A stretch of DNA of 45,356 nucleotides, from positions 561 through 45,916 of the IMG/VR virus record IMGVR_UViG_3300014819_000017; one strand, written 5' to 3'. Positions 1-45,356 of the stretch are shown here, piece after piece (position 1 is the stretch's first letter; the number at the start of each line of letters is the position of its first letter). This DNA comes from a virus. Position numbers and translations under genes: made by a program. The notes beneath the pieces are model-generated. The model made no database searches, was not told the DNA's origin, and saw nothing but the letters and a program-made list of their open reading frames with translations.

Positions 1-3000
1 GCCTTCATTGAGGCGTATGGATTCCCCAAGGTGCTCCCATATATGGTTGAGCCGACTGGCGATGCAAAGAATCCATTCCGACTTAAGTCAATTGAAGTTC
101 CGGAACGTGGCGTTGAGACACCAACAAGCAATATCGTCCCCACTAAGGCCGGCGGAAAGAACGCCAAGAACATTGACTACCGCCGAGAGCAACTTTTGCG
201 CGAGGCACGTGGCAACAAGTCATTTGAAGACATTTCGTTCAAGGCTGAAGAGCTTTCTGGCGGGTTGCCAAAAGGACGTGAGGTCACCTTTGAAACTGAT
301 CGCCTGGCTAAACTTGACTTCATTATTAGCCAGATTGACATTCTTGCTGAGACACCAAGTTCATGGACGTCAAAGGAGATCTTTGATCAGTCAATGAACG
401 CTCTCCGCGAGAACATGACAGAAACAGACTTCAAAAACATGATCGGGTCGTCAATTGCCGGAGGAGCAGGCGACATCATCTCTGCGTCTCCGTCTTCACG
501 GTGGAACCTTTCAAAGAGGTTCAATCGACTTATTGCAATGTGGGACTCACCAGAGCGAGACATCATGTTCGCTGACGCGAGTAGACGATGGACCGCAATT
601 TCTGGGAAGCAGCAATACACGAACTTTGCTGAAGGATCTGGCGGGGCATACCCAGTAGAGACAACAACTACAGAAGCAGAGAAGATGGCCGGGACCGACT
701 TCGGACAGCCTGAGGTTAAGACGGCAAAGAAGCCAGCAAAGTATATTCCAGTTGATTTGGTAAAGATCAAGGATGAGAACGGTAAGACTAAACTTGTTTC
801 TGCCGCCTCAGAGGAAGCGCGCAAGTACTACCTTGAGAACGGGGAAGTATTGGCTACCGGGCGAAATCCTGAACTGTATAGCAAGGACACACTTGTATCC
901 AAGGCCACAGATGTTACAGCAAAGTATCCAACAATTTTTGCTGGAGATCGATCGCAGGCTATTGATGATCTACTGGTGGCCACAGATGAAATTTCTCGTT
1001 TGGCATACCGTTTCGCGTACGCTCTTGGGTATGGGACTGATCTAAAGCCTCTTGGAACGGAAGGCGTAGATGTTAGAACTATGCAGGCTATTGCGTCTAC
1101 TGTATCTTCGCTGATTGACGAAGAGCATTATAGGTTTGCTGAAACATTTAAGGCTCCGACATCTCTTTCGCAAACAAACTACGATAAGCCAATTATCCCT
1201 GATTTCCGTAGGCAGGCCGAAACCCACCTTCGGGTGCTGGAGACACTCCAGAAGCAACTAAGTCTTAAAGAAGTTGTTGATCCAGAGACTGGATTGGTGC
1301 TCCAAGAGAAGCCAGTAAATGTACCAAATCCACTGGAAGTTAAGTCATTCCAAAAGAAGCAACTAGAAACAAGAATTGCACAGATTGAGCAAACAGCTGG
1401 CGGAGTAAAGGATGCAAGAGAACTTGCTATTCTTAAGCGCCAGTATGAAGCGCTGTCTCGAGGGGAGAGAGTTCCAGATTACGAGAACATCTTGCGAGAT
1501 GTATCAACGGTAACCGTCAAGGCCGATAGCACGCCGGATGTTACTGCAAAACTCGGGATGGGAATTAAGGGCGACCCAGTTGAAGAAATTGCCAGCAGGC
1601 TTGCTGCTACAATGATTGGCGATGAAGATCCTGCTGTGCTTAGGAATGTTCTTGGCCAGAGCAAGCTTCTTGACTTGTTTAACGAAGGTCCTGAAGCAGC
1701 TGCAGCGGCGATCATTAAGAGGGCATGGGCTCTTTATGGAGAAAATGCTACGCCGGACATGATGCAGCATCTTTCATTCAACTACGACGGGCGAGAGTAT
1801 TACGGCACAATGGGCGTTGGCCCTGACGGAAGGCCAATCATGGCCGTTCAGCCAGTGAAGTCGTCAGAGCCTACAGTGGCTAGCGATACTGCTGCGCGCA
1901 AAGCGCTTATTGCGCAAGCAGAGACTGCTAACATGGGAAAGAGCAACGTTATCCCAGGGGCTGGAGTTATGGACGAAGGAGTTCGTGCGCTTCGAGTTGA
2001 AGATAACAAGAGAATGGTTGTTATCCGCAGGAAACAACAATGGAACGCAATTTCTGATACTGTTTTGCAGTTGTTCTCTGAGATAGATAAAGGCAAGCTA
2101 GACGCTACTGTAAAAGTATTTGTTAACGACCTGCTTTCTGGATACGTTAAGCCGGATGGAACACCAGTAACATACGAAGATGTAGTTTCAAGGCTAGATT
2201 ACGCAGAATTGGTTAAGTCCGGACCATATAACACTGCTCACCGTTTGTTTGACCACGGAATTAACGGGAACTTCAAGGACATTGAAAAGTTTGTTCGATA
2301 TACACAAGACACCAGAGAGCGCGGTGATACTGTTGCTCTAGGTGGCCGCTATGCTAGAGACCTTGGCATTGACCCAGAGACAGGCCGAGTTATCGTTGGC
2401 GGCGCAGATATCCCAGAAGGCGAGATTGATGCGCGAACGCAGAGCGAACTAAATACTGAGCGCTCAACTCTTGGCGCAGAACTACGCACTGGCCCACTTC
2501 CAGAAGAGGGTGGGTTCCACCCTGAGGTTGGGTCTCCTGATCACAACGCAATGATGGCATATGAACAGGGGAAGATGTTTGGTGGTCTTGGGCTACCTTG
2601 GACAAAGGCGCTGAGCGATATTGGGCGGCCACTACGAGAAGCCCCTGGATCAATGAAGGCATTCCATGGACGTGGAGGATTCGGAGCTGGGTTCGCTGCA
2701 GACGCAGCGTACATGGCGTGGAAGGGATACCTTGACCCAACGTCACTGGCAGTATCTGCTGGGTTCAACTCCATTAACTTCTTGCCAGCAAAGTATGCAC
2801 CGAAGGTCGGGCTCATTGGTGCAGCTGCAAACCTTGGACTCACTGCCGTCACTGGCGGAGACATGGGACGGGCTGCAATGATGACCATTGGTGGCCTTCT
2901 TGGCGGTGCAGTAGGGGCATTCGGCGGTGGCTTCGGTGCAATTGGTGGGTCGTTTGCTGGATCTGAGATTGCAGACTACATTTGGTCTGATGTGTTTGGC

Positions 3001-3090
3001 AACAAGAACAAGATGCATGATCAGATTTTGCCAGGTCTAAACAAGACGCCTAAGAGCACAATTAAGATTTCACCACACATTGGACCATAA
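1..3090 (+). CDS. Giant virion-type protein, C-terminal part (5' end outside window)
   Basis: The frame is open from base 1, so the gene begins upstream of the window; at least 1029 residues are visible. I do not recognise a catalytic family. The sequence is mostly mixed helical with many charged residues. Near the end (about nt 2881-2980) there is a long Gly/Ala-rich hydrophobic stretch (GGLLGGAVGAFGGGFGAIGG) of glycine-zipper type, as in proteins that insert into membranes. It is followed by genes for small basic proteins and tail fibre, so a structural or DNA-ejection role is the best inference. The window's right end also stops inside a giant rightward gene, and the two could be parts of one gene if the genome is circular. 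The joined ends are one base out of frame, so this is unproven. Confidence 0.7.
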   Translation, partial: AFIEAYGFPKVLPYMVEPTGDAKNPFRLKSIEVPERGVETPTSNIVPTKAGGKNAKNIDYRREQLLREARGNKSFEDISFKAEELSGGLPKGREVTFETDRLAKLDFIISQIDILAETPSSWTSKEIFDQSMNALRENMTETDFKNMIGSSIAGGAGDIISASPSSRWNLSKRFNRLIAMWDSPERDIMFADASRRWTAISGKQQYTNFAEGSGGAYPVETTTTEAEKMAGTDFGQPEVKTAKKPAKYIPVDLVKIKDENGKTKLVSAASEEARKYYLENGEVLATGRNPELYSKDTLVSKATDVTAKYPTIFAGDRSQAIDDLLVATDEISRLAYRFAYALGYGTDLKPLGTEGVDVRTMQAIASTVSSLIDEEHYRFAETFKAPTSLSQTNYDKPIIPDFRRQAETHLRVLETLQKQLSLKEVVDPETGLVLQEKPVNVPNPLEVKSFQKKQLETRIAQIEQTAGGVKDARELAILKRQYEALSRGERVPDYENILRDVSTVTVKADSTPDVTAKLGMGIKGDPVEEIASRLAATMIGDEDPAVLRNVLGQSKLLDLFNEGPEAAAAAIIKRAWALYGENATPDMMQHLSFNYDGREYYGTMGVGPDGRPIMAVQPVKSSEPTVASDTAARKALIAQAETANMGKSNVIPGAGVMDEGVRALRVEDNKRMVVIRRKQQWNAISDTVLQLFSEIDKGKLDATVKVFVNDLLSGYVKPDGTPVTYEDVVSRLDYAELVKSGPYNTAHRLFDHGINGNFKDIEKFVRYTQDTRERGDTVALGGRYARDLGIDPETGRVIVGGADIPEGEIDARTQSELNTERSTLGAELRTGPLPEEGGFHPEVGSPDHNAMMAYEQGKMFGGLGLPWTKALSDIGRPLREAPGSMKAFHGRGGFGAGFAADAAYMAWKGYLDPTSLAVSAGFNSINFLPAKYAPKVGLIGAAANLGLTAVTGGDMGRAAMMTIGGLLGGAVGAFGGGFGAIGGSFAGSEIADYIWSDVFGNKNKMHDQILPGLNKTPKSTIKISPHIGP

Positions 3091-3099
3091 GGAGGAAGT

Positions 3100-3270
3100 A
3101 TGGCATACGTAGGTTTTGAGAAACTTACCAAAGAATTGACGAAGAAGGGGATCAAAGACCCTCGAGCGCTGGCGGCAGCGATTGGCCGCAAGAAGTATGG
3201 TAAGGCGAAGTTTCAGAAGGCTGCCGCAGCTGGCAAGTCCCTCCGGGGCGCCAAGCCGAAAGGGAAGTAG
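3100..3270 (+). CDS. Small basic protein, 56 aa, unknown function
   Basis: ATG with a strong GGAGGAAG ribosome site nine bases after the stop of the giant gene. The product is 56 residues, very rich in Lys, Ala and Gly (for example KKYGKAKFQKAAAAGKSL), with no hydrophobic segment or cysteine. Short Lys/Gly proteins of this kind are frequent among phage virion genes, but I cannot name a family. It is followed after two bases by another basic miniprotein, so both probably belong to the late structural transcript. A nucleic-acid-binding or packaging role would fit the charge but is a guess. Confidence 0.6.
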   Translation: MAYVGFEKLTKELTKKGIKDPRALAAAIGRKKYGKAKFQKAAAAGKSLRGAKPKGK

Positions 3271-3272
3271 AC

Positions 3273-3416
3273 ATGGCAGGCAAGTTGGTTGAGAAGTACG
3301 GCTCAAAGGTTGAGCGGTATAAGTCCCTTGGATCAAAGAAGAAGCACGAGAAGGCTGAAGGCCGCAAGGGCGAAATGGGCGAGAAGGCCTTGCTAAAGAA
3401 GGGAAAGAAGAAGTAA
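3273..3416 (+). CDS. Small highly basic protein, 47 aa
   Basis: ATG two bases after the preceding stop; the reading frame ends in TAA immediately followed by the ATG of the next gene. The product has 47 residues and about a third are Lys; it ends in a KKGKKK tail. A GGGAAG-like purine run upstream lies inside the previous gene and can serve as the ribosome site. No family is recognised. Charge and position between a giant virion protein and tail-fibre genes suggest a virion-associated nucleic-acid-binding role, without direct evidence. Confidence 0.5.
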   Translation: MAGKLVEKYGSKVERYKSLGSKKKHEKAEGRKGEMGEKALLKKGKKK

Positions 3417-3784
3417 ATGGCAGCACCAGTCTATAACACAACGATTGAAAGGGGCAGTACATTCCAGCTTACTGTGACGTACAAGGACGCCTCCGGAAGC
3501 GTGGTGAACTTGACTGGCTGGACATATCGTATGCAAGTCCGCGAGTCGTCGGCAGGATCATTGATCCTGACGTCGGAAGGCGGGAGCCCTACGATTGCCA
3601 TTGACGAGACGAACAAGTCGACAGGGGTGTTGGTATTCAGCGTTACGCCTGCCAACACCACCGCCATCTCTCCTTCAACTTTGACTACGGCATACTACGA
3701 CATTGAAATTCAGAAGACTTCCACCGGAGAGGTGCGCCGCATCCTCCAGGGGAAGCTCAACATTAGCCCGGAGATCACCCACGC

Positions 3785-3788
<4 letters not shown>
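3417..3788 (+). CDS. Beta-rich baseplate/tail-fibre adaptor-like protein
   Basis: 123 residues starting at the ATG directly after the previous TAA. The sequence looks all-beta: it opens with a [16 protein letters not shown] pattern, then [14 protein letters not shown], and ends with [15 protein letters not shown]. This resembles N-terminal domains of phage upper-baseplate (BppU-like) or fibre-attachment proteins, which bind the tail and carry the receptor-binding fibre. The next gene encodes the collagen-like fibre and overlaps by four bases (GTGA), which supports a partner role. Family assignment is by pattern only. Confidence 0.6.
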
Positions 3789-5905
<2,117 letters not shown>

Positions 5906-5913
5906 GGTGAATT

Positions 5914-6090
5914 ATGGAATTTGCAAGTGTTGAGGTTAGTTGCGAAACAGAAGGATGTCCAAACAACGGAGTACCTGCAAACACAATGCTTAAGCTAACC
6001 GAAAACGGTCAACTGCCACAACTTGTATGTGGAGTGTGCGGGGTTGACATGATCCCAAATCCGGATGCGAGCAATGAAGCTGCTGAGTAA
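5914..6090 (+). CDS. Four-cysteine zinc-ribbon-like miniprotein, 58 aa
   Basis: ATG nine bases after the fibre stop, with GAGGTGA upstream as ribosome site. The 58-residue product has cysteines in two groups, CETEGC and CGVC, consistent with a small zinc ribbon. The C-terminus is acidic (NPDASNEAAE). No family is recognised. It lies between the fibre and the lysis cassette. Its role is unknown; a small structural or regulatory zinc protein is possible. Confidence 0.6.
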   Translation: MEFASVEVSCETEGCPNNGVPANTMLKLTENGQLPQLVCGVCGVDMIPNPDASNEAAE

Positions 6091-6110
6091 ATGCAACACC
6101 GTATATACGA

Positions 6111-6296
6111 ATGACTAGAACTGATGTTAGCCAGGTCCTTGAACGCCTTGAGCGCATTGAGCGCGACTTGGCTGAGATCAAGGTTGAGCTAGCAGAAACT
6201 CGCGGAGCGTACAGACTTGCTAAGTTTGTCATTGCCCTGCTTGGAGTGAGCGGACTAGGCGGACTACTCGCCTGGATTAATGGGAACAAACCATGA
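6111..6296 (+). CDS. XhlA-like holin-associated membrane protein
   Basis: 61 residues. Residues 1-35 form an amphipathic coiled coil (LERLERIERDLAEIKVELAE), followed by one hydrophobic segment (about 37-56, VIALLGVSGLGGLLAWI) and a short polar tail. This coiled-coil plus single membrane helix matches the architecture of the XhlA haemolysin/holin family that works with endolysins in phage lysis. It overlaps the start of the next gene, the endolysin, by four bases (ATGA), so the two are translationally coupled. The upstream ribosome site is weak. Confidence 0.7.
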   Translation: MTRTDVSQVLERLERIERDLAEIKVELAETRGAYRLAKFVIALLGVSGLGGLLAWINGNKP

Positions 6297-7324
6297 GTCT
6301 AAAGATTGTAACACAGACAGACAGCATCGAGAAGGGCGGATGGATGGACGATTGCGCACCATCTACGCTGATGGCTGCTGCTAACTTCCTTACCGGATCG
6401 TCATTTACCTCCAAGGATGGGGTTAAGTTCCTAGAGAAAGTCGGACGAAAAGATGTAGAGGGGCAGGGTACGCCCACGACATTCCCACAGCTAGTGAAGG
6501 CAGCGCCACTTGTTGGCTTAAAGCCTAAGTACGCTAAGTCATGGGATGAAGTGGTTGCCGCACTGAAGGCTGGCGCAGTCGTCGGCATCAACGTGCAGCA
6601 GGCAAAGGGCTACCCTGCAACCGTTCAGATGAGCGCCTGGCATAAGGCGCACCAGAAGCGCAACCCAGGGAAAACATACGGGCACATGACCTGTGCCGCG
6701 ATGGTTGAAGGGAAGGTACAATGGGCGGACCCAACGATGAGCGGCAAGGGGAAAGAGACGTATGCTGTGGAGGTGTCTCTTGCGGACCTCAAGGTGATTG
6801 CATCCTCGAAGGGGGACGCACCACACAAGCGCTGCCTGATCTTTACAGCAGTGCCGAAGAAGTCATCCGCACCTGCCCCAACTGCGGTGCTCAGCTCACA
6901 GATCGTGCCTGTAAGCTCATCTGCGCTTGTGGCTACTACGCTAGCTGCTCAGACTACCTCTAAAGCGCCCGTAGAGGCCGATTTGCGCCACGCTGAGGCC
7001 TCTGAAGCGGCTCCTAAGGTAAAGACAGCACCCCGGCAGATAGACCCCGCATTGGCCCTTAAAGTCGCCCAGGCCATTGTCGGTAAGATTGAGGTGGCTA
7101 AAGGAGACAAGACGATGAAAGATCAGATCATCGCAGCTAGCCTGGACGCGCTTCAGGCGGCCCTGTCGACGGCTATCGCCGTCTTCCTTGGGCTTGGTGT
7201 GAGCATCTTTGACCTCAACGGTGAGGGCGTCAAGGCAGTAGCAGCTTCGGCAATCAGCGCCGGCCTGCTTGTGCTGCAGCGATGGCTAGATGAGGACAAT
7301 ACTCGCTATGGACGAACTCGCTAA
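6293..7324 (+). CDS. C39-peptidase-like endolysin fused to a holin-like C-terminus
   Basis: 343 residues. Residues about 15-190 resemble C39-like cysteine peptidases: DDCAPSTLMAAANFL carries the presumed nucleophile Cys, and YGHMTCAAMV followed by VQWADP supplies the expected His and Asp. An Ala/Pro/Ser/Thr-rich linker follows (about 192-260). The last 60 residues contain two hydrophobic segments (ALSTAIAVFLGLGVSIF and AVAASAISAGLLVLQRWL) and end with a charged tail, like small phage holins. The protein is therefore best read as a peptidoglycan-crossbridge or stem-peptide hydrolase joined to a membrane anchor or holin. A non-lytic C39-type protease is the main alternative. Confidence 0.72.
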   Translation: MSLKIVTQTDSIEKGGWMDDCAPSTLMAAANFLTGSSFTSKDGVKFLEKVGRKDVEGQGTPTTFPQLVKAAPLVGLKPKYAKSWDEVVAALKAGAVVGINVQQAKGYPATVQMSAWHKAHQKRNPGKTYGHMTCAAMVEGKVQWADPTMSGKGKETYAVEVSLADLKVIASSKGDAPHKRCLIFTAVPKKSSAPAPTAVLSSQIVPVSSSALVATTLAAQTTSKAPVEADLRHAEASEAAPKVKTAPRQIDPALALKVAQAIVGKIEVAKGDKTMKDQIIAASLDALQAALSTAIAVFLGLGVSIFDLNGEGVKAVAASAISAGLLVLQRWLDEDNTRYGRTR

Positions 7325-7808
7325 GGCTCCTGTACTGGTGCAGTGCGCCGCGTGCAGAAGCCCATTTGCTGAGCAGATCAACGAACGGATGCGCCGTGGC
7401 GCTCCGGATACGCAGATCTCGCAGTGGCTCAAGGATAACGATGCCTATATCTCTCGTATTACGCTAGGTTTGCACAAGCGAGAGCATCTTACGGACGAGT
7501 TTCAGACTGCAAAGAAGAAAGCAGTCGCAGCATTTAAGAAGCAGCAGGGAACAATTAAGGCAAAGGGAGACCTTGCGCAGCTAGTGCGGGATCAAGTCAT
7601 CCGAATGGTTGACGACGGATTCTTAATGCCAACTCTTGCAGAAGGTCTGCGAGCCCAGGAAATGATTGACCGTCGAGTAGAGAAGTCTGCAGACCGAGAG
7701 CTTTCGGTTACGTTGGCAGGAATTCTCGGTGGCGGCCCAGTAATCAACATGATTGAGATGGAAGCGGAGGAGATTACAGATGGCAAAGACGCCAGCTTGG
7801 ACGCGTAA
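7308..7808 (+). CDS. Putative terminase small subunit
   Basis: 166 residues from ATG 7308, overlapping the end of the endolysin gene; an upstream in-frame extension lacks a better ribosome site. Residues 10-55 contain a CAAC pair and a helix-turn-helix-like stretch (GAPDTQISQWLKDNDAYISRITLGLHKREHL), followed by a long charged helical region and a C-terminal hydrophobic/acidic tail (ILGGGPVINMIEMEAEE). Two genes downstream is TerL, and DNA-binding small subunits commonly sit here. The identification rests on context and the HTH pattern. The usual role is recognition of the packaging site and oligomeric control of TerL. Confidence 0.5.
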   Translation: MDELAKAPVLVQCAACRSPFAEQINERMRRGAPDTQISQWLKDNDAYISRITLGLHKREHLTDEFQTAKKKAVAAFKKQQGTIKAKGDLAQLVRDQVIRMVDDGFLMPTLAEGLRAQEMIDRRVEKSADRELSVTLAGILGGGPVINMIEMEAEEITDGKDASLDA

Positions 7809-8079
7809 AGAGGGGAAGAACCCCAAGGGCGGCTTGAATGCAAAGGGTCGCGCATCATACAAAGGCGGAACTCTTAAACCGCCAGTGAAGGCAGGAGACA
7901 ATCCGCGTCGTGCGTCGTTCCTGGCTCGCATGGGTAACATGCCAGGGCCGGAGCGGGACTCAAAGGGGCGACCCACGCGACTACTTCTCAGCCTGCGAGC
8001 CTGGGGCGCCAGCAGCAAGGCAGACGCCAGGGCTAAGGCCAAGGCTATCAGCGCCCGGAATAAGGGCAAGAGCGCGTGA
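7780..8079 (+). CDS. DUF6321-like basic protein
   Basis: 99 residues from ATG 7780 with GGAGGAG six bases upstream; it overlaps both neighbours. The sequence is a compact basic protein: TRKEGKNPKGGLNAKGRASY at the N-terminus, then NPRRASFLARMGNMPGPERD, and a helical end (LRAWGASSKADARAKAKAIS). I recognise this signature as the DUF6321-type family found in cyanophages and other environmental phages, often close to packaging genes. The function is unknown; DNA binding during packaging is a reasonable inference from charge and position between the terminase subunits. Confidence 0.65.
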   Translation: MAKTPAWTRKEGKNPKGGLNAKGRASYKGGTLKPPVKAGDNPRRASFLARMGNMPGPERDSKGRPTRLLLSLRAWGASSKADARAKAKAISARNKGKSA

Positions 8080-9569
8080 ATGTAACTAGCGATGCCGCCA
8101 GAGATCTGGCTGCGGGTCGGAACAACCCTGTCTTCTTTGCCAAGCGTTGGCTGGGGATTGAACTCCACGAAGGGCAGAAGGCATGGGTAGAAGGTATCGC
8201 TGCCAGGGATGAGTCTGGTTGGCGACCAAAGTACCTGACCACTGTCTGCTCTGCCGGCAACCGAGCTGGCAAGACGCTTGGCATGGCTGTGGCAGTGTTC
8301 CATAGCGCATTCTACAAGCTAGGAGTCCAGCCACCTGATGGGACACAGAAGGACGCAATGCGGTGGCAGTCGGCTCCATACGAGTGGTACCACGTAGGAA
8401 TCCAGCAGGAGACCGCAGAATTGGTACATCGAGAGGTGTCTATGATCCTTGAAGGAGGACACCCAGCGCAGAAAGGTCGAGGGTGCCCACTCATTGCAGA
8501 GATTGGCAAGGTTGTAGAGCACACCAAGAAGTACCGTGGAGAGTACTTGTGGCTACAGTTCCACCCACTGGTAGGCGGGGCTAACGTCCACTTCCGGACT
8601 ACACAGGATAAAGCCAAGGCGCTCCTCGGTAAAGACATGAATGGCATCTCATTTGACGAGGCAGCATTTGAGCCTCACCTCATGCAGATCTACCAAGAGG
8701 TACTCAACCTGCGGCGTCTATCCACAGGTGGACAGCTCCACTTTATCGGGACACCAACTGAGGGTATTAACGACTACGCAGACCTTTGGGAGATGGGTAA
8801 CGCGGCCAACCCGGATAGAGACCCACAGTTCTTTAGCTTCCGACTATCGACCAGGGGCAACGTAGGGTTTGGATTGGCACCTGATACATTTGATGCCATC
8901 CTTAGGCAGCAGGCTGAGTACCTCATCCCACAGAACATTGATGGGTATTTCATTGAGGCGAGCGATGCGTACTTCAGTTCTGCCTCTGTAGACTCCTGTT
9001 TTGTAGACGAATTGCCTGCAGAGCAGCCACCAGCTGCCAAACGTAAGTACGTTCAGGGTTGCGACCCAGGCCTTCTTAGTGATAGTACCTGGGCCATCAC
9101 ACTTGACAACACCGAGAAAAATGGTATAATAGGAGTGCGAGCGAGGACGAGAACAGGAAAACAAACAATACAAGCAGTAGTGAATATGGTTCGTGAAGGA
9201 CATCTTCTCTACAATCAAGATTCAACCTGTACAACGATCTTGGATGAAACAGGTTTCGGTGGTAAGATGTTCAAGCAAGAATTTAGCATCATCAAGCCAC
9301 TAAGGGGATATGACTTCGGCGGGACAAAGGCTAAGAAGCTCGAACTCTTGTCTGACCTAAAAGCGACAATGGATAAGAAAATGATTAGGTTCCCAAGGAC
9401 GGGAATCTGGATGCAGCTTCGACGTCAGCTACTGGCATACAAGCTGGACGACAAAAAACTGGAACAGGACGCTGTTATGGCTCTGGCTGTTGCCGTAAGA
9501 CATGCGCTAAGAAATCAACACAGCTATGTAGAGAATCCGGTGTTCACATATTTTGGAGGTTCTGATTAA
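8076..9569 (+). CDS. terL: Terminase large subunit (ATPase-nuclease)
   Basis: 497 residues from a GTG overlapping the previous stop (GTGA). The N-terminal ATPase has a Walker A loop in CSAGNRAGKTLGMA (about residues 61-74) and a Walker B-like acidic pair in GISFDEAAFE (about 190-199). Motif III-like IGTPTEG follows. The C-terminal RNase H-like nuclease begins at YVQGCDPGLLSDSTWAIT (first catalytic Asp) with later acidic residues near CTTILDETGFGG and LEQDAVMALAVA. Length is normal for the family. It powers DNA translocation into the prohead through the portal, and cuts the concatemer. The portal gene overlaps by one base (TAATG). Confidence 0.9.
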   Translation: MNVTSDAARDLAAGRNNPVFFAKRWLGIELHEGQKAWVEGIAARDESGWRPKYLTTVCSAGNRAGKTLGMAVAVFHSAFYKLGVQPPDGTQKDAMRWQSAPYEWYHVGIQQETAELVHREVSMILEGGHPAQKGRGCPLIAEIGKVVEHTKKYRGEYLWLQFHPLVGGANVHFRTTQDKAKALLGKDMNGISFDEAAFEPHLMQIYQEVLNLRRLSTGGQLHFIGTPTEGINDYADLWEMGNAANPDRDPQFFSFRLSTRGNVGFGLAPDTFDAILRQQAEYLIPQNIDGYFIEASDAYFSSASVDSCFVDELPAEQPPAAKRKYVQGCDPGLLSDSTWAITLDNTEKNGIIGVRARTRTGKQTIQAVVNMVREGHLLYNQDSTCTTILDETGFGGKMFKQEFSIIKPLRGYDFGGTKAKKLELLSDLKATMDKKMIRFPRTGIWMQLRRQLLAYKLDDKKLEQDAVMALAVAVRHALRNQHSYVENPVFTYFGGSD

Positions 9570-11593
9570 TGGCAAAGCCACAGTTTAAACTGCCAGACGC
9601 CGAGCAGAAGGCTCTGTCCATGGCGTCAACTGCGCTCATGATGAAGGACGTTGATCCTGCGCATGATGAGCACTATAGCATCCTCAAGGATGCGTACACA
9701 AAGAAGCAGATGCAGGAGCCTGAGCAGGCCCGACTACGATCAACATTCCGACGATACGACCACTTCTACTACCCTAATACGCTCACGCTCGGCGGTGCCG
9801 ATCACTGGGCGGAGGACCCGTCAGCTCGCACTGCCGGGCGTGCTCACGTTTCTGTCAACGTACATCCAGCATATGTGAACATTCCTGCATCGCTGCAGGC
9901 AGTACCTCCAGTAATCAACTACGTTCCAACGACGATGGACAAGGATGGTCGAGCTCAAGCGGCACGACGAGAGCGCCTGTACTTTGCCTGGGCTGAGGCT
10001 AACGAGATTGACGTACGCTTGGAGGAGGCGTGCCTGTACAAGAGCCTCTACGGACATACCGCAGCTAAGGTTACGTGGGACCCAGTGGCTGGGCTGCCTA
10101 AGGTAACCATCATTGACACCCCAGAGAACCTGTACCTAGGGTACGGAGACTCAAACTATAACCGCATTGACTGGGCGATCTACAGCTATGGGCTGAGCCC
10201 ACAGGCTGCCATGGAAGACTTTGGCATTGAGATTGTTCCAGTTCAGCACGGCAACAAGTGGCATCCATACACGTATCAGGCAAGCCACGACGATCCGCTT
10301 GCTAACGTGTACACTAAGGAATACAACCGCGACCCAAGCCGGATCAATACTGCCTATGACAACATGAAGATCACGGTGCTTGACTACTGGTACAAGCACC
10401 CAACCAAGCCAGGCAAGCCGCCGCTCGTGTGCAACGCTCTTATCGTTGGCAACACGATTGTGAAGGTTTCTAAGCACCCAGAGCTAGCTGGTGTACTTCC
10501 GTATGTCACGCTGCGCAACAGCATGATCCCAGGCAGCCCATACGGCAAGTCAGAGCTCTTTGACGTTGAGCAGCTTCTCCGTGAGAAGGACGAGCGCATC
10601 ACGGCGCAGGCGCAGATGATTCAGTCTGTTGTCGGCGGCCAGATGTGGCAGCTCGTTGGAGGCGACGCTCCGGACGAAGTTCCGGCAAATGCAATTCCAA
10701 AGCCTGGCCGCGTTGCGACGCCTGGACCTGGCAACGAGTTGCGAGCTATTACACCATTCATTCCTCAGTTCCAAGTTGAAGATTACAACAAGCGCATTGA
10801 CCGAGAAATCGCAGTGGTCACAGGCCTTAACGACCTTCTGCTGGGACTTGCTCCGTCAAGCGTTCTTGGCTCTAGCCGAGCAATCGCGTCTCTCGTAGCA
10901 AACTACGAGCAGCGCATCGCCCCTAAGCGCAAGCTTCTGTACTCGTGGATCAAGAAGGTCTGGGAGATGTCGGCTCGCATGTGGGAAGCCAAGGATAAGG
11001 CCATCAGCGAGATCATTGGCGGCGAATACCGACTTGAGATTACACCTCCAGAGCTTACACCACGAGATACACTTGAGCTTGCGCAGACTGCACTCAACCT
11101 TGTTCAGGGTCGAATCTGGAGCGCAGAGCGCGCAATGGACCGCGTCGGCGTGGAGGACCCAGAGGGCGAGAAGGACGTTATCCGCGACGAGCAGACTGAC
11201 GCCACACTCAACCCAGCTGCGGTTCTCACGATGGGTCAGCTCATGATGATGTTCCAGCAGCTACAGGCGCAACAGGCTCAGATGCAGCAGCAGCAGGCTA
11301 TGATGCAGCAGCAGATGGGTCAGCCACAGCCTGGCCAGGGAGTTCCTCCTGGAATCCAAGAGCAACTACAGGCGCAGCAGGCATCTGCTGAGAATGCGTT
11401 CCGTCAGGTAGGTCAGCCGCAAGGCACCGAGATGATGAACGGCGGCGAGATGGGCTCAGTCCCACCTGAGATGCTGCCGGAGAACGCACAGCCAGGAGCC
11501 GAGCCACAAGAGGGCGTTGGTCAGCCTGGTGACCTAGGGGCGCAGATTGCGGCTCTACGACAAAACAAAACAATCAATCGTCTAGCAAGATAA
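9569..11593 (+). CDS. Portal protein
   Basis: 674 residues, starting at ATG in a TAATG overlap with terL. The N-terminal two thirds show the expected portal pattern: a first part with ADHWAEDPSARTAGRAHVSVN, a mixed alpha/beta region that includes KVTIIDTPENLYLGYGD, and a helical stem near DVEQLLREKDERITAQAQMIQS and NLLLGLAPSS. The last 130 residues are Gln/Met-rich low complexity (QAQMQQQQAMMQQQMGQPQPG), likely disordered and possibly projecting into the capsid. It should form the dodecameric ring at the packaging vertex. Position right after terL supports this strongly, and no other candidate exists. Confidence 0.82.
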   Translation: MAKPQFKLPDAEQKALSMASTALMMKDVDPAHDEHYSILKDAYTKKQMQEPEQARLRSTFRRYDHFYYPNTLTLGGADHWAEDPSARTAGRAHVSVNVHPAYVNIPASLQAVPPVINYVPTTMDKDGRAQAARRERLYFAWAEANEIDVRLEEACLYKSLYGHTAAKVTWDPVAGLPKVTIIDTPENLYLGYGDSNYNRIDWAIYSYGLSPQAAMEDFGIEIVPVQHGNKWHPYTYQASHDDPLANVYTKEYNRDPSRINTAYDNMKITVLDYWYKHPTKPGKPPLVCNALIVGNTIVKVSKHPELAGVLPYVTLRNSMIPGSPYGKSELFDVEQLLREKDERITAQAQMIQSVVGGQMWQLVGGDAPDEVPANAIPKPGRVATPGPGNELRAITPFIPQFQVEDYNKRIDREIAVVTGLNDLLLGLAPSSVLGSSRAIASLVANYEQRIAPKRKLLYSWIKKVWEMSARMWEAKDKAISEIIGGEYRLEITPPELTPRDTLELAQTALNLVQGRIWSAERAMDRVGVEDPEGEKDVIRDEQTDATLNPAAVLTMGQLMMMFQQLQAQQAQMQQQQAMMQQQMGQPQPGQGVPPGIQEQLQAQQASAENAFRQVGQPQGTEMMNGGEMGSVPPEMLPENAQPGAEPQEGVGQPGDLGAQIAALRQNKTINRLAR

Positions 11594-11605
11594 CGGAGGA
11601 CCACA

Positions 11606-14455
11606 ATGGCACGACGAGGTAGGTTCGGACGTTCGGCATCAGGTTCACAGAACCTGTCGTCGCTTGTCTATTCGCTGCTAAAGGAAGAGCGAAACAACCA
11701 GGAAAGCACGATGCTTACTGCGTATAAGAACAATATGATGTCCGGGAGCGCAGCTGGTCTGTTCACTTCAGACGGCAGCACTCGCCCTGCAACCGCAGCC
11801 AACCTTGTGGAGTGGTACCGAGCGCAGGCAGCAGCCGCAGACGCAGTTGGTGACTCTTCAGGAGCAGAACGATTCCGCACGCAAGCAGAAGAGTTCCGCA
11901 TCCAGTCACTTCGGGATATTGAGACGGTTTTGGATAACGCCTATAAGACTGGCAACTCAATTGACCTTTCCCTCATCGGCGGCTCTGGCTCGTCAAAGAT
12001 TGATGGTGCCACGTACGAAAAGTGGATGAACACGATCCTAAGCGACTCGTCAATGACTGCCTCTGACAAAGAGCGTCTTCAGAGCAAACTCTTCACTGTG
12101 TCGTACAACTACGCTGCAGAGAACATGGTAAATGGGTTTAATGAGAAGAAGTATACAGCTAACCAGCTCGTCAAATTCTACGATGCTGAGCTTGAGCGAG
12201 CTCGCGCAGCTGGTCTTACGCAGACAAGCCAGACATACCGAGACATTGTCCAAGCACGCGCTGCCGCAATTCAGAGGGCGTCAAACGACGCGCAGGCAGC
12301 TCGAGTTGAGACAGTTGAGAATGGAATCCGGGATGAAACTGATGCTATGGCCGGTGCAATCCAGAGGCTGATTAAGCCTATCCTAAAGGATTACGTATCG
12401 TCTCCAGATGTCGTAGATTCACTGCTAAAGGATATCGGCAAAGGCAATGGCGACGATTGGCTCACTAGGTTCTCAAACGTTGTCCAGGCATCAGGCCTTG
12501 ACTACACGCAGTTGTTTGACGCAGGGGCAGGCGCCAATGGCCTGTCAATTGAAGACATGCGTGCTATTTCTCAGATCTTTGGTGGGCTCTCAACTGAGCT
12601 TGAAGACCTCAAGAAGCAAGGGTATGGAGCAGAGCTTGGCAAGTGGATTCCATTTGCCGACGAGATGTCAACGAAGTATACGAATGGAGCATTCGCAGCT
12701 TCAACTCGCCCATTTGTAACTGCCTTCAACGGCACGTACGCCAACGCAGGTGGCAGCATCGGAGTCCAGTTCTCAGGAGAGCCTGGGGCAACTCGTAAGG
12801 CGCTAGAGCAGCTAACTGGAAGCATTGCCGGAGCTGGCTATGAGGCTAACGTAACCGATAGCTCTACTGTCGGCCAGGTCGGCTTGTTTGGCCAAGGGTT
12901 TATTACTGGTCTTATCCCAAGTAAACCTGAGATTAAGACAATTGGAGACCTTGTAGATTACCTGTCCAAGAACGGCGCAACGGCAGGCATGGATAAGACT
13001 GACATCGCAAATGGTATCGGCGAATGGCTATTTGTAATGAAGAACAACCCGAACGCTGCTACCTCAGGCGCTATTCCAAATGAGCTTTATAACCTTGGGA
13101 TTGCGTCCACTATGACGATGCTTGACAACGCTATTGGTGGCTCCGGAGGGCTGACTACCGGTGACGTCCTGCGATTGCACATTGAGTCGACGTATATTCC
13201 ACAGTCTATTCGTGATAATATTGATCCAAATGGCAACCCTACAAGGGCAATGGCTTACAAGATGGACCCAAAGTCTGGGGAGTTCTCGTTTAAGGTTGTC
13301 CCAAGTGCTAACATTGGAAGCAAGGACTATGTCATCTCAACTGGTGCTAACGGAGAAATCTTCTACACGCAGTCAATCCCATACAAGGGAACAGATGGCA
13401 ATAACATTCAGATTAGGTTTGTGCCAGTGCCTGGTGGCGGTAACTATGCCGGCGGCAACGACGCAAACGATCTGATTCTTATTGACCTTAGCGGCGGGTA
13501 CGGAGCACCTCTTGCGCTGACAGCAGCTCAGATTGAAAACTTTACTAGCTGGTATTCGGCTCAGCCGAACGCACAGACTGGTGACTTCTCTGGATTTAGG
13601 CTTGAGCCAGACCAGGCTAACCCTGGTCTTATGAACTTCACTGCAGGAGCAGACCTTCTTAGGGCTCTTACCTCAAGCGGATTCTTTGGAGGTAGAGCAA
13701 TCTTTGACTGGATGAAGGCTGCAAATATTGATCCAAAGAGCCTTTATGCCAATAACATTAACGGAACAATTATCATCGGTGACAACTTTATTGACGACTA
13801 CAGAATGGAAATCTTTACGTCTGGCGTACAAGGCACAGACGCAAGAAGCGCAGTTGCCAACTGGCTAAGGACATCAAAGGGCATTACTGACCCGGGCGGA
13901 AAGATTCTGAACATGATTCTTTCTGGCATGTACCTTACTGCAGAGCAAGGTGATGGTGGGCTTACTTGGAAGATCTTTAAAGATGGCCAGCAATGGACCA
14001 ACAGCACAGATAATACCAAGGATAATCTTCCGCCAGCTCCTCAGGGAACGATTCCAGATCCAAACGCAGTTGCATCAACAGATCCGTCGTTTGGGTGGGG
14101 AGGCAATCCGCAGACTCCGAAGCCGGAACCGATTGGAATGGGCGGCACGGCCGGAGTTAGGGGAACTCAGACCAGCAAGTTCATTCCTCCATCTGATCTT
14201 ATGGATTACACATTTAGGAACATGGGGCCATCAACGACGCCAGTGGAGCCAGCGGTCACTCCTCCTGGTGGAGTTGCTCCAATGATCCCACCTGGGTTGA
14301 AGCCTGACGGCCCAGCAGTTACTGCGCCGATGGTATCAGCTGGTACTGCACCAAGCGTAAGCCCACAAGGCCCGAGCATGCGTCCATTGGCACAGCCAGG
14401 ACAGCCAATGCGTAGGGAACTTGGCCCAAATAGGACAGCAATGAGGAGCTTGTAA
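11606..14455 (+). CDS. Large virion protein of unknown function, 949 aa
   Basis: ATG with GGAGG upstream, 12 bases after the portal. The 949-residue product is helical at the N-terminus (residues 20-260, many charged Ala-rich helices), then mixed alpha/beta. Its last ~135 residues are Pro/Gly-rich and disordered-looking (PPAPQGTIPDPNA, then many TPP and PPG units). No catalytic motif is clear. Siting between portal and scaffold is typical for internal virion or head-vertex proteins, and it is directly coupled to the next giant gene (stop TAATG start). An ejected internal protein is the inference. A protease or MuF-type protein is not supported by visible motifs. Confidence 0.7.
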   Translation: MARRGRFGRSASGSQNLSSLVYSLLKEERNNQESTMLTAYKNNMMSGSAAGLFTSDGSTRPATAANLVEWYRAQAAAADAVGDSSGAERFRTQAEEFRIQSLRDIETVLDNAYKTGNSIDLSLIGGSGSSKIDGATYEKWMNTILSDSSMTASDKERLQSKLFTVSYNYAAENMVNGFNEKKYTANQLVKFYDAELERARAAGLTQTSQTYRDIVQARAAAIQRASNDAQAARVETVENGIRDETDAMAGAIQRLIKPILKDYVSSPDVVDSLLKDIGKGNGDDWLTRFSNVVQASGLDYTQLFDAGAGANGLSIEDMRAISQIFGGLSTELEDLKKQGYGAELGKWIPFADEMSTKYTNGAFAASTRPFVTAFNGTYANAGGSIGVQFSGEPGATRKALEQLTGSIAGAGYEANVTDSSTVGQVGLFGQGFITGLIPSKPEIKTIGDLVDYLSKNGATAGMDKTDIANGIGEWLFVMKNNPNAATSGAIPNELYNLGIASTMTMLDNAIGGSGGLTTGDVLRLHIESTYIPQSIRDNIDPNGNPTRAMAYKMDPKSGEFSFKVVPSANIGSKDYVISTGANGEIFYTQSIPYKGTDGNNIQIRFVPVPGGGNYAGGNDANDLILIDLSGGYGAPLALTAAQIENFTSWYSAQPNAQTGDFSGFRLEPDQANPGLMNFTAGADLLRALTSSGFFGGRAIFDWMKAANIDPKSLYANNINGTIIIGDNFIDDYRMEIFTSGVQGTDARSAVANWLRTSKGITDPGGKILNMILSGMYLTAEQGDGGLTWKIFKDGQQWTNSTDNTKDNLPPAPQGTIPDPNAVASTDPSFGWGGNPQTPKPEPIGMGGTAGVRGTQTSKFIPPSDLMDYTFRNMGPSTTPVEPAVTPPGGVAPMIPPGLKPDGPAVTAPMVSAGTAPSVSPQGPSMRPLAQPGQPMRRELGPNRTAMRSL

Positions 14456-17400
14456 TGGCTAAAATTGGCGGCAGCATTGTAGATCCAACGCCACCGTACA
14501 ATAGTGGCTCGGATAATGGCAACGGAATCAGGTCGCGTGAACTTAACGTTACGCTTACTCCTGAGTACGGCATTGAGACCGGTCGGCTACTTGATGTTCC
14601 AAACTCACTCTCCAACGCGGGTGACTCAAGCAATCCGCTAGATTACGCTGCGTCGCTGCCGTTCCGTGGACTTGGTGTAGCTGGGCAGGCTCTGGGTAGT
14701 GGAATCAAAGTTGGTGCTGATATTATCGGCGCAAGCCCGATTGGGTTTGTAGCAAGCCAGAGAATTGGCGACGGCACAGTCGGTGATGTGGTTGGTAACA
14801 TCGGCAAGGTCTTCCTTGATATTCTTGCAAAGCCTGGCGAAATTGTTCAGGACTTTGGCGCCACGCTTAGGCTTAAGACCGCCAATGGCACGTTGCCTCC
14901 AGACATCCAGGCTATGGTTGACAGTGGGGCATCAGAGGAAAGCATCATCAAGTATATGCGTGAGACTGGGCGGTCTCTTGCAAACGATAGGACGGTAAAC
15001 CTTGGCCTATCGCTACTTCTTGACCCACTGAACCTTACACCGTTTGCTCTGGGCAAGGTTAACCTGCTCAAGGGGCTTGGTAAACTTGGTACGGTAGGAG
15101 CTGGTATTGGGGTAGGCAGCGCACTCGGCCCTGTGGGTGGAGCGGTCGGTGGTCTTGCTGGCTACGCTCTTGGTGGTCGCGTAGGACAAAAGCTTGCCCA
15201 GATTGGCTGGAAGGCAGGAGCAAAGACTATTTCCAGGGAAGCTGGACTTGAACTTAGCGCCAAGGCTCGGTCAATTCAGGCATTTGAAGCTGCCGGTAAA
15301 GCAATCCCTGCGGATTTGAACAAGGGTCAATACCTCATCTACAACGAAATTGACAAGGCTATCTTCCGGCCGATGCGCAACGTTGCAAACGGCGTTAAGG
15401 AAGGCCTAAAGCTCAAGACTGGCCAACTTCTCCTCAGAGCCTACAGCGCAAACGTCATTGACGATTTCCATAAGGCTGCAAGCCAAGCATTTGGAGACGA
15501 AGCTGCAAAGTTGGGATTGCGCAGGTTTGCAATCGCAAAGACAAACTCTGTAATTCAGTCAGTATCTCGATCGCGAGTTGGAGAGGTTGAGGCAGCTGTT
15601 GACAACGTCGTGGAGAACCTTGACGCAGACGTAAACAAGGCACTGCAAGAATACGTTGACGCTCGGTACAAGGGCGTTGACGATTCCACGTTTAATAGGC
15701 TTACGCAGGCATCTGGTGATTCAATTAAGTTCCCAGGATCAAGCGACTATGTCTTGACCAAGTTGGCAGATGAAGCAGGCGAAGCTGGCCTTGAGGGCAG
15801 GTATGGAATGAGCCGAGAAGAAATTACGGCTTACATGCAGGACGCTGCGCCAGGCTACGGACCGCGTACAGACCCAGGCACAGGCTTGCGCATCGTTGAC
15901 GAGAATACCACAAAGCAAGCAGCCAAGAACCGACTGCGCAACCGTTTGCTTCAGGCACGCATGGATACAGAACTTGCCGGGTACGACCCAGTCAAGGACG
16001 CAGTACGTGCAGCTTCCAGCAATATGGATATGATTGACAACGGGCTTCTTGACGAAGTTGCGCTGGAGGTCAAGAAAGAAGCGGAGTACGTTGGCATTGC
16101 AAGCCCACTTAAGGGAACCGCATCCCAGGGGGCGGCAAAGAGGGCATACATGTATGCAGAGCGCTTGGCGACAGAACTTGCCAACGCATCCTCAGACGAC
16201 ATCTCTCGTGTCGCAGGTAGGCAGCCAGCTACCACAGCCCAGATTGAGGCTATTGCAAAATACTTCTTTGGCGACGCTAGGGTTGAAGGCAATAAGCTTG
16301 TCGGCGGAAAGTACTTTGACGACGCAGGCACGCTCTCTTCAGCCGCTAATATCTCTCGCCAACTGTCGCAGAGGTTTGCCTTTGCTCGGTCCACCACTTA
16401 CGGGTTCAACATTAACCGGATGGGCAATGTCCGCCGCGTATTGCACGTAGCATCACTCTTTGAGAAGGCAACCCTTCGCGAGAAGGAGGTCTACGTTAAG
16501 GAGATGAGCAAGGCTCTCGGCAAGCCAGTAACCGTACGGGAAATTGAGCAGATGCTACCAAGGCTGAAGGAACTTGGAGACCCGGCTGCCTACGCTCGCC
16601 CTACGTTCGTTAAGTCAACTAGCCTTATTGACACCAAGGTTGAGCAATGGATTGCTATGTTTGAGAACCTTGGACAAGAGGGCGGCCTTGTGGCTAGCCA
16701 GTACCCAGATGTTTCACAGTCAGTCATTGCTCAGCTGAACAAGGCTGCCTCACGCGGAGGACCGGCCGCAGCTGCAGAAGCAAAGAAGATCTGGGCTACA
16801 CAAGCAGCAGCTGCGTTTGAGGACGTTGCAGCGCACCACCCAGGGTTTAAGCTCACATCAGGATCTGTGTCTGCGCAGCAGGTTAAGGACTTCCTGACCG
16901 CTGCTAAGAACTCCAGCGCCACAACCGCCCGTGCAACACCTAAAGAACTTGCGGCAATTAGGGAGGCCTGGAGAGTCCTTACGGGCAATTCAGACGAGAT
17001 TGACGGGATCATTGCTGCAGCAAAGCGCGATGGCTATGAGCTCGGGATTGCTCCTGCAGATAACGTTATCCGCGAACCTCGACTCATCGCAACTGTTGAG
17101 AAGCAGGGGCTTGCAGTCCCAGAGGTAGCGACGATTGACCGTCCGTTCATTGACCTCACATCAGAGTTTGTTGATGGACTGCCGGACTTTGCAAACCCAC
17201 AGTCATACAAGGTTGGTGGAATCCGTGGCGCTATCCAGTCAATGATGGCACCAGTTCCGCAATCATTGGTATCGTCGTCAGCTGCGCAGCGATTGCAGCT
17301 TATGCTACGCAACAGATTTACTGTTGACGAGATTGACGAGTTTAACCGCAGGATTACGACACGGTCTGTTGAGACTCGCGTTGGCACCAGGGGTCTGTCT

Positions 17401-19455
17401 CAGGATACTCTTGAAGATATCATGGGCGGAATCCTGCAAGAGAAGACCGGAGCCGCCTCTGTAAAGGCTGCCTGGGCTGAGCGCATTCAGGCCCTTGAGA
17501 GGGCTGGGATTAAGAGCCCAGACCTCCAGGCAGACGTCATCAAGGCGTTTAAGGGAGAATACGATATCTCTGGCTACTCGCAATGGATCAGCGGCTCCAT
17601 GAAGACTGCCCCAGGCATTGGGAAGTTCTTGGCGCAAATCTCAGAAAACCTTTACCCAACATTGAAGTATAAGATCAACCCAATGTTCTTTGCCCAGGAG
17701 TTGGTTGAGTCTCCATTCTACGCAGAGTTGCGTGGAATGAATAGGGCGGATATGGAGGCCAAGCTTAAGGCCGCCGGTATTGATCCACGCGAGATCCGCC
17801 AGATGTTCGGAGAGCGAGCAGCCGCCCAAGCAATGCAACTGCATGAGCAGGCGTTCTTCTCCTTTACCGCAAGATCCCGAGGGGCAGCGGACTCAGCCCT
17901 GAAGGAAGGGCTCTCGGTCAAGAATATTATCGGAGAAGATGGTATAATTGCAAAGGGATGGGACTTTACCGCAAACTTCAAGGAGCAGTACCGCGACCTT
18001 ATGGCCGCAGCCGATCTTGCTCCAAAGTTCCAGCAGTTCGTGCAGAAGCATCTTCCGCACGAGTACACAGCCCTGCATGCCAAGTATGGTCCAGATGCTT
18101 TCAACCAACTAGTTGGCTGGGCAACTGAGTATAAGCGCCTGCAGACCGCAAAGTTCGGAGGCTCGGTGGTAAACACGATGAAGGCCCCTGGGTTTGGATT
18201 CGCAGTGAACCCTTCAGCTACGCAGCTTGCTGCAATCCTGAATGATGTCCGAGACGTTCTCCCAATGCACACAGCGGATAAGTTCGGAGCGCTTGTTCAG
18301 GGCGGTGCTCGACCACGAATTATTACAAGCACATTCCGAGCCAAGTTCATCAACGCAGCTCAAGATGCTGGGTATGACGTTTCATCAGCCAGGACCGCCC
18401 TTGACCAGCTTGACAACATCGCGCAGAGGTACGCCCTTGAGCTCAACCGAGTCGGGCCTAACCTTCAGTTCCTACGTACTGAGTACGACAAGGCACTGAA
18501 TACATTTGGAGTTGAGATGCGTGGCCTAACAGCCCAGCTGCAACTGGCTGATGTGCAAAAGGTTATCGTGCAAGAGTTGATGGATGCGTATATCCCTGGC
18601 TTCTCTTCAACTGCAGATGCAAGCAAGGTAATTGAGGCCATTGCCAACGCAAGGAAGTATGGCGCTAAGTTTGCTACCATGGGCAGCCTGATTGAGCAAA
18701 TCCGTCTGGATGCAGGAGACATCTCAACCCTTGGGGCAGGAGCTCGCGAGACAATCCGCGAAACAGTTAAGCGATACTCAAAGTTTGGCGGTGAGCGTGG
18801 GCAGGTTGTCCGTTCAACGCAAGACATTCTCACGGACACGACAAGCAACCTACTCCGCGACCACGCAGGGGAAGAGGCACTGTTTGAGGCAGCCAAGTGG
18901 TCATACGCAAAGTCCGTAGAGGAAATGAACAACGTAAACTACTTCAAGGCAAACCGATCTTGGTTTGAACGCAGCATCAACCATCCGTTCCTTGGGCTGT
19001 ATCCATTTTCGTACATGTTTGGCAAGGCCCTACCGGAGCTGGCACGGTTCATGTTCTACAAGCCGTTTGGCATGACCGCACCTGGAGCTGGTTACGTTGC
19101 ATACCGAAAGATCTCTGAGTACCTATCGTATAATGGCCTTCCGCCTGGATGGGAAGTTACCCAAGAGAAGCCAGACTGGCAGTTCCTCCTGACGCAGCTA
19201 ATTCCTGCTGTGCCAACCGACATGACGGTAGTGACTCCGCACTGGTTCCGCTCTGGCGTATCAACGATCTCTCGCCAAGGGTACGACCAGTACAAGGCAA
19301 CCGATCTCCTTGGGGAAACAACAGACTGGGCAGCCAGGACAGGTGTCGGTGGGTTCTTCCAGCTGGCTGCAAAGGCCGGAGCGGAGCTGAGTGGCAACGC
19401 AGCAGACTTCCTAACTGGCAAATACAATACAGACATCGGTACGTTTAGAAAATAA
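14455..19455 (+). CDS. Giant virion protein, 1666 aa, probable internal/ejection protein
   Basis: The largest complete gene, starting in a TAATG overlap. Residues about 204-247 form a Gly/Ala zipper (KLGTVGAGIGVGSALGPVGG and GAVGGLAGYALGGRVGQKL), a membrane-insertion type segment. The long middle is Ala- and charge-rich helical sequence. The C-terminal 150 residues are aromatic-rich (INHPFLGLYPFSYMFGKALP, then GMTAPGAGYVAYRKISEYL), again suggesting membrane contact. There is no recognisable enzyme motif. Such giant helical proteins with glycine zippers next to capsid genes are typical of proteins packaged in the head and ejected with the DNA. The assignment is inference from size, composition and position. 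Confidence 0.72.
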   Translation: MAKIGGSIVDPTPPYNSGSDNGNGIRSRELNVTLTPEYGIETGRLLDVPNSLSNAGDSSNPLDYAASLPFRGLGVAGQALGSGIKVGADIIGASPIGFVASQRIGDGTVGDVVGNIGKVFLDILAKPGEIVQDFGATLRLKTANGTLPPDIQAMVDSGASEESIIKYMRETGRSLANDRTVNLGLSLLLDPLNLTPFALGKVNLLKGLGKLGTVGAGIGVGSALGPVGGAVGGLAGYALGGRVGQKLAQIGWKAGAKTISREAGLELSAKARSIQAFEAAGKAIPADLNKGQYLIYNEIDKAIFRPMRNVANGVKEGLKLKTGQLLLRAYSANVIDDFHKAASQAFGDEAAKLGLRRFAIAKTNSVIQSVSRSRVGEVEAAVDNVVENLDADVNKALQEYVDARYKGVDDSTFNRLTQASGDSIKFPGSSDYVLTKLADEAGEAGLEGRYGMSREEITAYMQDAAPGYGPRTDPGTGLRIVDENTTKQAAKNRLRNRLLQARMDTELAGYDPVKDAVRAASSNMDMIDNGLLDEVALEVKKEAEYVGIASPLKGTASQGAAKRAYMYAERLATELANASSDDISRVAGRQPATTAQIEAIAKYFFGDARVEGNKLVGGKYFDDAGTLSSAANISRQLSQRFAFARSTTYGFNINRMGNVRRVLHVASLFEKATLREKEVYVKEMSKALGKPVTVREIEQMLPRLKELGDPAAYARPTFVKSTSLIDTKVEQWIAMFENLGQEGGLVASQYPDVSQSVIAQLNKAASRGGPAAAAEAKKIWATQAAAAFEDVAAHHPGFKLTSGSVSAQQVKDFLTAAKNSSATTARATPKELAAIREAWRVLTGNSDEIDGIIAAAKRDGYELGIAPADNVIREPRLIATVEKQGLAVPEVATIDRPFIDLTSEFVDGLPDFANPQSYKVGGIRGAIQSMMAPVPQSLVSSSAAQRLQLMLRNRFTVDEIDEFNRRITTRSVETRVGTRGLSQDTLEDIMGGILQEKTGAASVKAAWAERIQALERAGIKSPDLQADVIKAFKGEYDISGYSQWISGSMKTAPGIGKFLAQISENLYPTLKYKINPMFFAQELVESPFYAELRGMNRADMEAKLKAAGIDPREIRQMFGERAAAQAMQLHEQAFFSFTARSRGAADSALKEGLSVKNIIGEDGIIAKGWDFTANFKEQYRDLMAAADLAPKFQQFVQKHLPHEYTALHAKYGPDAFNQLVGWATEYKRLQTAKFGGSVVNTMKAPGFGFAVNPSATQLAAILNDVRDVLPMHTADKFGALVQGGARPRIITSTFRAKFINAAQDAGYDVSSARTALDQLDNIAQRYALELNRVGPNLQFLRTEYDKALNTFGVEMRGLTAQLQLADVQKVIVQELMDAYIPGFSSTADASKVIEAIANARKYGAKFATMGSLIEQIRLDAGDISTLGAGARETIRETVKRYSKFGGERGQVVRSTQDILTDTTSNLLRDHAGEEALFEAAKWSYAKSVEEMNNVNYFKANRSWFERSINHPFLGLYPFSYMFGKALPELARFMFYKPFGMTAPGAGYVAYRKISEYLSYNGLPPGWEVTQEKPDWQFLLTQLIPAVPTDMTVVTPHWFRSGVSTISRQGYDQYKATDLLGETTDWAARTGVGGFFQLAAKAGAELSGNAADFLTGKYNTDIGTFRK

Positions 19456-19503
19456 CACAGGCCAGAAGTACTGGTCTGGGGATAGTTAAGAAAGGAGCCA
19501 GAG

Positions 19504-20043
19504 ATGGCAGACCTTGAAGTCGCGGCAGAGCAGCCGCTTGAGTCGCAGCAGGAGGCCGTAAATCCTCCAGCAGCCACTGAGGCGGAGGATGATGTCGCCA
19601 CTTGGAAGCGTCGTCTCTCAGGAAAGGACCAGGCTCTCACTGCAGCCCAGAAGGCAGCAGAGGAGTTTAAGTCCAAGTACGAAGAGCTCGCACAGTGGAA
19701 GGCCGCCCAAGAGGAGGCGTCCCTGTCGGAGTTTGAGAAGGCAGCACGCAAGATCAAGCAGCTCGAGGATGAGCTGAAGGCAACGGAAACGCGGTACGAA
19801 ACGGAGAAGTTGAAAGCCAACTACCCGCAGTACTACGCGTTCCAGGAGAAGGTGCGTAACCTCTCTGAAGCACAGCGCGCTGCGGAGTTTGAGAACTTCG
19901 TTAAGTCGCAACTTGGTGGGAACGCTCCCACAGAAATCAGCGACGCCAACGCTCCAAAGCGTGACGTCGTCAAGGATAAACCAATGAAGCCAGAGGATAT
20001 CAAGGACGCAATTCGCGCTCTTGGGAATCCCTGGGCAGAGTAA
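19504..20043 (+). CDS. Scaffold protein
   Basis: 179 residues; ATG with AAAGGAG upstream. The protein is acidic at the N-terminus, then a long coiled coil (KAAEEFKSKYEELAQWKAAQ and KIKQLEDELKATETRYETEK), and a short C-terminal part. It sits immediately before the major capsid gene (14-base gap). These are the standard features of a phage scaffolding protein, which guides capsid assembly and leaves the prohead before packaging. No protease motif is visible in it. Confidence 0.82.
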   Translation: MADLEVAAEQPLESQQEAVNPPAATEAEDDVATWKRRLSGKDQALTAAQKAAEEFKSKYEELAQWKAAQEEASLSEFEKAARKIKQLEDELKATETRYETEKLKANYPQYYAFQEKVRNLSEAQRAAEFENFVKSQLGGNAPTEISDANAPKRDVVKDKPMKPEDIKDAIRALGNPWAE

Positions 20044-20057
20044 TAGGAGGTAGCTAA

Positions 20058-21383
20058 ATGGCTACTACAACAACCCTTTCGGGTCCTGCTCTGAACAACC
20101 TCAAGTCGTTTAACGGCTCTGAGGCTAATGCGTTTCAGAAGCTCGTTCAGGAGCTTGTGTCGCAGAACGTTCAGGTAGAACTTCGAAATCGCATGGTTCA
20201 CGCCCTTCCGAGCAACTACATGCCGGGAACCTTCGTCAAGGGCACCGATCGCATTCGTTACGTCCGCTACCCAGATATCAGCCACTCGTTGACTGAGCTC
20301 ACGGAAGGCGTGACGCCTGACCCAGTGGTCAACCTCAGTGTTCGCACTGAGTACTTCTCGGTAAAGCAGTACGGTGCGTACACCAGCCTCAGCGACATTG
20401 TCCAGCAGGACTCGCCGCATGACTTGGTGTCCATCGCTTCCGAGCGCATCTCGTTCGCAGCGGCCCAGTCAATGGACCGCATCGTTCGCGATGTGATGAA
20501 CGCGGGTTCTGCTCGCGTTTACTACGCGTCAAAGTTTGACACCGGTGCAGCGATTACATCGCGAGCGTCGTTGGCAGCTGCGACGATTGACGGCTCCGGC
20601 ACTGCCGCGACCCGCCAGGACTACAAGCTCAACGGGCTTGAGGTAAAGAAGGCTGTTGCTCGCCTTAAGGCAGCAAACATCCCTGCGTTCCCAGATGGGT
20701 TCTACCGCTGCATCATTCACCCGAATCAGCAGTTTGACCTTTTGACGGATACTTCAGGGCACGGCTTCCTTGAAGCTACGAAGTACACTCAGTCGCTGGA
20801 CATGCTTAACGGTGAAATTGGCGCCTACTCTGGCGTCCGCTTCCTCGTTTCGCCTGAGGCCAAGGTCTTTGACCAGGGCGGCGTAAACATTTACTCCGCA
20901 CTCTTCTTCGGTCCTGACGCATTCGTCGTCGGAGACTCGCAGACGATGCAGACGTACTTCATTGCCCCTGGTGGCGACCACTCCGACCCACTCTCGCAGC
21001 GCGCTCTCCTTGGTTACAAGGTACGCTTCGGTGCGATGATCGTCGGCGAGGCTGCCGTCAGCGACTACAGCGGTCTGAACAAGGCTGCTGTTGTGACGAA
21101 CAAGGTTCTCACCACCACTCTTGCAACCATCACGACCAGCGCAGCTCACGGGCTGTTTGCCGGCGAGAAGGTCAAGCTTACTGGTGTTGATAGCCAGCTT
21201 AATGGCACGGTTTGGACGATTGCATCGGTACCAACCGACACAACCTTCACGATTACGCTTGTTGGAGCAACCGCTGTTGCTTCAACCCTCGTTTCGGATG
21301 GTTTTGTGAACAACGTTGTCCCACAGACCAGCACGGGCATTACCCGCTACCTGCGCCTTGAGACACGCGCAACCGCTCTGTAA
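20058..21383 (+). CDS. Major capsid protein, N4-gp56 family type, with C-terminal extra domain
   Basis: 441 residues; ATG with AGGAGG. The core (about 1-345) shows features I associate with the N4-gp56 capsid family (HK97 fold): VRYPDISHSLTELTEGVTPD, then FSVKQYGAYTSLSDIV, then RIVRDVMNAGSARVYYASK and a FYRCIIHPNQQFDLL region. The last 95 residues, after a GLNKAAVV junction, look like an added small beta domain (TTTLATITTSAAHGLFAGEK, LTGVDSQLNGTVWTIASV) of the kind seen in capsid decoration or Ig-like appendages. Scaffold directly upstream and adaptor downstream agree. Codon choice here is noticeably GC-rich compared with neighbours, fitting a highly expressed gene. Confidence 0.88.
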   Translation: MATTTTLSGPALNNLKSFNGSEANAFQKLVQELVSQNVQVELRNRMVHALPSNYMPGTFVKGTDRIRYVRYPDISHSLTELTEGVTPDPVVNLSVRTEYFSVKQYGAYTSLSDIVQQDSPHDLVSIASERISFAAAQSMDRIVRDVMNAGSARVYYASKFDTGAAITSRASLAAATIDGSGTAATRQDYKLNGLEVKKAVARLKAANIPAFPDGFYRCIIHPNQQFDLLTDTSGHGFLEATKYTQSLDMLNGEIGAYSGVRFLVSPEAKVFDQGGVNIYSALFFGPDAFVVGDSQTMQTYFIAPGGDHSDPLSQRALLGYKVRFGAMIVGEAAVSDYSGLNKAAVVTNKVLTTTLATITTSAAHGLFAGEKVKLTGVDSQLNGTVWTIASVPTDTTFTITLVGATAVASTLVSDGFVNNVVPQTSTGITRYLRLETRATAL

Positions 21384-21403
21384 TCAGGGCTAATGGTGGA
21401 ATT

Positions 21404-21434
21404 CCCCTCAGCTGGCTTATGACCGGCTGGGGGG
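21404..21434 (+). terminator. Strong hairpin after the capsid gene (attenuator-like)
   Basis: A 12-base stem (CCCCTCAGCTGG with CCGGCTGGGGGG, two G-U pairs) and a seven-base loop in the gap between capsid and adaptor genes. There is no U tract after it, so it is probably a partial terminator or an mRNA-stabilising 3' structure that keeps capsid expression above that of downstream tail genes. Confidence 0.5.
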
Positions 21435-21452
21435 AGCCCCGATAGGAGAGAA

Positions 21453-22115
21453 ATGGCAGCAATTGACACGCTTCTTCAGAAGATCCGTCGCGACTTGCGC
21501 GATACCGGGACGTCTGACGGCGTAGACAGAACGTGGAGCAATCAGGAGCTTATTGACCTGGTTAACCTTGCTCTTGTTGACATCTCCCGGGCCTACCCGC
21601 GAGAGGTTGTGTCTACCGTTGCAGTCCCACAGGTTTATTCAAGTTCACATCACACAAGCATCTCACTTCCATCTGGCATGGAGACCGTAATCCGCATTGA
21701 CGCACTATGCCACAAGATTGACACGACCGTCAGCCCAATTGCCGAGTGGTACGAAGCCCTTGGTCCGCTTGAGCCATCCAATGGATACGGCAACTACAGC
21801 GGCTGGGAGACACACGCAGGAACGGTCTACCTGCAGCCAGGAATGTCAGAACTGGTCAGCCACCTGCGGTTGGTTGGCTATGGAGACTGGACAATTGATA
21901 CACTTGACGCGCAGGCGGAGGAGGCGCTTCGATACCATATCCAGGCTGAGGCATTCTTCAAGCTCATGGCAGACCGCACAATGTTCCAGCAGTGGCAGGT
22001 TAACTCCGGGGCCACAGACGTATCTGTTCCAATGATCAACCAGAACTACACAGTCGCACGTCAGCGCTACGAGCGCCTTCTTGCGAGAATCAGGAAGATC
22101 AGGAGAGTTTCTTAA
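21453..22115 (+). CDS. Head-tail adaptor-like protein
   Basis: 220 residues; ATG with TAGGAGAG upstream. The N-terminus (IDTLLQKIRRDLRDTG, then WSNQELIDLVNLALVDISRAYP) has the helical pattern of phage connector/adaptor proteins that sit under the portal. A beta-rich middle (residues 50-140) and a helical end follow. Location straight after the capsid gene, and overlap by one base with the tail protein that follows, support this role. It could alternatively be named a tail-completion or gp4-like stabiliser. Confidence 0.68.
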   Translation: MAAIDTLLQKIRRDLRDTGTSDGVDRTWSNQELIDLVNLALVDISRAYPREVVSTVAVPQVYSSSHHTSISLPSGMETVIRIDALCHKIDTTVSPIAEWYEALGPLEPSNGYGNYSGWETHAGTVYLQPGMSELVSHLRLVGYGDWTIDTLDAQAEEALRYHIQAEAFFKLMADRTMFQQWQVNSGATDVSVPMINQNYTVARQRYERLLARIRKIRRVS

Positions 22116-22954
22116 TGGATTTTAATCGCCCGATCAAGATTCAGACTGGCACCTCAACGTTTCTAGACATAAACTCATTGGCCGGAGTCAGGGTGGGCGC
22201 TTCGCCTATATCTGGTTTCAAGGTTGAATCTGCCAACTACGCAGCTGTACCTGCTCAAGGGTTCATTGACAAGGCTGCGCTTCGGGACGGTTCAAACGTC
22301 ACAGAGGCATACCTTGGCGCTAGAGGTGTTGAACTGGTTGTGTCTGTATATGGCGAGACAATTGGGGACTTCTGGGACAACATTGACACATTGACTGCTG
22401 CGTTGCAGCCAATGCCACGTGGTTTTGACTCCACTTATGGCGTTCGCGCATTGCGCTTCTTTCAGCCAACATGGGAACTTGCAACCGATTTCCCTGGAGG
22501 AATTGAGTTAGATATGCTTGTTCGCCCAGCAAGCTTGCCAGTCTATAACGTCGGGCGCCGCACATCGGTTGGAAAGGCCAGCGATGGCTTTGCGCAGCCA
22601 GCTCAGATCCGCCTGATTGCCCCAAATCCAAAGAAGTTCCTGACCACTACAAAGTCTGGAACAAACACACATAGAGGATCTGCAGCTGTATACCCAGTGC
22701 TGACTAAGGCAGATTGCGCAGCAGCAGAGGAGGTAACCTTCTCATGGACTAGCGGTGGGGTTACCAGCATAGTAGTCGCCAACGCGATTGATGCTGGTGC
22801 CATTTCTATTGACACGGACACTATGTCTCAGGTAAACTGCAGGATTAGCCATGGCGATACCAGTGGAGACTTTTTGGTATACCCAGGCTCGGTTGTGATT
22901 GATGGCAGCACTTCGAGCGGAGCGGTCGTCACGTATAGGGAGGCTTGGCTTTGA
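22115..22954 (+). CDS. Distal tail (Dit)-like protein
   Basis: 279 residues, start ATG in a TAATG overlap. The N-terminus (FNRPIKIQTGTSTFLDINSL, GVRVGASPISGFKVESANYA) followed by ARGVELVVSVYGETIGDFWD and the FFQPTWELATDFPGGIELDM stretch follows the pattern of siphophage Dit/tail-component proteins, in which a ring-forming N-terminal beta domain is joined to a galectin-like C-terminal one. It would join the tail to the fibre or hub. The next gene, a Tal-like protein, overlaps by four bases (TTGA), the usual Dit-Tal arrangement. Confidence 0.65.
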   Translation: MDFNRPIKIQTGTSTFLDINSLAGVRVGASPISGFKVESANYAAVPAQGFIDKAALRDGSNVTEAYLGARGVELVVSVYGETIGDFWDNIDTLTAALQPMPRGFDSTYGVRALRFFQPTWELATDFPGGIELDMLVRPASLPVYNVGRRTSVGKASDGFAQPAQIRLIAPNPKKFLTTTKSGTNTHRGSAAVYPVLTKADCAAAEEVTFSWTSGGVTSIVVANAIDAGAISIDTDTMSQVNCRISHGDTSGDFLVYPGSVVIDGSTSSGAVVTYREAWL

Positions 22955-25836
22955 GCAGCAGCGTCAGAATCCGCATCTTTGACATTGGGGCTAATAGGGG
23001 CGTTGGCAACGAAAGGTGCGTCATCTACGATGCCAAGAACGTCGGCTCAGAGGTATACGCCAATGACGTTGGCAGCGCCTTCTGGACTTTGCCAATCAAC
23101 CATCCTCTCGTGCCGGAACTTGTTCCACTTAAGCGCCACTACAAAGTTGAGAGGCTTAGCGGTGCTAACTGGGTACTGATTGGAGCTGGGCTCCTCACCA
23201 CGTACGACGCAACCAACGACGAGATTGTCTACGAAGGAATGGACTACATGACCATGCTTAGCATGCACTACACAAAACTGGTAGGGCCTGAGTCTGGATC
23301 AGAGGTCGCTATCAAGCGTGACGAGCCTGCTAGCACGACAGAGACGGTCACTACTACCCTGACGGCAACTCGCTCTGCCTCGACCCTGTACAACACAACG
23401 TCAGACTGGAACTCAAACGACACAGAACAGCACATGGTGATTGGCGCATTCCCATCCTCATTCACAGTTACTGGATATTATACGCAGTATGGAAGCAATA
23501 GTACGGTTCTTGTATCAGTAACCGGAAACACATTTTCCCTAGTGTCCGTTGGTCAGACAGTATATTTCTCTGGGGTCTCAGGAACAGGGGCAAGTCGAAT
23601 AAACGGGTTAAGGACTATTACCGCAAAATATGCTGGAGCTGGCAGCAGCACCTCTGGGGACTTGGCGTTTACTTCTGGAACAACAGCAATTTCATTTACA
23701 ACATCAAGCGGATATTGTTACTTTAAGCGGTACACATCAAGAGGCCTTGTAAAGTTTACTCTTCCAGATACACTGACATCAAGTGCAACTGTTACCACAG
23801 CTAACCTTATTCTTACCCAAAGTAACACTAGCGGAGACCACTCAGTAACCGACAGCTCTCCTGGTGATTTGGTAGTTAATGCGTCTGGAATTGATTGGAC
23901 AACTGACTCATCGACTGGATTAGAAGGATCGTGGGGTAATGCCAACGATACTCTTCATCCCAACTGCGACTGGGCAAGCGCTAGCTCGTCTACGTCTGGT
24001 GGCCTATCTAACATAACGTATACAGGTATTGGGTCAACACACAACTCAACACACACATTCTCAATCTCAAGTATCGTAAACTACTGGAAGGCAAGCCCTT
24101 CTAACAACAACGGTATACTGCTATACAACACAGACGAGACAGGCGTAACCGACAACTTTACAATTTACAGCACGGCCGCCAGCGCTTCGTATCGTCCAAA
24201 GCTTGCGCTTACTTACACGTACTCTACCAGCTCGGCAACCAACGTTAACGCCAATGGTCTTTCGCACGGACCTGCTGCCACTAAGGCACTGCTTAAAGAG
24301 CGCACGTCTAACAGCACTGCCCGGCACGCTGGCAACGAGATCGCGGTATACACAAGAAATGAGGCAGGCGAAGCCAACAAGATTGACATGTCGTACGACG
24401 AAGTTAACAGCGTTTACACGTTGACAGGATATACGTACATTGAGCGGTCTGCAATCAACAACAACGAGAAGCTGTACGACAGCGATCAGGACGTGTACAT
24501 CCCAAACAGATTCAACGTGAACAGAATCCGTGTGAGCATTGTTGCAAGTCCTGGCGATGAGGTCTGCACATTCAACGTGTGGCCAGACTCATGGACAGAG
24601 ATTGCCCAGCCGGAGTCTCCTGTGATGCTGAAGTGGCAACTTAAACTACGACAGCATGATTCCACCGTTGCTGAAGTGATTGCTCCAGCTTCCACTACTC
24701 CTACGTTGAGCATTCCAAGCGGTCAGACAATCTATGGTAACTACACAGGCACAACGCATAACATCACTAACTCGTACGAAATTAACTGCCTAACTAGCGG
24801 TGTGTCGTACACGTTTGCAGCGTACACTATGGCGGAGCTTGTAAACGTCTCTCCGCAGACTTCATCAACTAACCCAAACTACGGCGGAGTCATGACTCAC
24901 GACGTCAACGGAATCACAGCCAGCACTTCTTCTAGCCAGACCGTTGTTATGGGTCTTGAGAAGAAGACTCTGCAAGGTATATTTGACAAGCAAATTCCAT
25001 ACGTAATCTCACAAGGTGGGTCGTACAGTCGATTCGGGTGGCTTACGTTCCAGTTGGCATCTGGACAATCGTGGAACTCGGAATTGATTAGGTACTTTAC
25101 ATCTGGAGAATCAGTTCTGTCATACCTTCGCAACATGTGCGATAAAGAGATGGCAGCCAACCTTTTGACAGCTGATGCATCTGCAAGATGGGATGTTGTT
25201 GACGGGATTAAGATTCCTTGGAGAACCGTGTTTAACTTTGTCGGAGTGCGTGGGGCGGCTGCTCCAGGTACTAAACTGTACGTGGCTCCTGCTATTACGC
25301 AGGCAAACCCAGTGTTTGTCTTTGACTACCCTGGTATGGTTGACCAGTTCAGGTACCGTCGCAACGGCAAAGATCTTAGGAACTCGGTGAGGGTCGTACC
25401 TGCCACTGCGTTCCTCACCGGGTCCACTACCAGCTCTAGCGGTTCTCGATCGCAAGGTAAACTTGCTGAGAATGAGGCGTCCATTGAAGAGTACGGGTAC
25501 GCTCCAATCCTGTCTACACAATCAAACTTTGCCGATGCTGCAGAACTTCAGAAGTATGCAGACTCGCAGGTCACAAAGTCCAGCGACATTCTGAACGTAT
25601 CCATGGTCAGCATCCAGCTGGCACCGGATAGCGTAAAGCCGTTTGAGGACTTCTACCTTGGCGACATCGTGCGCGTGGCCGTACGGAGAGAAAACGTGAA
25701 CTATACAAACGCAGCAAACCCAGACTTTATTGCTGACACGTACGTCGTTGGAGGGGTTCGGTTTGAGCTACCAGTTGACGGATCAGAGCGTGTAACACTA
25801 GACCTAGTGAAAACGAGCGAATTCGGCAGGGGATAG
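22951..25836 (+). CDS. Tail-associated (Tal/hub-like) protein with DNRLRE-like insertion
   Basis: About 961 residues. I chose TTG at 22951, in a TTGA overlap and seven bases after GGGAGG; a TTG at 22945 is only one base from that site. The N-terminal 110 residues (VRIRIFDIGANRGVG, FWTLPINHPLVPELV) and C-terminal third (FVFDYPGMVDQFRYRRNGKD and FEDFYLGDIVRVAVRRE) resemble tail hub proteins. Between about 262 and 427 lies a beta-rich insertion with the pattern of DNRLRE domains (RGLVKFTLPDTLTSSATVTT, then YRPKLALTYTY), known from surface-adhesion proteins. It is likely the tail-tip protein contacting the host envelope. No peptidase motif is visible. Confidence 0.68.
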   Translation: MSSSVRIRIFDIGANRGVGNERCVIYDAKNVGSEVYANDVGSAFWTLPINHPLVPELVPLKRHYKVERLSGANWVLIGAGLLTTYDATNDEIVYEGMDYMTMLSMHYTKLVGPESGSEVAIKRDEPASTTETVTTTLTATRSASTLYNTTSDWNSNDTEQHMVIGAFPSSFTVTGYYTQYGSNSTVLVSVTGNTFSLVSVGQTVYFSGVSGTGASRINGLRTITAKYAGAGSSTSGDLAFTSGTTAISFTTSSGYCYFKRYTSRGLVKFTLPDTLTSSATVTTANLILTQSNTSGDHSVTDSSPGDLVVNASGIDWTTDSSTGLEGSWGNANDTLHPNCDWASASSSTSGGLSNITYTGIGSTHNSTHTFSISSIVNYWKASPSNNNGILLYNTDETGVTDNFTIYSTAASASYRPKLALTYTYSTSSATNVNANGLSHGPAATKALLKERTSNSTARHAGNEIAVYTRNEAGEANKIDMSYDEVNSVYTLTGYTYIERSAINNNEKLYDSDQDVYIPNRFNVNRIRVSIVASPGDEVCTFNVWPDSWTEIAQPESPVMLKWQLKLRQHDSTVAEVIAPASTTPTLSIPSGQTIYGNYTGTTHNITNSYEINCLTSGVSYTFAAYTMAELVNVSPQTSSTNPNYGGVMTHDVNGITASTSSSQTVVMGLEKKTLQGIFDKQIPYVISQGGSYSRFGWLTFQLASGQSWNSELIRYFTSGESVLSYLRNMCDKEMAANLLTADASARWDVVDGIKIPWRTVFNFVGVRGAAAPGTKLYVAPAITQANPVFVFDYPGMVDQFRYRRNGKDLRNSVRVVPATAFLTGSTTSSSGSRSQGKLAENEASIEEYGYAPILSTQSNFADAAELQKYADSQVTKSSDILNVSMVSIQLAPDSVKPFEDFYLGDIVRVAVRRENVNYTNAANPDFIADTYVVGGVRFELPVDGSERVTLDLVKTSEFGRG

Positions 25837-25843
25837 CGTTCTG

Positions 25844-25852
25844 TGGTATAAT
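25844..25852 (+). promoter_or_regulatory. Extended -10 promoter-like site TGGTATAAT
   Basis: A perfect extended -10 (TGGTATAAT) in the short gap between the tail block and the DNA-metabolism block. It would start transcription about 40 bases before the exonuclease gene. No good -35 box is seen, as often with extended -10 promoters. The same nine bases recur inside terL (9122-9130) and the 1666-aa gene (17940-17948). Confidence 0.5.
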
Positions 25853-25896
25853 TGTGGGTAGGAGGGGACTTCCCTCTGCAAGATATGGAGGAAAAG

Positions 25897-26628
25897 ATGG
25901 CAAACGATGGAGCGATTGAGCGCATCGCAGCGCTCAAGGAAAAGGGGCTCTCCTTCCAGGAGATCGCTACCCAGTTAGACATCACCAAAGACCAGGCGCA
26001 GAAGCTGCACAAGCGGTACGGATCTCTGCTTCCTGAAATCCAGGAGCAGACGCGGACCATTGAGTCGACACCTAAGGGCGACTACACTGGGTTCCGGATT
26101 GCGTTCTATGACCTGGAGACAACGTACTCGTCGTGGACGACGATCTTCTGCATGAGCGTTGCAGACGAGCATGGAAACGTGAAGACGCTATCGCTTGAGA
26201 CACACCGTGGTAAGACGTGGATGGACGACAGCAAGCTGGTCAAGGCTATTGCCGACGAGCTTTCGCAGTACGACATCCTTGTTGGCTGGAACTCAAAGAT
26301 GTTTGACCTTCCAATCATCAACGCACGTTTGCTTGAGACCGGCCAGAAGCCGATTGGTACACAGATGCACATTGACCTCATGTGGTACGCCACTGGCCGC
26401 CATATGAAGGCTGGTCGACGCAGCTTGGAGAACATCTCCAAGTACTTCCGCACCAACAACAGCAAGACGCCTCTTGACGTCCGGCTGTGGCAGGAAGCTG
26501 AGCGACGACACACTAAGGAAGGCAAGCAGGCTTTCCGTACCATCGTTGAGCACTGCGAGGCTGACGTGCTCGTCCTGCGCGACGTGTTCGCCAAGATGAA
26601 GCCACTTATCAGCACCATTCACCGATGA
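25897..26628 (+). CDS. HTH domain fused to DEDD-type 3'-5' exonuclease
   Basis: 243 residues from ATG 25897, with GGAGG five bases upstream. Residues 1-45 form a helix-turn-helix-like segment (LSFQEIATQLDITKDQAQKL). Residues 65-240 are an RNase H-like exonuclease: FYDLETTYSS carries the first DxE pair, DILVGWNSKMFDLPIINARL the second conserved Asp, and CEADVLVLRDVF the final Asp. This resembles the YprB/polymerase-proofreading family of predicted 3'-5' exonucleases. No DNA polymerase is in the window, so it may act on phage or host DNA ends. It leads the replication/recombination module and overlaps the next gene by four bases. Confidence 0.8.
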   Translation: MANDGAIERIAALKEKGLSFQEIATQLDITKDQAQKLHKRYGSLLPEIQEQTRTIESTPKGDYTGFRIAFYDLETTYSSWTTIFCMSVADEHGNVKTLSLETHRGKTWMDDSKLVKAIADELSQYDILVGWNSKMFDLPIINARLLETGQKPIGTQMHIDLMWYATGRHMKAGRRSLENISKYFRTNNSKTPLDVRLWQEAERRHTKEGKQAFRTIVEHCEADVLVLRDVFAKMKPLISTIHR

Positions 26629-26978
26629 TCAACGCAGACCTGGAAGGCGCACGCAACATCTGCGTGGACTATGATGACACCATCGCTGTCCGCGTGTTTG
26701 GAACGGTCGTACCAGCTCTTGGCGTCATTGAAGCGTTAGAGAGACTGCGAGCTAACGGATACAAGATCTTGATTCACTCTGCCAGGGCTTGGGAGAAATT
26801 TGAAGATCGGACAGAGAGAATTGACGAGATGCGCAAGCTCCTTGACGAGTGGGGTGTACCGTACAATGAGATCTGGGTTGGGGCTGGAAAGCCTGTAGCC
26901 AAGGCCTACATTGATGATCGCGCTATCCGATTTGACAATAACTGGGAGTCTATTGTAGATTCAATCTTGAACAGTTAG
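26625..26978 (+). CDS. HAD-superfamily phosphatase-like protein
   Basis: 117 residues, ATGA overlap with the exonuclease. The HAD motifs are visible: motif I VDYDDTIAV (two Asp), motif II LIHSAR (Ser), and motif IV YIDDRAIRF (Asp pair), with a conserved Lys in GKPVAKAYIDD. This is the compact cap-less HAD type common in phages, sometimes annotated as polynucleotide-kinase-3'-phosphatase-like. The likely reaction is hydrolysis of a phosphomonoester on a nucleotide or DNA/RNA end. The substrate cannot be told. A terminator follows directly. Confidence 0.8.
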   Translation: MINADLEGARNICVDYDDTIAVRVFGTVVPALGVIEALERLRANGYKILIHSARAWEKFEDRTERIDEMRKLLDEWGVPYNEIWVGAGKPVAKAYIDDRAIRFDNNWESIVDSILNS

Positions 26979-26982
26979 GGTT

Positions 26983-27024
26983 CTCCCCAGGCTGGCGCCC
27001 CTCCGGCCTGGGGGACTTATTTTA
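26983..27024 (+). terminator. Rho-independent terminator
   Basis: An eight-base perfect GC stem (CCCCAGGC/GCCTGGGG, 26985-26992 and 27006-27013) with a 13-base loop, followed by ACTTATTTTAG. The U-run is interrupted but present. It sits between the HAD gene and the Cas4-like gene, so the latter may have its own promoter or rely on read-through. Confidence 0.7.
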
Positions 27025-27040
27025 GGGGCATAGGAGGGGT

Positions 27041-27736
27041 ATGGTTAAGAAGCTTATTGGAGACCTCTTTGACGAGGGACTTCGTAGAGACAGAACAGAA
27101 CGTCCACCAAGCGACTTGTGGCGTGGATCTCTGCTCGGTGGCTGCCTGCGGCAGCAGTGGTATTACGCCCATGGCGAGACCCCTACGGACGTTCGCGGCG
27201 ATGAGGTCTTTCGTGTTTTTGAGCGAGGGCACATCATCAACGACTCGTTTAACCGCAGGCTACGTGACTCTGAGCATCTTCTCTCCTACGAGGAAGAGGT
27301 GCCGGTGTCGATTCCAGAGCTTAACTTTGGCGGTAACGCCGACGGTGTGGTACAATGGAAGGACGGTCAGTATGAGTTGATTGAGTATAAGTCAGTCAAG
27401 GAATCGGCTTGGAAGTTCATTCCTAAGCCAGAGCATCAAATTCAAGCGTCCATCTATGCTGAGGCTTTGAAGCGCATGCGAGGCCATGAGTACTCAGCAA
27501 GGTTGGTATACATCAGGGCAGGGGATCTAGCCACCGAGGAGTTCATCGTTGATGAGTCGTGGCGTGACAAGGCCCTGAGGATCTTGGAGGTTCTGAACAG
27601 TGACCGATTCAGAGATACCCCTCCGTGGAGACTCCCGGAGGAAAAGTACAGGTCAAAGAAGTCGGGGAACTGGCTCTTCCCATGTGGGTATTGCGAGTTC
27701 TTCACCAAGTGCAGAGGAGGGGAAAATGGCAAGTAA
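27041..27736 (+). CDS. Cas4-like RecB-family nuclease with four cysteines
   Basis: 231 residues; ATG with TAGGAGGGG. PD-(D/E)XK nuclease features: GGNADGVVQW gives the catalytic Asp, ELIEYKSVK the E-x-K, and QIQASIYAEAL the C-terminal Gln motif. One Cys near residue 35 (LGGCLRQQWYY) and a CGYCEFFTKC cluster near the end match the four-Cys iron-sulfur arrangement of Cas4/AddB-type nucleases. In phages such proteins act as DNA-end-processing exonucleases next to annealing proteins, and the following gene is an ERF-type annealase. No Cas1 or repeats are present, so a CRISPR role is not supported. Confidence 0.85.
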   Translation: MVKKLIGDLFDEGLRRDRTERPPSDLWRGSLLGGCLRQQWYYAHGETPTDVRGDEVFRVFERGHIINDSFNRRLRDSEHLLSYEEEVPVSIPELNFGGNADGVVQWKDGQYELIEYKSVKESAWKFIPKPEHQIQASIYAEALKRMRGHEYSARLVYIRAGDLATEEFIVDESWRDKALRILEVLNSDRFRDTPPWRLPEEKYRSKKSGNWLFPCGYCEFFTKCRGGENGK

Positions 27737-28235
27737 GACGCTAGCTGGCAAGCTCGCTGAAGTTATGGGCGAGATCGGCTACATCTCCAAGGGCGGCACG
27801 AACAGCGCCCAGGGGTACAAGTACGTCATGGCGTCACAGGTGGCTGACGCAATCCGCGAGAAGCTCGCGGCTAAGGGAATCGCAATCATTCCTGGTGACA
27901 TTGAGAAGCTGAGCGAGAGCACGTCTGCCTCAGGCAAGCAGGTGATCCTCACGTTCAAGTACTCATGGCATCTGGTTGATGGGGAGACTGGGGAAAAGCA
28001 CACGATCTACTCGCTCGGCTCAGGTGCTGACTCGGGCGACAAGCACGTGTACAAGGCAACGACTGGTGCGCTCAAGTATGCGCTCCTGACGACGTTCCTC
28101 ATCCCAACTGGGGACGACCCAGAGAATGACACGGCTGACGTGACCATCGCCAAGGCGGCGAAGGAGATCTTTAAGGATACCGTCAAGCCAATGGAAGGTC
28201 AGTCGCAAAAGGCTGACGGAGAGTGGGGGTTCTAA
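27726..28235 (+). CDS. ERF-family single-strand annealing protein
   Basis: 169 residues from ATG 27726, with GGAGGGGAAA upstream; an in-frame extension farther upstream overlaps the nuclease gene and is less likely. ERF signatures are present: AEVMGEIGYISKGGTNSAQG, KYVMASQVADAIREKLAAKG, and the alpha/beta end GDKHVYKATTGALKYALLTT followed by FLIPTGDDPEND. The C-terminus (GEWGF) is acidic with an aromatic end. ERF proteins bind and anneal single-stranded DNA in phage recombination and genome circularisation. Pairing with the Cas4-like exonuclease gives a lambda-Red-like functional set. Confidence 0.88.
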   Translation: MASKTLAGKLAEVMGEIGYISKGGTNSAQGYKYVMASQVADAIREKLAAKGIAIIPGDIEKLSESTSASGKQVILTFKYSWHLVDGETGEKHTIYSLGSGADSGDKHVYKATTGALKYALLTTFLIPTGDDPENDTADVTIAKAAKEIFKDTVKPMEGQSQKADGEWGF

Positions 28236-28627
28236 TGGATAGGATTGATCTTTGGCTCACAGATAAGATTGCTCCAGTGAAGGAGCAGACCAAGGCCGGT
28301 CGAGACGTGTGGAAGTTCTTCGGTAGCATGCAGTCGTTTGCCTACGACGCATTCTTGGCCGCAGATAAGGCTACGCGTGACGCATCAACTGCGCCAAACC
28401 GATATGAGCGTGTCACCGTTCTCGTCTTTGATGAGGACTTGGCCACGCACATCCGGAAGATTTATGATAGTACCGTAAACCGAGAGACAAACGACCCACG
28501 CCAGCACTTGCACGTCATTGGCAAGTTGGAGGAGCGAGCCGACAAGGAAGGCAACCCGAAGGGGTACAGCCTCCTTGCCAACGAGGCAAGCCCACTCATC
28601 TGGGGTCCGCTGAAGAAGCGCTCGTGA
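28235..28627 (+). CDS. Unrecognised protein, possible ssDNA-binding OB-fold-like protein
   Basis: 130 residues, TAATG overlap with the ERF gene, weak ribosome site (GTGGGGG). No catalytic motif is visible. The stretch LHVIGKLEERADKEGNPKGY followed by SLLANE resembles the strand pattern of OB-fold single-strand binding proteins, and position after an annealase fits. The start region (DLWLTDKIAPVKEQTKAGRD) is charged. The OB-fold idea is tentative. Another SSB candidate is encoded at 40085-40636. Confidence 0.6.
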   Translation: MDRIDLWLTDKIAPVKEQTKAGRDVWKFFGSMQSFAYDAFLAADKATRDASTAPNRYERVTVLVFDEDLATHIRKIYDSTVNRETNDPRQHLHVIGKLEERADKEGNPKGYSLLANEASPLIWGPLKKRS

Positions 28628-28917
28628 CCGAAGAGGTAAAGCTTGTAGACGACATCTCGGATGGCCTTGCTGCCATTGGTATTCAGTACCAGGCAGACGG
28701 CCGTCCGAGAAAGGTCGCGATCTACAGCAAAGAGTTATTCATGGATGCGTACCGCCAGAAATCTATTGCGTTTGTATCTGCCCACTCTGGAGGGTTGGCA
28801 GATGACGAAGTAAAAGCTTTAGAGGCTGATGGCGAGAAGCAATTCTGGGCTGGGATCTTCTCAGCTGGTGTTGGGGAAGGCGCACCAATAGCCGTGACGG
28901 AGGATGAGAATGGTTGA
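28624..28917 (+). CDS. Unrecognised protein, 97 aa, recombination module
   Basis: GTG start in a GTGA overlap with the preceding stop. The 97-residue product is acidic and mixed alpha/beta, ending in PIAVTEDENG. No motif is recognised. It lies between the putative ssDNA-binding gene and the Holliday-junction-resolvase-like gene, which overlaps it by eight bases, so co-expression with recombination proteins is certain even though its role is not known. Confidence 0.6.
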   Translation: MTEEVKLVDDISDGLAAIGIQYQADGRPRKVAIYSKELFMDAYRQKSIAFVSAHSGGLADDEVKALEADGEKQFWAGIFSAGVGEGAPIAVTEDENG

Positions 28918-29266
28918 CAAAGCTCGGCAAGGCCGTCTCAACCGCTCAAGGGGTAATGCTTTTGAGCGTGAGACAGCCAAGAAGCACGGAGGTCGACGCA
29001 CCGGCATGTACGGTGGACCAGACGATGTGACGGTTGACGGGCAGTTCAAGATCCAGACTAAGGTTGGGACTATGTTCTCTAACAAGTACTGGGGCTGGCT
29101 GCAGAAGATTATTGTTCAGGCTGGGGAAATCCCCTACCTAGTGATCGGAGACGCTCCTGGACCTGGCAATCAGAGGCGTGTCATGGTGATCATGGATGAG
29201 CGGGATTGGTTAGTTGTGAAGGAGAAGGCATATGGCAGTACCACAGAAGAAGAGCCGCAAGGGTAA
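28910..29266 (+). CDS. Holliday-junction-resolvase-like PD-(D/E)XK nuclease
   Basis: 118 residues from ATG 28910, six bases after GGAGG; ATG 28904 is too close to that site. RGNAFERETAKKHGGRRTGM contains the N-terminal Glu, GGPDDVTV the catalytic Asp, and FKIQTKVG an x-Q-x-K version of the ExK motif. This layout matches Hjc/VRR-type resolvases that phages use to cleave recombination or packaging intermediates. Gln in place of the usual Glu is a variation seen in some members. The C-terminus is acidic (STTEEEPQG). Confidence 0.75.
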   Translation: MVDKARQGRLNRSRGNAFERETAKKHGGRRTGMYGGPDDVTVDGQFKIQTKVGTMFSNKYWGWLQKIIVQAGEIPYLVIGDAPGPGNQRRVMVIMDERDWLVVKEKAYGSTTEEEPQG

Positions 29267-29456
29267 CGTTGCCCTTCTGGCTGCACGCTGGAACGTTGCG
29301 TTCGGCGTTGTAGTGGCCACGTTTATTGACAAGTATCTGGAGTCTGTCCCTGAGGACAAGCGCAGTGAGGTCCAGATCCCGTTTGACAGCGTGCTTCAGC
29401 TGTCGGCCGGCGTAGCATTGAAGCTGGTGGAGCTTGAAGATGGCGACGACGCCTGA
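29232..29456 (+). CDS. Unrecognised 74-aa protein
   Basis: ATG 29232 inside the end of the resolvase gene, with GAAGGAGAAGG upstream. The product begins basic (MAVPQKKSRKGN), has a mildly hydrophobic middle (ALLAARWNVAFGVVVATFI) and an acidic end (ELEDGDDA). It may be helical and membrane-associated or oligomeric. No family recognised. It overlaps the next small gene by 17 bases. Confidence 0.5.
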   Translation: MAVPQKKSRKGNVALLAARWNVAFGVVVATFIDKYLESVPEDKRSEVQIPFDSVLQLSAGVALKLVELEDGDDA

Positions 29457-29652
29457 CGAAGAGCGACAGCAAGTCGCGTTCTTTAAGAACATTGGGGAAA
29501 CTACCAAGGCCGCAGTGTCGCACCCTAGGTTCCGGGACACGTTTGTCCCCTCCTTTGGTATCGGAGCTGTCGTACTTGGTGCATCTGGCAACGTCTCAGC
29601 AGCGCTGGGTTCAGCGCTCTTGGCGTTTGCGCTACTGGATAAGCGCAAGTGA
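29440..29652 (+). CDS. Small hydrophobic-tailed protein, 70 aa
   Basis: ATG 29440 with GGTGGAG seven bases upstream. The N-terminal 40 residues are polar and charged; the C-terminal part contains a hydrophobic Ala/Gly-rich stretch (SFGIGAVVLGASGNVSAALG, then SALLAFALL) ending in DKRK. It probably sits in or at a membrane with one or two helices. The function is unknown. A superinfection or lysis-control role is possible but unsupported. Confidence 0.5.
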   Translation: MATTPDEERQQVAFFKNIGETTKAAVSHPRFRDTFVPSFGIGAVVLGASGNVSAALGSALLAFALLDKRK

Positions 29653-29852
29653 AACACGGCCTGAAGTGCCCAAAGTGCGGGGGGCTACGAATTAGTCCGC
29701 ACAGAGCAGGCGCTAAGTTGGCCGGACCATACTCCGTTCGCGTAGCTATCTGTGCTAAGTGCGATGAGCGAATCATCCTCGTTACGCAGGTAGCTACGCA
29801 GGAGCTGGCAGAGAAGATTATGGAGGAGATTGACAATGAAGAAGGAGAGTAA
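29649..29852 (+). CDS. Zinc-ribbon miniprotein, 67 aa
   Basis: GTG start in an overlap with the previous stop. Two Cys pairs, CPKCGG and CAKCDE, spaced about 25 residues apart, make a typical zinc ribbon, followed by a helix (TQELAEKIMEEI) with an acidic tail. Such proteins usually bind nucleic acid or act as adaptors. This is the first of several small zinc proteins in this block (also 31016 and 31170). Confidence 0.65.
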   Translation: MKHGLKCPKCGGLRISPHRAGAKLAGPYSVRVAICAKCDERIILVTQVATQELAEKIMEEIDNEEGE

Positions 29853-30240
29853 GCATGTCCCAGAAGCGTTCATTGAATACTTTCGCGACCTCGCGATGGA
29901 AACCCACGAAGTTATGGTACAGAGGCAATCAGGCTATGGACCGGGCAACATTGAAGCGCTCGGACCGTACGGAGTATTCTCGCGACTCGCAGAAGACAAG
30001 TGCTCGCGAGTGGCCACGTCGCTCAATGGATCTATCGTGGATGGAAAAGCCAAAGTCGGAGAAGACTGGTTCAACGAAGGGGTACGTGACGCGCTGGTCG
30101 ACATTGCGAATTACGCGATGATCTTGATTGCTCTCGGTGAGGGCAAGTGGTCGTTCGTTACGCGTGGCGTACCGCCAAAGAAGTGGACTTCTCTTGACGA
30201 ACGACTGGATGAAAGGTTTGTGGTGGATGAACTTCGTTGA
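29836..30240 (+). CDS. DUF1599 / nucleotide-modification-associated (Nmad1-like) protein
   Basis: 134 residues from ATG 29836, with GGAGGAGA upstream. Recognisable pattern: VQRQSGYGPGNIEALGPYG, then VFSRLAEDKCSRVATSL and RDALVDIANYAMILIALGEG. This is the all-helical DUF1599/Nmad1 family, linked by others to nucleotide metabolism or hypermodified bases and related in fold to MazG-type pyrophosphatases with their acidic metal-binding residues. It might remove or control a nucleotide pool. It is next to no other obvious base-modification gene except the methyltransferase 3 kb away. Confidence 0.7.
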   Translation: MKKESKHVPEAFIEYFRDLAMETHEVMVQRQSGYGPGNIEALGPYGVFSRLAEDKCSRVATSLNGSIVDGKAKVGEDWFNEGVRDALVDIANYAMILIALGEGKWSFVTRGVPPKKWTSLDERLDERFVVDELR

Positions 30241-30451
30241 CCTAAAGGGGATGGTATGGCCGAATGGGCGGACCCATGCTATACTGTTCTACGGTCCAAC
30301 TGGTTGGAAGGCCAGAGTGTGGTATACTGTTAAGCAGGGTGAGGTCTTTAGCTTAGGCGAAGGAACTGAAGTGTTTACCCATGATGAGGCAGAGAAGAAG
30401 CTAAAGGAGTTAAATGATGCCTGGGCGTCAACGCAAAAGCGCAAGCGCTAA
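30227..30451 (+). CDS. Unrecognised 74-aa protein
   Basis: I start it at ATG 30227, overlapping the previous gene by 14 bases; ATG 30209 or 30254 are alternatives because no ribosome site is decisive. The product has a beta-like centre (HAILFYGPTGWKARVWYTVK) and a helical charged end (DEAEKKLKELNDAW). No family is recognised. It overlaps the SprT-like gene that follows, so it is translated in the same unit. Confidence 0.45.
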   Translation: MNFVDLKGMVWPNGRTHAILFYGPTGWKARVWYTVKQGEVFSLGEGTEVFTHDEAEKKLKELNDAWASTQKRKR

Positions 30452-30848
30452 GTTTGTCTTCTCTGCAGGCACGCCCCAGAAGGTGAAGACTTTCTGGGGC
30501 GAGTCCATCTTGTGGATGAGGAAGGTCCTTGAGGAAGAGGGCATTAACGTGTCCAAGGTCACGATCCATTACCACACCGGCGAAGCAAAGAACAAGTGCC
30601 CACTGGGCGAAGCAGACTCAGACGATGCCACGTTCATGCTGTGCACACATCGATACGACTACGACACAATGCTCCACGAGATAGCTCACGTCGTAACTCC
30701 TGGCCTTCACAGCAAGGCCTGGGCTACTAAGTTCTTGGAGCTCATCAACAAGCATCTGGAGGGACAGGACTTAGTAAGGGCGCTATACGCAGCGCACAGG
30801 GACTACCCTAGCTGCGCAGCCCTGATTGGAGATGTCTATGACATTTAG
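30414..30848 (+). CDS. SprT-like zinc metalloprotease-type protein
   Basis: 144 residues; AAGGAG lies 4 bases before ATG 30414 and 7 before ATG 30417, so either may be used. The motif MLHEIAHVVTPGLHSKAWATKF at about residues 88-109 contains HExxH plus a third downstream His, the zinc site of SprT/SprT-like proteins. SprT relatives (such as Spartan) cut DNA-protein crosslinks, and phages often carry short versions of unknown target. No zinc-ribbon tail is seen, so this is a compact form. Confidence 0.75.
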   Translation: MMPGRQRKSASAKFVFSAGTPQKVKTFWGESILWMRKVLEEEGINVSKVTIHYHTGEAKNKCPLGEADSDDATFMLCTHRYDYDTMLHEIAHVVTPGLHSKAWATKFLELINKHLEGQDLVRALYAAHRDYPSCAALIGDVYDI

Positions 30849-31053
30849 AGACAAGTTGACAAAGCCGGACAAAGATGTGCTAAGATTGTTTGTAGAGGAC
30901 GCTAAGGCTGAGGGGATGTCCCTTAGGGCGTACTGCAAGAAGCACGGGATTGACTACTACTTGCTAACTGGCTTCCCAAGGCCATGGCAGGAGGTATCAC
31001 TCCAGGAGGGGTTGAATGGCGAAGAAGGAAGCGAAGGAGCGACTGAGCTTTAG
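30838..31053 (+). CDS. Small HTH-like protein, 71 aa
   Basis: ATG 30838, six bases after TTGGAG; ATG 30832 is closer to the site and less likely. The stretch EGMSLRAYCKKHGIDYYLLT looks like a helix-turn-helix in which RAYCKKHG is the first helix. The rest is charged and acidic at the end. It could be a small DNA-binding regulator. No closer identity can be given. Confidence 0.45.
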   Translation: MTFRDKLTKPDKDVLRLFVEDAKAEGMSLRAYCKKHGIDYYLLTGFPRPWQEVSLQEGLNGEEGSEGATEL

Positions 31054-31177
31054 CGACTACGTCAACGATGGTAGTTGCCCAATCTGTGGCAAGTATCAGA
31101 AGAAGATCGCTGCCGGAAAGATGAAGCCATGCTTCATGTGGGAGCGAATTGAGGAGGAGGAAGACGAAGATGAGTGA
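31016..31177 (+). CDS. Zinc-ribbon miniprotein, 53 aa
   Basis: ATG 31016 with CAGGAGGGG upstream. The product is 53 residues: a basic start (MAKKEAKERL), a CPIC pair, a third Cys in KPCFMW, and a strongly acidic tail (ERIEEEEDEDE). It overlaps both neighbouring genes, so the frame is protected by dense packing and a strong ribosome site. A zinc-binding adaptor is plausible, function unknown. Confidence 0.6.
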   Translation: MAKKEAKERLSFSDYVNDGSCPICGKYQKKIAAGKMKPCFMWERIEEEEDEDE

Positions 31178-31379
31178 AGACGCATACGGCAATAAGGTTT
31201 ACCGCTGTAGCGAATGCTCGGTTGACTTCATTGAGGGCTTTGATGAGGAGCGCATGCTGTGCGACGAGTGCGCAGCTAGCATTGATGAAGAGGGTCGACA
31301 GGAGAACATTGGTGTAGAAAGCCTGCAAGAGGTTCTAGCTGCGGCCAAAGAGGATTACCACACCAAGGAGGTTTGGTAA
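31170..31379 (+). CDS. Zinc-ribbon miniprotein, 69 aa, upstream of helicase
   Basis: ATG 31170 within the previous gene's end, with a GAGGAGGAGG run upstream. CSEC and CDEC pairs about 20 residues apart (YRCSECSVDF, RMLCDECAAS) make a zinc ribbon, followed by an acidic helical end. It ends in TAATG shared with the DnaB start, so it is coupled to the helicase. A helicase loader or partner is possible from position only. Confidence 0.65.
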   Translation: MSEDAYGNKVYRCSECSVDFIEGFDEERMLCDECAASIDEEGRQENIGVESLQEVLAAAKEDYHTKEVW

Positions 31380-32671
31380 TGACCAGAACCAACCGAGAGG
31401 CAGAGCGAGCGCTCATCGGGGCATGCTTGATCTCAAGCGAATGCGCCGAGCGAGTACTTGAGAGGGTCTCTGCCAACGACTTTGATGACATGCAGTGTCG
31501 CAATATTTACAATGCAATTAAGTCACTTGTAACTCAGGGCATGACGATTGACATCGTCACCCTCTCCGAGGAGCTGACCAAGGATGGCAAGCTTGAAGAT
31601 GCCGGCGGAGTAACCAATCTCTCAAATCTTATTAGCTCAACACCAAATAGCTATAACTACGAATCGTACATTGACATCGTCCTTGACAACGCGATCCGAC
31701 GCGACGTGCATCAGGTAGCTGCGCACATCGCTGACACTTCGCGTCTTGCGAAGACCGCAGAGGAGGCTCTGGCTGAGGCCGAGAGGGCAGTCTCCGGTAT
31801 CTCTCGCAGCCGCTCAAGGGGTAAGTTCTCCACGATGGAGGACGTGATGGTTGAGACCATGGACAGGCTTGCGTTGATGCAAGCTGGTGGGGCATCTGGC
31901 GTGTCGTCAGGCATTGTCGGCATTGACTCCATCGTCGGTGGTTGGCAGAGGGGTGACTTGGTGATCGTCGCAGCGCGGCCTAGCGTAGGCAAGACCGCAC
32001 TGGCGACCACCATGGCTGCCAATGCTGCGTTCCGCAGCGGGAAGGCTATTGCCATCTTCTCCCTTGAGATGAGCCGAGAGCAGATCGGTAGCCGAATGCT
32101 CTCGTCCGTCTCAGGGATTGGCTTGCACGAGATCCGACATGGGCAGCTTGATCTGGCAGAGATGACTGAAGTCATTGCTGCGTCAGATAGGATCAAGCGC
32201 AGCAAGATCTTCGTTGAGGATGCGCCTATCGCGACTGCTGGCGAGATGAAGTCCAAGTGCCGACGGCTTAAGAAGGAGCACGGCCTTGACCTTGTTGTGG
32301 TTGACTACCTGCAGCTTATGTCTCCGGATCGCGGCAACAAGGACAGCAACCGTGTGTACGACGTGGCCGAGATCAGCCGTGGATTGAAGGCGCTGGCCAG
32401 GGAACTTGACGTTCCTGTGGTGGCGCTAAGCCAGCTGAGCCGTTCATCTGAGTATCGCGAGAACAACGAGCCCAAGCTCTCAGACCTTCGGGACTCTGGA
32501 GCCATTGAGCAGGATGCTGACGTAGTTCTCATGCTGTGGCGCTCCACTGACGTGTCTCTTGACGTGTCGGTTGAGACTGTCCACTGCAAGGTGGCCAAGC
32601 ATCGCAACGGACCAACAGGTCGGACCGAGTTGATGTTCAACCGGACGACAGCAACATTTAAGGGGGCGTAA
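31379..32671 (+). CDS. dnaB: Replicative DNA helicase, DnaB family
   Basis: 430 residues from ATG 31379, seven bases after AAGGAGG. The N-terminal domain (EAERALIGACLISSECAERV, then LVTQGMTIDIVTLSEEL) and RecA-like C-terminal domain are complete: Walker A ARPSVGKTALA (about 205-215), Walker B DLVVVDYLQLM (about 305-315), and the ALSQLSRSSE motif with the conserved end RDSGAIEQDADVVLMLWR. It unwinds DNA ahead of the replisome as a hexamer. No phage DNA polymerase or primase is visible in the window, so the phage probably uses the host replisome or encodes one elsewhere. Confidence 0.95.
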   Translation: MTRTNREAERALIGACLISSECAERVLERVSANDFDDMQCRNIYNAIKSLVTQGMTIDIVTLSEELTKDGKLEDAGGVTNLSNLISSTPNSYNYESYIDIVLDNAIRRDVHQVAAHIADTSRLAKTAEEALAEAERAVSGISRSRSRGKFSTMEDVMVETMDRLALMQAGGASGVSSGIVGIDSIVGGWQRGDLVIVAARPSVGKTALATTMAANAAFRSGKAIAIFSLEMSREQIGSRMLSSVSGIGLHEIRHGQLDLAEMTEVIAASDRIKRSKIFVEDAPIATAGEMKSKCRRLKKEHGLDLVVVDYLQLMSPDRGNKDSNRVYDVAEISRGLKALARELDVPVVALSQLSRSSEYRENNEPKLSDLRDSGAIEQDADVVLMLWRSTDVSLDVSVETVHCKVAKHRNGPTGRTELMFNRTTATFKGA

Positions 32672-32672
32672 T

Positions 32673-32930
32673 ATGAGCGCACATGTCACACAGGAAGATA
32701 AGGACACACTGAAGGTAAACATTGAGGTCGACTGCCCATGTGAGGTAGGGATCTGCGAGCACTCCATGGAGGAGGTAAGCAAGGCCCTACAGCAGGCGTA
32801 CACTCGCGGCGTACGTGATGGCGCCACTGGTGCAATGGAGAACGTCAAGAAGTACCTGAAGAAGGAATATCCTGGAGCGTACGCCGAGGCGCAGAAAGCT
32901 GCCGACGCAAGTAAGAAGAGATTCAATTGA
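32673..32930 (+). CDS. Unrecognised 85-aa protein
   Basis: ATG one base after the helicase stop; GGGGGCG upstream is a modest ribosome site. The product has a short Cys group (CPCEVGICEH) that may bind metal, then a helical part (ALQQAYTRGVRDGATGAMEN, KKYLKKEYPG) with a basic end. No family is recognised. The next gene overlaps by four bases (TTGA). Confidence 0.55.
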   Translation: MSAHVTQEDKDTLKVNIEVDCPCEVGICEHSMEEVSKALQQAYTRGVRDGATGAMENVKKYLKKEYPGAYAEAQKAADASKKRFN

Positions 32931-33316
32931 TTTCCCTACTACTCGCCCTGACTCTATCGGTGGCCCAGCCTAGCGGGTACCACGAAAGGGTTAGGGCGAC
33001 GTGGTATGGCAATACTCATCCGCAGAGCCAGAAGTTCTGCTACGGCGGCTACAAGAACACATGCAGCCCATATAGCAAGGGCGAGAAGGTCATGTACGCT
33101 GCAGTTCCGGGATTCAGGTGGGGTGATATGCCGTACAGGGCGAACGTGTGCTACAATGGTAAGTGCGTGGCGGTCGTTGTACGCGACTGTCTGTGCAGCC
33201 GAAGGGGGGAGTACATTGACCTCTCTCCGGCAGCATTCATCGCGCTAGGCAATAAGCTGAGTAGGGGTGTGTTATGGGTAACGGTGAACTACGAAACGTA
33301 CCGTGGCGGACGCTAA
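32927..33316 (+). CDS. Secreted RlpA-like (double-psi beta-barrel) protein
   Basis: 129 residues from TTG in a TTGA overlap. Residues 1-15 (MISLLLALTLSVAQP) look like a signal peptide. The mature part matches the RlpA/DPBB pattern: RATWYGNTH near the start, then VVVRDCLCS and EYIDLSPAAFIALG, corresponding to the conserved RD and D-L-S-x-A-A-F motifs. Six Cys in the mature part could form disulfides, fitting export. RlpA-type barrels bind or cleave glycan strands of peptidoglycan, while plant expansin-type relatives loosen walls. Sited between helicase and methyltransferase rather than in the lysis cassette, it may help spread lysis or modify the wall. Confidence 0.72.
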   Translation: MISLLLALTLSVAQPSGYHERVRATWYGNTHPQSQKFCYGGYKNTCSPYSKGEKVMYAAVPGFRWGDMPYRANVCYNGKCVAVVVRDCLCSRRGEYIDLSPAAFIALGNKLSRGVLWVTVNYETYRGGR

Positions 33317-34308
33317 CCAACGCATCGTTCTTCTCGGGCGTAGGAGGGATGGATCTTGGGTTTGAAAGAGCAGGAATCAAAACAGTCAGCTTCAGCGAGA
33401 TTGAGCCGTACCAAAGTGGAGTCCTTGCCAGACATTGGCCAGGAGTACCGAACCTCGGAGACATCGTATCACTCGCAGATCGTGAGCTTTCCCAGCAGGT
33501 ACAGCAGGCAACCGACACAGTTCAACGACGTGGCGGACACACTGACGATCAGTGCGGGACCTCCGGCTGTAGCAAGTGGCAGCATGCCGACATCTTCTCA
33601 GGAGGATTCCCATGCCAAGACCTCAGCGCAGCTGGTGCCAGAAGAGGATTTGAAGGGAAGCGATCAGTCCTTGCATTCACCTACCTTGACCTTGTGGAAC
33701 TCTACCGACCTGCCTGGCTGGTGCTGGAAAACGTCCCAGGTCTACTCCATTCGTCTGGCGGACGCGACTTCGCCAGACTCATTAGTGAAATGGAAGAACT
33801 CGGGTATGGCGTGGCGTGGCGAGTGCTGGACGCGCAATACTTCGGAGTCCCCCAAAGGCGGCGTCGTGTCTTCATTGTGGCAAGTCTTGGATCAGACCGT
33901 GCCGGCGAAGTACTTTTTGAGTGCGAAGGCGGCTGCAGGCATATTGCGTCGGACGCTCAAGAGGAAGGCGGGGCAGAAGCTCCCGCCAATGCTGACCGAC
34001 GTACTGTCTCAAATCTCAACGCAAGCAAATCCGGATGGAGGGTCGGGGCCGAGGACGCCGCAGGTGGGCAGCTCATCTTGGGCACGGAGGATGACGCCCG
34101 TGGAATGCGAGCGTTTGATGGGTTGGCCGGACGGGTGGACAGTAAACCCCCAGTGGCGGGGGAAACGGGGCTCTACGGGCCGGAAATAGGCCTCTACGGC
34201 GATTCTGTGGAGGGGTTGGACACGAAAAGATACACCTGCTGTGGAAACGGAGTCGTGTCTAGCGTTGCGGAGTGGGTCGGCCGTCGGATCGTAGCTTGCG
34301 CAGACTAG
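33274..34308 (+). CDS. C5-cytosine DNA methyltransferase (main frame, motif IX missing)
   Basis: 344 residues starting at ATG 33274 inside the end of the RlpA-like gene. Motif I FFSGVGGMDLGFERAG, motif IV with catalytic Cys GGFPCQDLSAAG (Cys near residue 115), motif VI WLVLENVPG, motif VIII FGVPQRRRRVFIV and motif X TCCGNGVVSSVAEWVGRRI are all in this frame. The protein transfers a methyl group from S-adenosylmethionine to cytosine, likely protecting phage DNA from restriction. The usual motif IX before motif X is absent here and is found instead in the +1 frame (34085-34141). Either this enzyme works without it, the second protein supplies it, or the sequence has two compensating indels. Confidence 0.88.
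   Translation: MGNGELRNVPWRTLTNASFFSGVGGMDLGFERAGIKTVSFSEIEPYQSGVLARHWPGVPNLGDIVSLADRELSQQVQQATDTVQRRGGHTDDQCGTSGCSKWQHADIFSGGFPCQDLSAAGARRGFEGKRSVLAFTYLDLVELYRPAWLVLENVPGLLHSSGGRDFARLISEMEELGYGVAWRVLDAQYFGVPQRRRRVFIVASLGSDRAGEVLFECEGGCRHIASDAQEEGGAEAPANADRRTVSNLNASKSGWRVGAEDAAGGQLILGTEDDARGMRAFDGLAGRVDSKPPVAGETGLYGPEIGLYGDSVEGLDTKRYTCCGNGVVSSVAEWVGRRIVACAD
33356..34189 (+). CDS. 277-codon gene nested in +1 frame of the methyltransferase
   Basis: Open from ATG 33356 to TAG 34187-34189, entirely inside the methyltransferase gene, in the +1 frame. It is not a featureless shadow. It contains SSQEDSHAKTSAQL, NSGMAWRGECWTRNTSESPK, SSLWQVLDQTVPAKYFLSAK and AAAGILRRTLKRKAGQKLPP, which I recall as conserved blocks of a phage protein type annotated next to Dcm-like genes. 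At its end is RRMTPVECERLMGWPDGWT, the methyltransferase motif IX. No ribosome site is clear before ATG 33356, so the start is uncertain. It may be translated separately or by frameshifting, or arise from indels. I rate expression as probable, not shown. Confidence 0.55.
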   Translation: MGLKEQESKQSASARLSRTKVESLPDIGQEYRTSETSYHSQIVSFPSRYSRQPTQFNDVADTLTISAGPPAVASGSMPTSSQEDSHAKTSAQLVPEEDLKGSDQSLHSPTLTLWNSTDLPGWCWKTSQVYSIRLADATSPDSLVKWKNSGMAWRGECWTRNTSESPKGGVVSSLWQVLDQTVPAKYFLSAKAAAGILRRTLKRKAGQKLPPMLTDVLSQISTQANPDGGSGPRTPQVGSSSWARRMTPVECERLMGWPDGWTVNPQWRGKRGSTGRK

Positions 34309-34320
34309 GCTTCGGCTCCC

Positions 34321-34391
34321 CCTTCGGGCATGGCGTGATAGTACCCTGACCCCCGGCCTCCGTCGGGCATGGGGCGCCCTCCGTCGGGCAT
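34321..34391 (-). repeat. Three ATGCCCNAMGG (MPxGG-type) repeats
   Basis: On the minus strand the unit ATGCCCGACGGAGG occurs at 34391-34378 and 34370-34357, and a variant ATGCCCGAAGGGGG begins at 34331. Spacings of 21 and 39 bases keep all three in one frame, giving a 28-residue peptide with MPDGG, MPDGG and MPEGG units that ends at a TAG. Similar units lie at 38001-38011, 39564-39574 and 39600-39610. Confidence 0.55.
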
Positions 34392-34422
34392 GGGGGGGCG
34401 CGTTACTAATCGACTATTAGAT

Positions 34423-34466
34423 CTCCTCACCAGCCGCTCATAACAGCTGGTGAGGAGTTTTTGTTT
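34423..34466 (+). terminator. Strong rho-independent terminator of the rightward block
   Basis: A 12-base perfect stem (CTCCTCACCAGC, 34423-34434, and GCTGGTGAGGAG, 34446-34457), 11-base loop, then TTTTTGTTT. It ends rightward transcription after the methyltransferase, exactly where the leftward operon ends. The minus-strand side has no U tract. Confidence 0.9.
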
Positions 34467-34638
34467 ACTCTTTATTTTTTACTGGCTGGCAGTCGTGACC
34501 ATATGCCCACTCTGCCGCACTAGTTTCATCGTCTAGTATGAATATCAGTTTACACTCAGGACACTTAGCAAAGGTACTAGACCTGGCAGGGTGTCCTAAT
34601 GGGTAGTTATTTCTAATCGGAATACTTGTGTCAGCCAT
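34465..34638 (-). CDS. Zinc-finger-like miniprotein, 57 aa, last gene of leftward operon
   Basis: ATG 34638 (GTG 34647 is an alternative); it overlaps the end of the gene before it and has no clear ribosome site of its own, suggesting coupling. The sequence contains a CPEC pair and a later HDC, consistent with a small Cys3-His zinc site, plus an acidic centre (ILDDETSAAEW). No family recognised. Its stop lies in the U tract of the opposing terminator. Confidence 0.5.
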   Translation of the reverse strand: MADTSIPIRNNYPLGHPARSSTFAKCPECKLIFILDDETSAAEWAYGHDCQPVKNKE

Positions 34639-35035
34639 TGTTGACACCGATTGCTTTCATGATCGCTTGAGAAAGCTCTCTGGCTTGGAATCCTCTTCCA
34701 TTAAGTGTGTCGTTGTAATCAACTCCACCTTCTAGCCATAGAGCGCCAGCTACCGCATAGTGGAACGCAAGGGCTGGTACTCCAACCATTGAATCAACCA
34801 TATTTCCGTCATTGTCAAAGATCGTAGTCTTTGCCGACTCGTAGTTGGACTTCAACGTTGTCTCGTACTTCTTTACAAATGACTCTGGGTACCCGATCTC
34901 GACCAGATACGAACCACTATAGATGCTATGGCCATCGCCATCAACGAAGTCTCGTGCTCGCTCACTATTCTTTAGCAGAGTAATGAGCTGGTCACGAAGC
35001 TTGCTTTCTTCCCAGAAGTTATGTTCAGTCGCCAT
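34631..35035 (-). CDS. Unrecognised protein, 134 aa
   Basis: ATG 35035, five bases after AAGGAGG (ATG 35038 is nearer the site). Acidic, helical at the N-terminus (FWEESKLRDQLITLLKNSER), then HSIYSGSYLVEIGYPESFVK and a Gly/aromatic C-terminal half (ALAFHYAVAGALWLEGGVDY). No motif is recognised. It overlaps the gene before it by 11 bases, in an operon of similarly unknown early-type genes. Confidence 0.6.
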   Translation of the reverse strand: MATEHNFWEESKLRDQLITLLKNSERARDFVDGDGHSIYSGSYLVEIGYPESFVKKYETTLKSNYESAKTTIFDNDGNMVDSMVGVPALAFHYAVAGALWLEGGVDYNDTLNGRGFQARELSQAIMKAIGVNNG

Positions 35036-35702
35036 CATTCCTCCTTGCAACCCATAGGATTGCTTGTAGCTCTGCAGCATATAGACCTAGGTCATCAGCT
35101 GCTTTTTGGAACTTTGCTTGGTATTTTTTGTACTGCGCAACATTAAGGTCTACTTCTTTCCATACTTTCTTTTTGCCAACCTTAATCTTCTTGTTGTATG
35201 GTGCGAACTCCCTTGCTGCCCATCTATCGATAGGGCATCGGTCAGTCTCACCTTCGCTAATGATTGAGTAGTAGAAGTCTCTTACCTTCTGGCCACTAAG
35301 TAGCCGAACATCTCCATTTTCCAGAATCTTATAGGCAGTTTTTACATTGGCTGGGTACGCCTGTAGAGCAGGCAATGGTGTTCCATTGTATTTGTTGTCT
35401 AGTATAGCTTTGATTACTTTGATGTTGGTCTCCGGTGAAGCCCCCGGAGAGACTGCTGCTACTGCTGCGACAGCTGTTGACTGGTGATTCAGCTCGTAAT
35501 GCTTTGTTGACTGATAAATCATTTGGTTAAACTCGTGATACCAGCCTGCTGAATGCAGTAGTTCCATTCGTGCTTCTGGTGTGTCAGTGTTCATAACGAT
35601 TTGATTGAACCGCTTGATTAGCGGCTGTGCTAGCAGCTTTGAGTCATACGACCTACTCGCTGCTAGCAGCAACCTACTAATGCGGCTGTCGCCGCTGATC
35701 AT
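35025..35702 (-). CDS. DUF7178-like phage protein (HhH-glycosylase-like pattern)
   Basis: 225 residues, start ATG sharing one base with the preceding stop. The central pattern VAAVSPGASPETNIKVIKAI, then VKTAYKILENGDVRLLSGQK, VRDFYYSIISEGE, CPIDRWAAREF and the end LGLYAAELQAILWVARRND fits a phage family I know as DUF7178-type: N-rich start, G-x-KV-x-x-F, D-x-W, and final QAI-W. That pattern resembles helix-hairpin-helix DNA glycosylase folds. The family name is from memory and the function is unknown; DNA base recognition would be the idea to test. Confidence 0.55.
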   Translation of the reverse strand: MISGDSRISRLLLAASRSYDSKLLAQPLIKRFNQIVMNTDTPEARMELLHSAGWYHEFNQMIYQSTKHYELNHQSTAVAAVAAVSPGASPETNIKVIKAILDNKYNGTPLPALQAYPANVKTAYKILENGDVRLLSGQKVRDFYYSIISEGETDRCPIDRWAAREFAPYNKKIKVGKKKVWKEVDLNVAQYKKYQAKFQKAADDLGLYAAELQAILWVARRNDGD

Positions 35703-36151
35703 TACTTAACGCCCTTGGAGGCCAATGTCTTCTTGTCCTTCAACTTCTTAGTGAAGGTGATGTGTATTTCTGCGACTGTATCTTCATACAACTCAGATGT
35801 ATCAAAGTTTTCAGTATAGTCGCATCCTGGCTTCTGAGCTCGCCACTGACGTAGTAGTCCTGCGTCACTGAGAACTGCTCGGAATCCATGGTAACCATCC
35901 CATCCATCGTTGATTTCTGAAACTTTCATGTCAAGAGCTGTGGCAATATTTAGTGCTTTGATACTACCAGAGACACTGTTGCTGTAAGTATTACCCTTGG
36001 CAACACGCTTGGCTAGCTCAGGCATTGCTGACTGCATAATTAAACTAATGATTTGAGACGATGCTGCCTCGATACTAACCTGCTGATTAAATTCTGCTGG
36101 AAGTTCGCGGAGCTTTGGTGCGCCGCACTTGTTGTCTGTGTTCTTAGCCAT
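35702..36151 (-). CDS. Unrecognised protein, 149 aa
   Basis: ATG 36151 after GGAGGAGA; the longer in-frame version overlaps the previous gene and lacks a better site. Polar, mixed composition with VSIEAASSQIISLIMQSAMP and AVLSDAGLLRQWRAQKPG, ending with the basic tail KKLKDKKTLASKGVK. No motif known to me. It is between a coiled-coil protein and the DUF7178-like protein in the operon. Confidence 0.6.
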   Translation of the reverse strand: MAKNTDNKCGAPKLRELPAEFNQQVSIEAASSQIISLIMQSAMPELAKRVAKGNTYSNSVSGSIKALNIATALDMKVSEINDGWDGYHGFRAVLSDAGLLRQWRAQKPGCDYTENFDTSELYEDTVAEIHITFTKKLKDKKTLASKGVK

Positions 36152-36752
36152 TGTTCTCCTCCATTTCATAGTTTCGCTTATGCTTGGCTAGATCGCGTTT
36201 GCTTTCTAGCTTGACTGTTACTACATAGTCTGAGAGATCATGAATCTCATTCTCTGTTGCCAGACTATTAAGCTTTGTGAACAGCTCTTCTAGCTGCTGC
36301 TCTAATGTACAAAGCAGTAAATAGAACTCATTGTATGTAACATTATGTGGAGCTGATGAGAATAGGATATTAGCTGCTACATTATTAACACCGTTAACGA
36401 TTGTTGAGTTAAGGTAAGTTGATGTACGCGAGAACATATTGTACCCATTGCGCATAGTGTTCTCGTCTGGGCCGGTGCTTGTAATGGAATCAATTAGCAC
36501 AGTTAGCTGCTCTTTAAGCTTGCTGGTTCGGTCAGAGATATCGTCTAGGTCACTGCTATTAACACGCTCGACATCTCCACTGAGAGAAATATCTTCTAAT
36601 GTTCTTACTGCCTCCGAGATTGTGTCATTCATCTCTTCAATGTTAGGAAGATCTTGATTGTCAATCTCCCAAGCCAGAGATCGTACTGAATCTTCAATGC
36701 GATCTACTTCGTCTAGCATATCCTTTATGTTTTTGCTAAGATCCTTTGTCAT
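36144..36752 (-). CDS. Coiled-coil protein, 202 aa
   Basis: ATG 36752 in an ATGA overlap with the preceding gene. The first 100 residues are heptad-like and acidic (DMLDEVDRIEDSVRSLAWEI, LKEQLTVLIDSI), and another helical segment is at 145-165 (LLLCTLEQQLEELFTKLNSL). No catalytic or metal motif is present. It probably oligomerises. Function unknown. Confidence 0.6.
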   Translation of the reverse strand: MTKDLSKNIKDMLDEVDRIEDSVRSLAWEIDNQDLPNIEEMNDTISEAVRTLEDISLSGDVERVNSSDLDDISDRTSKLKEQLTVLIDSITSTGPDENTMRNGYNMFSRTSTYLNSTIVNGVNNVAANILFSSAPHNVTYNEFYLLLCTLEQQLEELFTKLNSLATENEIHDLSDYVVTVKLESKRDLAKHKRNYEMEENNG

Positions 36753-37012
36753 ATACCCTCCTCTACATCTTTGATGCCAGTTGCTGCCGCAGCTTTTCTA
36801 CAACAGCTACTGGTTACAGTTAAGTGACTCTCTGTGCCAAACTCATTTGGCTGAATCTTGTTGCCAAGATCAGTCAAGTTGCCGTTAAGCACTAGCCATC
36901 TAGAACCTTTGTAGACTGGTTCCAGTTCTAGTTCGTATACCCTGACGACTACTCTATGTCGCCCAGTTTTTTCACAAACTAGCTCTGGTAGTAGAACTAC
37001 ATCATCGCTCAT
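36749..37012 (-). CDS. Unrecognised 87-aa beta-rich protein
   Basis: ATG 37012 with AGGAGG seven bases upstream. The first half looks like beta strands (HRVVVRVYELELEPVYKGSR, then WLVLNGNLTDLG). A CC pair near the end (TSSCCRKAAAATG) and an acidic tail are the only other features. No family recognised; it overlaps both neighbours by a few bases. Confidence 0.55.
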   Translation of the reverse strand: MSDDVVLLPELVCEKTGRHRVVVRVYELELEPVYKGSRWLVLNGNLTDLGNKIQPNEFGTESHLTVTSSCCRKAAAATGIKDVEEGI

Positions 37013-37265
37013 CTATGGCCTCCTGATGCGCCAGCACATATTGGCGGATACGAGCAATCAGCTGGTTGACTGTTCGCACCGTGGTCTTACCGTGTTGGTA
37101 ATCCCATACATTAATGACGTCAACTGCTTCTCCATTTATAATAACTTCAATGTATGGCCCACCGTGCCAGCTATAGACAATACCGTCCATAGTGACGCTG
37201 ATTTGCCAGTTAGCTAGTGAGTCCGGTATCACCCGACTCATCCTCTTCCGAACCGATGAAGTCAT
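37002..37265 (-). CDS. Unrecognised 87-aa protein
   Basis: ATG 37265, four bases after TGGAGG; an internal ATG at 37241 is less well placed. It overlaps the previous gene by 56 bases, which is long for this genome, so the true start could be later. The middle is beta-like (WQISVTMDGIVYSWHGGPYI, EVIINGEAVDVINVW) and the end helical (VNQLIARIRQYVLAHQEAID). Unknown function. Confidence 0.5.
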   Translation of the reverse strand: MTSSVRKRMSRVIPDSLANWQISVTMDGIVYSWHGGPYIEVIINGEAVDVINVWDYQHGKTTVRTVNQLIARIRQYVLAHQEAIDER

Positions 37266-37521
37266 GCAACCTCCAGTTGTCTACAATTTCAATGGCTGTA
37301 ACCTTCAACCCAGTGGCATTGTCAGTTAGATTCTTCATCTCTCCACCAAAATCAATCTCAACAACATCGTCTCCGGCCCCCGATGAGACCATACCGATTG
37401 CTTGGCGTGCGAACTGATGGAAACCTGGCTGAGTGATTGGTGGATAAAGATTGCTAGTTAAATGGTAGTCTAGTGCTGCGTCCTTAGCGAGCTCGATTGC
37501 TCTGTCTTTGTTAAAACCCAT
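37210..37521 (-). CDS. Unrecognised 103-aa protein
   Basis: ATG 37521 with AAGGAGG upstream and the stop of the RadC-like gene within it. The N-terminus is helical (DRAIELAKDAALDYH) followed by PPITQPGFHQFARQAIGM, a DFGGEM segment and an acidic end (SEEDESGDTG). No motif is recognised. It is translationally coupled to the RadC-like gene by a nine-base overlap region. Confidence 0.55.
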   Translation of the reverse strand: MGFNKDRAIELAKDAALDYHLTSNLYPPITQPGFHQFARQAIGMVSSGAGDDVVEIDFGGEMKNLTDNATGLKVTAIEIVDNWRLHDFIGSEEDESGDTGLTS

Positions 37522-37987
37522 GGCTGTCCTCCTTGCTGAGCATTGCCCAGATATTTGGCTTCTGCGAACGGATACTTGCGTAGTTGTTGTCACCGATTAC
37601 TAGATGGTCTAGCAATGTAAGGTCATGATATCCACACGCACGTAATACTTCCTCAGTTAGGTTAACATCTTGATCAGATGGCTCTGAATCGCCTGATGGG
37701 TGGTTATGTACCATAATGAATCCTACTGCGCCGGTAAGCAAAGCTGGTCGCAACAGATCAGCAATAGATACTGATGTGCCTGTTGCTGTGCCCTTGAATA
37801 CTTGAGTTACGCCAATGAGATTATTGCGACCATCAACACTCAATACCCATAGTGCTTCCTGAGTATAATCTTGTGCCACATCTTTGAAGTAGTTCACAGC
37901 TGATTGAGGTGACTCAATCCTGGGACCTACTTTGTCATTCCACGTACGAATAACTGTTAGTTCGTACGCTTTCCACGTATGTTCCAT
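37511..37987 (-). CDS. RadC/JAB-like metalloprotein
   Basis: 158 residues from ATG 37987, three bases after GGAGGGA; a longer version starts at 38080 but overlaps the previous gene. The JAMM zinc motif is clear: VHNHPSGDSEPSDQD (about residues 105-119), preceded by LWVLSVDGRNNLIGVTQVFK and followed by HDLTLLDHLVIGDNN. This is the MPN(+)/RadC family (DUF2466) found in many phages and mobile elements. The enzyme activity is not known; roles in DNA repair or anti-restriction have been proposed for relatives. An in-frame MPHGAGGN segment lies just upstream. Confidence 0.82.
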   Translation of the reverse strand: MEHTWKAYELTVIRTWNDKVGPRIESPQSAVNYFKDVAQDYTQEALWVLSVDGRNNLIGVTQVFKGTATGTSVSIADLLRPALLTGAVGFIMVHNHPSGDSEPSDQDVNLTEEVLRACGYHDLTLLDHLVIGDNNYASIRSQKPNIWAMLSKEDSHGF

Positions 37988-38046
37988 ATTCCCTCCTGCC
38001 CCGTGGGGCATATCGCTGAACTTTGATGGAAGCTTAATCGCTTTCA

Positions 38047-38598
38047 TCAGAATACTCGATAGCCATCGAGTCCTAGGCAAAGATCACTAAATTCTAGGAA
38101 CTCAATGATTAGATTAGTGTCAGCATTGACCTCATCATCAACAGTGAATGGCACTTCAATCAGCTGACCATTCTCCATCTTATAGGTAGTATCTTTCTCG
38201 CGAGTCTCCTTGACATACTCAGCAACCACTGGCTTAATGGACTCACGGATGTCATTGAACAGATCAGTCGTGTTCTCGTACAGCTCTGGGTAGAGGCCGG
38301 TGAACATGCTGATGTGCGCCAGATACTCCTTGATGCCAGCTGGTGTGCACTGATTGCCGCTATTATCCATAGTGGCCATTGCGAACTCTGCTGGGTATTC
38401 GCCGCCATTAAGTGTAACAATCTTGTCCAAGATTACGCGGATCATTGACATACCCCAGATGTTAGCTCGGAAGTACAGGTTATCGGAGCCTGTGTACTCC
38501 CCAGTCTTTTCATCAAATAGGTATGTATACTCATACTTTTTGGCAAACTCTGCTGCCTTAGCTCGATCACCGTTTACAGATTCAATGTCGTATCCCAT
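38047..38598 (-). CDS. Unrecognised protein, 183 aa
   Basis: ATG 38598 sharing a base with the previous stop (TAATG). Acidic, with recognisable stretches AAEFAKKYEYTYLFDEKTGE, DNLYFRANIWGMSMIRVILD and LFNDIRESIKPVVAEYVKE. No catalytic motif is evident. A 60-base gap with a GCCCC/GGGGC palindrome separates it from the RadC-like gene. Confidence 0.6.
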   Translation of the reverse strand: MGYDIESVNGDRAKAAEFAKKYEYTYLFDEKTGEYTGSDNLYFRANIWGMSMIRVILDKIVTLNGGEYPAEFAMATMDNSGNQCTPAGIKEYLAHISMFTGLYPELYENTTDLFNDIRESIKPVVAEYVKETREKDTTYKMENGQLIEVPFTVDDEVNADTNLIIEFLEFSDLCLGLDGYRVF

Positions 38599-39020
38599 TA
38601 GTTCAATCCTCCCAAGATTCTATGGAGCTCATCGAATACTTCTGATTCGTCCAGCTCGTCCATTGGATCAGCTTCGTCAATATCTTTCATCATAAGGTTA
38701 TTCTCAATAGTGAACTCAAAGTGCTTCTCTGGCACATCATATTCGTCAATGACTTGATTGGCGATGTACTTAAAGATATAGCTTACAACCATCAATGCCC
38801 GGCGATTAGCAGTAATGAACTGATCCTTGATCTCATCCTGGCTCAGTCCGAACTCCTGCTCAGCCTCATCAAATTTATGCTTGTTTGGGTACAGTTTGTA
38901 TAGCAGTTCTGGGTTAAGCTCAAAGTAGTTAAGCAATGTCATTGCCAGCTTGCCGCCGCTGATCATATTCTCAGCAGAATCAGCATCCATACCAGGCAAT
39001 ACCGCACTGATCTTCCTCAT
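38598..39020 (-). CDS. Unrecognised acidic protein, 140 aa
   Basis: ATG 39020 with AAGGAGGCTGT upstream. Largely helical (MTLLNYFELNPELLYKLYPN, FDEAEQEFGLSQDEIKDQFI, RRALMVVSYIFKYIANQVID) with a strongly acidic C-terminal part (DIDEADPMDELDESEVFDEL). No family recognised. Strong acidity is a common trait of phage inhibitor proteins, but that is only suggestive here. Confidence 0.6.
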   Translation of the reverse strand: MRKISAVLPGMDADSAENMISGGKLAMTLLNYFELNPELLYKLYPNKHKFDEAEQEFGLSQDEIKDQFITANRRALMVVSYIFKYIANQVIDEYDVPEKHFEFTIENNLMMKDIDEADPMDELDESEVFDELHRILGGLN

Positions 39021-39340
39021 ACAGCCTCCTTGTGGAGCCCAAGCCCCTGCTCATCGATTAGTTCCAGCAAGTACTTCTCGCTGGCCATTAGTGACGCAAT
39101 CAGGCTGGTGTGATCCCAGCTGAACCGCCATTCACGAGTCACTTTGTTAATGACTCCACTCTTGAAGTATCCATAAGATTCTCCATTAGCTGGTATATAC
39201 TTACAGTAGAAGCCATAGTCAGCTAGTCCGAACTCTCCTCCATTATTCTTCTCATTGTTACAGTAATATTTCCAGAGTAATATGCAGTTCTTAGCAATAT
39301 AATCACGTGCTACGTGGTTATCATCGCTGTAACTAGCCAC
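39017..39340 (-). CDS. First gene of AT-rich leftward operon, 107 aa, unknown
   Basis: GTG 39340 with TAGGAGG eight bases upstream; the gene after it overlaps by four bases. Aromatic-rich sequence (LADYGFYCKYIPANGESYGYF, WRFSWDHTSLIASL) with a helical end. No motif recognised. A conserved promoter-like element lies 29 bases upstream (39369-39420), so this is likely the leading gene of the operon 39340 to 34465. Confidence 0.6.
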   Translation of the reverse strand: MASYSDDNHVARDYIAKNCILLWKYYCNNEKNNGGEFGLADYGFYCKYIPANGESYGYFKSGVINKVTREWRFSWDHTSLIASLMASEKYLLELIDEQGLGLHKEAV

Positions 39341-39368
39341 TTTACACCTCCTAGCCGTTAATCACAGA

Positions 39369-39420
39369 ACCCAAGCACGGCATCCACAGACTGGGCTACG
39401 AAGCGGAAAGGGAGTATCCT
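39369..39420 (-). promoter_or_regulatory. Promoter/operator element copy A of leftward operon
   Basis: On the minus strand AGGATACTC (39420-39412) is followed 27 bases later by GATGCCGTGCTTGGGT (39384-39369), ending 29 bases before the GTG of the first operon gene. An almost identical pair lies before the SSB-like gene (40737-40684). Shared placement upstream of both leftward units suggests a common promoter or repressor site. Confidence 0.55.
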
Positions 39421-39563
39421 GCCAGTTCTGTTAGGGTATTACTAGCGTATCCCACCCTCCTATATCTTTATCGACAGCTGATAACCCACCAGCCACTTGA
39501 CTTTCATCCCCGACTAGTATTAGTTATTAATTTTTATTAACAGTAATAGCCTCATTGCCGCCT

Positions 39564-39610
39564 CCGTTGGGCATAAGGGGTGCTCGGCCTGCTGCAACTC
39601 CGTAGGGCAT
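39564..39610 (-). repeat. Two ATGCCCNACGGAG (MPxGG-type) repeats
   Basis: Minus-strand copies begin at 39610 (ATGCCCTACGGAG) and 39574 (ATGCCCAACGGAGG), 36 bases apart, in frame. Together they read as a 27-residue peptide starting MPYGVAAGRAPLMPNGG and stopping at TAA near 39530. Expression is not shown; no ribosome site precedes it. The stretch 39341-39528 holds otherwise only the leftward control element. Confidence 0.5.
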
Positions 39611-39628
39611 GATAGTACCCTGGTACCT
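39610..39628 (-). promoter_or_regulatory. GGGTACTATCA motif with inverted GTACC/GGTAC
   Basis: Minus strand CTAGGTACCAGGGTACTATCA. TACTAT could serve as a -10 box, and GTACC/GGTAC form a small inverted repeat that could be an operator. The core 11-mer recurs at 34336-34346 and 40066-40076. No clear -35 box. Confidence 0.4.
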
Positions 39629-39629
39629 A

Positions 39630-39801
39630 GCGCAGCCGTCTGAGCGAAGCGAAGCCCGAGTGAGCGAGCGCCAGCGAGCGACGAGGGCAGGCTGCGCACA
39701 ATCAACGACTGGCTGTGAAGCCAGCCGTATCGCGAGCTGGTGAGCGAGCGAACCCACCCAGCCGCTTGCGCGGCTGGGTGGGACAGCCCTGGCAAGGGCT
39801 G
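39630..39801. other. Array of stable hairpins, possible structured RNA or origin
   Basis: Noncoding stretch downstream (leftward) of the holin-like gene. It contains an eight-base outer stem GCGCAGCC/GGCTGCGC (39630-39637, 39690-39697), a CTGGCT/AGCCAG hairpin (39709-39724), a perfect 13-base stem CCCACCCAGCCGC/GCGGCTGGGTGGG (39753-39782, four-base loop; GCAA on the minus strand), and a seven-base CAGCCCT/AGGGCTG hairpin (39784-39801). GTGAGCGAGCG occurs at 39660 and 39740. No U tract follows them, so simple terminators do not explain them. Confidence 0.5.
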
Positions 39802-39808
39802 GTGCTGA

Positions 39809-40015
39809 CTAGCGGTCAGCGTAGTGGTTACGGAGAGCCTTGTCGACTGCGCTGAGCACCATCGCAAGCGTGACGCCGAAGCCAGCCACGGCGAAGCCGT
39901 TGATGGCAACCTGGTCTAGTCCGTAGCCGTTAAAGAACGTGACGCCAGCAACGATGCCAGCAAGACCATAGAACGCAATGATAACGTAATCAATCCAGTC
40001 CCAATAGCGGTTCAT
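39809..40015 (-). CDS. Two-helix holin-like membrane miniprotein
   Basis: 68 residues from ATG 40015, five bases after TAGGAGG (ATG 40018 is only two away). Two hydrophobic helices are separated by a short loop: YVIIAFYGLAGIVAGVTFF and INGFAVAGFGVTLAMVLSAV, with a charged, basic C-terminal tail (DKALRNHYADR). This is the usual layout of small class II holins, but it lies far from the lysis cassette and in the leftward block, so superinfection exclusion or membrane inhibition is also possible. Confidence 0.5.
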   Translation of the reverse strand: MNRYWDWIDYVIIAFYGLAGIVAGVTFFNGYGLDQVAINGFAVAGFGVTLAMVLSAVDKALRNHYADR

Positions 40016-40033
40016 CATAACCTCCTAAGATTA

Positions 40034-40063
40034 GCACCCAACCAGCCGAAGCTGGTTGGGTGC
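40034..40063 (-). terminator. 13-bp perfect hairpin with UUCG loop
   Basis: GCACCCAACCAGC (40034-40046) pairs fully with GCTGGTTGGGTGC (40051-40063). On the minus strand the loop is TTCG, a hyperstable tetraloop, followed by TAATCTT, a weak U tract. It lies between the SSB-like and holin-like genes and may partly terminate or protect the mRNA end. Confidence 0.55.
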
Positions 40064-40065
40064 GG

Positions 40066-40086
40066 TGATAGTACCCAGTAGGTACT
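40066..40086 (-). promoter_or_regulatory. GGGTACTATCA motif copy near the SSB-like gene end
   Basis: Minus strand CTAGTACCTACTGGGTACTATCA, with GTACC/GGTAC inverted repeat and a TACTAT -10-like core, directly after the stop of the SSB-like gene and before the hairpin and the holin-like gene. The match with 39610-39628 covers CTAG(G)TACC and GGGTACTATCA. Confidence 0.4.
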
Positions 40087-40636
40087 AGAAAGGCTGCTCG
40101 TCCGCTGCTGCGGTCGGCGCCGCAGCGCCGTTCGCAGGTGCGAACTCGATCACCTTAGCGCTATACCCCGCAGTGGTGTGAACCACTGGGTAGCAGAGCA
40201 CAGGCTGAATCAGGTTACCCGCCTGATCCTTCGCGTGCTCGTAGCGCTGCTTCAAGATGCGCTCGTCGGATGCTGGAACCCAGAGGATTCCCTTATCCCA
40301 CGTGGTCTCGAAAGACGCTACTGCGTCAACCGTTGCCCACTGGCGAGCGAGCTCCTGCGCGGCGTGAGCCTGCGCGGGAGCAAACGAGAGAACGGGATAG
40401 GACATCGACTTCGCCGACCCATCCTCACGAAGTCCAGGGCGTCGGACTTGTGCGCTAACGGTGAGAGCACCGCTAGGTGTCATCCGATAACCTGGGATCT
40501 TGTTGCGACCATCAACGCCTGCTGGCGCTGTGTTGGGATCACCCTGAAGGGTGATGCCACGCAGTACGAGGATCGTCCCCGTTGCCGAGTTGAGCGCCTG
40601 CTCAACTGATGCCAGAGTAGAAGCGAATCGCTTCAT
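40085..40636 (-). CDS. SSB-like protein with acidic -PF tail
   Basis: 183 residues; ATG 40636 with GGAGC seven bases upstream. The N-terminal 150 residues look like beta strands with an insertion-rich loop (GTILVLRGITLQGDP, then ALTVSAQVRRPGL), and the end is Ala/Pro-rich followed by ADEQPF. A short tail ending in acidic residues plus Pro-Phe is the hallmark of bacterial and phage single-strand binding proteins, through which partners dock. Motif-level OB-fold recognition is uncertain, so the tail is the main evidence. It is transcribed leftward, apart from the ERF/DnaB block. Confidence 0.5.
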   Translation of the reverse strand: MKRFASTLASVEQALNSATGTILVLRGITLQGDPNTAPAGVDGRNKIPGYRMTPSGALTVSAQVRRPGLREDGSAKSMSYPVLSFAPAQAHAAQELARQWATVDAVASFETTWDKGILWVPASDERILKQRYEHAKDQAGNLIQPVLCYPVVHTTAGYSAKVIEFAPANGAAAPTAAADEQPF

Positions 40637-40683
40637 CTCACAGCTCCTTCCCGCTTGCGCGGATTGGTGTCAGCTCGCGCCGC

Positions 40684-40737
40684 ACCCAAGCACGGCATCT
40701 AAACGATGCTGACAAAGGAACAGAGAGAGAATATCCT
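40684..40737 (-). promoter_or_regulatory. Promoter/operator element copy B before the SSB-like gene
   Basis: Minus strand AGGATATTC (40737-40729), then 29 bases, then GATGCCGTGCTTGGGT (40699-40684), ending 48 bases before the SSB-like ATG. The 16-base distal part is identical with 39369-39384 and the proximal nine bases differ at one position. Confidence 0.55.
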
Positions 40738-40855
40738 TATGGCCGGCAATACAGGGGGGTATCGCGAAGCGGTCGCGAGACTACTCAGCGAGGCTGGTCA
40801 TCGACCAGCCGAGATTTTAGTAAAGGGCGGTACTCCCCGCACAGCTTTGTGGTGA
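40706..40855 (+). CDS. Possible 49-aa small protein in control region
   Basis: ATG 40706 to TGA 40855. The translation looks protein-like, with a helical charged start (MLTKEQRENILMAG), YREAVARLLSEAGHRPAEIL and a short end (RTALW), suggesting a small helix-turn-helix. Against it, no ribosome site precedes it, it overlaps the leftward promoter-like element, and the region has inverted repeats (GGCTGGTC/GACCAGCC at 40792-40810 and TCGCGA at 40762 and 40773) that could be operators. The remaining 40637-41099 gap is AT-rich and otherwise shows no gene. Confidence 0.3.
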   Translation: MLTKEQRENILMAGNTGGYREAVARLLSEAGHRPAEILVKGGTPRTALW

Positions 40856-40990
40856 GTGAGAGGAGATATTGGCTTACCCGACCTTCCGGCACAGACACAC
40901 CCCTTTGATAAGAAGCCTTAACCTTTGTGCTCAAAATCATGGTGTAGAAAACTTAACCATGTAAAAATCTGCAAGAAAGGCCAAAAAAAG

Positions 40991-41003
40991 TGCATATATA
41001 TAG
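40991..41003 (+). promoter_or_regulatory. AT-rich -10-like candidate before late small genes
   Basis: TGCATATATATAG, an extended -10-like AT element in an A-rich stretch, about 100 bases before the gene at 41100. Two CTTAACC direct repeats (40917 and 40951) lie upstream. It is the best candidate for the start of the rightward late transcript; no -35 is convincing. Confidence 0.3.
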
Positions 41004-41099
41004 ACAGCCTTTTGCGAAGACGGAAAATAAACCATAAAGAACGGCCGAACCCAAAAGCGGTTTAAGCCTAAGTATGCCCAAATGGGCGAGGAGATAGAA

Positions 41100-41330
41100 A
41101 TGGCACGCACACCAAAAGTTGCCGCTAAGATTAGCGGCGTAGATAATCAGGACCGGAGCTGGATGACCCAGCACCACATTAACCAAGGCAAGCTTGGGAA
41201 TGTAAAGCCTAAGCCTGGTAAGAAGTATGGCGTAGGTGAGATCGCGGCAATTGCCGGAGCAGGACTGCTTACGGCCGGAGCTGGCGCTCTCATTGTTGGC
41301 GGCATGCGCAAGGGCCTTGGTAAGAACTAA
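41100..41330 (+). CDS. Small basic protein with membrane-type segment, 76 aa
   Basis: ATG 41100 after GAGGAGA. Basic first half (MARTPKVAAKISGVDN), then VKPKPGKKYGVGEIAAIAG and a Gly/Ala hydrophobic segment (GAGLLTAGAGALIVGGM) with a basic end. The glycine-zipper-like segment recalls those in the giant virion proteins. It overlaps the next gene by one base. A minor virion or membrane-interacting protein is likely. Confidence 0.6.
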   Translation: MARTPKVAAKISGVDNQDRSWMTQHHINQGKLGNVKPKPGKKYGVGEIAAIAGAGLLTAGAGALIVGGMRKGLGKN

Positions 41331-41656
41331 TGGCAAAGAAGCTTAAGCTCCCAACGCCTAACCCATATTCGGCCAAGAGCGACACTGAGGTTAACCTTGA
41401 GTGGGCCATGAACCAGAAGGGCCGCGCAGCACGCACGGCTGCTTTTGCCATGGTGGACAAGCGCCGCGGCCAGACCCGCGAAGAGAACCCCAACTACCGA
41501 CGCTACGTCCCGTCAATCTCCGAGCGCGAGAATCCGGGCGGCAACGCATTCCAGCTTGACCAGTACATCAAGAGCGACCGCTGGCACGACTTCGTTCCTC
41601 GCGGCATTCAGGGCGCCCCGCTTTCAGGCCGTGGGCGCGGAAAGGTTCGTGGTTAA
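41330..41656 (+). CDS. Basic unrecognised protein, 108 aa
   Basis: ATG shares its first base with the previous stop (TAATG). Rich in Arg, Lys and Gly: QKGRAARTAAFAMVDKRRGQ, then ENPNYRRYVPSISERENPGG and an end of SGRGRGKVRG. No motif is recognised. It is probably a small virion protein expressed with the giant gene downstream. Confidence 0.6.
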   Translation: MAKKLKLPTPNPYSAKSDTEVNLEWAMNQKGRAARTAAFAMVDKRRGQTREENPNYRRYVPSISERENPGGNAFQLDQYIKSDRWHDFVPRGIQGAPLSGRGRGKVRG

Positions 41657-41657
41657 T

Positions 41658-41954
41658 ATGGCGTCAAAGACAGGCCACCTTGGTGGCGTACTAAAGCAGG
41701 CTAAGAAGCCAACCGGGCCCAAGACTTCTGTCGGCCCTGGTGAGTCATATGCTGGAGTTGAGTACAGTCGCCTGCCAAAGTTTGAACGCGAAAAGAGAAA
41801 AGAACAAGAATTTGCAGCTCCATATGGCCTAGCTATGAGGGCTGTTTTGCCACTGGTAGAAGCACTTACTGCGCCTTTTGACGCAATTGGCGGACGAAAG
41901 AATATCATCTATCGTCAGGGTAAGACTCCAACCAAGCGTCAGACAGGTAAGTAA
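41658..41954 (+). CDS. Basic unrecognised protein, 98 aa
   Basis: ATG 41658, one base after the preceding stop; no strong ribosome site. KTGHLGGVLKQAKKPTGPKT at the start, FEREKRKEQEFAAPYG in the middle, a short hydrophobic stretch (LAMRAVLPLVEALTAPFDAI) and a basic end (KTPTKRQTGK). Unknown function; likely a small virion protein. Confidence 0.55.
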   Translation: MASKTGHLGGVLKQAKKPTGPKTSVGPGESYAGVEYSRLPKFEREKRKEQEFAAPYGLAMRAVLPLVEALTAPFDAIGGRKNIIYRQGKTPTKRQTGK

Positions 41955-42191
41955 TTGCCGGCTAACCCGCGCAACTATAGGCAGGAGTATGATCGGTATC
42001 AGGGTAAGCCTGACCAGATCAAGAATCGTGCTTCCCGAAATAAGGCTCGCGCTGCTGTCGCGAAGAGCAAAGGCAAGACCGCTATAAAAGGCAAGGATAT
42101 CGACCATAAGGACGGTAATCCTCGCAATAACTCACTTGCCAACCTACGACCGCAGAGTAAGCATGTAAACCGACGGAGATTGAATGGCTAA
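41955..42191 (+). CDS. Small HNH-endonuclease-like protein
   Basis: TTG at 41955, immediately after the previous TAA; 78 residues. The N-terminus (NYRQEYDRYQGKPDQIKNRA) and end (DIDHKDGNPRNNSLANLRPQ, then SKHVNRR) match a compact HNH type common in phages, with DH, N and H of the motif present (DHKDGN, NN, NL, H). Such proteins often assist packaging or cut DNA near the terminase genes. Active-site geometry cannot be checked. The giant gene overlaps by eight bases. Confidence 0.7.
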   Translation: MPANPRNYRQEYDRYQGKPDQIKNRASRNKARAAVAKSKGKTAIKGKDIDHKDGNPRNNSLANLRPQSKHVNRRRLNG

Positions 42192-45100
42192 AAGGAAAGT
42201 AGCAAACGATCTACCAGTTGACTACGCCGACATGTCCAAAGCAGATCAAATGCGTGTGCTTTCGGAGCTTTCTCGCGGAGTAGATAGGAAGCCACGAAAC
42301 AAGAAGCCGTCTGAAGCCAGGACACCAGATGAGTTGGACGCAATCCGACGATCTGGAGAAATGTCTAACCTTTCTGGCGGCGCTTCCGACGTCGTGTATC
42401 TTTCCGAGCTTGAAGATGTCCTTAAGATTAATTGGGAAAACGCCACAATCAAGCCAAAAGACATTGTCATCGTCTTTGGGGCTAACGAGGGAAATGCAAC
42501 CAAGGGCACAAATAAGTCCAATGCCGGCCAGGCACTTGCCGCATACAAACTTAAGCAGGCAGGATTTACAATCCTAGGTATCCCGACGCGTGGCGGAGGA
42601 GAGGCGAAGGGTCCGATTACATACCTGAGGGACGATTACCTTGAAGGGCTAAACGACCCATGGCGCAAGCTTATGAACGAGCAGATTGCAAATCTTCGTC
42701 AAGCAAAAGAATCCGGTAAGATTATTGTATTTCCTCGCAAGGGTATTGGAAGTGGTTATGCTAAACTTCGTGACAACGCTCCTAGAATTGCGCAAATTCT
42801 AGATCAAGAACTTGCAAAACTTGGAATTGACAACGCAACTGGGATGAAGCCAGAAGACTTTGTTAAGTTTGAAGAAGAAGCAAAGAGCACCACGGCAGTA
42901 AAGCCAGAAGTTACTGCAGATTTTGCTAAGCCAACACCAGCAGCTGAAATTCCACAAAAAATTTCCGAAACTGCTGCGCCGAAGCCTCCGTCCGCGGTCG
43001 TTGACGCCGTTGTGGCTGTGGCAAAGATTGACAAAAACGGCAAGGTTGAGGGTGGCACTGGGTGGGCAACTGAAGGCGCACTGCTGCGCGGAATCCCGAC
43101 ATACGTCTACGACCAGGTTACCGACAGGTGGTACACGGCAAACTCACCACAAAAATCTTTCCAAGGATGGAAAACAGTTGATGGACCTCCAACAAACGTA
43201 AGGTCAATTGCAGGAATTGGATCTCGCACTCTTTCAGAGCGCGGGTACCAAGAGATCGTTGCCTACGTTGAGTCGCTTGACAAGAGCGTTGTAATCCATA
43301 GCGGCGGAGCCGGCGGGGCCGATACTGCGTTTGAGGAAACCCACGCAAAGCGTGGCGGAGAAGTTGTCTCTCACTCGTTTGAGGGGCACAGTCGACCAAG
43401 CACGGCTGCCGGACAGGTTATCCATAGCCGCAGTGATTTGGTGTCAACACGCGCCGAAGTAGACGCCATTGGCAAGTCACTTGGCAAGTCAATCACTTGG
43501 GACAAGCCTGATCGAAGACCAGGCGACAATACAGAAGAACTTGTCATGCGCAACATGTTCCAGATTGCACCTGGACGTGACGTTCCTGCCCAGGCAGCGC
43601 AGGCAACACCTGCTCGCGTACCAGAGATGAGCAGCAACGCCAGACTTAATGCTGCCGCCATCCCAAACAACATCTATAGTGCAGCTGGCAAGAACGTCAA
43701 CGGCATGTCCGCATTTGAACGCGGATTGCGTGCTGCACTAACAAATCCAACTAACGATCTTGCAAACTTTGTTGATCCAGAAAGCGGACGCCAATCTCCG
43801 CAGGACTCGTATGCGCAAGGCAGCATTAAACAAAAGTATCCTGTCGTTTACGAAGGCAAGGTGTTCCCATCGGCAGAGCACGCGTTCTTTTACTACCAGA
43901 ACGAACTCAACCTTAGCGAATCTCCAAAGCTTAGCGCAGAGAGAAACGCAGCAAACCTACAGCGCGCAGAAGAGATCATGGGCAAAATCATTGCGGAGAA
44001 GCTTCGCCAGCATCCGCAACTTGTTGCTGGCATTGAGAAGGTTGCTGCACAGGAAGGCATTACGCCTGAAGAGTGGATTGCGAAGCAGTCGCATTACACC
44101 GGTAGGGCTGCCACGCGAAAGCCATCTCACTGGACTGGAGACGGACTTGAGTCTGGTTTCCTTCGGGCGCTCAGCCAAGGTTACTCAATGGCGAAGCAGC
44201 AACCACGCAGCCTTCCAAATAGCACTGACCCAGCGTCAATCCTAGAGCACGATATGCTCGTAAAGTGGGCCCAGTCTGATGCAAACTGGAAGTACTTCCC
44301 AACCGTTGATCGGTTTGGGAAATTCCGATCTAAGCAGAACTACTACGTAAGCGGCACAGTAAATCAAGCAGTTGAAGTCGCAGCATCCTTCCAGACAAAG
44401 GCGGCAATGGCTAAGACAGTTGAAAGCAAGGCAGCGTTTGAGGCTCAGGCAGAACGCGTACTCCAGGAAAGCAAACTTGACTCTGGGATTCTCCGTGCTT
44501 GGTCAAAACTTTCTGAACTTGCAGTTGGTAAGGTATCAGATGCTTCTGCGCGGACTCGCCTTAGCCGAACTATTGGAGCAACATCTGCATTCGGCACATA
44601 CTACGACTCACCAGTGCAGGATAAACTTGCGCAGCTTGACCCAAGCGTCAAGGGCAAGACAATCCCAAACGTTATTGCTGACATTGCTGCAGAAAATGGC
44701 GTAGATCTTTCCTCTAACAAGACACGGTCATTCGGAATCCCAACTGCCGACAGCCCTGACACAATGCAGACGAAGGCTGGGATTGAGGAGACCATGCGCA
44801 AGTTTGTTATTGCTCTTCGGGCAGTAACCGACGCCAAGCGAAAGTTTGACCAGGTTGGCATCACTCCAGACAGTCGTCTTGGTAAGGGCGGTACGCTCTC
44901 TGAAAAAAACGCACGAGACCTGTCGCTTGTAATCATGAAACTCTCGTCAATCCTTAAGGATTACGCTGATCCATCGCTTGCCATTGAGGCAACCAAGATG
45001 CAACGATTCGGAGGAGAGGCTCAGCGCGGAACGCTATCCCCTGGCGCAGAACTTGCAAGCAAGATGGTTGCTCGCGGAGAGAATTTGAGCGAAGAAGAAA

Positions 45101-45356
45101 TCAACAAGATCTCCAAGTTTACTCGACGACAGGCTGAAGCTTATGCTCGGGCCATGGGAATTGAGATGGGCAATATCGGTGAGGTATCAAAGGCCTACAA
45201 CCGCCCACTGGCTGGAGAGGTAGACCACTCGCTACCAGAGCAGCGATTTGTTGACTCACTTGTTCCGCCGCCAGTTCCAAAAGAAAAGGCAGAGAAGAGA
45301 GCAGTTGAAAGCGCCGAGCGCAAGTTCCAGGCAGCTGTAGAGGAATCGTATGGGTT
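42184..45356 (+). CDS. Giant protein with GIPT-motif Rossmann-like, SLOG and NADAR domains (3' end outside)
   Basis: ATG 42184, open for 1057 codons to the window edge. Domain 1 (about 68-217) has IVIVFGANEGN, FTILGIPTRGGGEAKG, TYLRDDY and KIIVFPRKGIGSGYAKL, a DUF7831-like pattern. A short segment at about 286-328 (GGTGWATEGALLRGIPTYVY) resembles half of another Rossmann-like module. Domain 2 (about 339-464) is SLOG/DprA-like: AGIGSRTLSERG and VVIHSGGAGGADTAFEETHA. Domain 3 (about 552-668) is NADAR/YbiA-like: EGKVFPSAEHAFFYY and PSHWTGDGLESGFLRAL. The remaining 390 residues are helical and unrecognised. All three folds handle NAD- or nucleotide-derived ligands in relatives. Size and position suggest a virion-carried protein. 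Confidence 0.8.
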   Translation, partial: MAKRKVANDLPVDYADMSKADQMRVLSELSRGVDRKPRNKKPSEARTPDELDAIRRSGEMSNLSGGASDVVYLSELEDVLKINWENATIKPKDIVIVFGANEGNATKGTNKSNAGQALAAYKLKQAGFTILGIPTRGGGEAKGPITYLRDDYLEGLNDPWRKLMNEQIANLRQAKESGKIIVFPRKGIGSGYAKLRDNAPRIAQILDQELAKLGIDNATGMKPEDFVKFEEEAKSTTAVKPEVTADFAKPTPAAEIPQKISETAAPKPPSAVVDAVVAVAKIDKNGKVEGGTGWATEGALLRGIPTYVYDQVTDRWYTANSPQKSFQGWKTVDGPPTNVRSIAGIGSRTLSERGYQEIVAYVESLDKSVVIHSGGAGGADTAFEETHAKRGGEVVSHSFEGHSRPSTAAGQVIHSRSDLVSTRAEVDAIGKSLGKSITWDKPDRRPGDNTEELVMRNMFQIAPGRDVPAQAAQATPARVPEMSSNARLNAAAIPNNIYSAAGKNVNGMSAFERGLRAALTNPTNDLANFVDPESGRQSPQDSYAQGSIKQKYPVVYEGKVFPSAEHAFFYYQNELNLSESPKLSAERNAANLQRAEEIMGKIIAEKLRQHPQLVAGIEKVAAQEGITPEEWIAKQSHYTGRAATRKPSHWTGDGLESGFLRALSQGYSMAKQQPRSLPNSTDPASILEHDMLVKWAQSDANWKYFPTVDRFGKFRSKQNYYVSGTVNQAVEVAASFQTKAAMAKTVESKAAFEAQAERVLQESKLDSGILRAWSKLSELAVGKVSDASARTRLSRTIGATSAFGTYYDSPVQDKLAQLDPSVKGKTIPNVIADIAAENGVDLSSNKTRSFGIPTADSPDTMQTKAGIEETMRKFVIALRAVTDAKRKFDQVGITPDSRLGKGGTLSEKNARDLSLVIMKLSSILKDYADPSLAIEATKMQRFGGEAQRGTLSPGAELASKMVARGENLSEEEINKISKFTRRQAEAYARAMGIEMGNIGEVSKAYNRPLAGEVDHSLPEQRFVDSLVPPPVPKEKAEKRAVESAERKFQAAVEESYG

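Follow-up and report, generated by a model that had tools for sequence, protein, structure and literature searches.

We have identified, across the two ends of a 45,356-nucleotide stretch of viral DNA (the window; positions 561-45916 in a record of 45,916 bases), a giant phage gene whose product of about 2,300 residues carries a DUF7831 domain, a circularly permuted SLOG domain and a divergent NADAR-like domain. The N-terminal third of this protein is a rack of modules, and across nine related phages, which share a constant core and a glycine-rich tail, eight module combinations occur. The explanation we favour, with a probability of a little over one half (about 0.55), is a polyvalent-type protein that is ejected into the host and carries exchangeable NAD/ADP-ribose-signal payloads acting in counter-defence. 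Such a protein would probably be packaged in the virion, and its conserved core and tail may serve packaging, ejection or membrane passage. The exchangeable N-terminal domains, predicted to bind or process NAD/ADP-ribose-type nucleotides, would then act at once on host ADP-ribose-based alarm signals or modifications. A first-pass annotation of this DNA had raised the general idea of an early-acting factor related to NAD or ADP-ribose; the idea finds support here and has already been published as a prediction (PMC9503650, PMC7824862, PMC5512222).

A single gene split by the contig ends

All features described here lie on the plus strand. An ATG-initiated reading frame of 1057 aa (42184..45356) runs open into the contig end and has the same start in L009 and L005 (L-numbers denote records of related phages). 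At the other end the contig opens inside a gene (1..3090; 1029 aa) whose product is 87% identical to residues 1338-2388 of L003 and 73% identical to the C-terminal part of L004. Because intact relatives carry both parts in one gene, the frame at 1-3090 encodes the C-terminal end of the protein begun at 42184-45356, and its reading as a separate gene was ruled out. About 55 residues of the protein are missing at the junction, and a 10-N gap in addition directly precedes window position 1. Full-length relatives measure 1,968-2,556 aa (2388 in L003, 2533 in L004 and 2252 in L009), and the earlier size of over 1000 residues, taken from a frame split by the contig ends, is corrected accordingly.

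By blastp among the giant proteins, a constant core common to all of them opens right behind the module section; its start occupies 44251..45354 in the window. The conserved C-terminal tail (2308..3087), with the glycine-rich hydrophobic stretch AAMMTIGGLLGGAVGAFGGGFGAIGG, shows 32-92% identity across the family. The hydrophobic character of the stretch shows in the hydropathy of L003, L004 and L009, and profile matches to the tail occur in 13 of 20 records.

Just downstream of the giant gene lie genes for a tail-fibre assembly/adaptor-type protein (3417..3788; phrog_1084, E=7e-23; phrog_3304, E=2e-8) and a collagen-like tail fibre with a tail collar domain (3785..5905; Pfam Collagen and Collar, PHROGs tail fibre), followed by the terminase large subunit (TerL; 8076..9569; phrog_2, phrog_38) and the portal protein (9569..11593; phrog_332, phrog_64). 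The proposed setting among virion-type genes is thus borne out. In all eight genomes for which both coordinates are known, TerL follows the giant gene on the same strand at a distance of 4-8 kb, and in the window clade the fibre genes sit between the two. This position suggests that the giant protein is probably a component of the virion.

Metagenome contigs of this phage group are abundant, with 47 TerL contigs; L002, L007, L008, L010-L017, L019-L021, L026 and L084-L093 come from contigs that other records already represent, and were left out of the genome count. Neither the giant protein nor TerL had a match among 50,697 GenBank phage records, and a host search with the portal protein against 84,980 genomes returned no relative.

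Three domains in the N-terminal third

Profile homology confirms that DUF7831, SLOG and NADAR domains stand together in one giant reading frame, as the first-pass annotation had proposed. The DUF7831 call (residues 89-208; 42448..42807) is well above the Pfam cut-off (PF25176, E=1.4e-10, 41.5 bits against 27), and the domain of L003 reaches 51.6 bits. Between the window and L009 its dN/dS is 0.26. An NAD or nucleotide ligand for DUF7831 is unproven; a macro-domain identity was rejected after hhalign gave 10.7 against YmdB and up to 20.0 for shuffles, a weak test with one macro protein only.

The SLOG domain matches phrog_768 (E=2.2e-15) in two pieces in swapped order, and is circularly permuted. 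Piece A, the normally C-terminal GGTGWA half, covers residues 272-308 by profile match (42997..43107; profile 129-165, E=1.3e-7) and reaches about residue 338 by alignment. Piece B, normally N-terminal, carries GIGSR, SGGAGGAD and RNMFQI and covers residues 341-461 (43204..43566; profile 5-121, E=1.4e-8). Unpermuting extends the alignment from 119 to 161 columns, and the GSR, GGxxGxD and RNxxQI motifs join the profile match in placing the domain in the phrog_768 type. The original SLOG call therefore holds with the permutation as a correction, and the link drawn to Thoeris-type sensing is unsupported, the domain belonging, in permuted form, to a DprA-like family of phages and sharing with ThsA-type sensors the superfamily only. 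No significant match came from a PDB fold search with the three-domain model (pTM 0.34); DprA (3uqz) appeared at probability 0.94 but E=0.1.

The NADAR-like domain (residues 485-675; 43636..44208) aligns with 13 known NADARs at 96.8% in hhalign, with a score of 68.6 against 20.6 for the best of 100 column shuffles and at most 22 for blocks of the giant protein that lack the domain. A six-row profile of the domain found YbiA as its sole match at E<=1 among 177,635 PDB sequences. Homology to NADAR stands by profile-profile comparison only, and the Pfam check misses the domain: PF08719 gave no match even at E<=10 in the window and four related records, while control genomes did match. The structural model (pTM 0.75) had no significant PDB fold match (8bau at E=6.5); in a viral structure search, 10 of the 18 best matches were NADAR or YbiA-type 'swarming motility protein', the best at E=0.025 and none at or below 0.001. 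TAL-effector repeats, the first match of a NADAR-only profile, were discarded as a repeat artefact of a 24-residue stretch. The domain is under purifying selection (dN/dS 0.055-0.18).

Module exchange between close relatives

The modules of the rack are DUF7831, permuted SLOG, a cpYpsA SLOG, an ART-like HYE module, the NADAR-like domain and unnamed modules. In three of the three closest pairs (TerL 94-97% identical) the module combination differs while the core and glycine-rich tail stay: the window and L009 (TerL 97%), L071 and L072 (94%), and L074 and L075 (94%), whose giant proteins are 82% identical past the N-terminal section. The linker ADFAKPTPAAEIPQKISETA (residues 245-264; 42916..42975) is kept at 70-100% identity in four of four close relatives, regardless of the modules on either side, and is a possible recombination anchor. 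The modules are under purifying selection (dN/dS 0.05-0.26). Differing ADP-ribose-related modules at one site in close relatives suggest a counter-defence payload that changes quickly, and fall short of proving an ADP-ribose eraser.

A bolder version of this proposal, which we advance tentatively and consider somewhat doubtful, is that a fixed delivery body carries a polymorphic N-terminal payload (two SLOG types, NADAR-like, ART-like and DUF7831), swapped at shared linkers between near-identical phages and following changing host NAD-signal defences, with a NADAR-like domain of new specificity. If true, NAD/ADP-ribose counter-defence would arrive ready-made with the phage DNA, ahead of any phage gene expression, and the pattern of swaps would amount to a natural record of the NAD-signal defences found in the hosts. 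Biochemistry gains new substrates in the permuted SLOG and the lysine-less NADAR-like domain, and DUF7831 acquires a functional context.

Candidate activities and known systems

The last strand of NADARs of the DarT1-antitoxin type holds a catalytic Asp, which is His in phage proteins and Glu in YbiA. As a candidate counterpart the NADAR-like domain has a His at the phage-type position (H637), and it retains E565 and W650. H637 is invariant in six of six sequences, eight residues ahead of the Trp in L071 and L072 and five residues further off in the window clade. Where NADARs that hydrolyse guanine-ADP-ribose have an essential Lys that binds phosphate (K95 in E. coli C7, K50 in P. nicotianae), the window has Gln572 and L071/L072 have Ser/Asn; the domain has also lost the lGR, W and D contacts and the C-terminal GkNxLG motif. 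Since the Lys and other ADP-ribose contacts are missing, the domain may not use ADP-ribose.

The loss of these contacts, set beside the intact SLOG glycine motifs GIGSR and SGGAGGAD and the sensor roles discussed for SLOG domains (PMC9503650), is consistent with modules that are non-catalytic sensors or sponges, binding NAD-derived signals to sequester them or to act as a switch for some other function of the giant protein. We regard this as improbable but worth serious attention; H637, E565 and an EKLRQxP motif are invariant across relatives of 42-49% identity, and this invariance points to an active site and away from drift.

It is unlikely that the rack holds a toxin and its antidote in cis, with the HYE module acting as an ADP-ribosyltransferase on host targets and the NADAR-like domain guarding phage molecules or tuning the modification. 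In the HYE module of L003, L004 and L009 (residues 245-365 in L009) the H, Y and E are invariant and follow an ART-like order, the HYD1-clade ART YarT (H-Y-E) forms a toxin-antitoxin pair with a YbiA-type NADAR (PMC11125620), and ARTs are the commonest modifying enzymes of polyvalent proteins (PMC5512222). However, the HYE module had no profile, Pfam, PDB or phage match as an ART, and the window phage keeps the NADAR-like domain without a HYE module.

More unlikely still is a NADAR domain that defeats DarTG1 by stripping ADP-ribose from the guanines of phage DNA. Hydrolysis of guanine-ADP-ribose in vitro is documented for NADARs from E. coli strains and from an E. coli phage (PMC11125620), and homology and the three retained residues fit such an activity. 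Yet K95 is essential in the DarT1-linked NADAR of E. coli C7 (PMC11543638), and NADARs outside DarT1 operons gave cells no protection from DarT1 in a 2024 study (PMC11125620). Guanine de-ADP-ribosylation should not be assumed here, because the essential Lys, GR motif and C-terminal motif are missing, and the erasing role suggested at first is unsupported. A structural or ejection protein with decorative, receptor- or envelope-facing N-terminal domains unrelated to NAD biology would fit the adjoining fibre genes and an exchange resembling that of tail-fibre tips, but is equally improbable, as SLOG, cpYpsA and NADAR are intracellular nucleotide-related superfamilies and not carbohydrate-binding folds.

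Several known systems share features with the giant protein and its domains. With YbiA, DarT1-associated NADAR and T4 gp30.3 (PMC11543638, PMC11125620) the NADAR-like domain shares the PxxxxGKxxPSxEHA strand-helix start, the EKLRQxPxL helix, the Trp, and a candidate for the His reported for phage NADARs; it differs in the replaced Lys, the lost lGR, D and GkNxLGxxL, the absent Pfam match and, in the window clade, a five-residue insertion ahead of the Trp. The SLOG shares GIGSR, SGGAxGAD, RNxYQI and GGTxWA motifs with the phrog_768 DprA-like proteins of phages such as Antha, BF17 and Vibrio 2.275.O; Antha opens at GSR, BF17 and Vibrio 2.275.O have GSR C-terminal, and the window SLOG opens at the GGT half.

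Phage NADAR, SLOG and Macro proteins have been predicted to be early-acting NAD/ADP-ribose-related factors, and phage fusions of SLOG, NADAR, Macro and DUF4326 to act on soluble ADP-ribose derivatives as signals (PMC9503650, PMC7824862). Such fusions also place SLOG and NADAR in one polypeptide, but the domains concerned are said to occur typically on their own in phages, whereas here they stand with DUF7831 on a virion-type protein of about 2,300 residues, the SLOG permuted and the NADAR without canonical residues. Large capsid cargo proteins, giant virion proteins ejected through the tail, have been shown for a crassvirus (PMC10172136) and may be comparable; that cargo includes RNA polymerase subunits rather than NAD-type modules. 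The bolder version proposed above would share with polymorphic toxins the logic of a fixed body and a variable payload.

Like the giant protein, the polyvalent proteins that occur in phages and conjugative elements (Iyer 2017, PMC5512222) are very large, multi-domain and encoded with the portal-terminase module, and they are predicted to travel in the virion and enter the host with the DNA. No Pfam match to their hub domains (MPTase/peptidase, ArdC, MuF and ART) came up in those parts of the window and the related giants that were scanned; the sole hint of ART is the HYE motif of relatives. The text of that paper mentions neither NADAR nor SLOG. The giants further differ from polyvalent proteins in a payload that is restricted to the N-terminal third and varies between near-identical phages.

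Exchange of N-terminal modules in a giant phage gene

Exchange of modules at the start of one giant gene is a larger finding than the three-domain architecture that drew attention to it. The gene, the open one named in the first-pass annotation, starts with an ATG at 42184 and runs for 1,057 codons to the contig border with no stop, and the intact gene in relatives encodes 2,388 (L003), 2,533 (L004) and 2,252 (L009) residues. The N-terminal piece aligns to L003 residues 285-1095 (93%), the product of window 1-3090 to residues 1338-2388 (87%), and the first 550 bases of the record (45,916 bases, the window being 561-45916) match residues 1151-1333. As these pieces align along a single open reading frame of L003, the genome was opened within the giant gene. 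By this alignment window 1-3090 and the record's first bases are its continuation, predicting a complete protein of about 2,300 residues, of which ~55 are missing at the contig junction. A 10-N gap within the gene (record bases 551-560, directly before window position 1) shows that the record is scaffolded.

Searching with the terminase large subunit (TerL) retrieved 47 viral contigs (82-100% identity), and we compared the giant genes of the nine phages for which the N-terminus is known. Writing D for DUF7831, H for the HYE module, S for permuted SLOG, P for cpYpsA-type SLOG, N for the NADAR-like domain and X, Y and Z for unnamed modules, the orders are D-S-N (window and L072), D-H-S-N (L003), X-H-P-N (L004), D-H-N (L009), Y-D-S-N (L071), Y-D (L073), P (L074) and Y-Z (L075). 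Nine phages thus carry eight combinations, and a shared core starts after each. Module Y is common to the N-termini of L071, L073 and L075; module X is L004 residues 1-290, and neither of the two has known relatives.

Module sets are unlike in all three closest pairs: window/L009 (TerL 97%), L071/L072 (94%) and L074/L075 (94%), the last with unrelated N-termini followed by 82% identity across 1,720 residues. Between L003 and the window, SLOG is 92% and the NADAR-like domain 96% identical, DUF7831 only 29%; TerL of L003's near-identical sister contig is 98% identical to that of the window. The P module (PF12694; phrog_10774), at L004 residues 565-660 and L074 residues 28-182, is 52% identical in phages whose TerL proteins share only 79%; thus, modules transfer across branches. 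Lineage counts are based on a small TerL tree. A 20-residue linker is retained in 4/4 close relatives irrespective of flanking modules, and each module is under purifying selection (dN/dS).

The HYE module occurs in three close relatives (L003:1209-1619, L004:6891-7301, L009:1212-1619) and is absent from the window phage. It is ART-like by motif only: its His-Tyr is invariant and, with a second Tyr and a Glu, follows the H-Y-[D/E] ADP-ribosyltransferase order; no match to a profile, PDB entry or phage protein backs this assignment. We treat a possible transferase identity as a lead, of interest because YarT-YbiA is a published toxin-antitoxin pair (PMC11125620).

The three domains of the window protein

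DUF7831 (residues 89-208) passes its curated cut-off, upholding the first-pass call, and also exists as a stand-alone protein in Caulobacter and Rhizobium phages. As a candidate macro domain it scored lower against the macro protein YmdB than shuffled controls, and PDB comparison gave no convincing match. The NAD/nucleotide-ligand label attached to it is guesswork.

The proposed SLOG domain (window 42997-43566) was confirmed, in circularly permuted form. Scanned separately, two pieces match phrog_768, the phage DprA-like SLOG family, with their order swapped: residues 272-308 to profile positions 129-165 (E=1.3e-7) and 341-461 to 5-121 (E=1.4e-8). With the domain unpermuted, the alignment to stand-alone phage SLOG proteins lengthened from 119 to 161 columns and its score rose from 98 to 116, and the glycine motifs GIGSR and SGGAGGAD are retained. 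BF17 and Vibrio 2.275.O phage SLOG proteins show a different order, with GSR at the C-terminus; thus, at least three circular arrangements occur within the family (L106, L107, L108 and the window).

We accept the third domain as homologous to NADAR, although Pfam PF08719 found no match in the window or four related records at E<=10, with control genomes giving hits. Against YbiA and 12 phage NADARs, hhalign gave probability 96.8 and score 68.6, compared with <=20.6 for 100 column shuffles, 16.4 for reversed NADAR and <=22 for same-protein blocks lacking the domain. YbiA was the sole PDB match at E<=1 for a six-sequence profile. A model of the domain alone was fair (pTM 0.75); its PDB structure search gave no significant match, and NADARs made up 10 of its 18 best viral structure matches, none individually significant. 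Among the weak matches was BFVD A0A7M1RV35, a DUF7831 protein with 1,401 residues encoded by crAss-like phage cr131_1; giants of this kind may also be present in crAss-like phages.

The domain retains Glu (E565) and Trp (W650), and H637 occupies the position of the last-strand acidic residue, a replacement reported for phage NADARs (PMC11543638, PMC11125620); between this position and the Trp, L071 and L072 match the YbiA spacing exactly, and the window clade has five residues more. Where E. coli C7 NADAR has the Lys without which it cannot hydrolyse guanine-ADPr (PMC11543638), the window has Gln572 and L071/L072 have Ser or Asn. Also lost are the lGR motif, the Asp preceding the Trp and the GkNxLG motif at the C-terminus. 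These losses argue against the guanine de-ADP-ribosylation first proposed, and we do not file the domain, as judged from its residues, with NADARs of DarT1-antitoxin type. Strong purifying selection (dN/dS 0.055-0.18) acts on it, and it is probably active or binding.

Genomic setting and comparison with known systems

The giant gene is followed on the same strand by genes for a fibre-assembly-type protein, a collagen-like fibre, TerL, portal and capsid protein. In 8/8 genomes with both positions known, TerL is 4-8 kb downstream of it and shares its strand (distances calculated from coordinates, with circular records in G006 taken into account). The protein's C-terminal tail, which has a Gly-rich hydrophobic stretch, was recognised in 13/20 records of the phage group. 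Location and size would fit an ejected cargo protein. Our most likely reading, at slightly better than even odds (about 0.55), is that the giant would be ejected into the host as a polyvalent-type protein.

Elsewhere in the window, the tail fibre (3785-5905) has a long collagen-like Gly-X-Y region and a collar domain, and its DNA shows a strong repeat array. Three more very large proteins (949, 1666 and 963 residues; 11606-19455 and 22945-25836), two in the structural block past the portal gene and one past the capsid genes, gave no convincing Pfam or PHROGs matches. A DNA methyltransferase and a DNA-repair-family match (phrog_10276) lie among non-structural genes (33274-34308 and 37511-38080).

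Phage NADAR, SLOG and Macro proteins have been proposed to counter ADPr-derived signals, the idea that some are packaged is in print, and so are SLOG-NADAR fusions in jumbo phages (PMC9503650, PMC7824862). Novel elements here are exchange at the N-terminus among phages that are nearly identical, a permuted SLOG within such a giant protein, a NADAR-like domain that lacks the Lys, and the phage group as such. The description of polyvalent proteins (PMC5512222) does not mention NADAR or SLOG.
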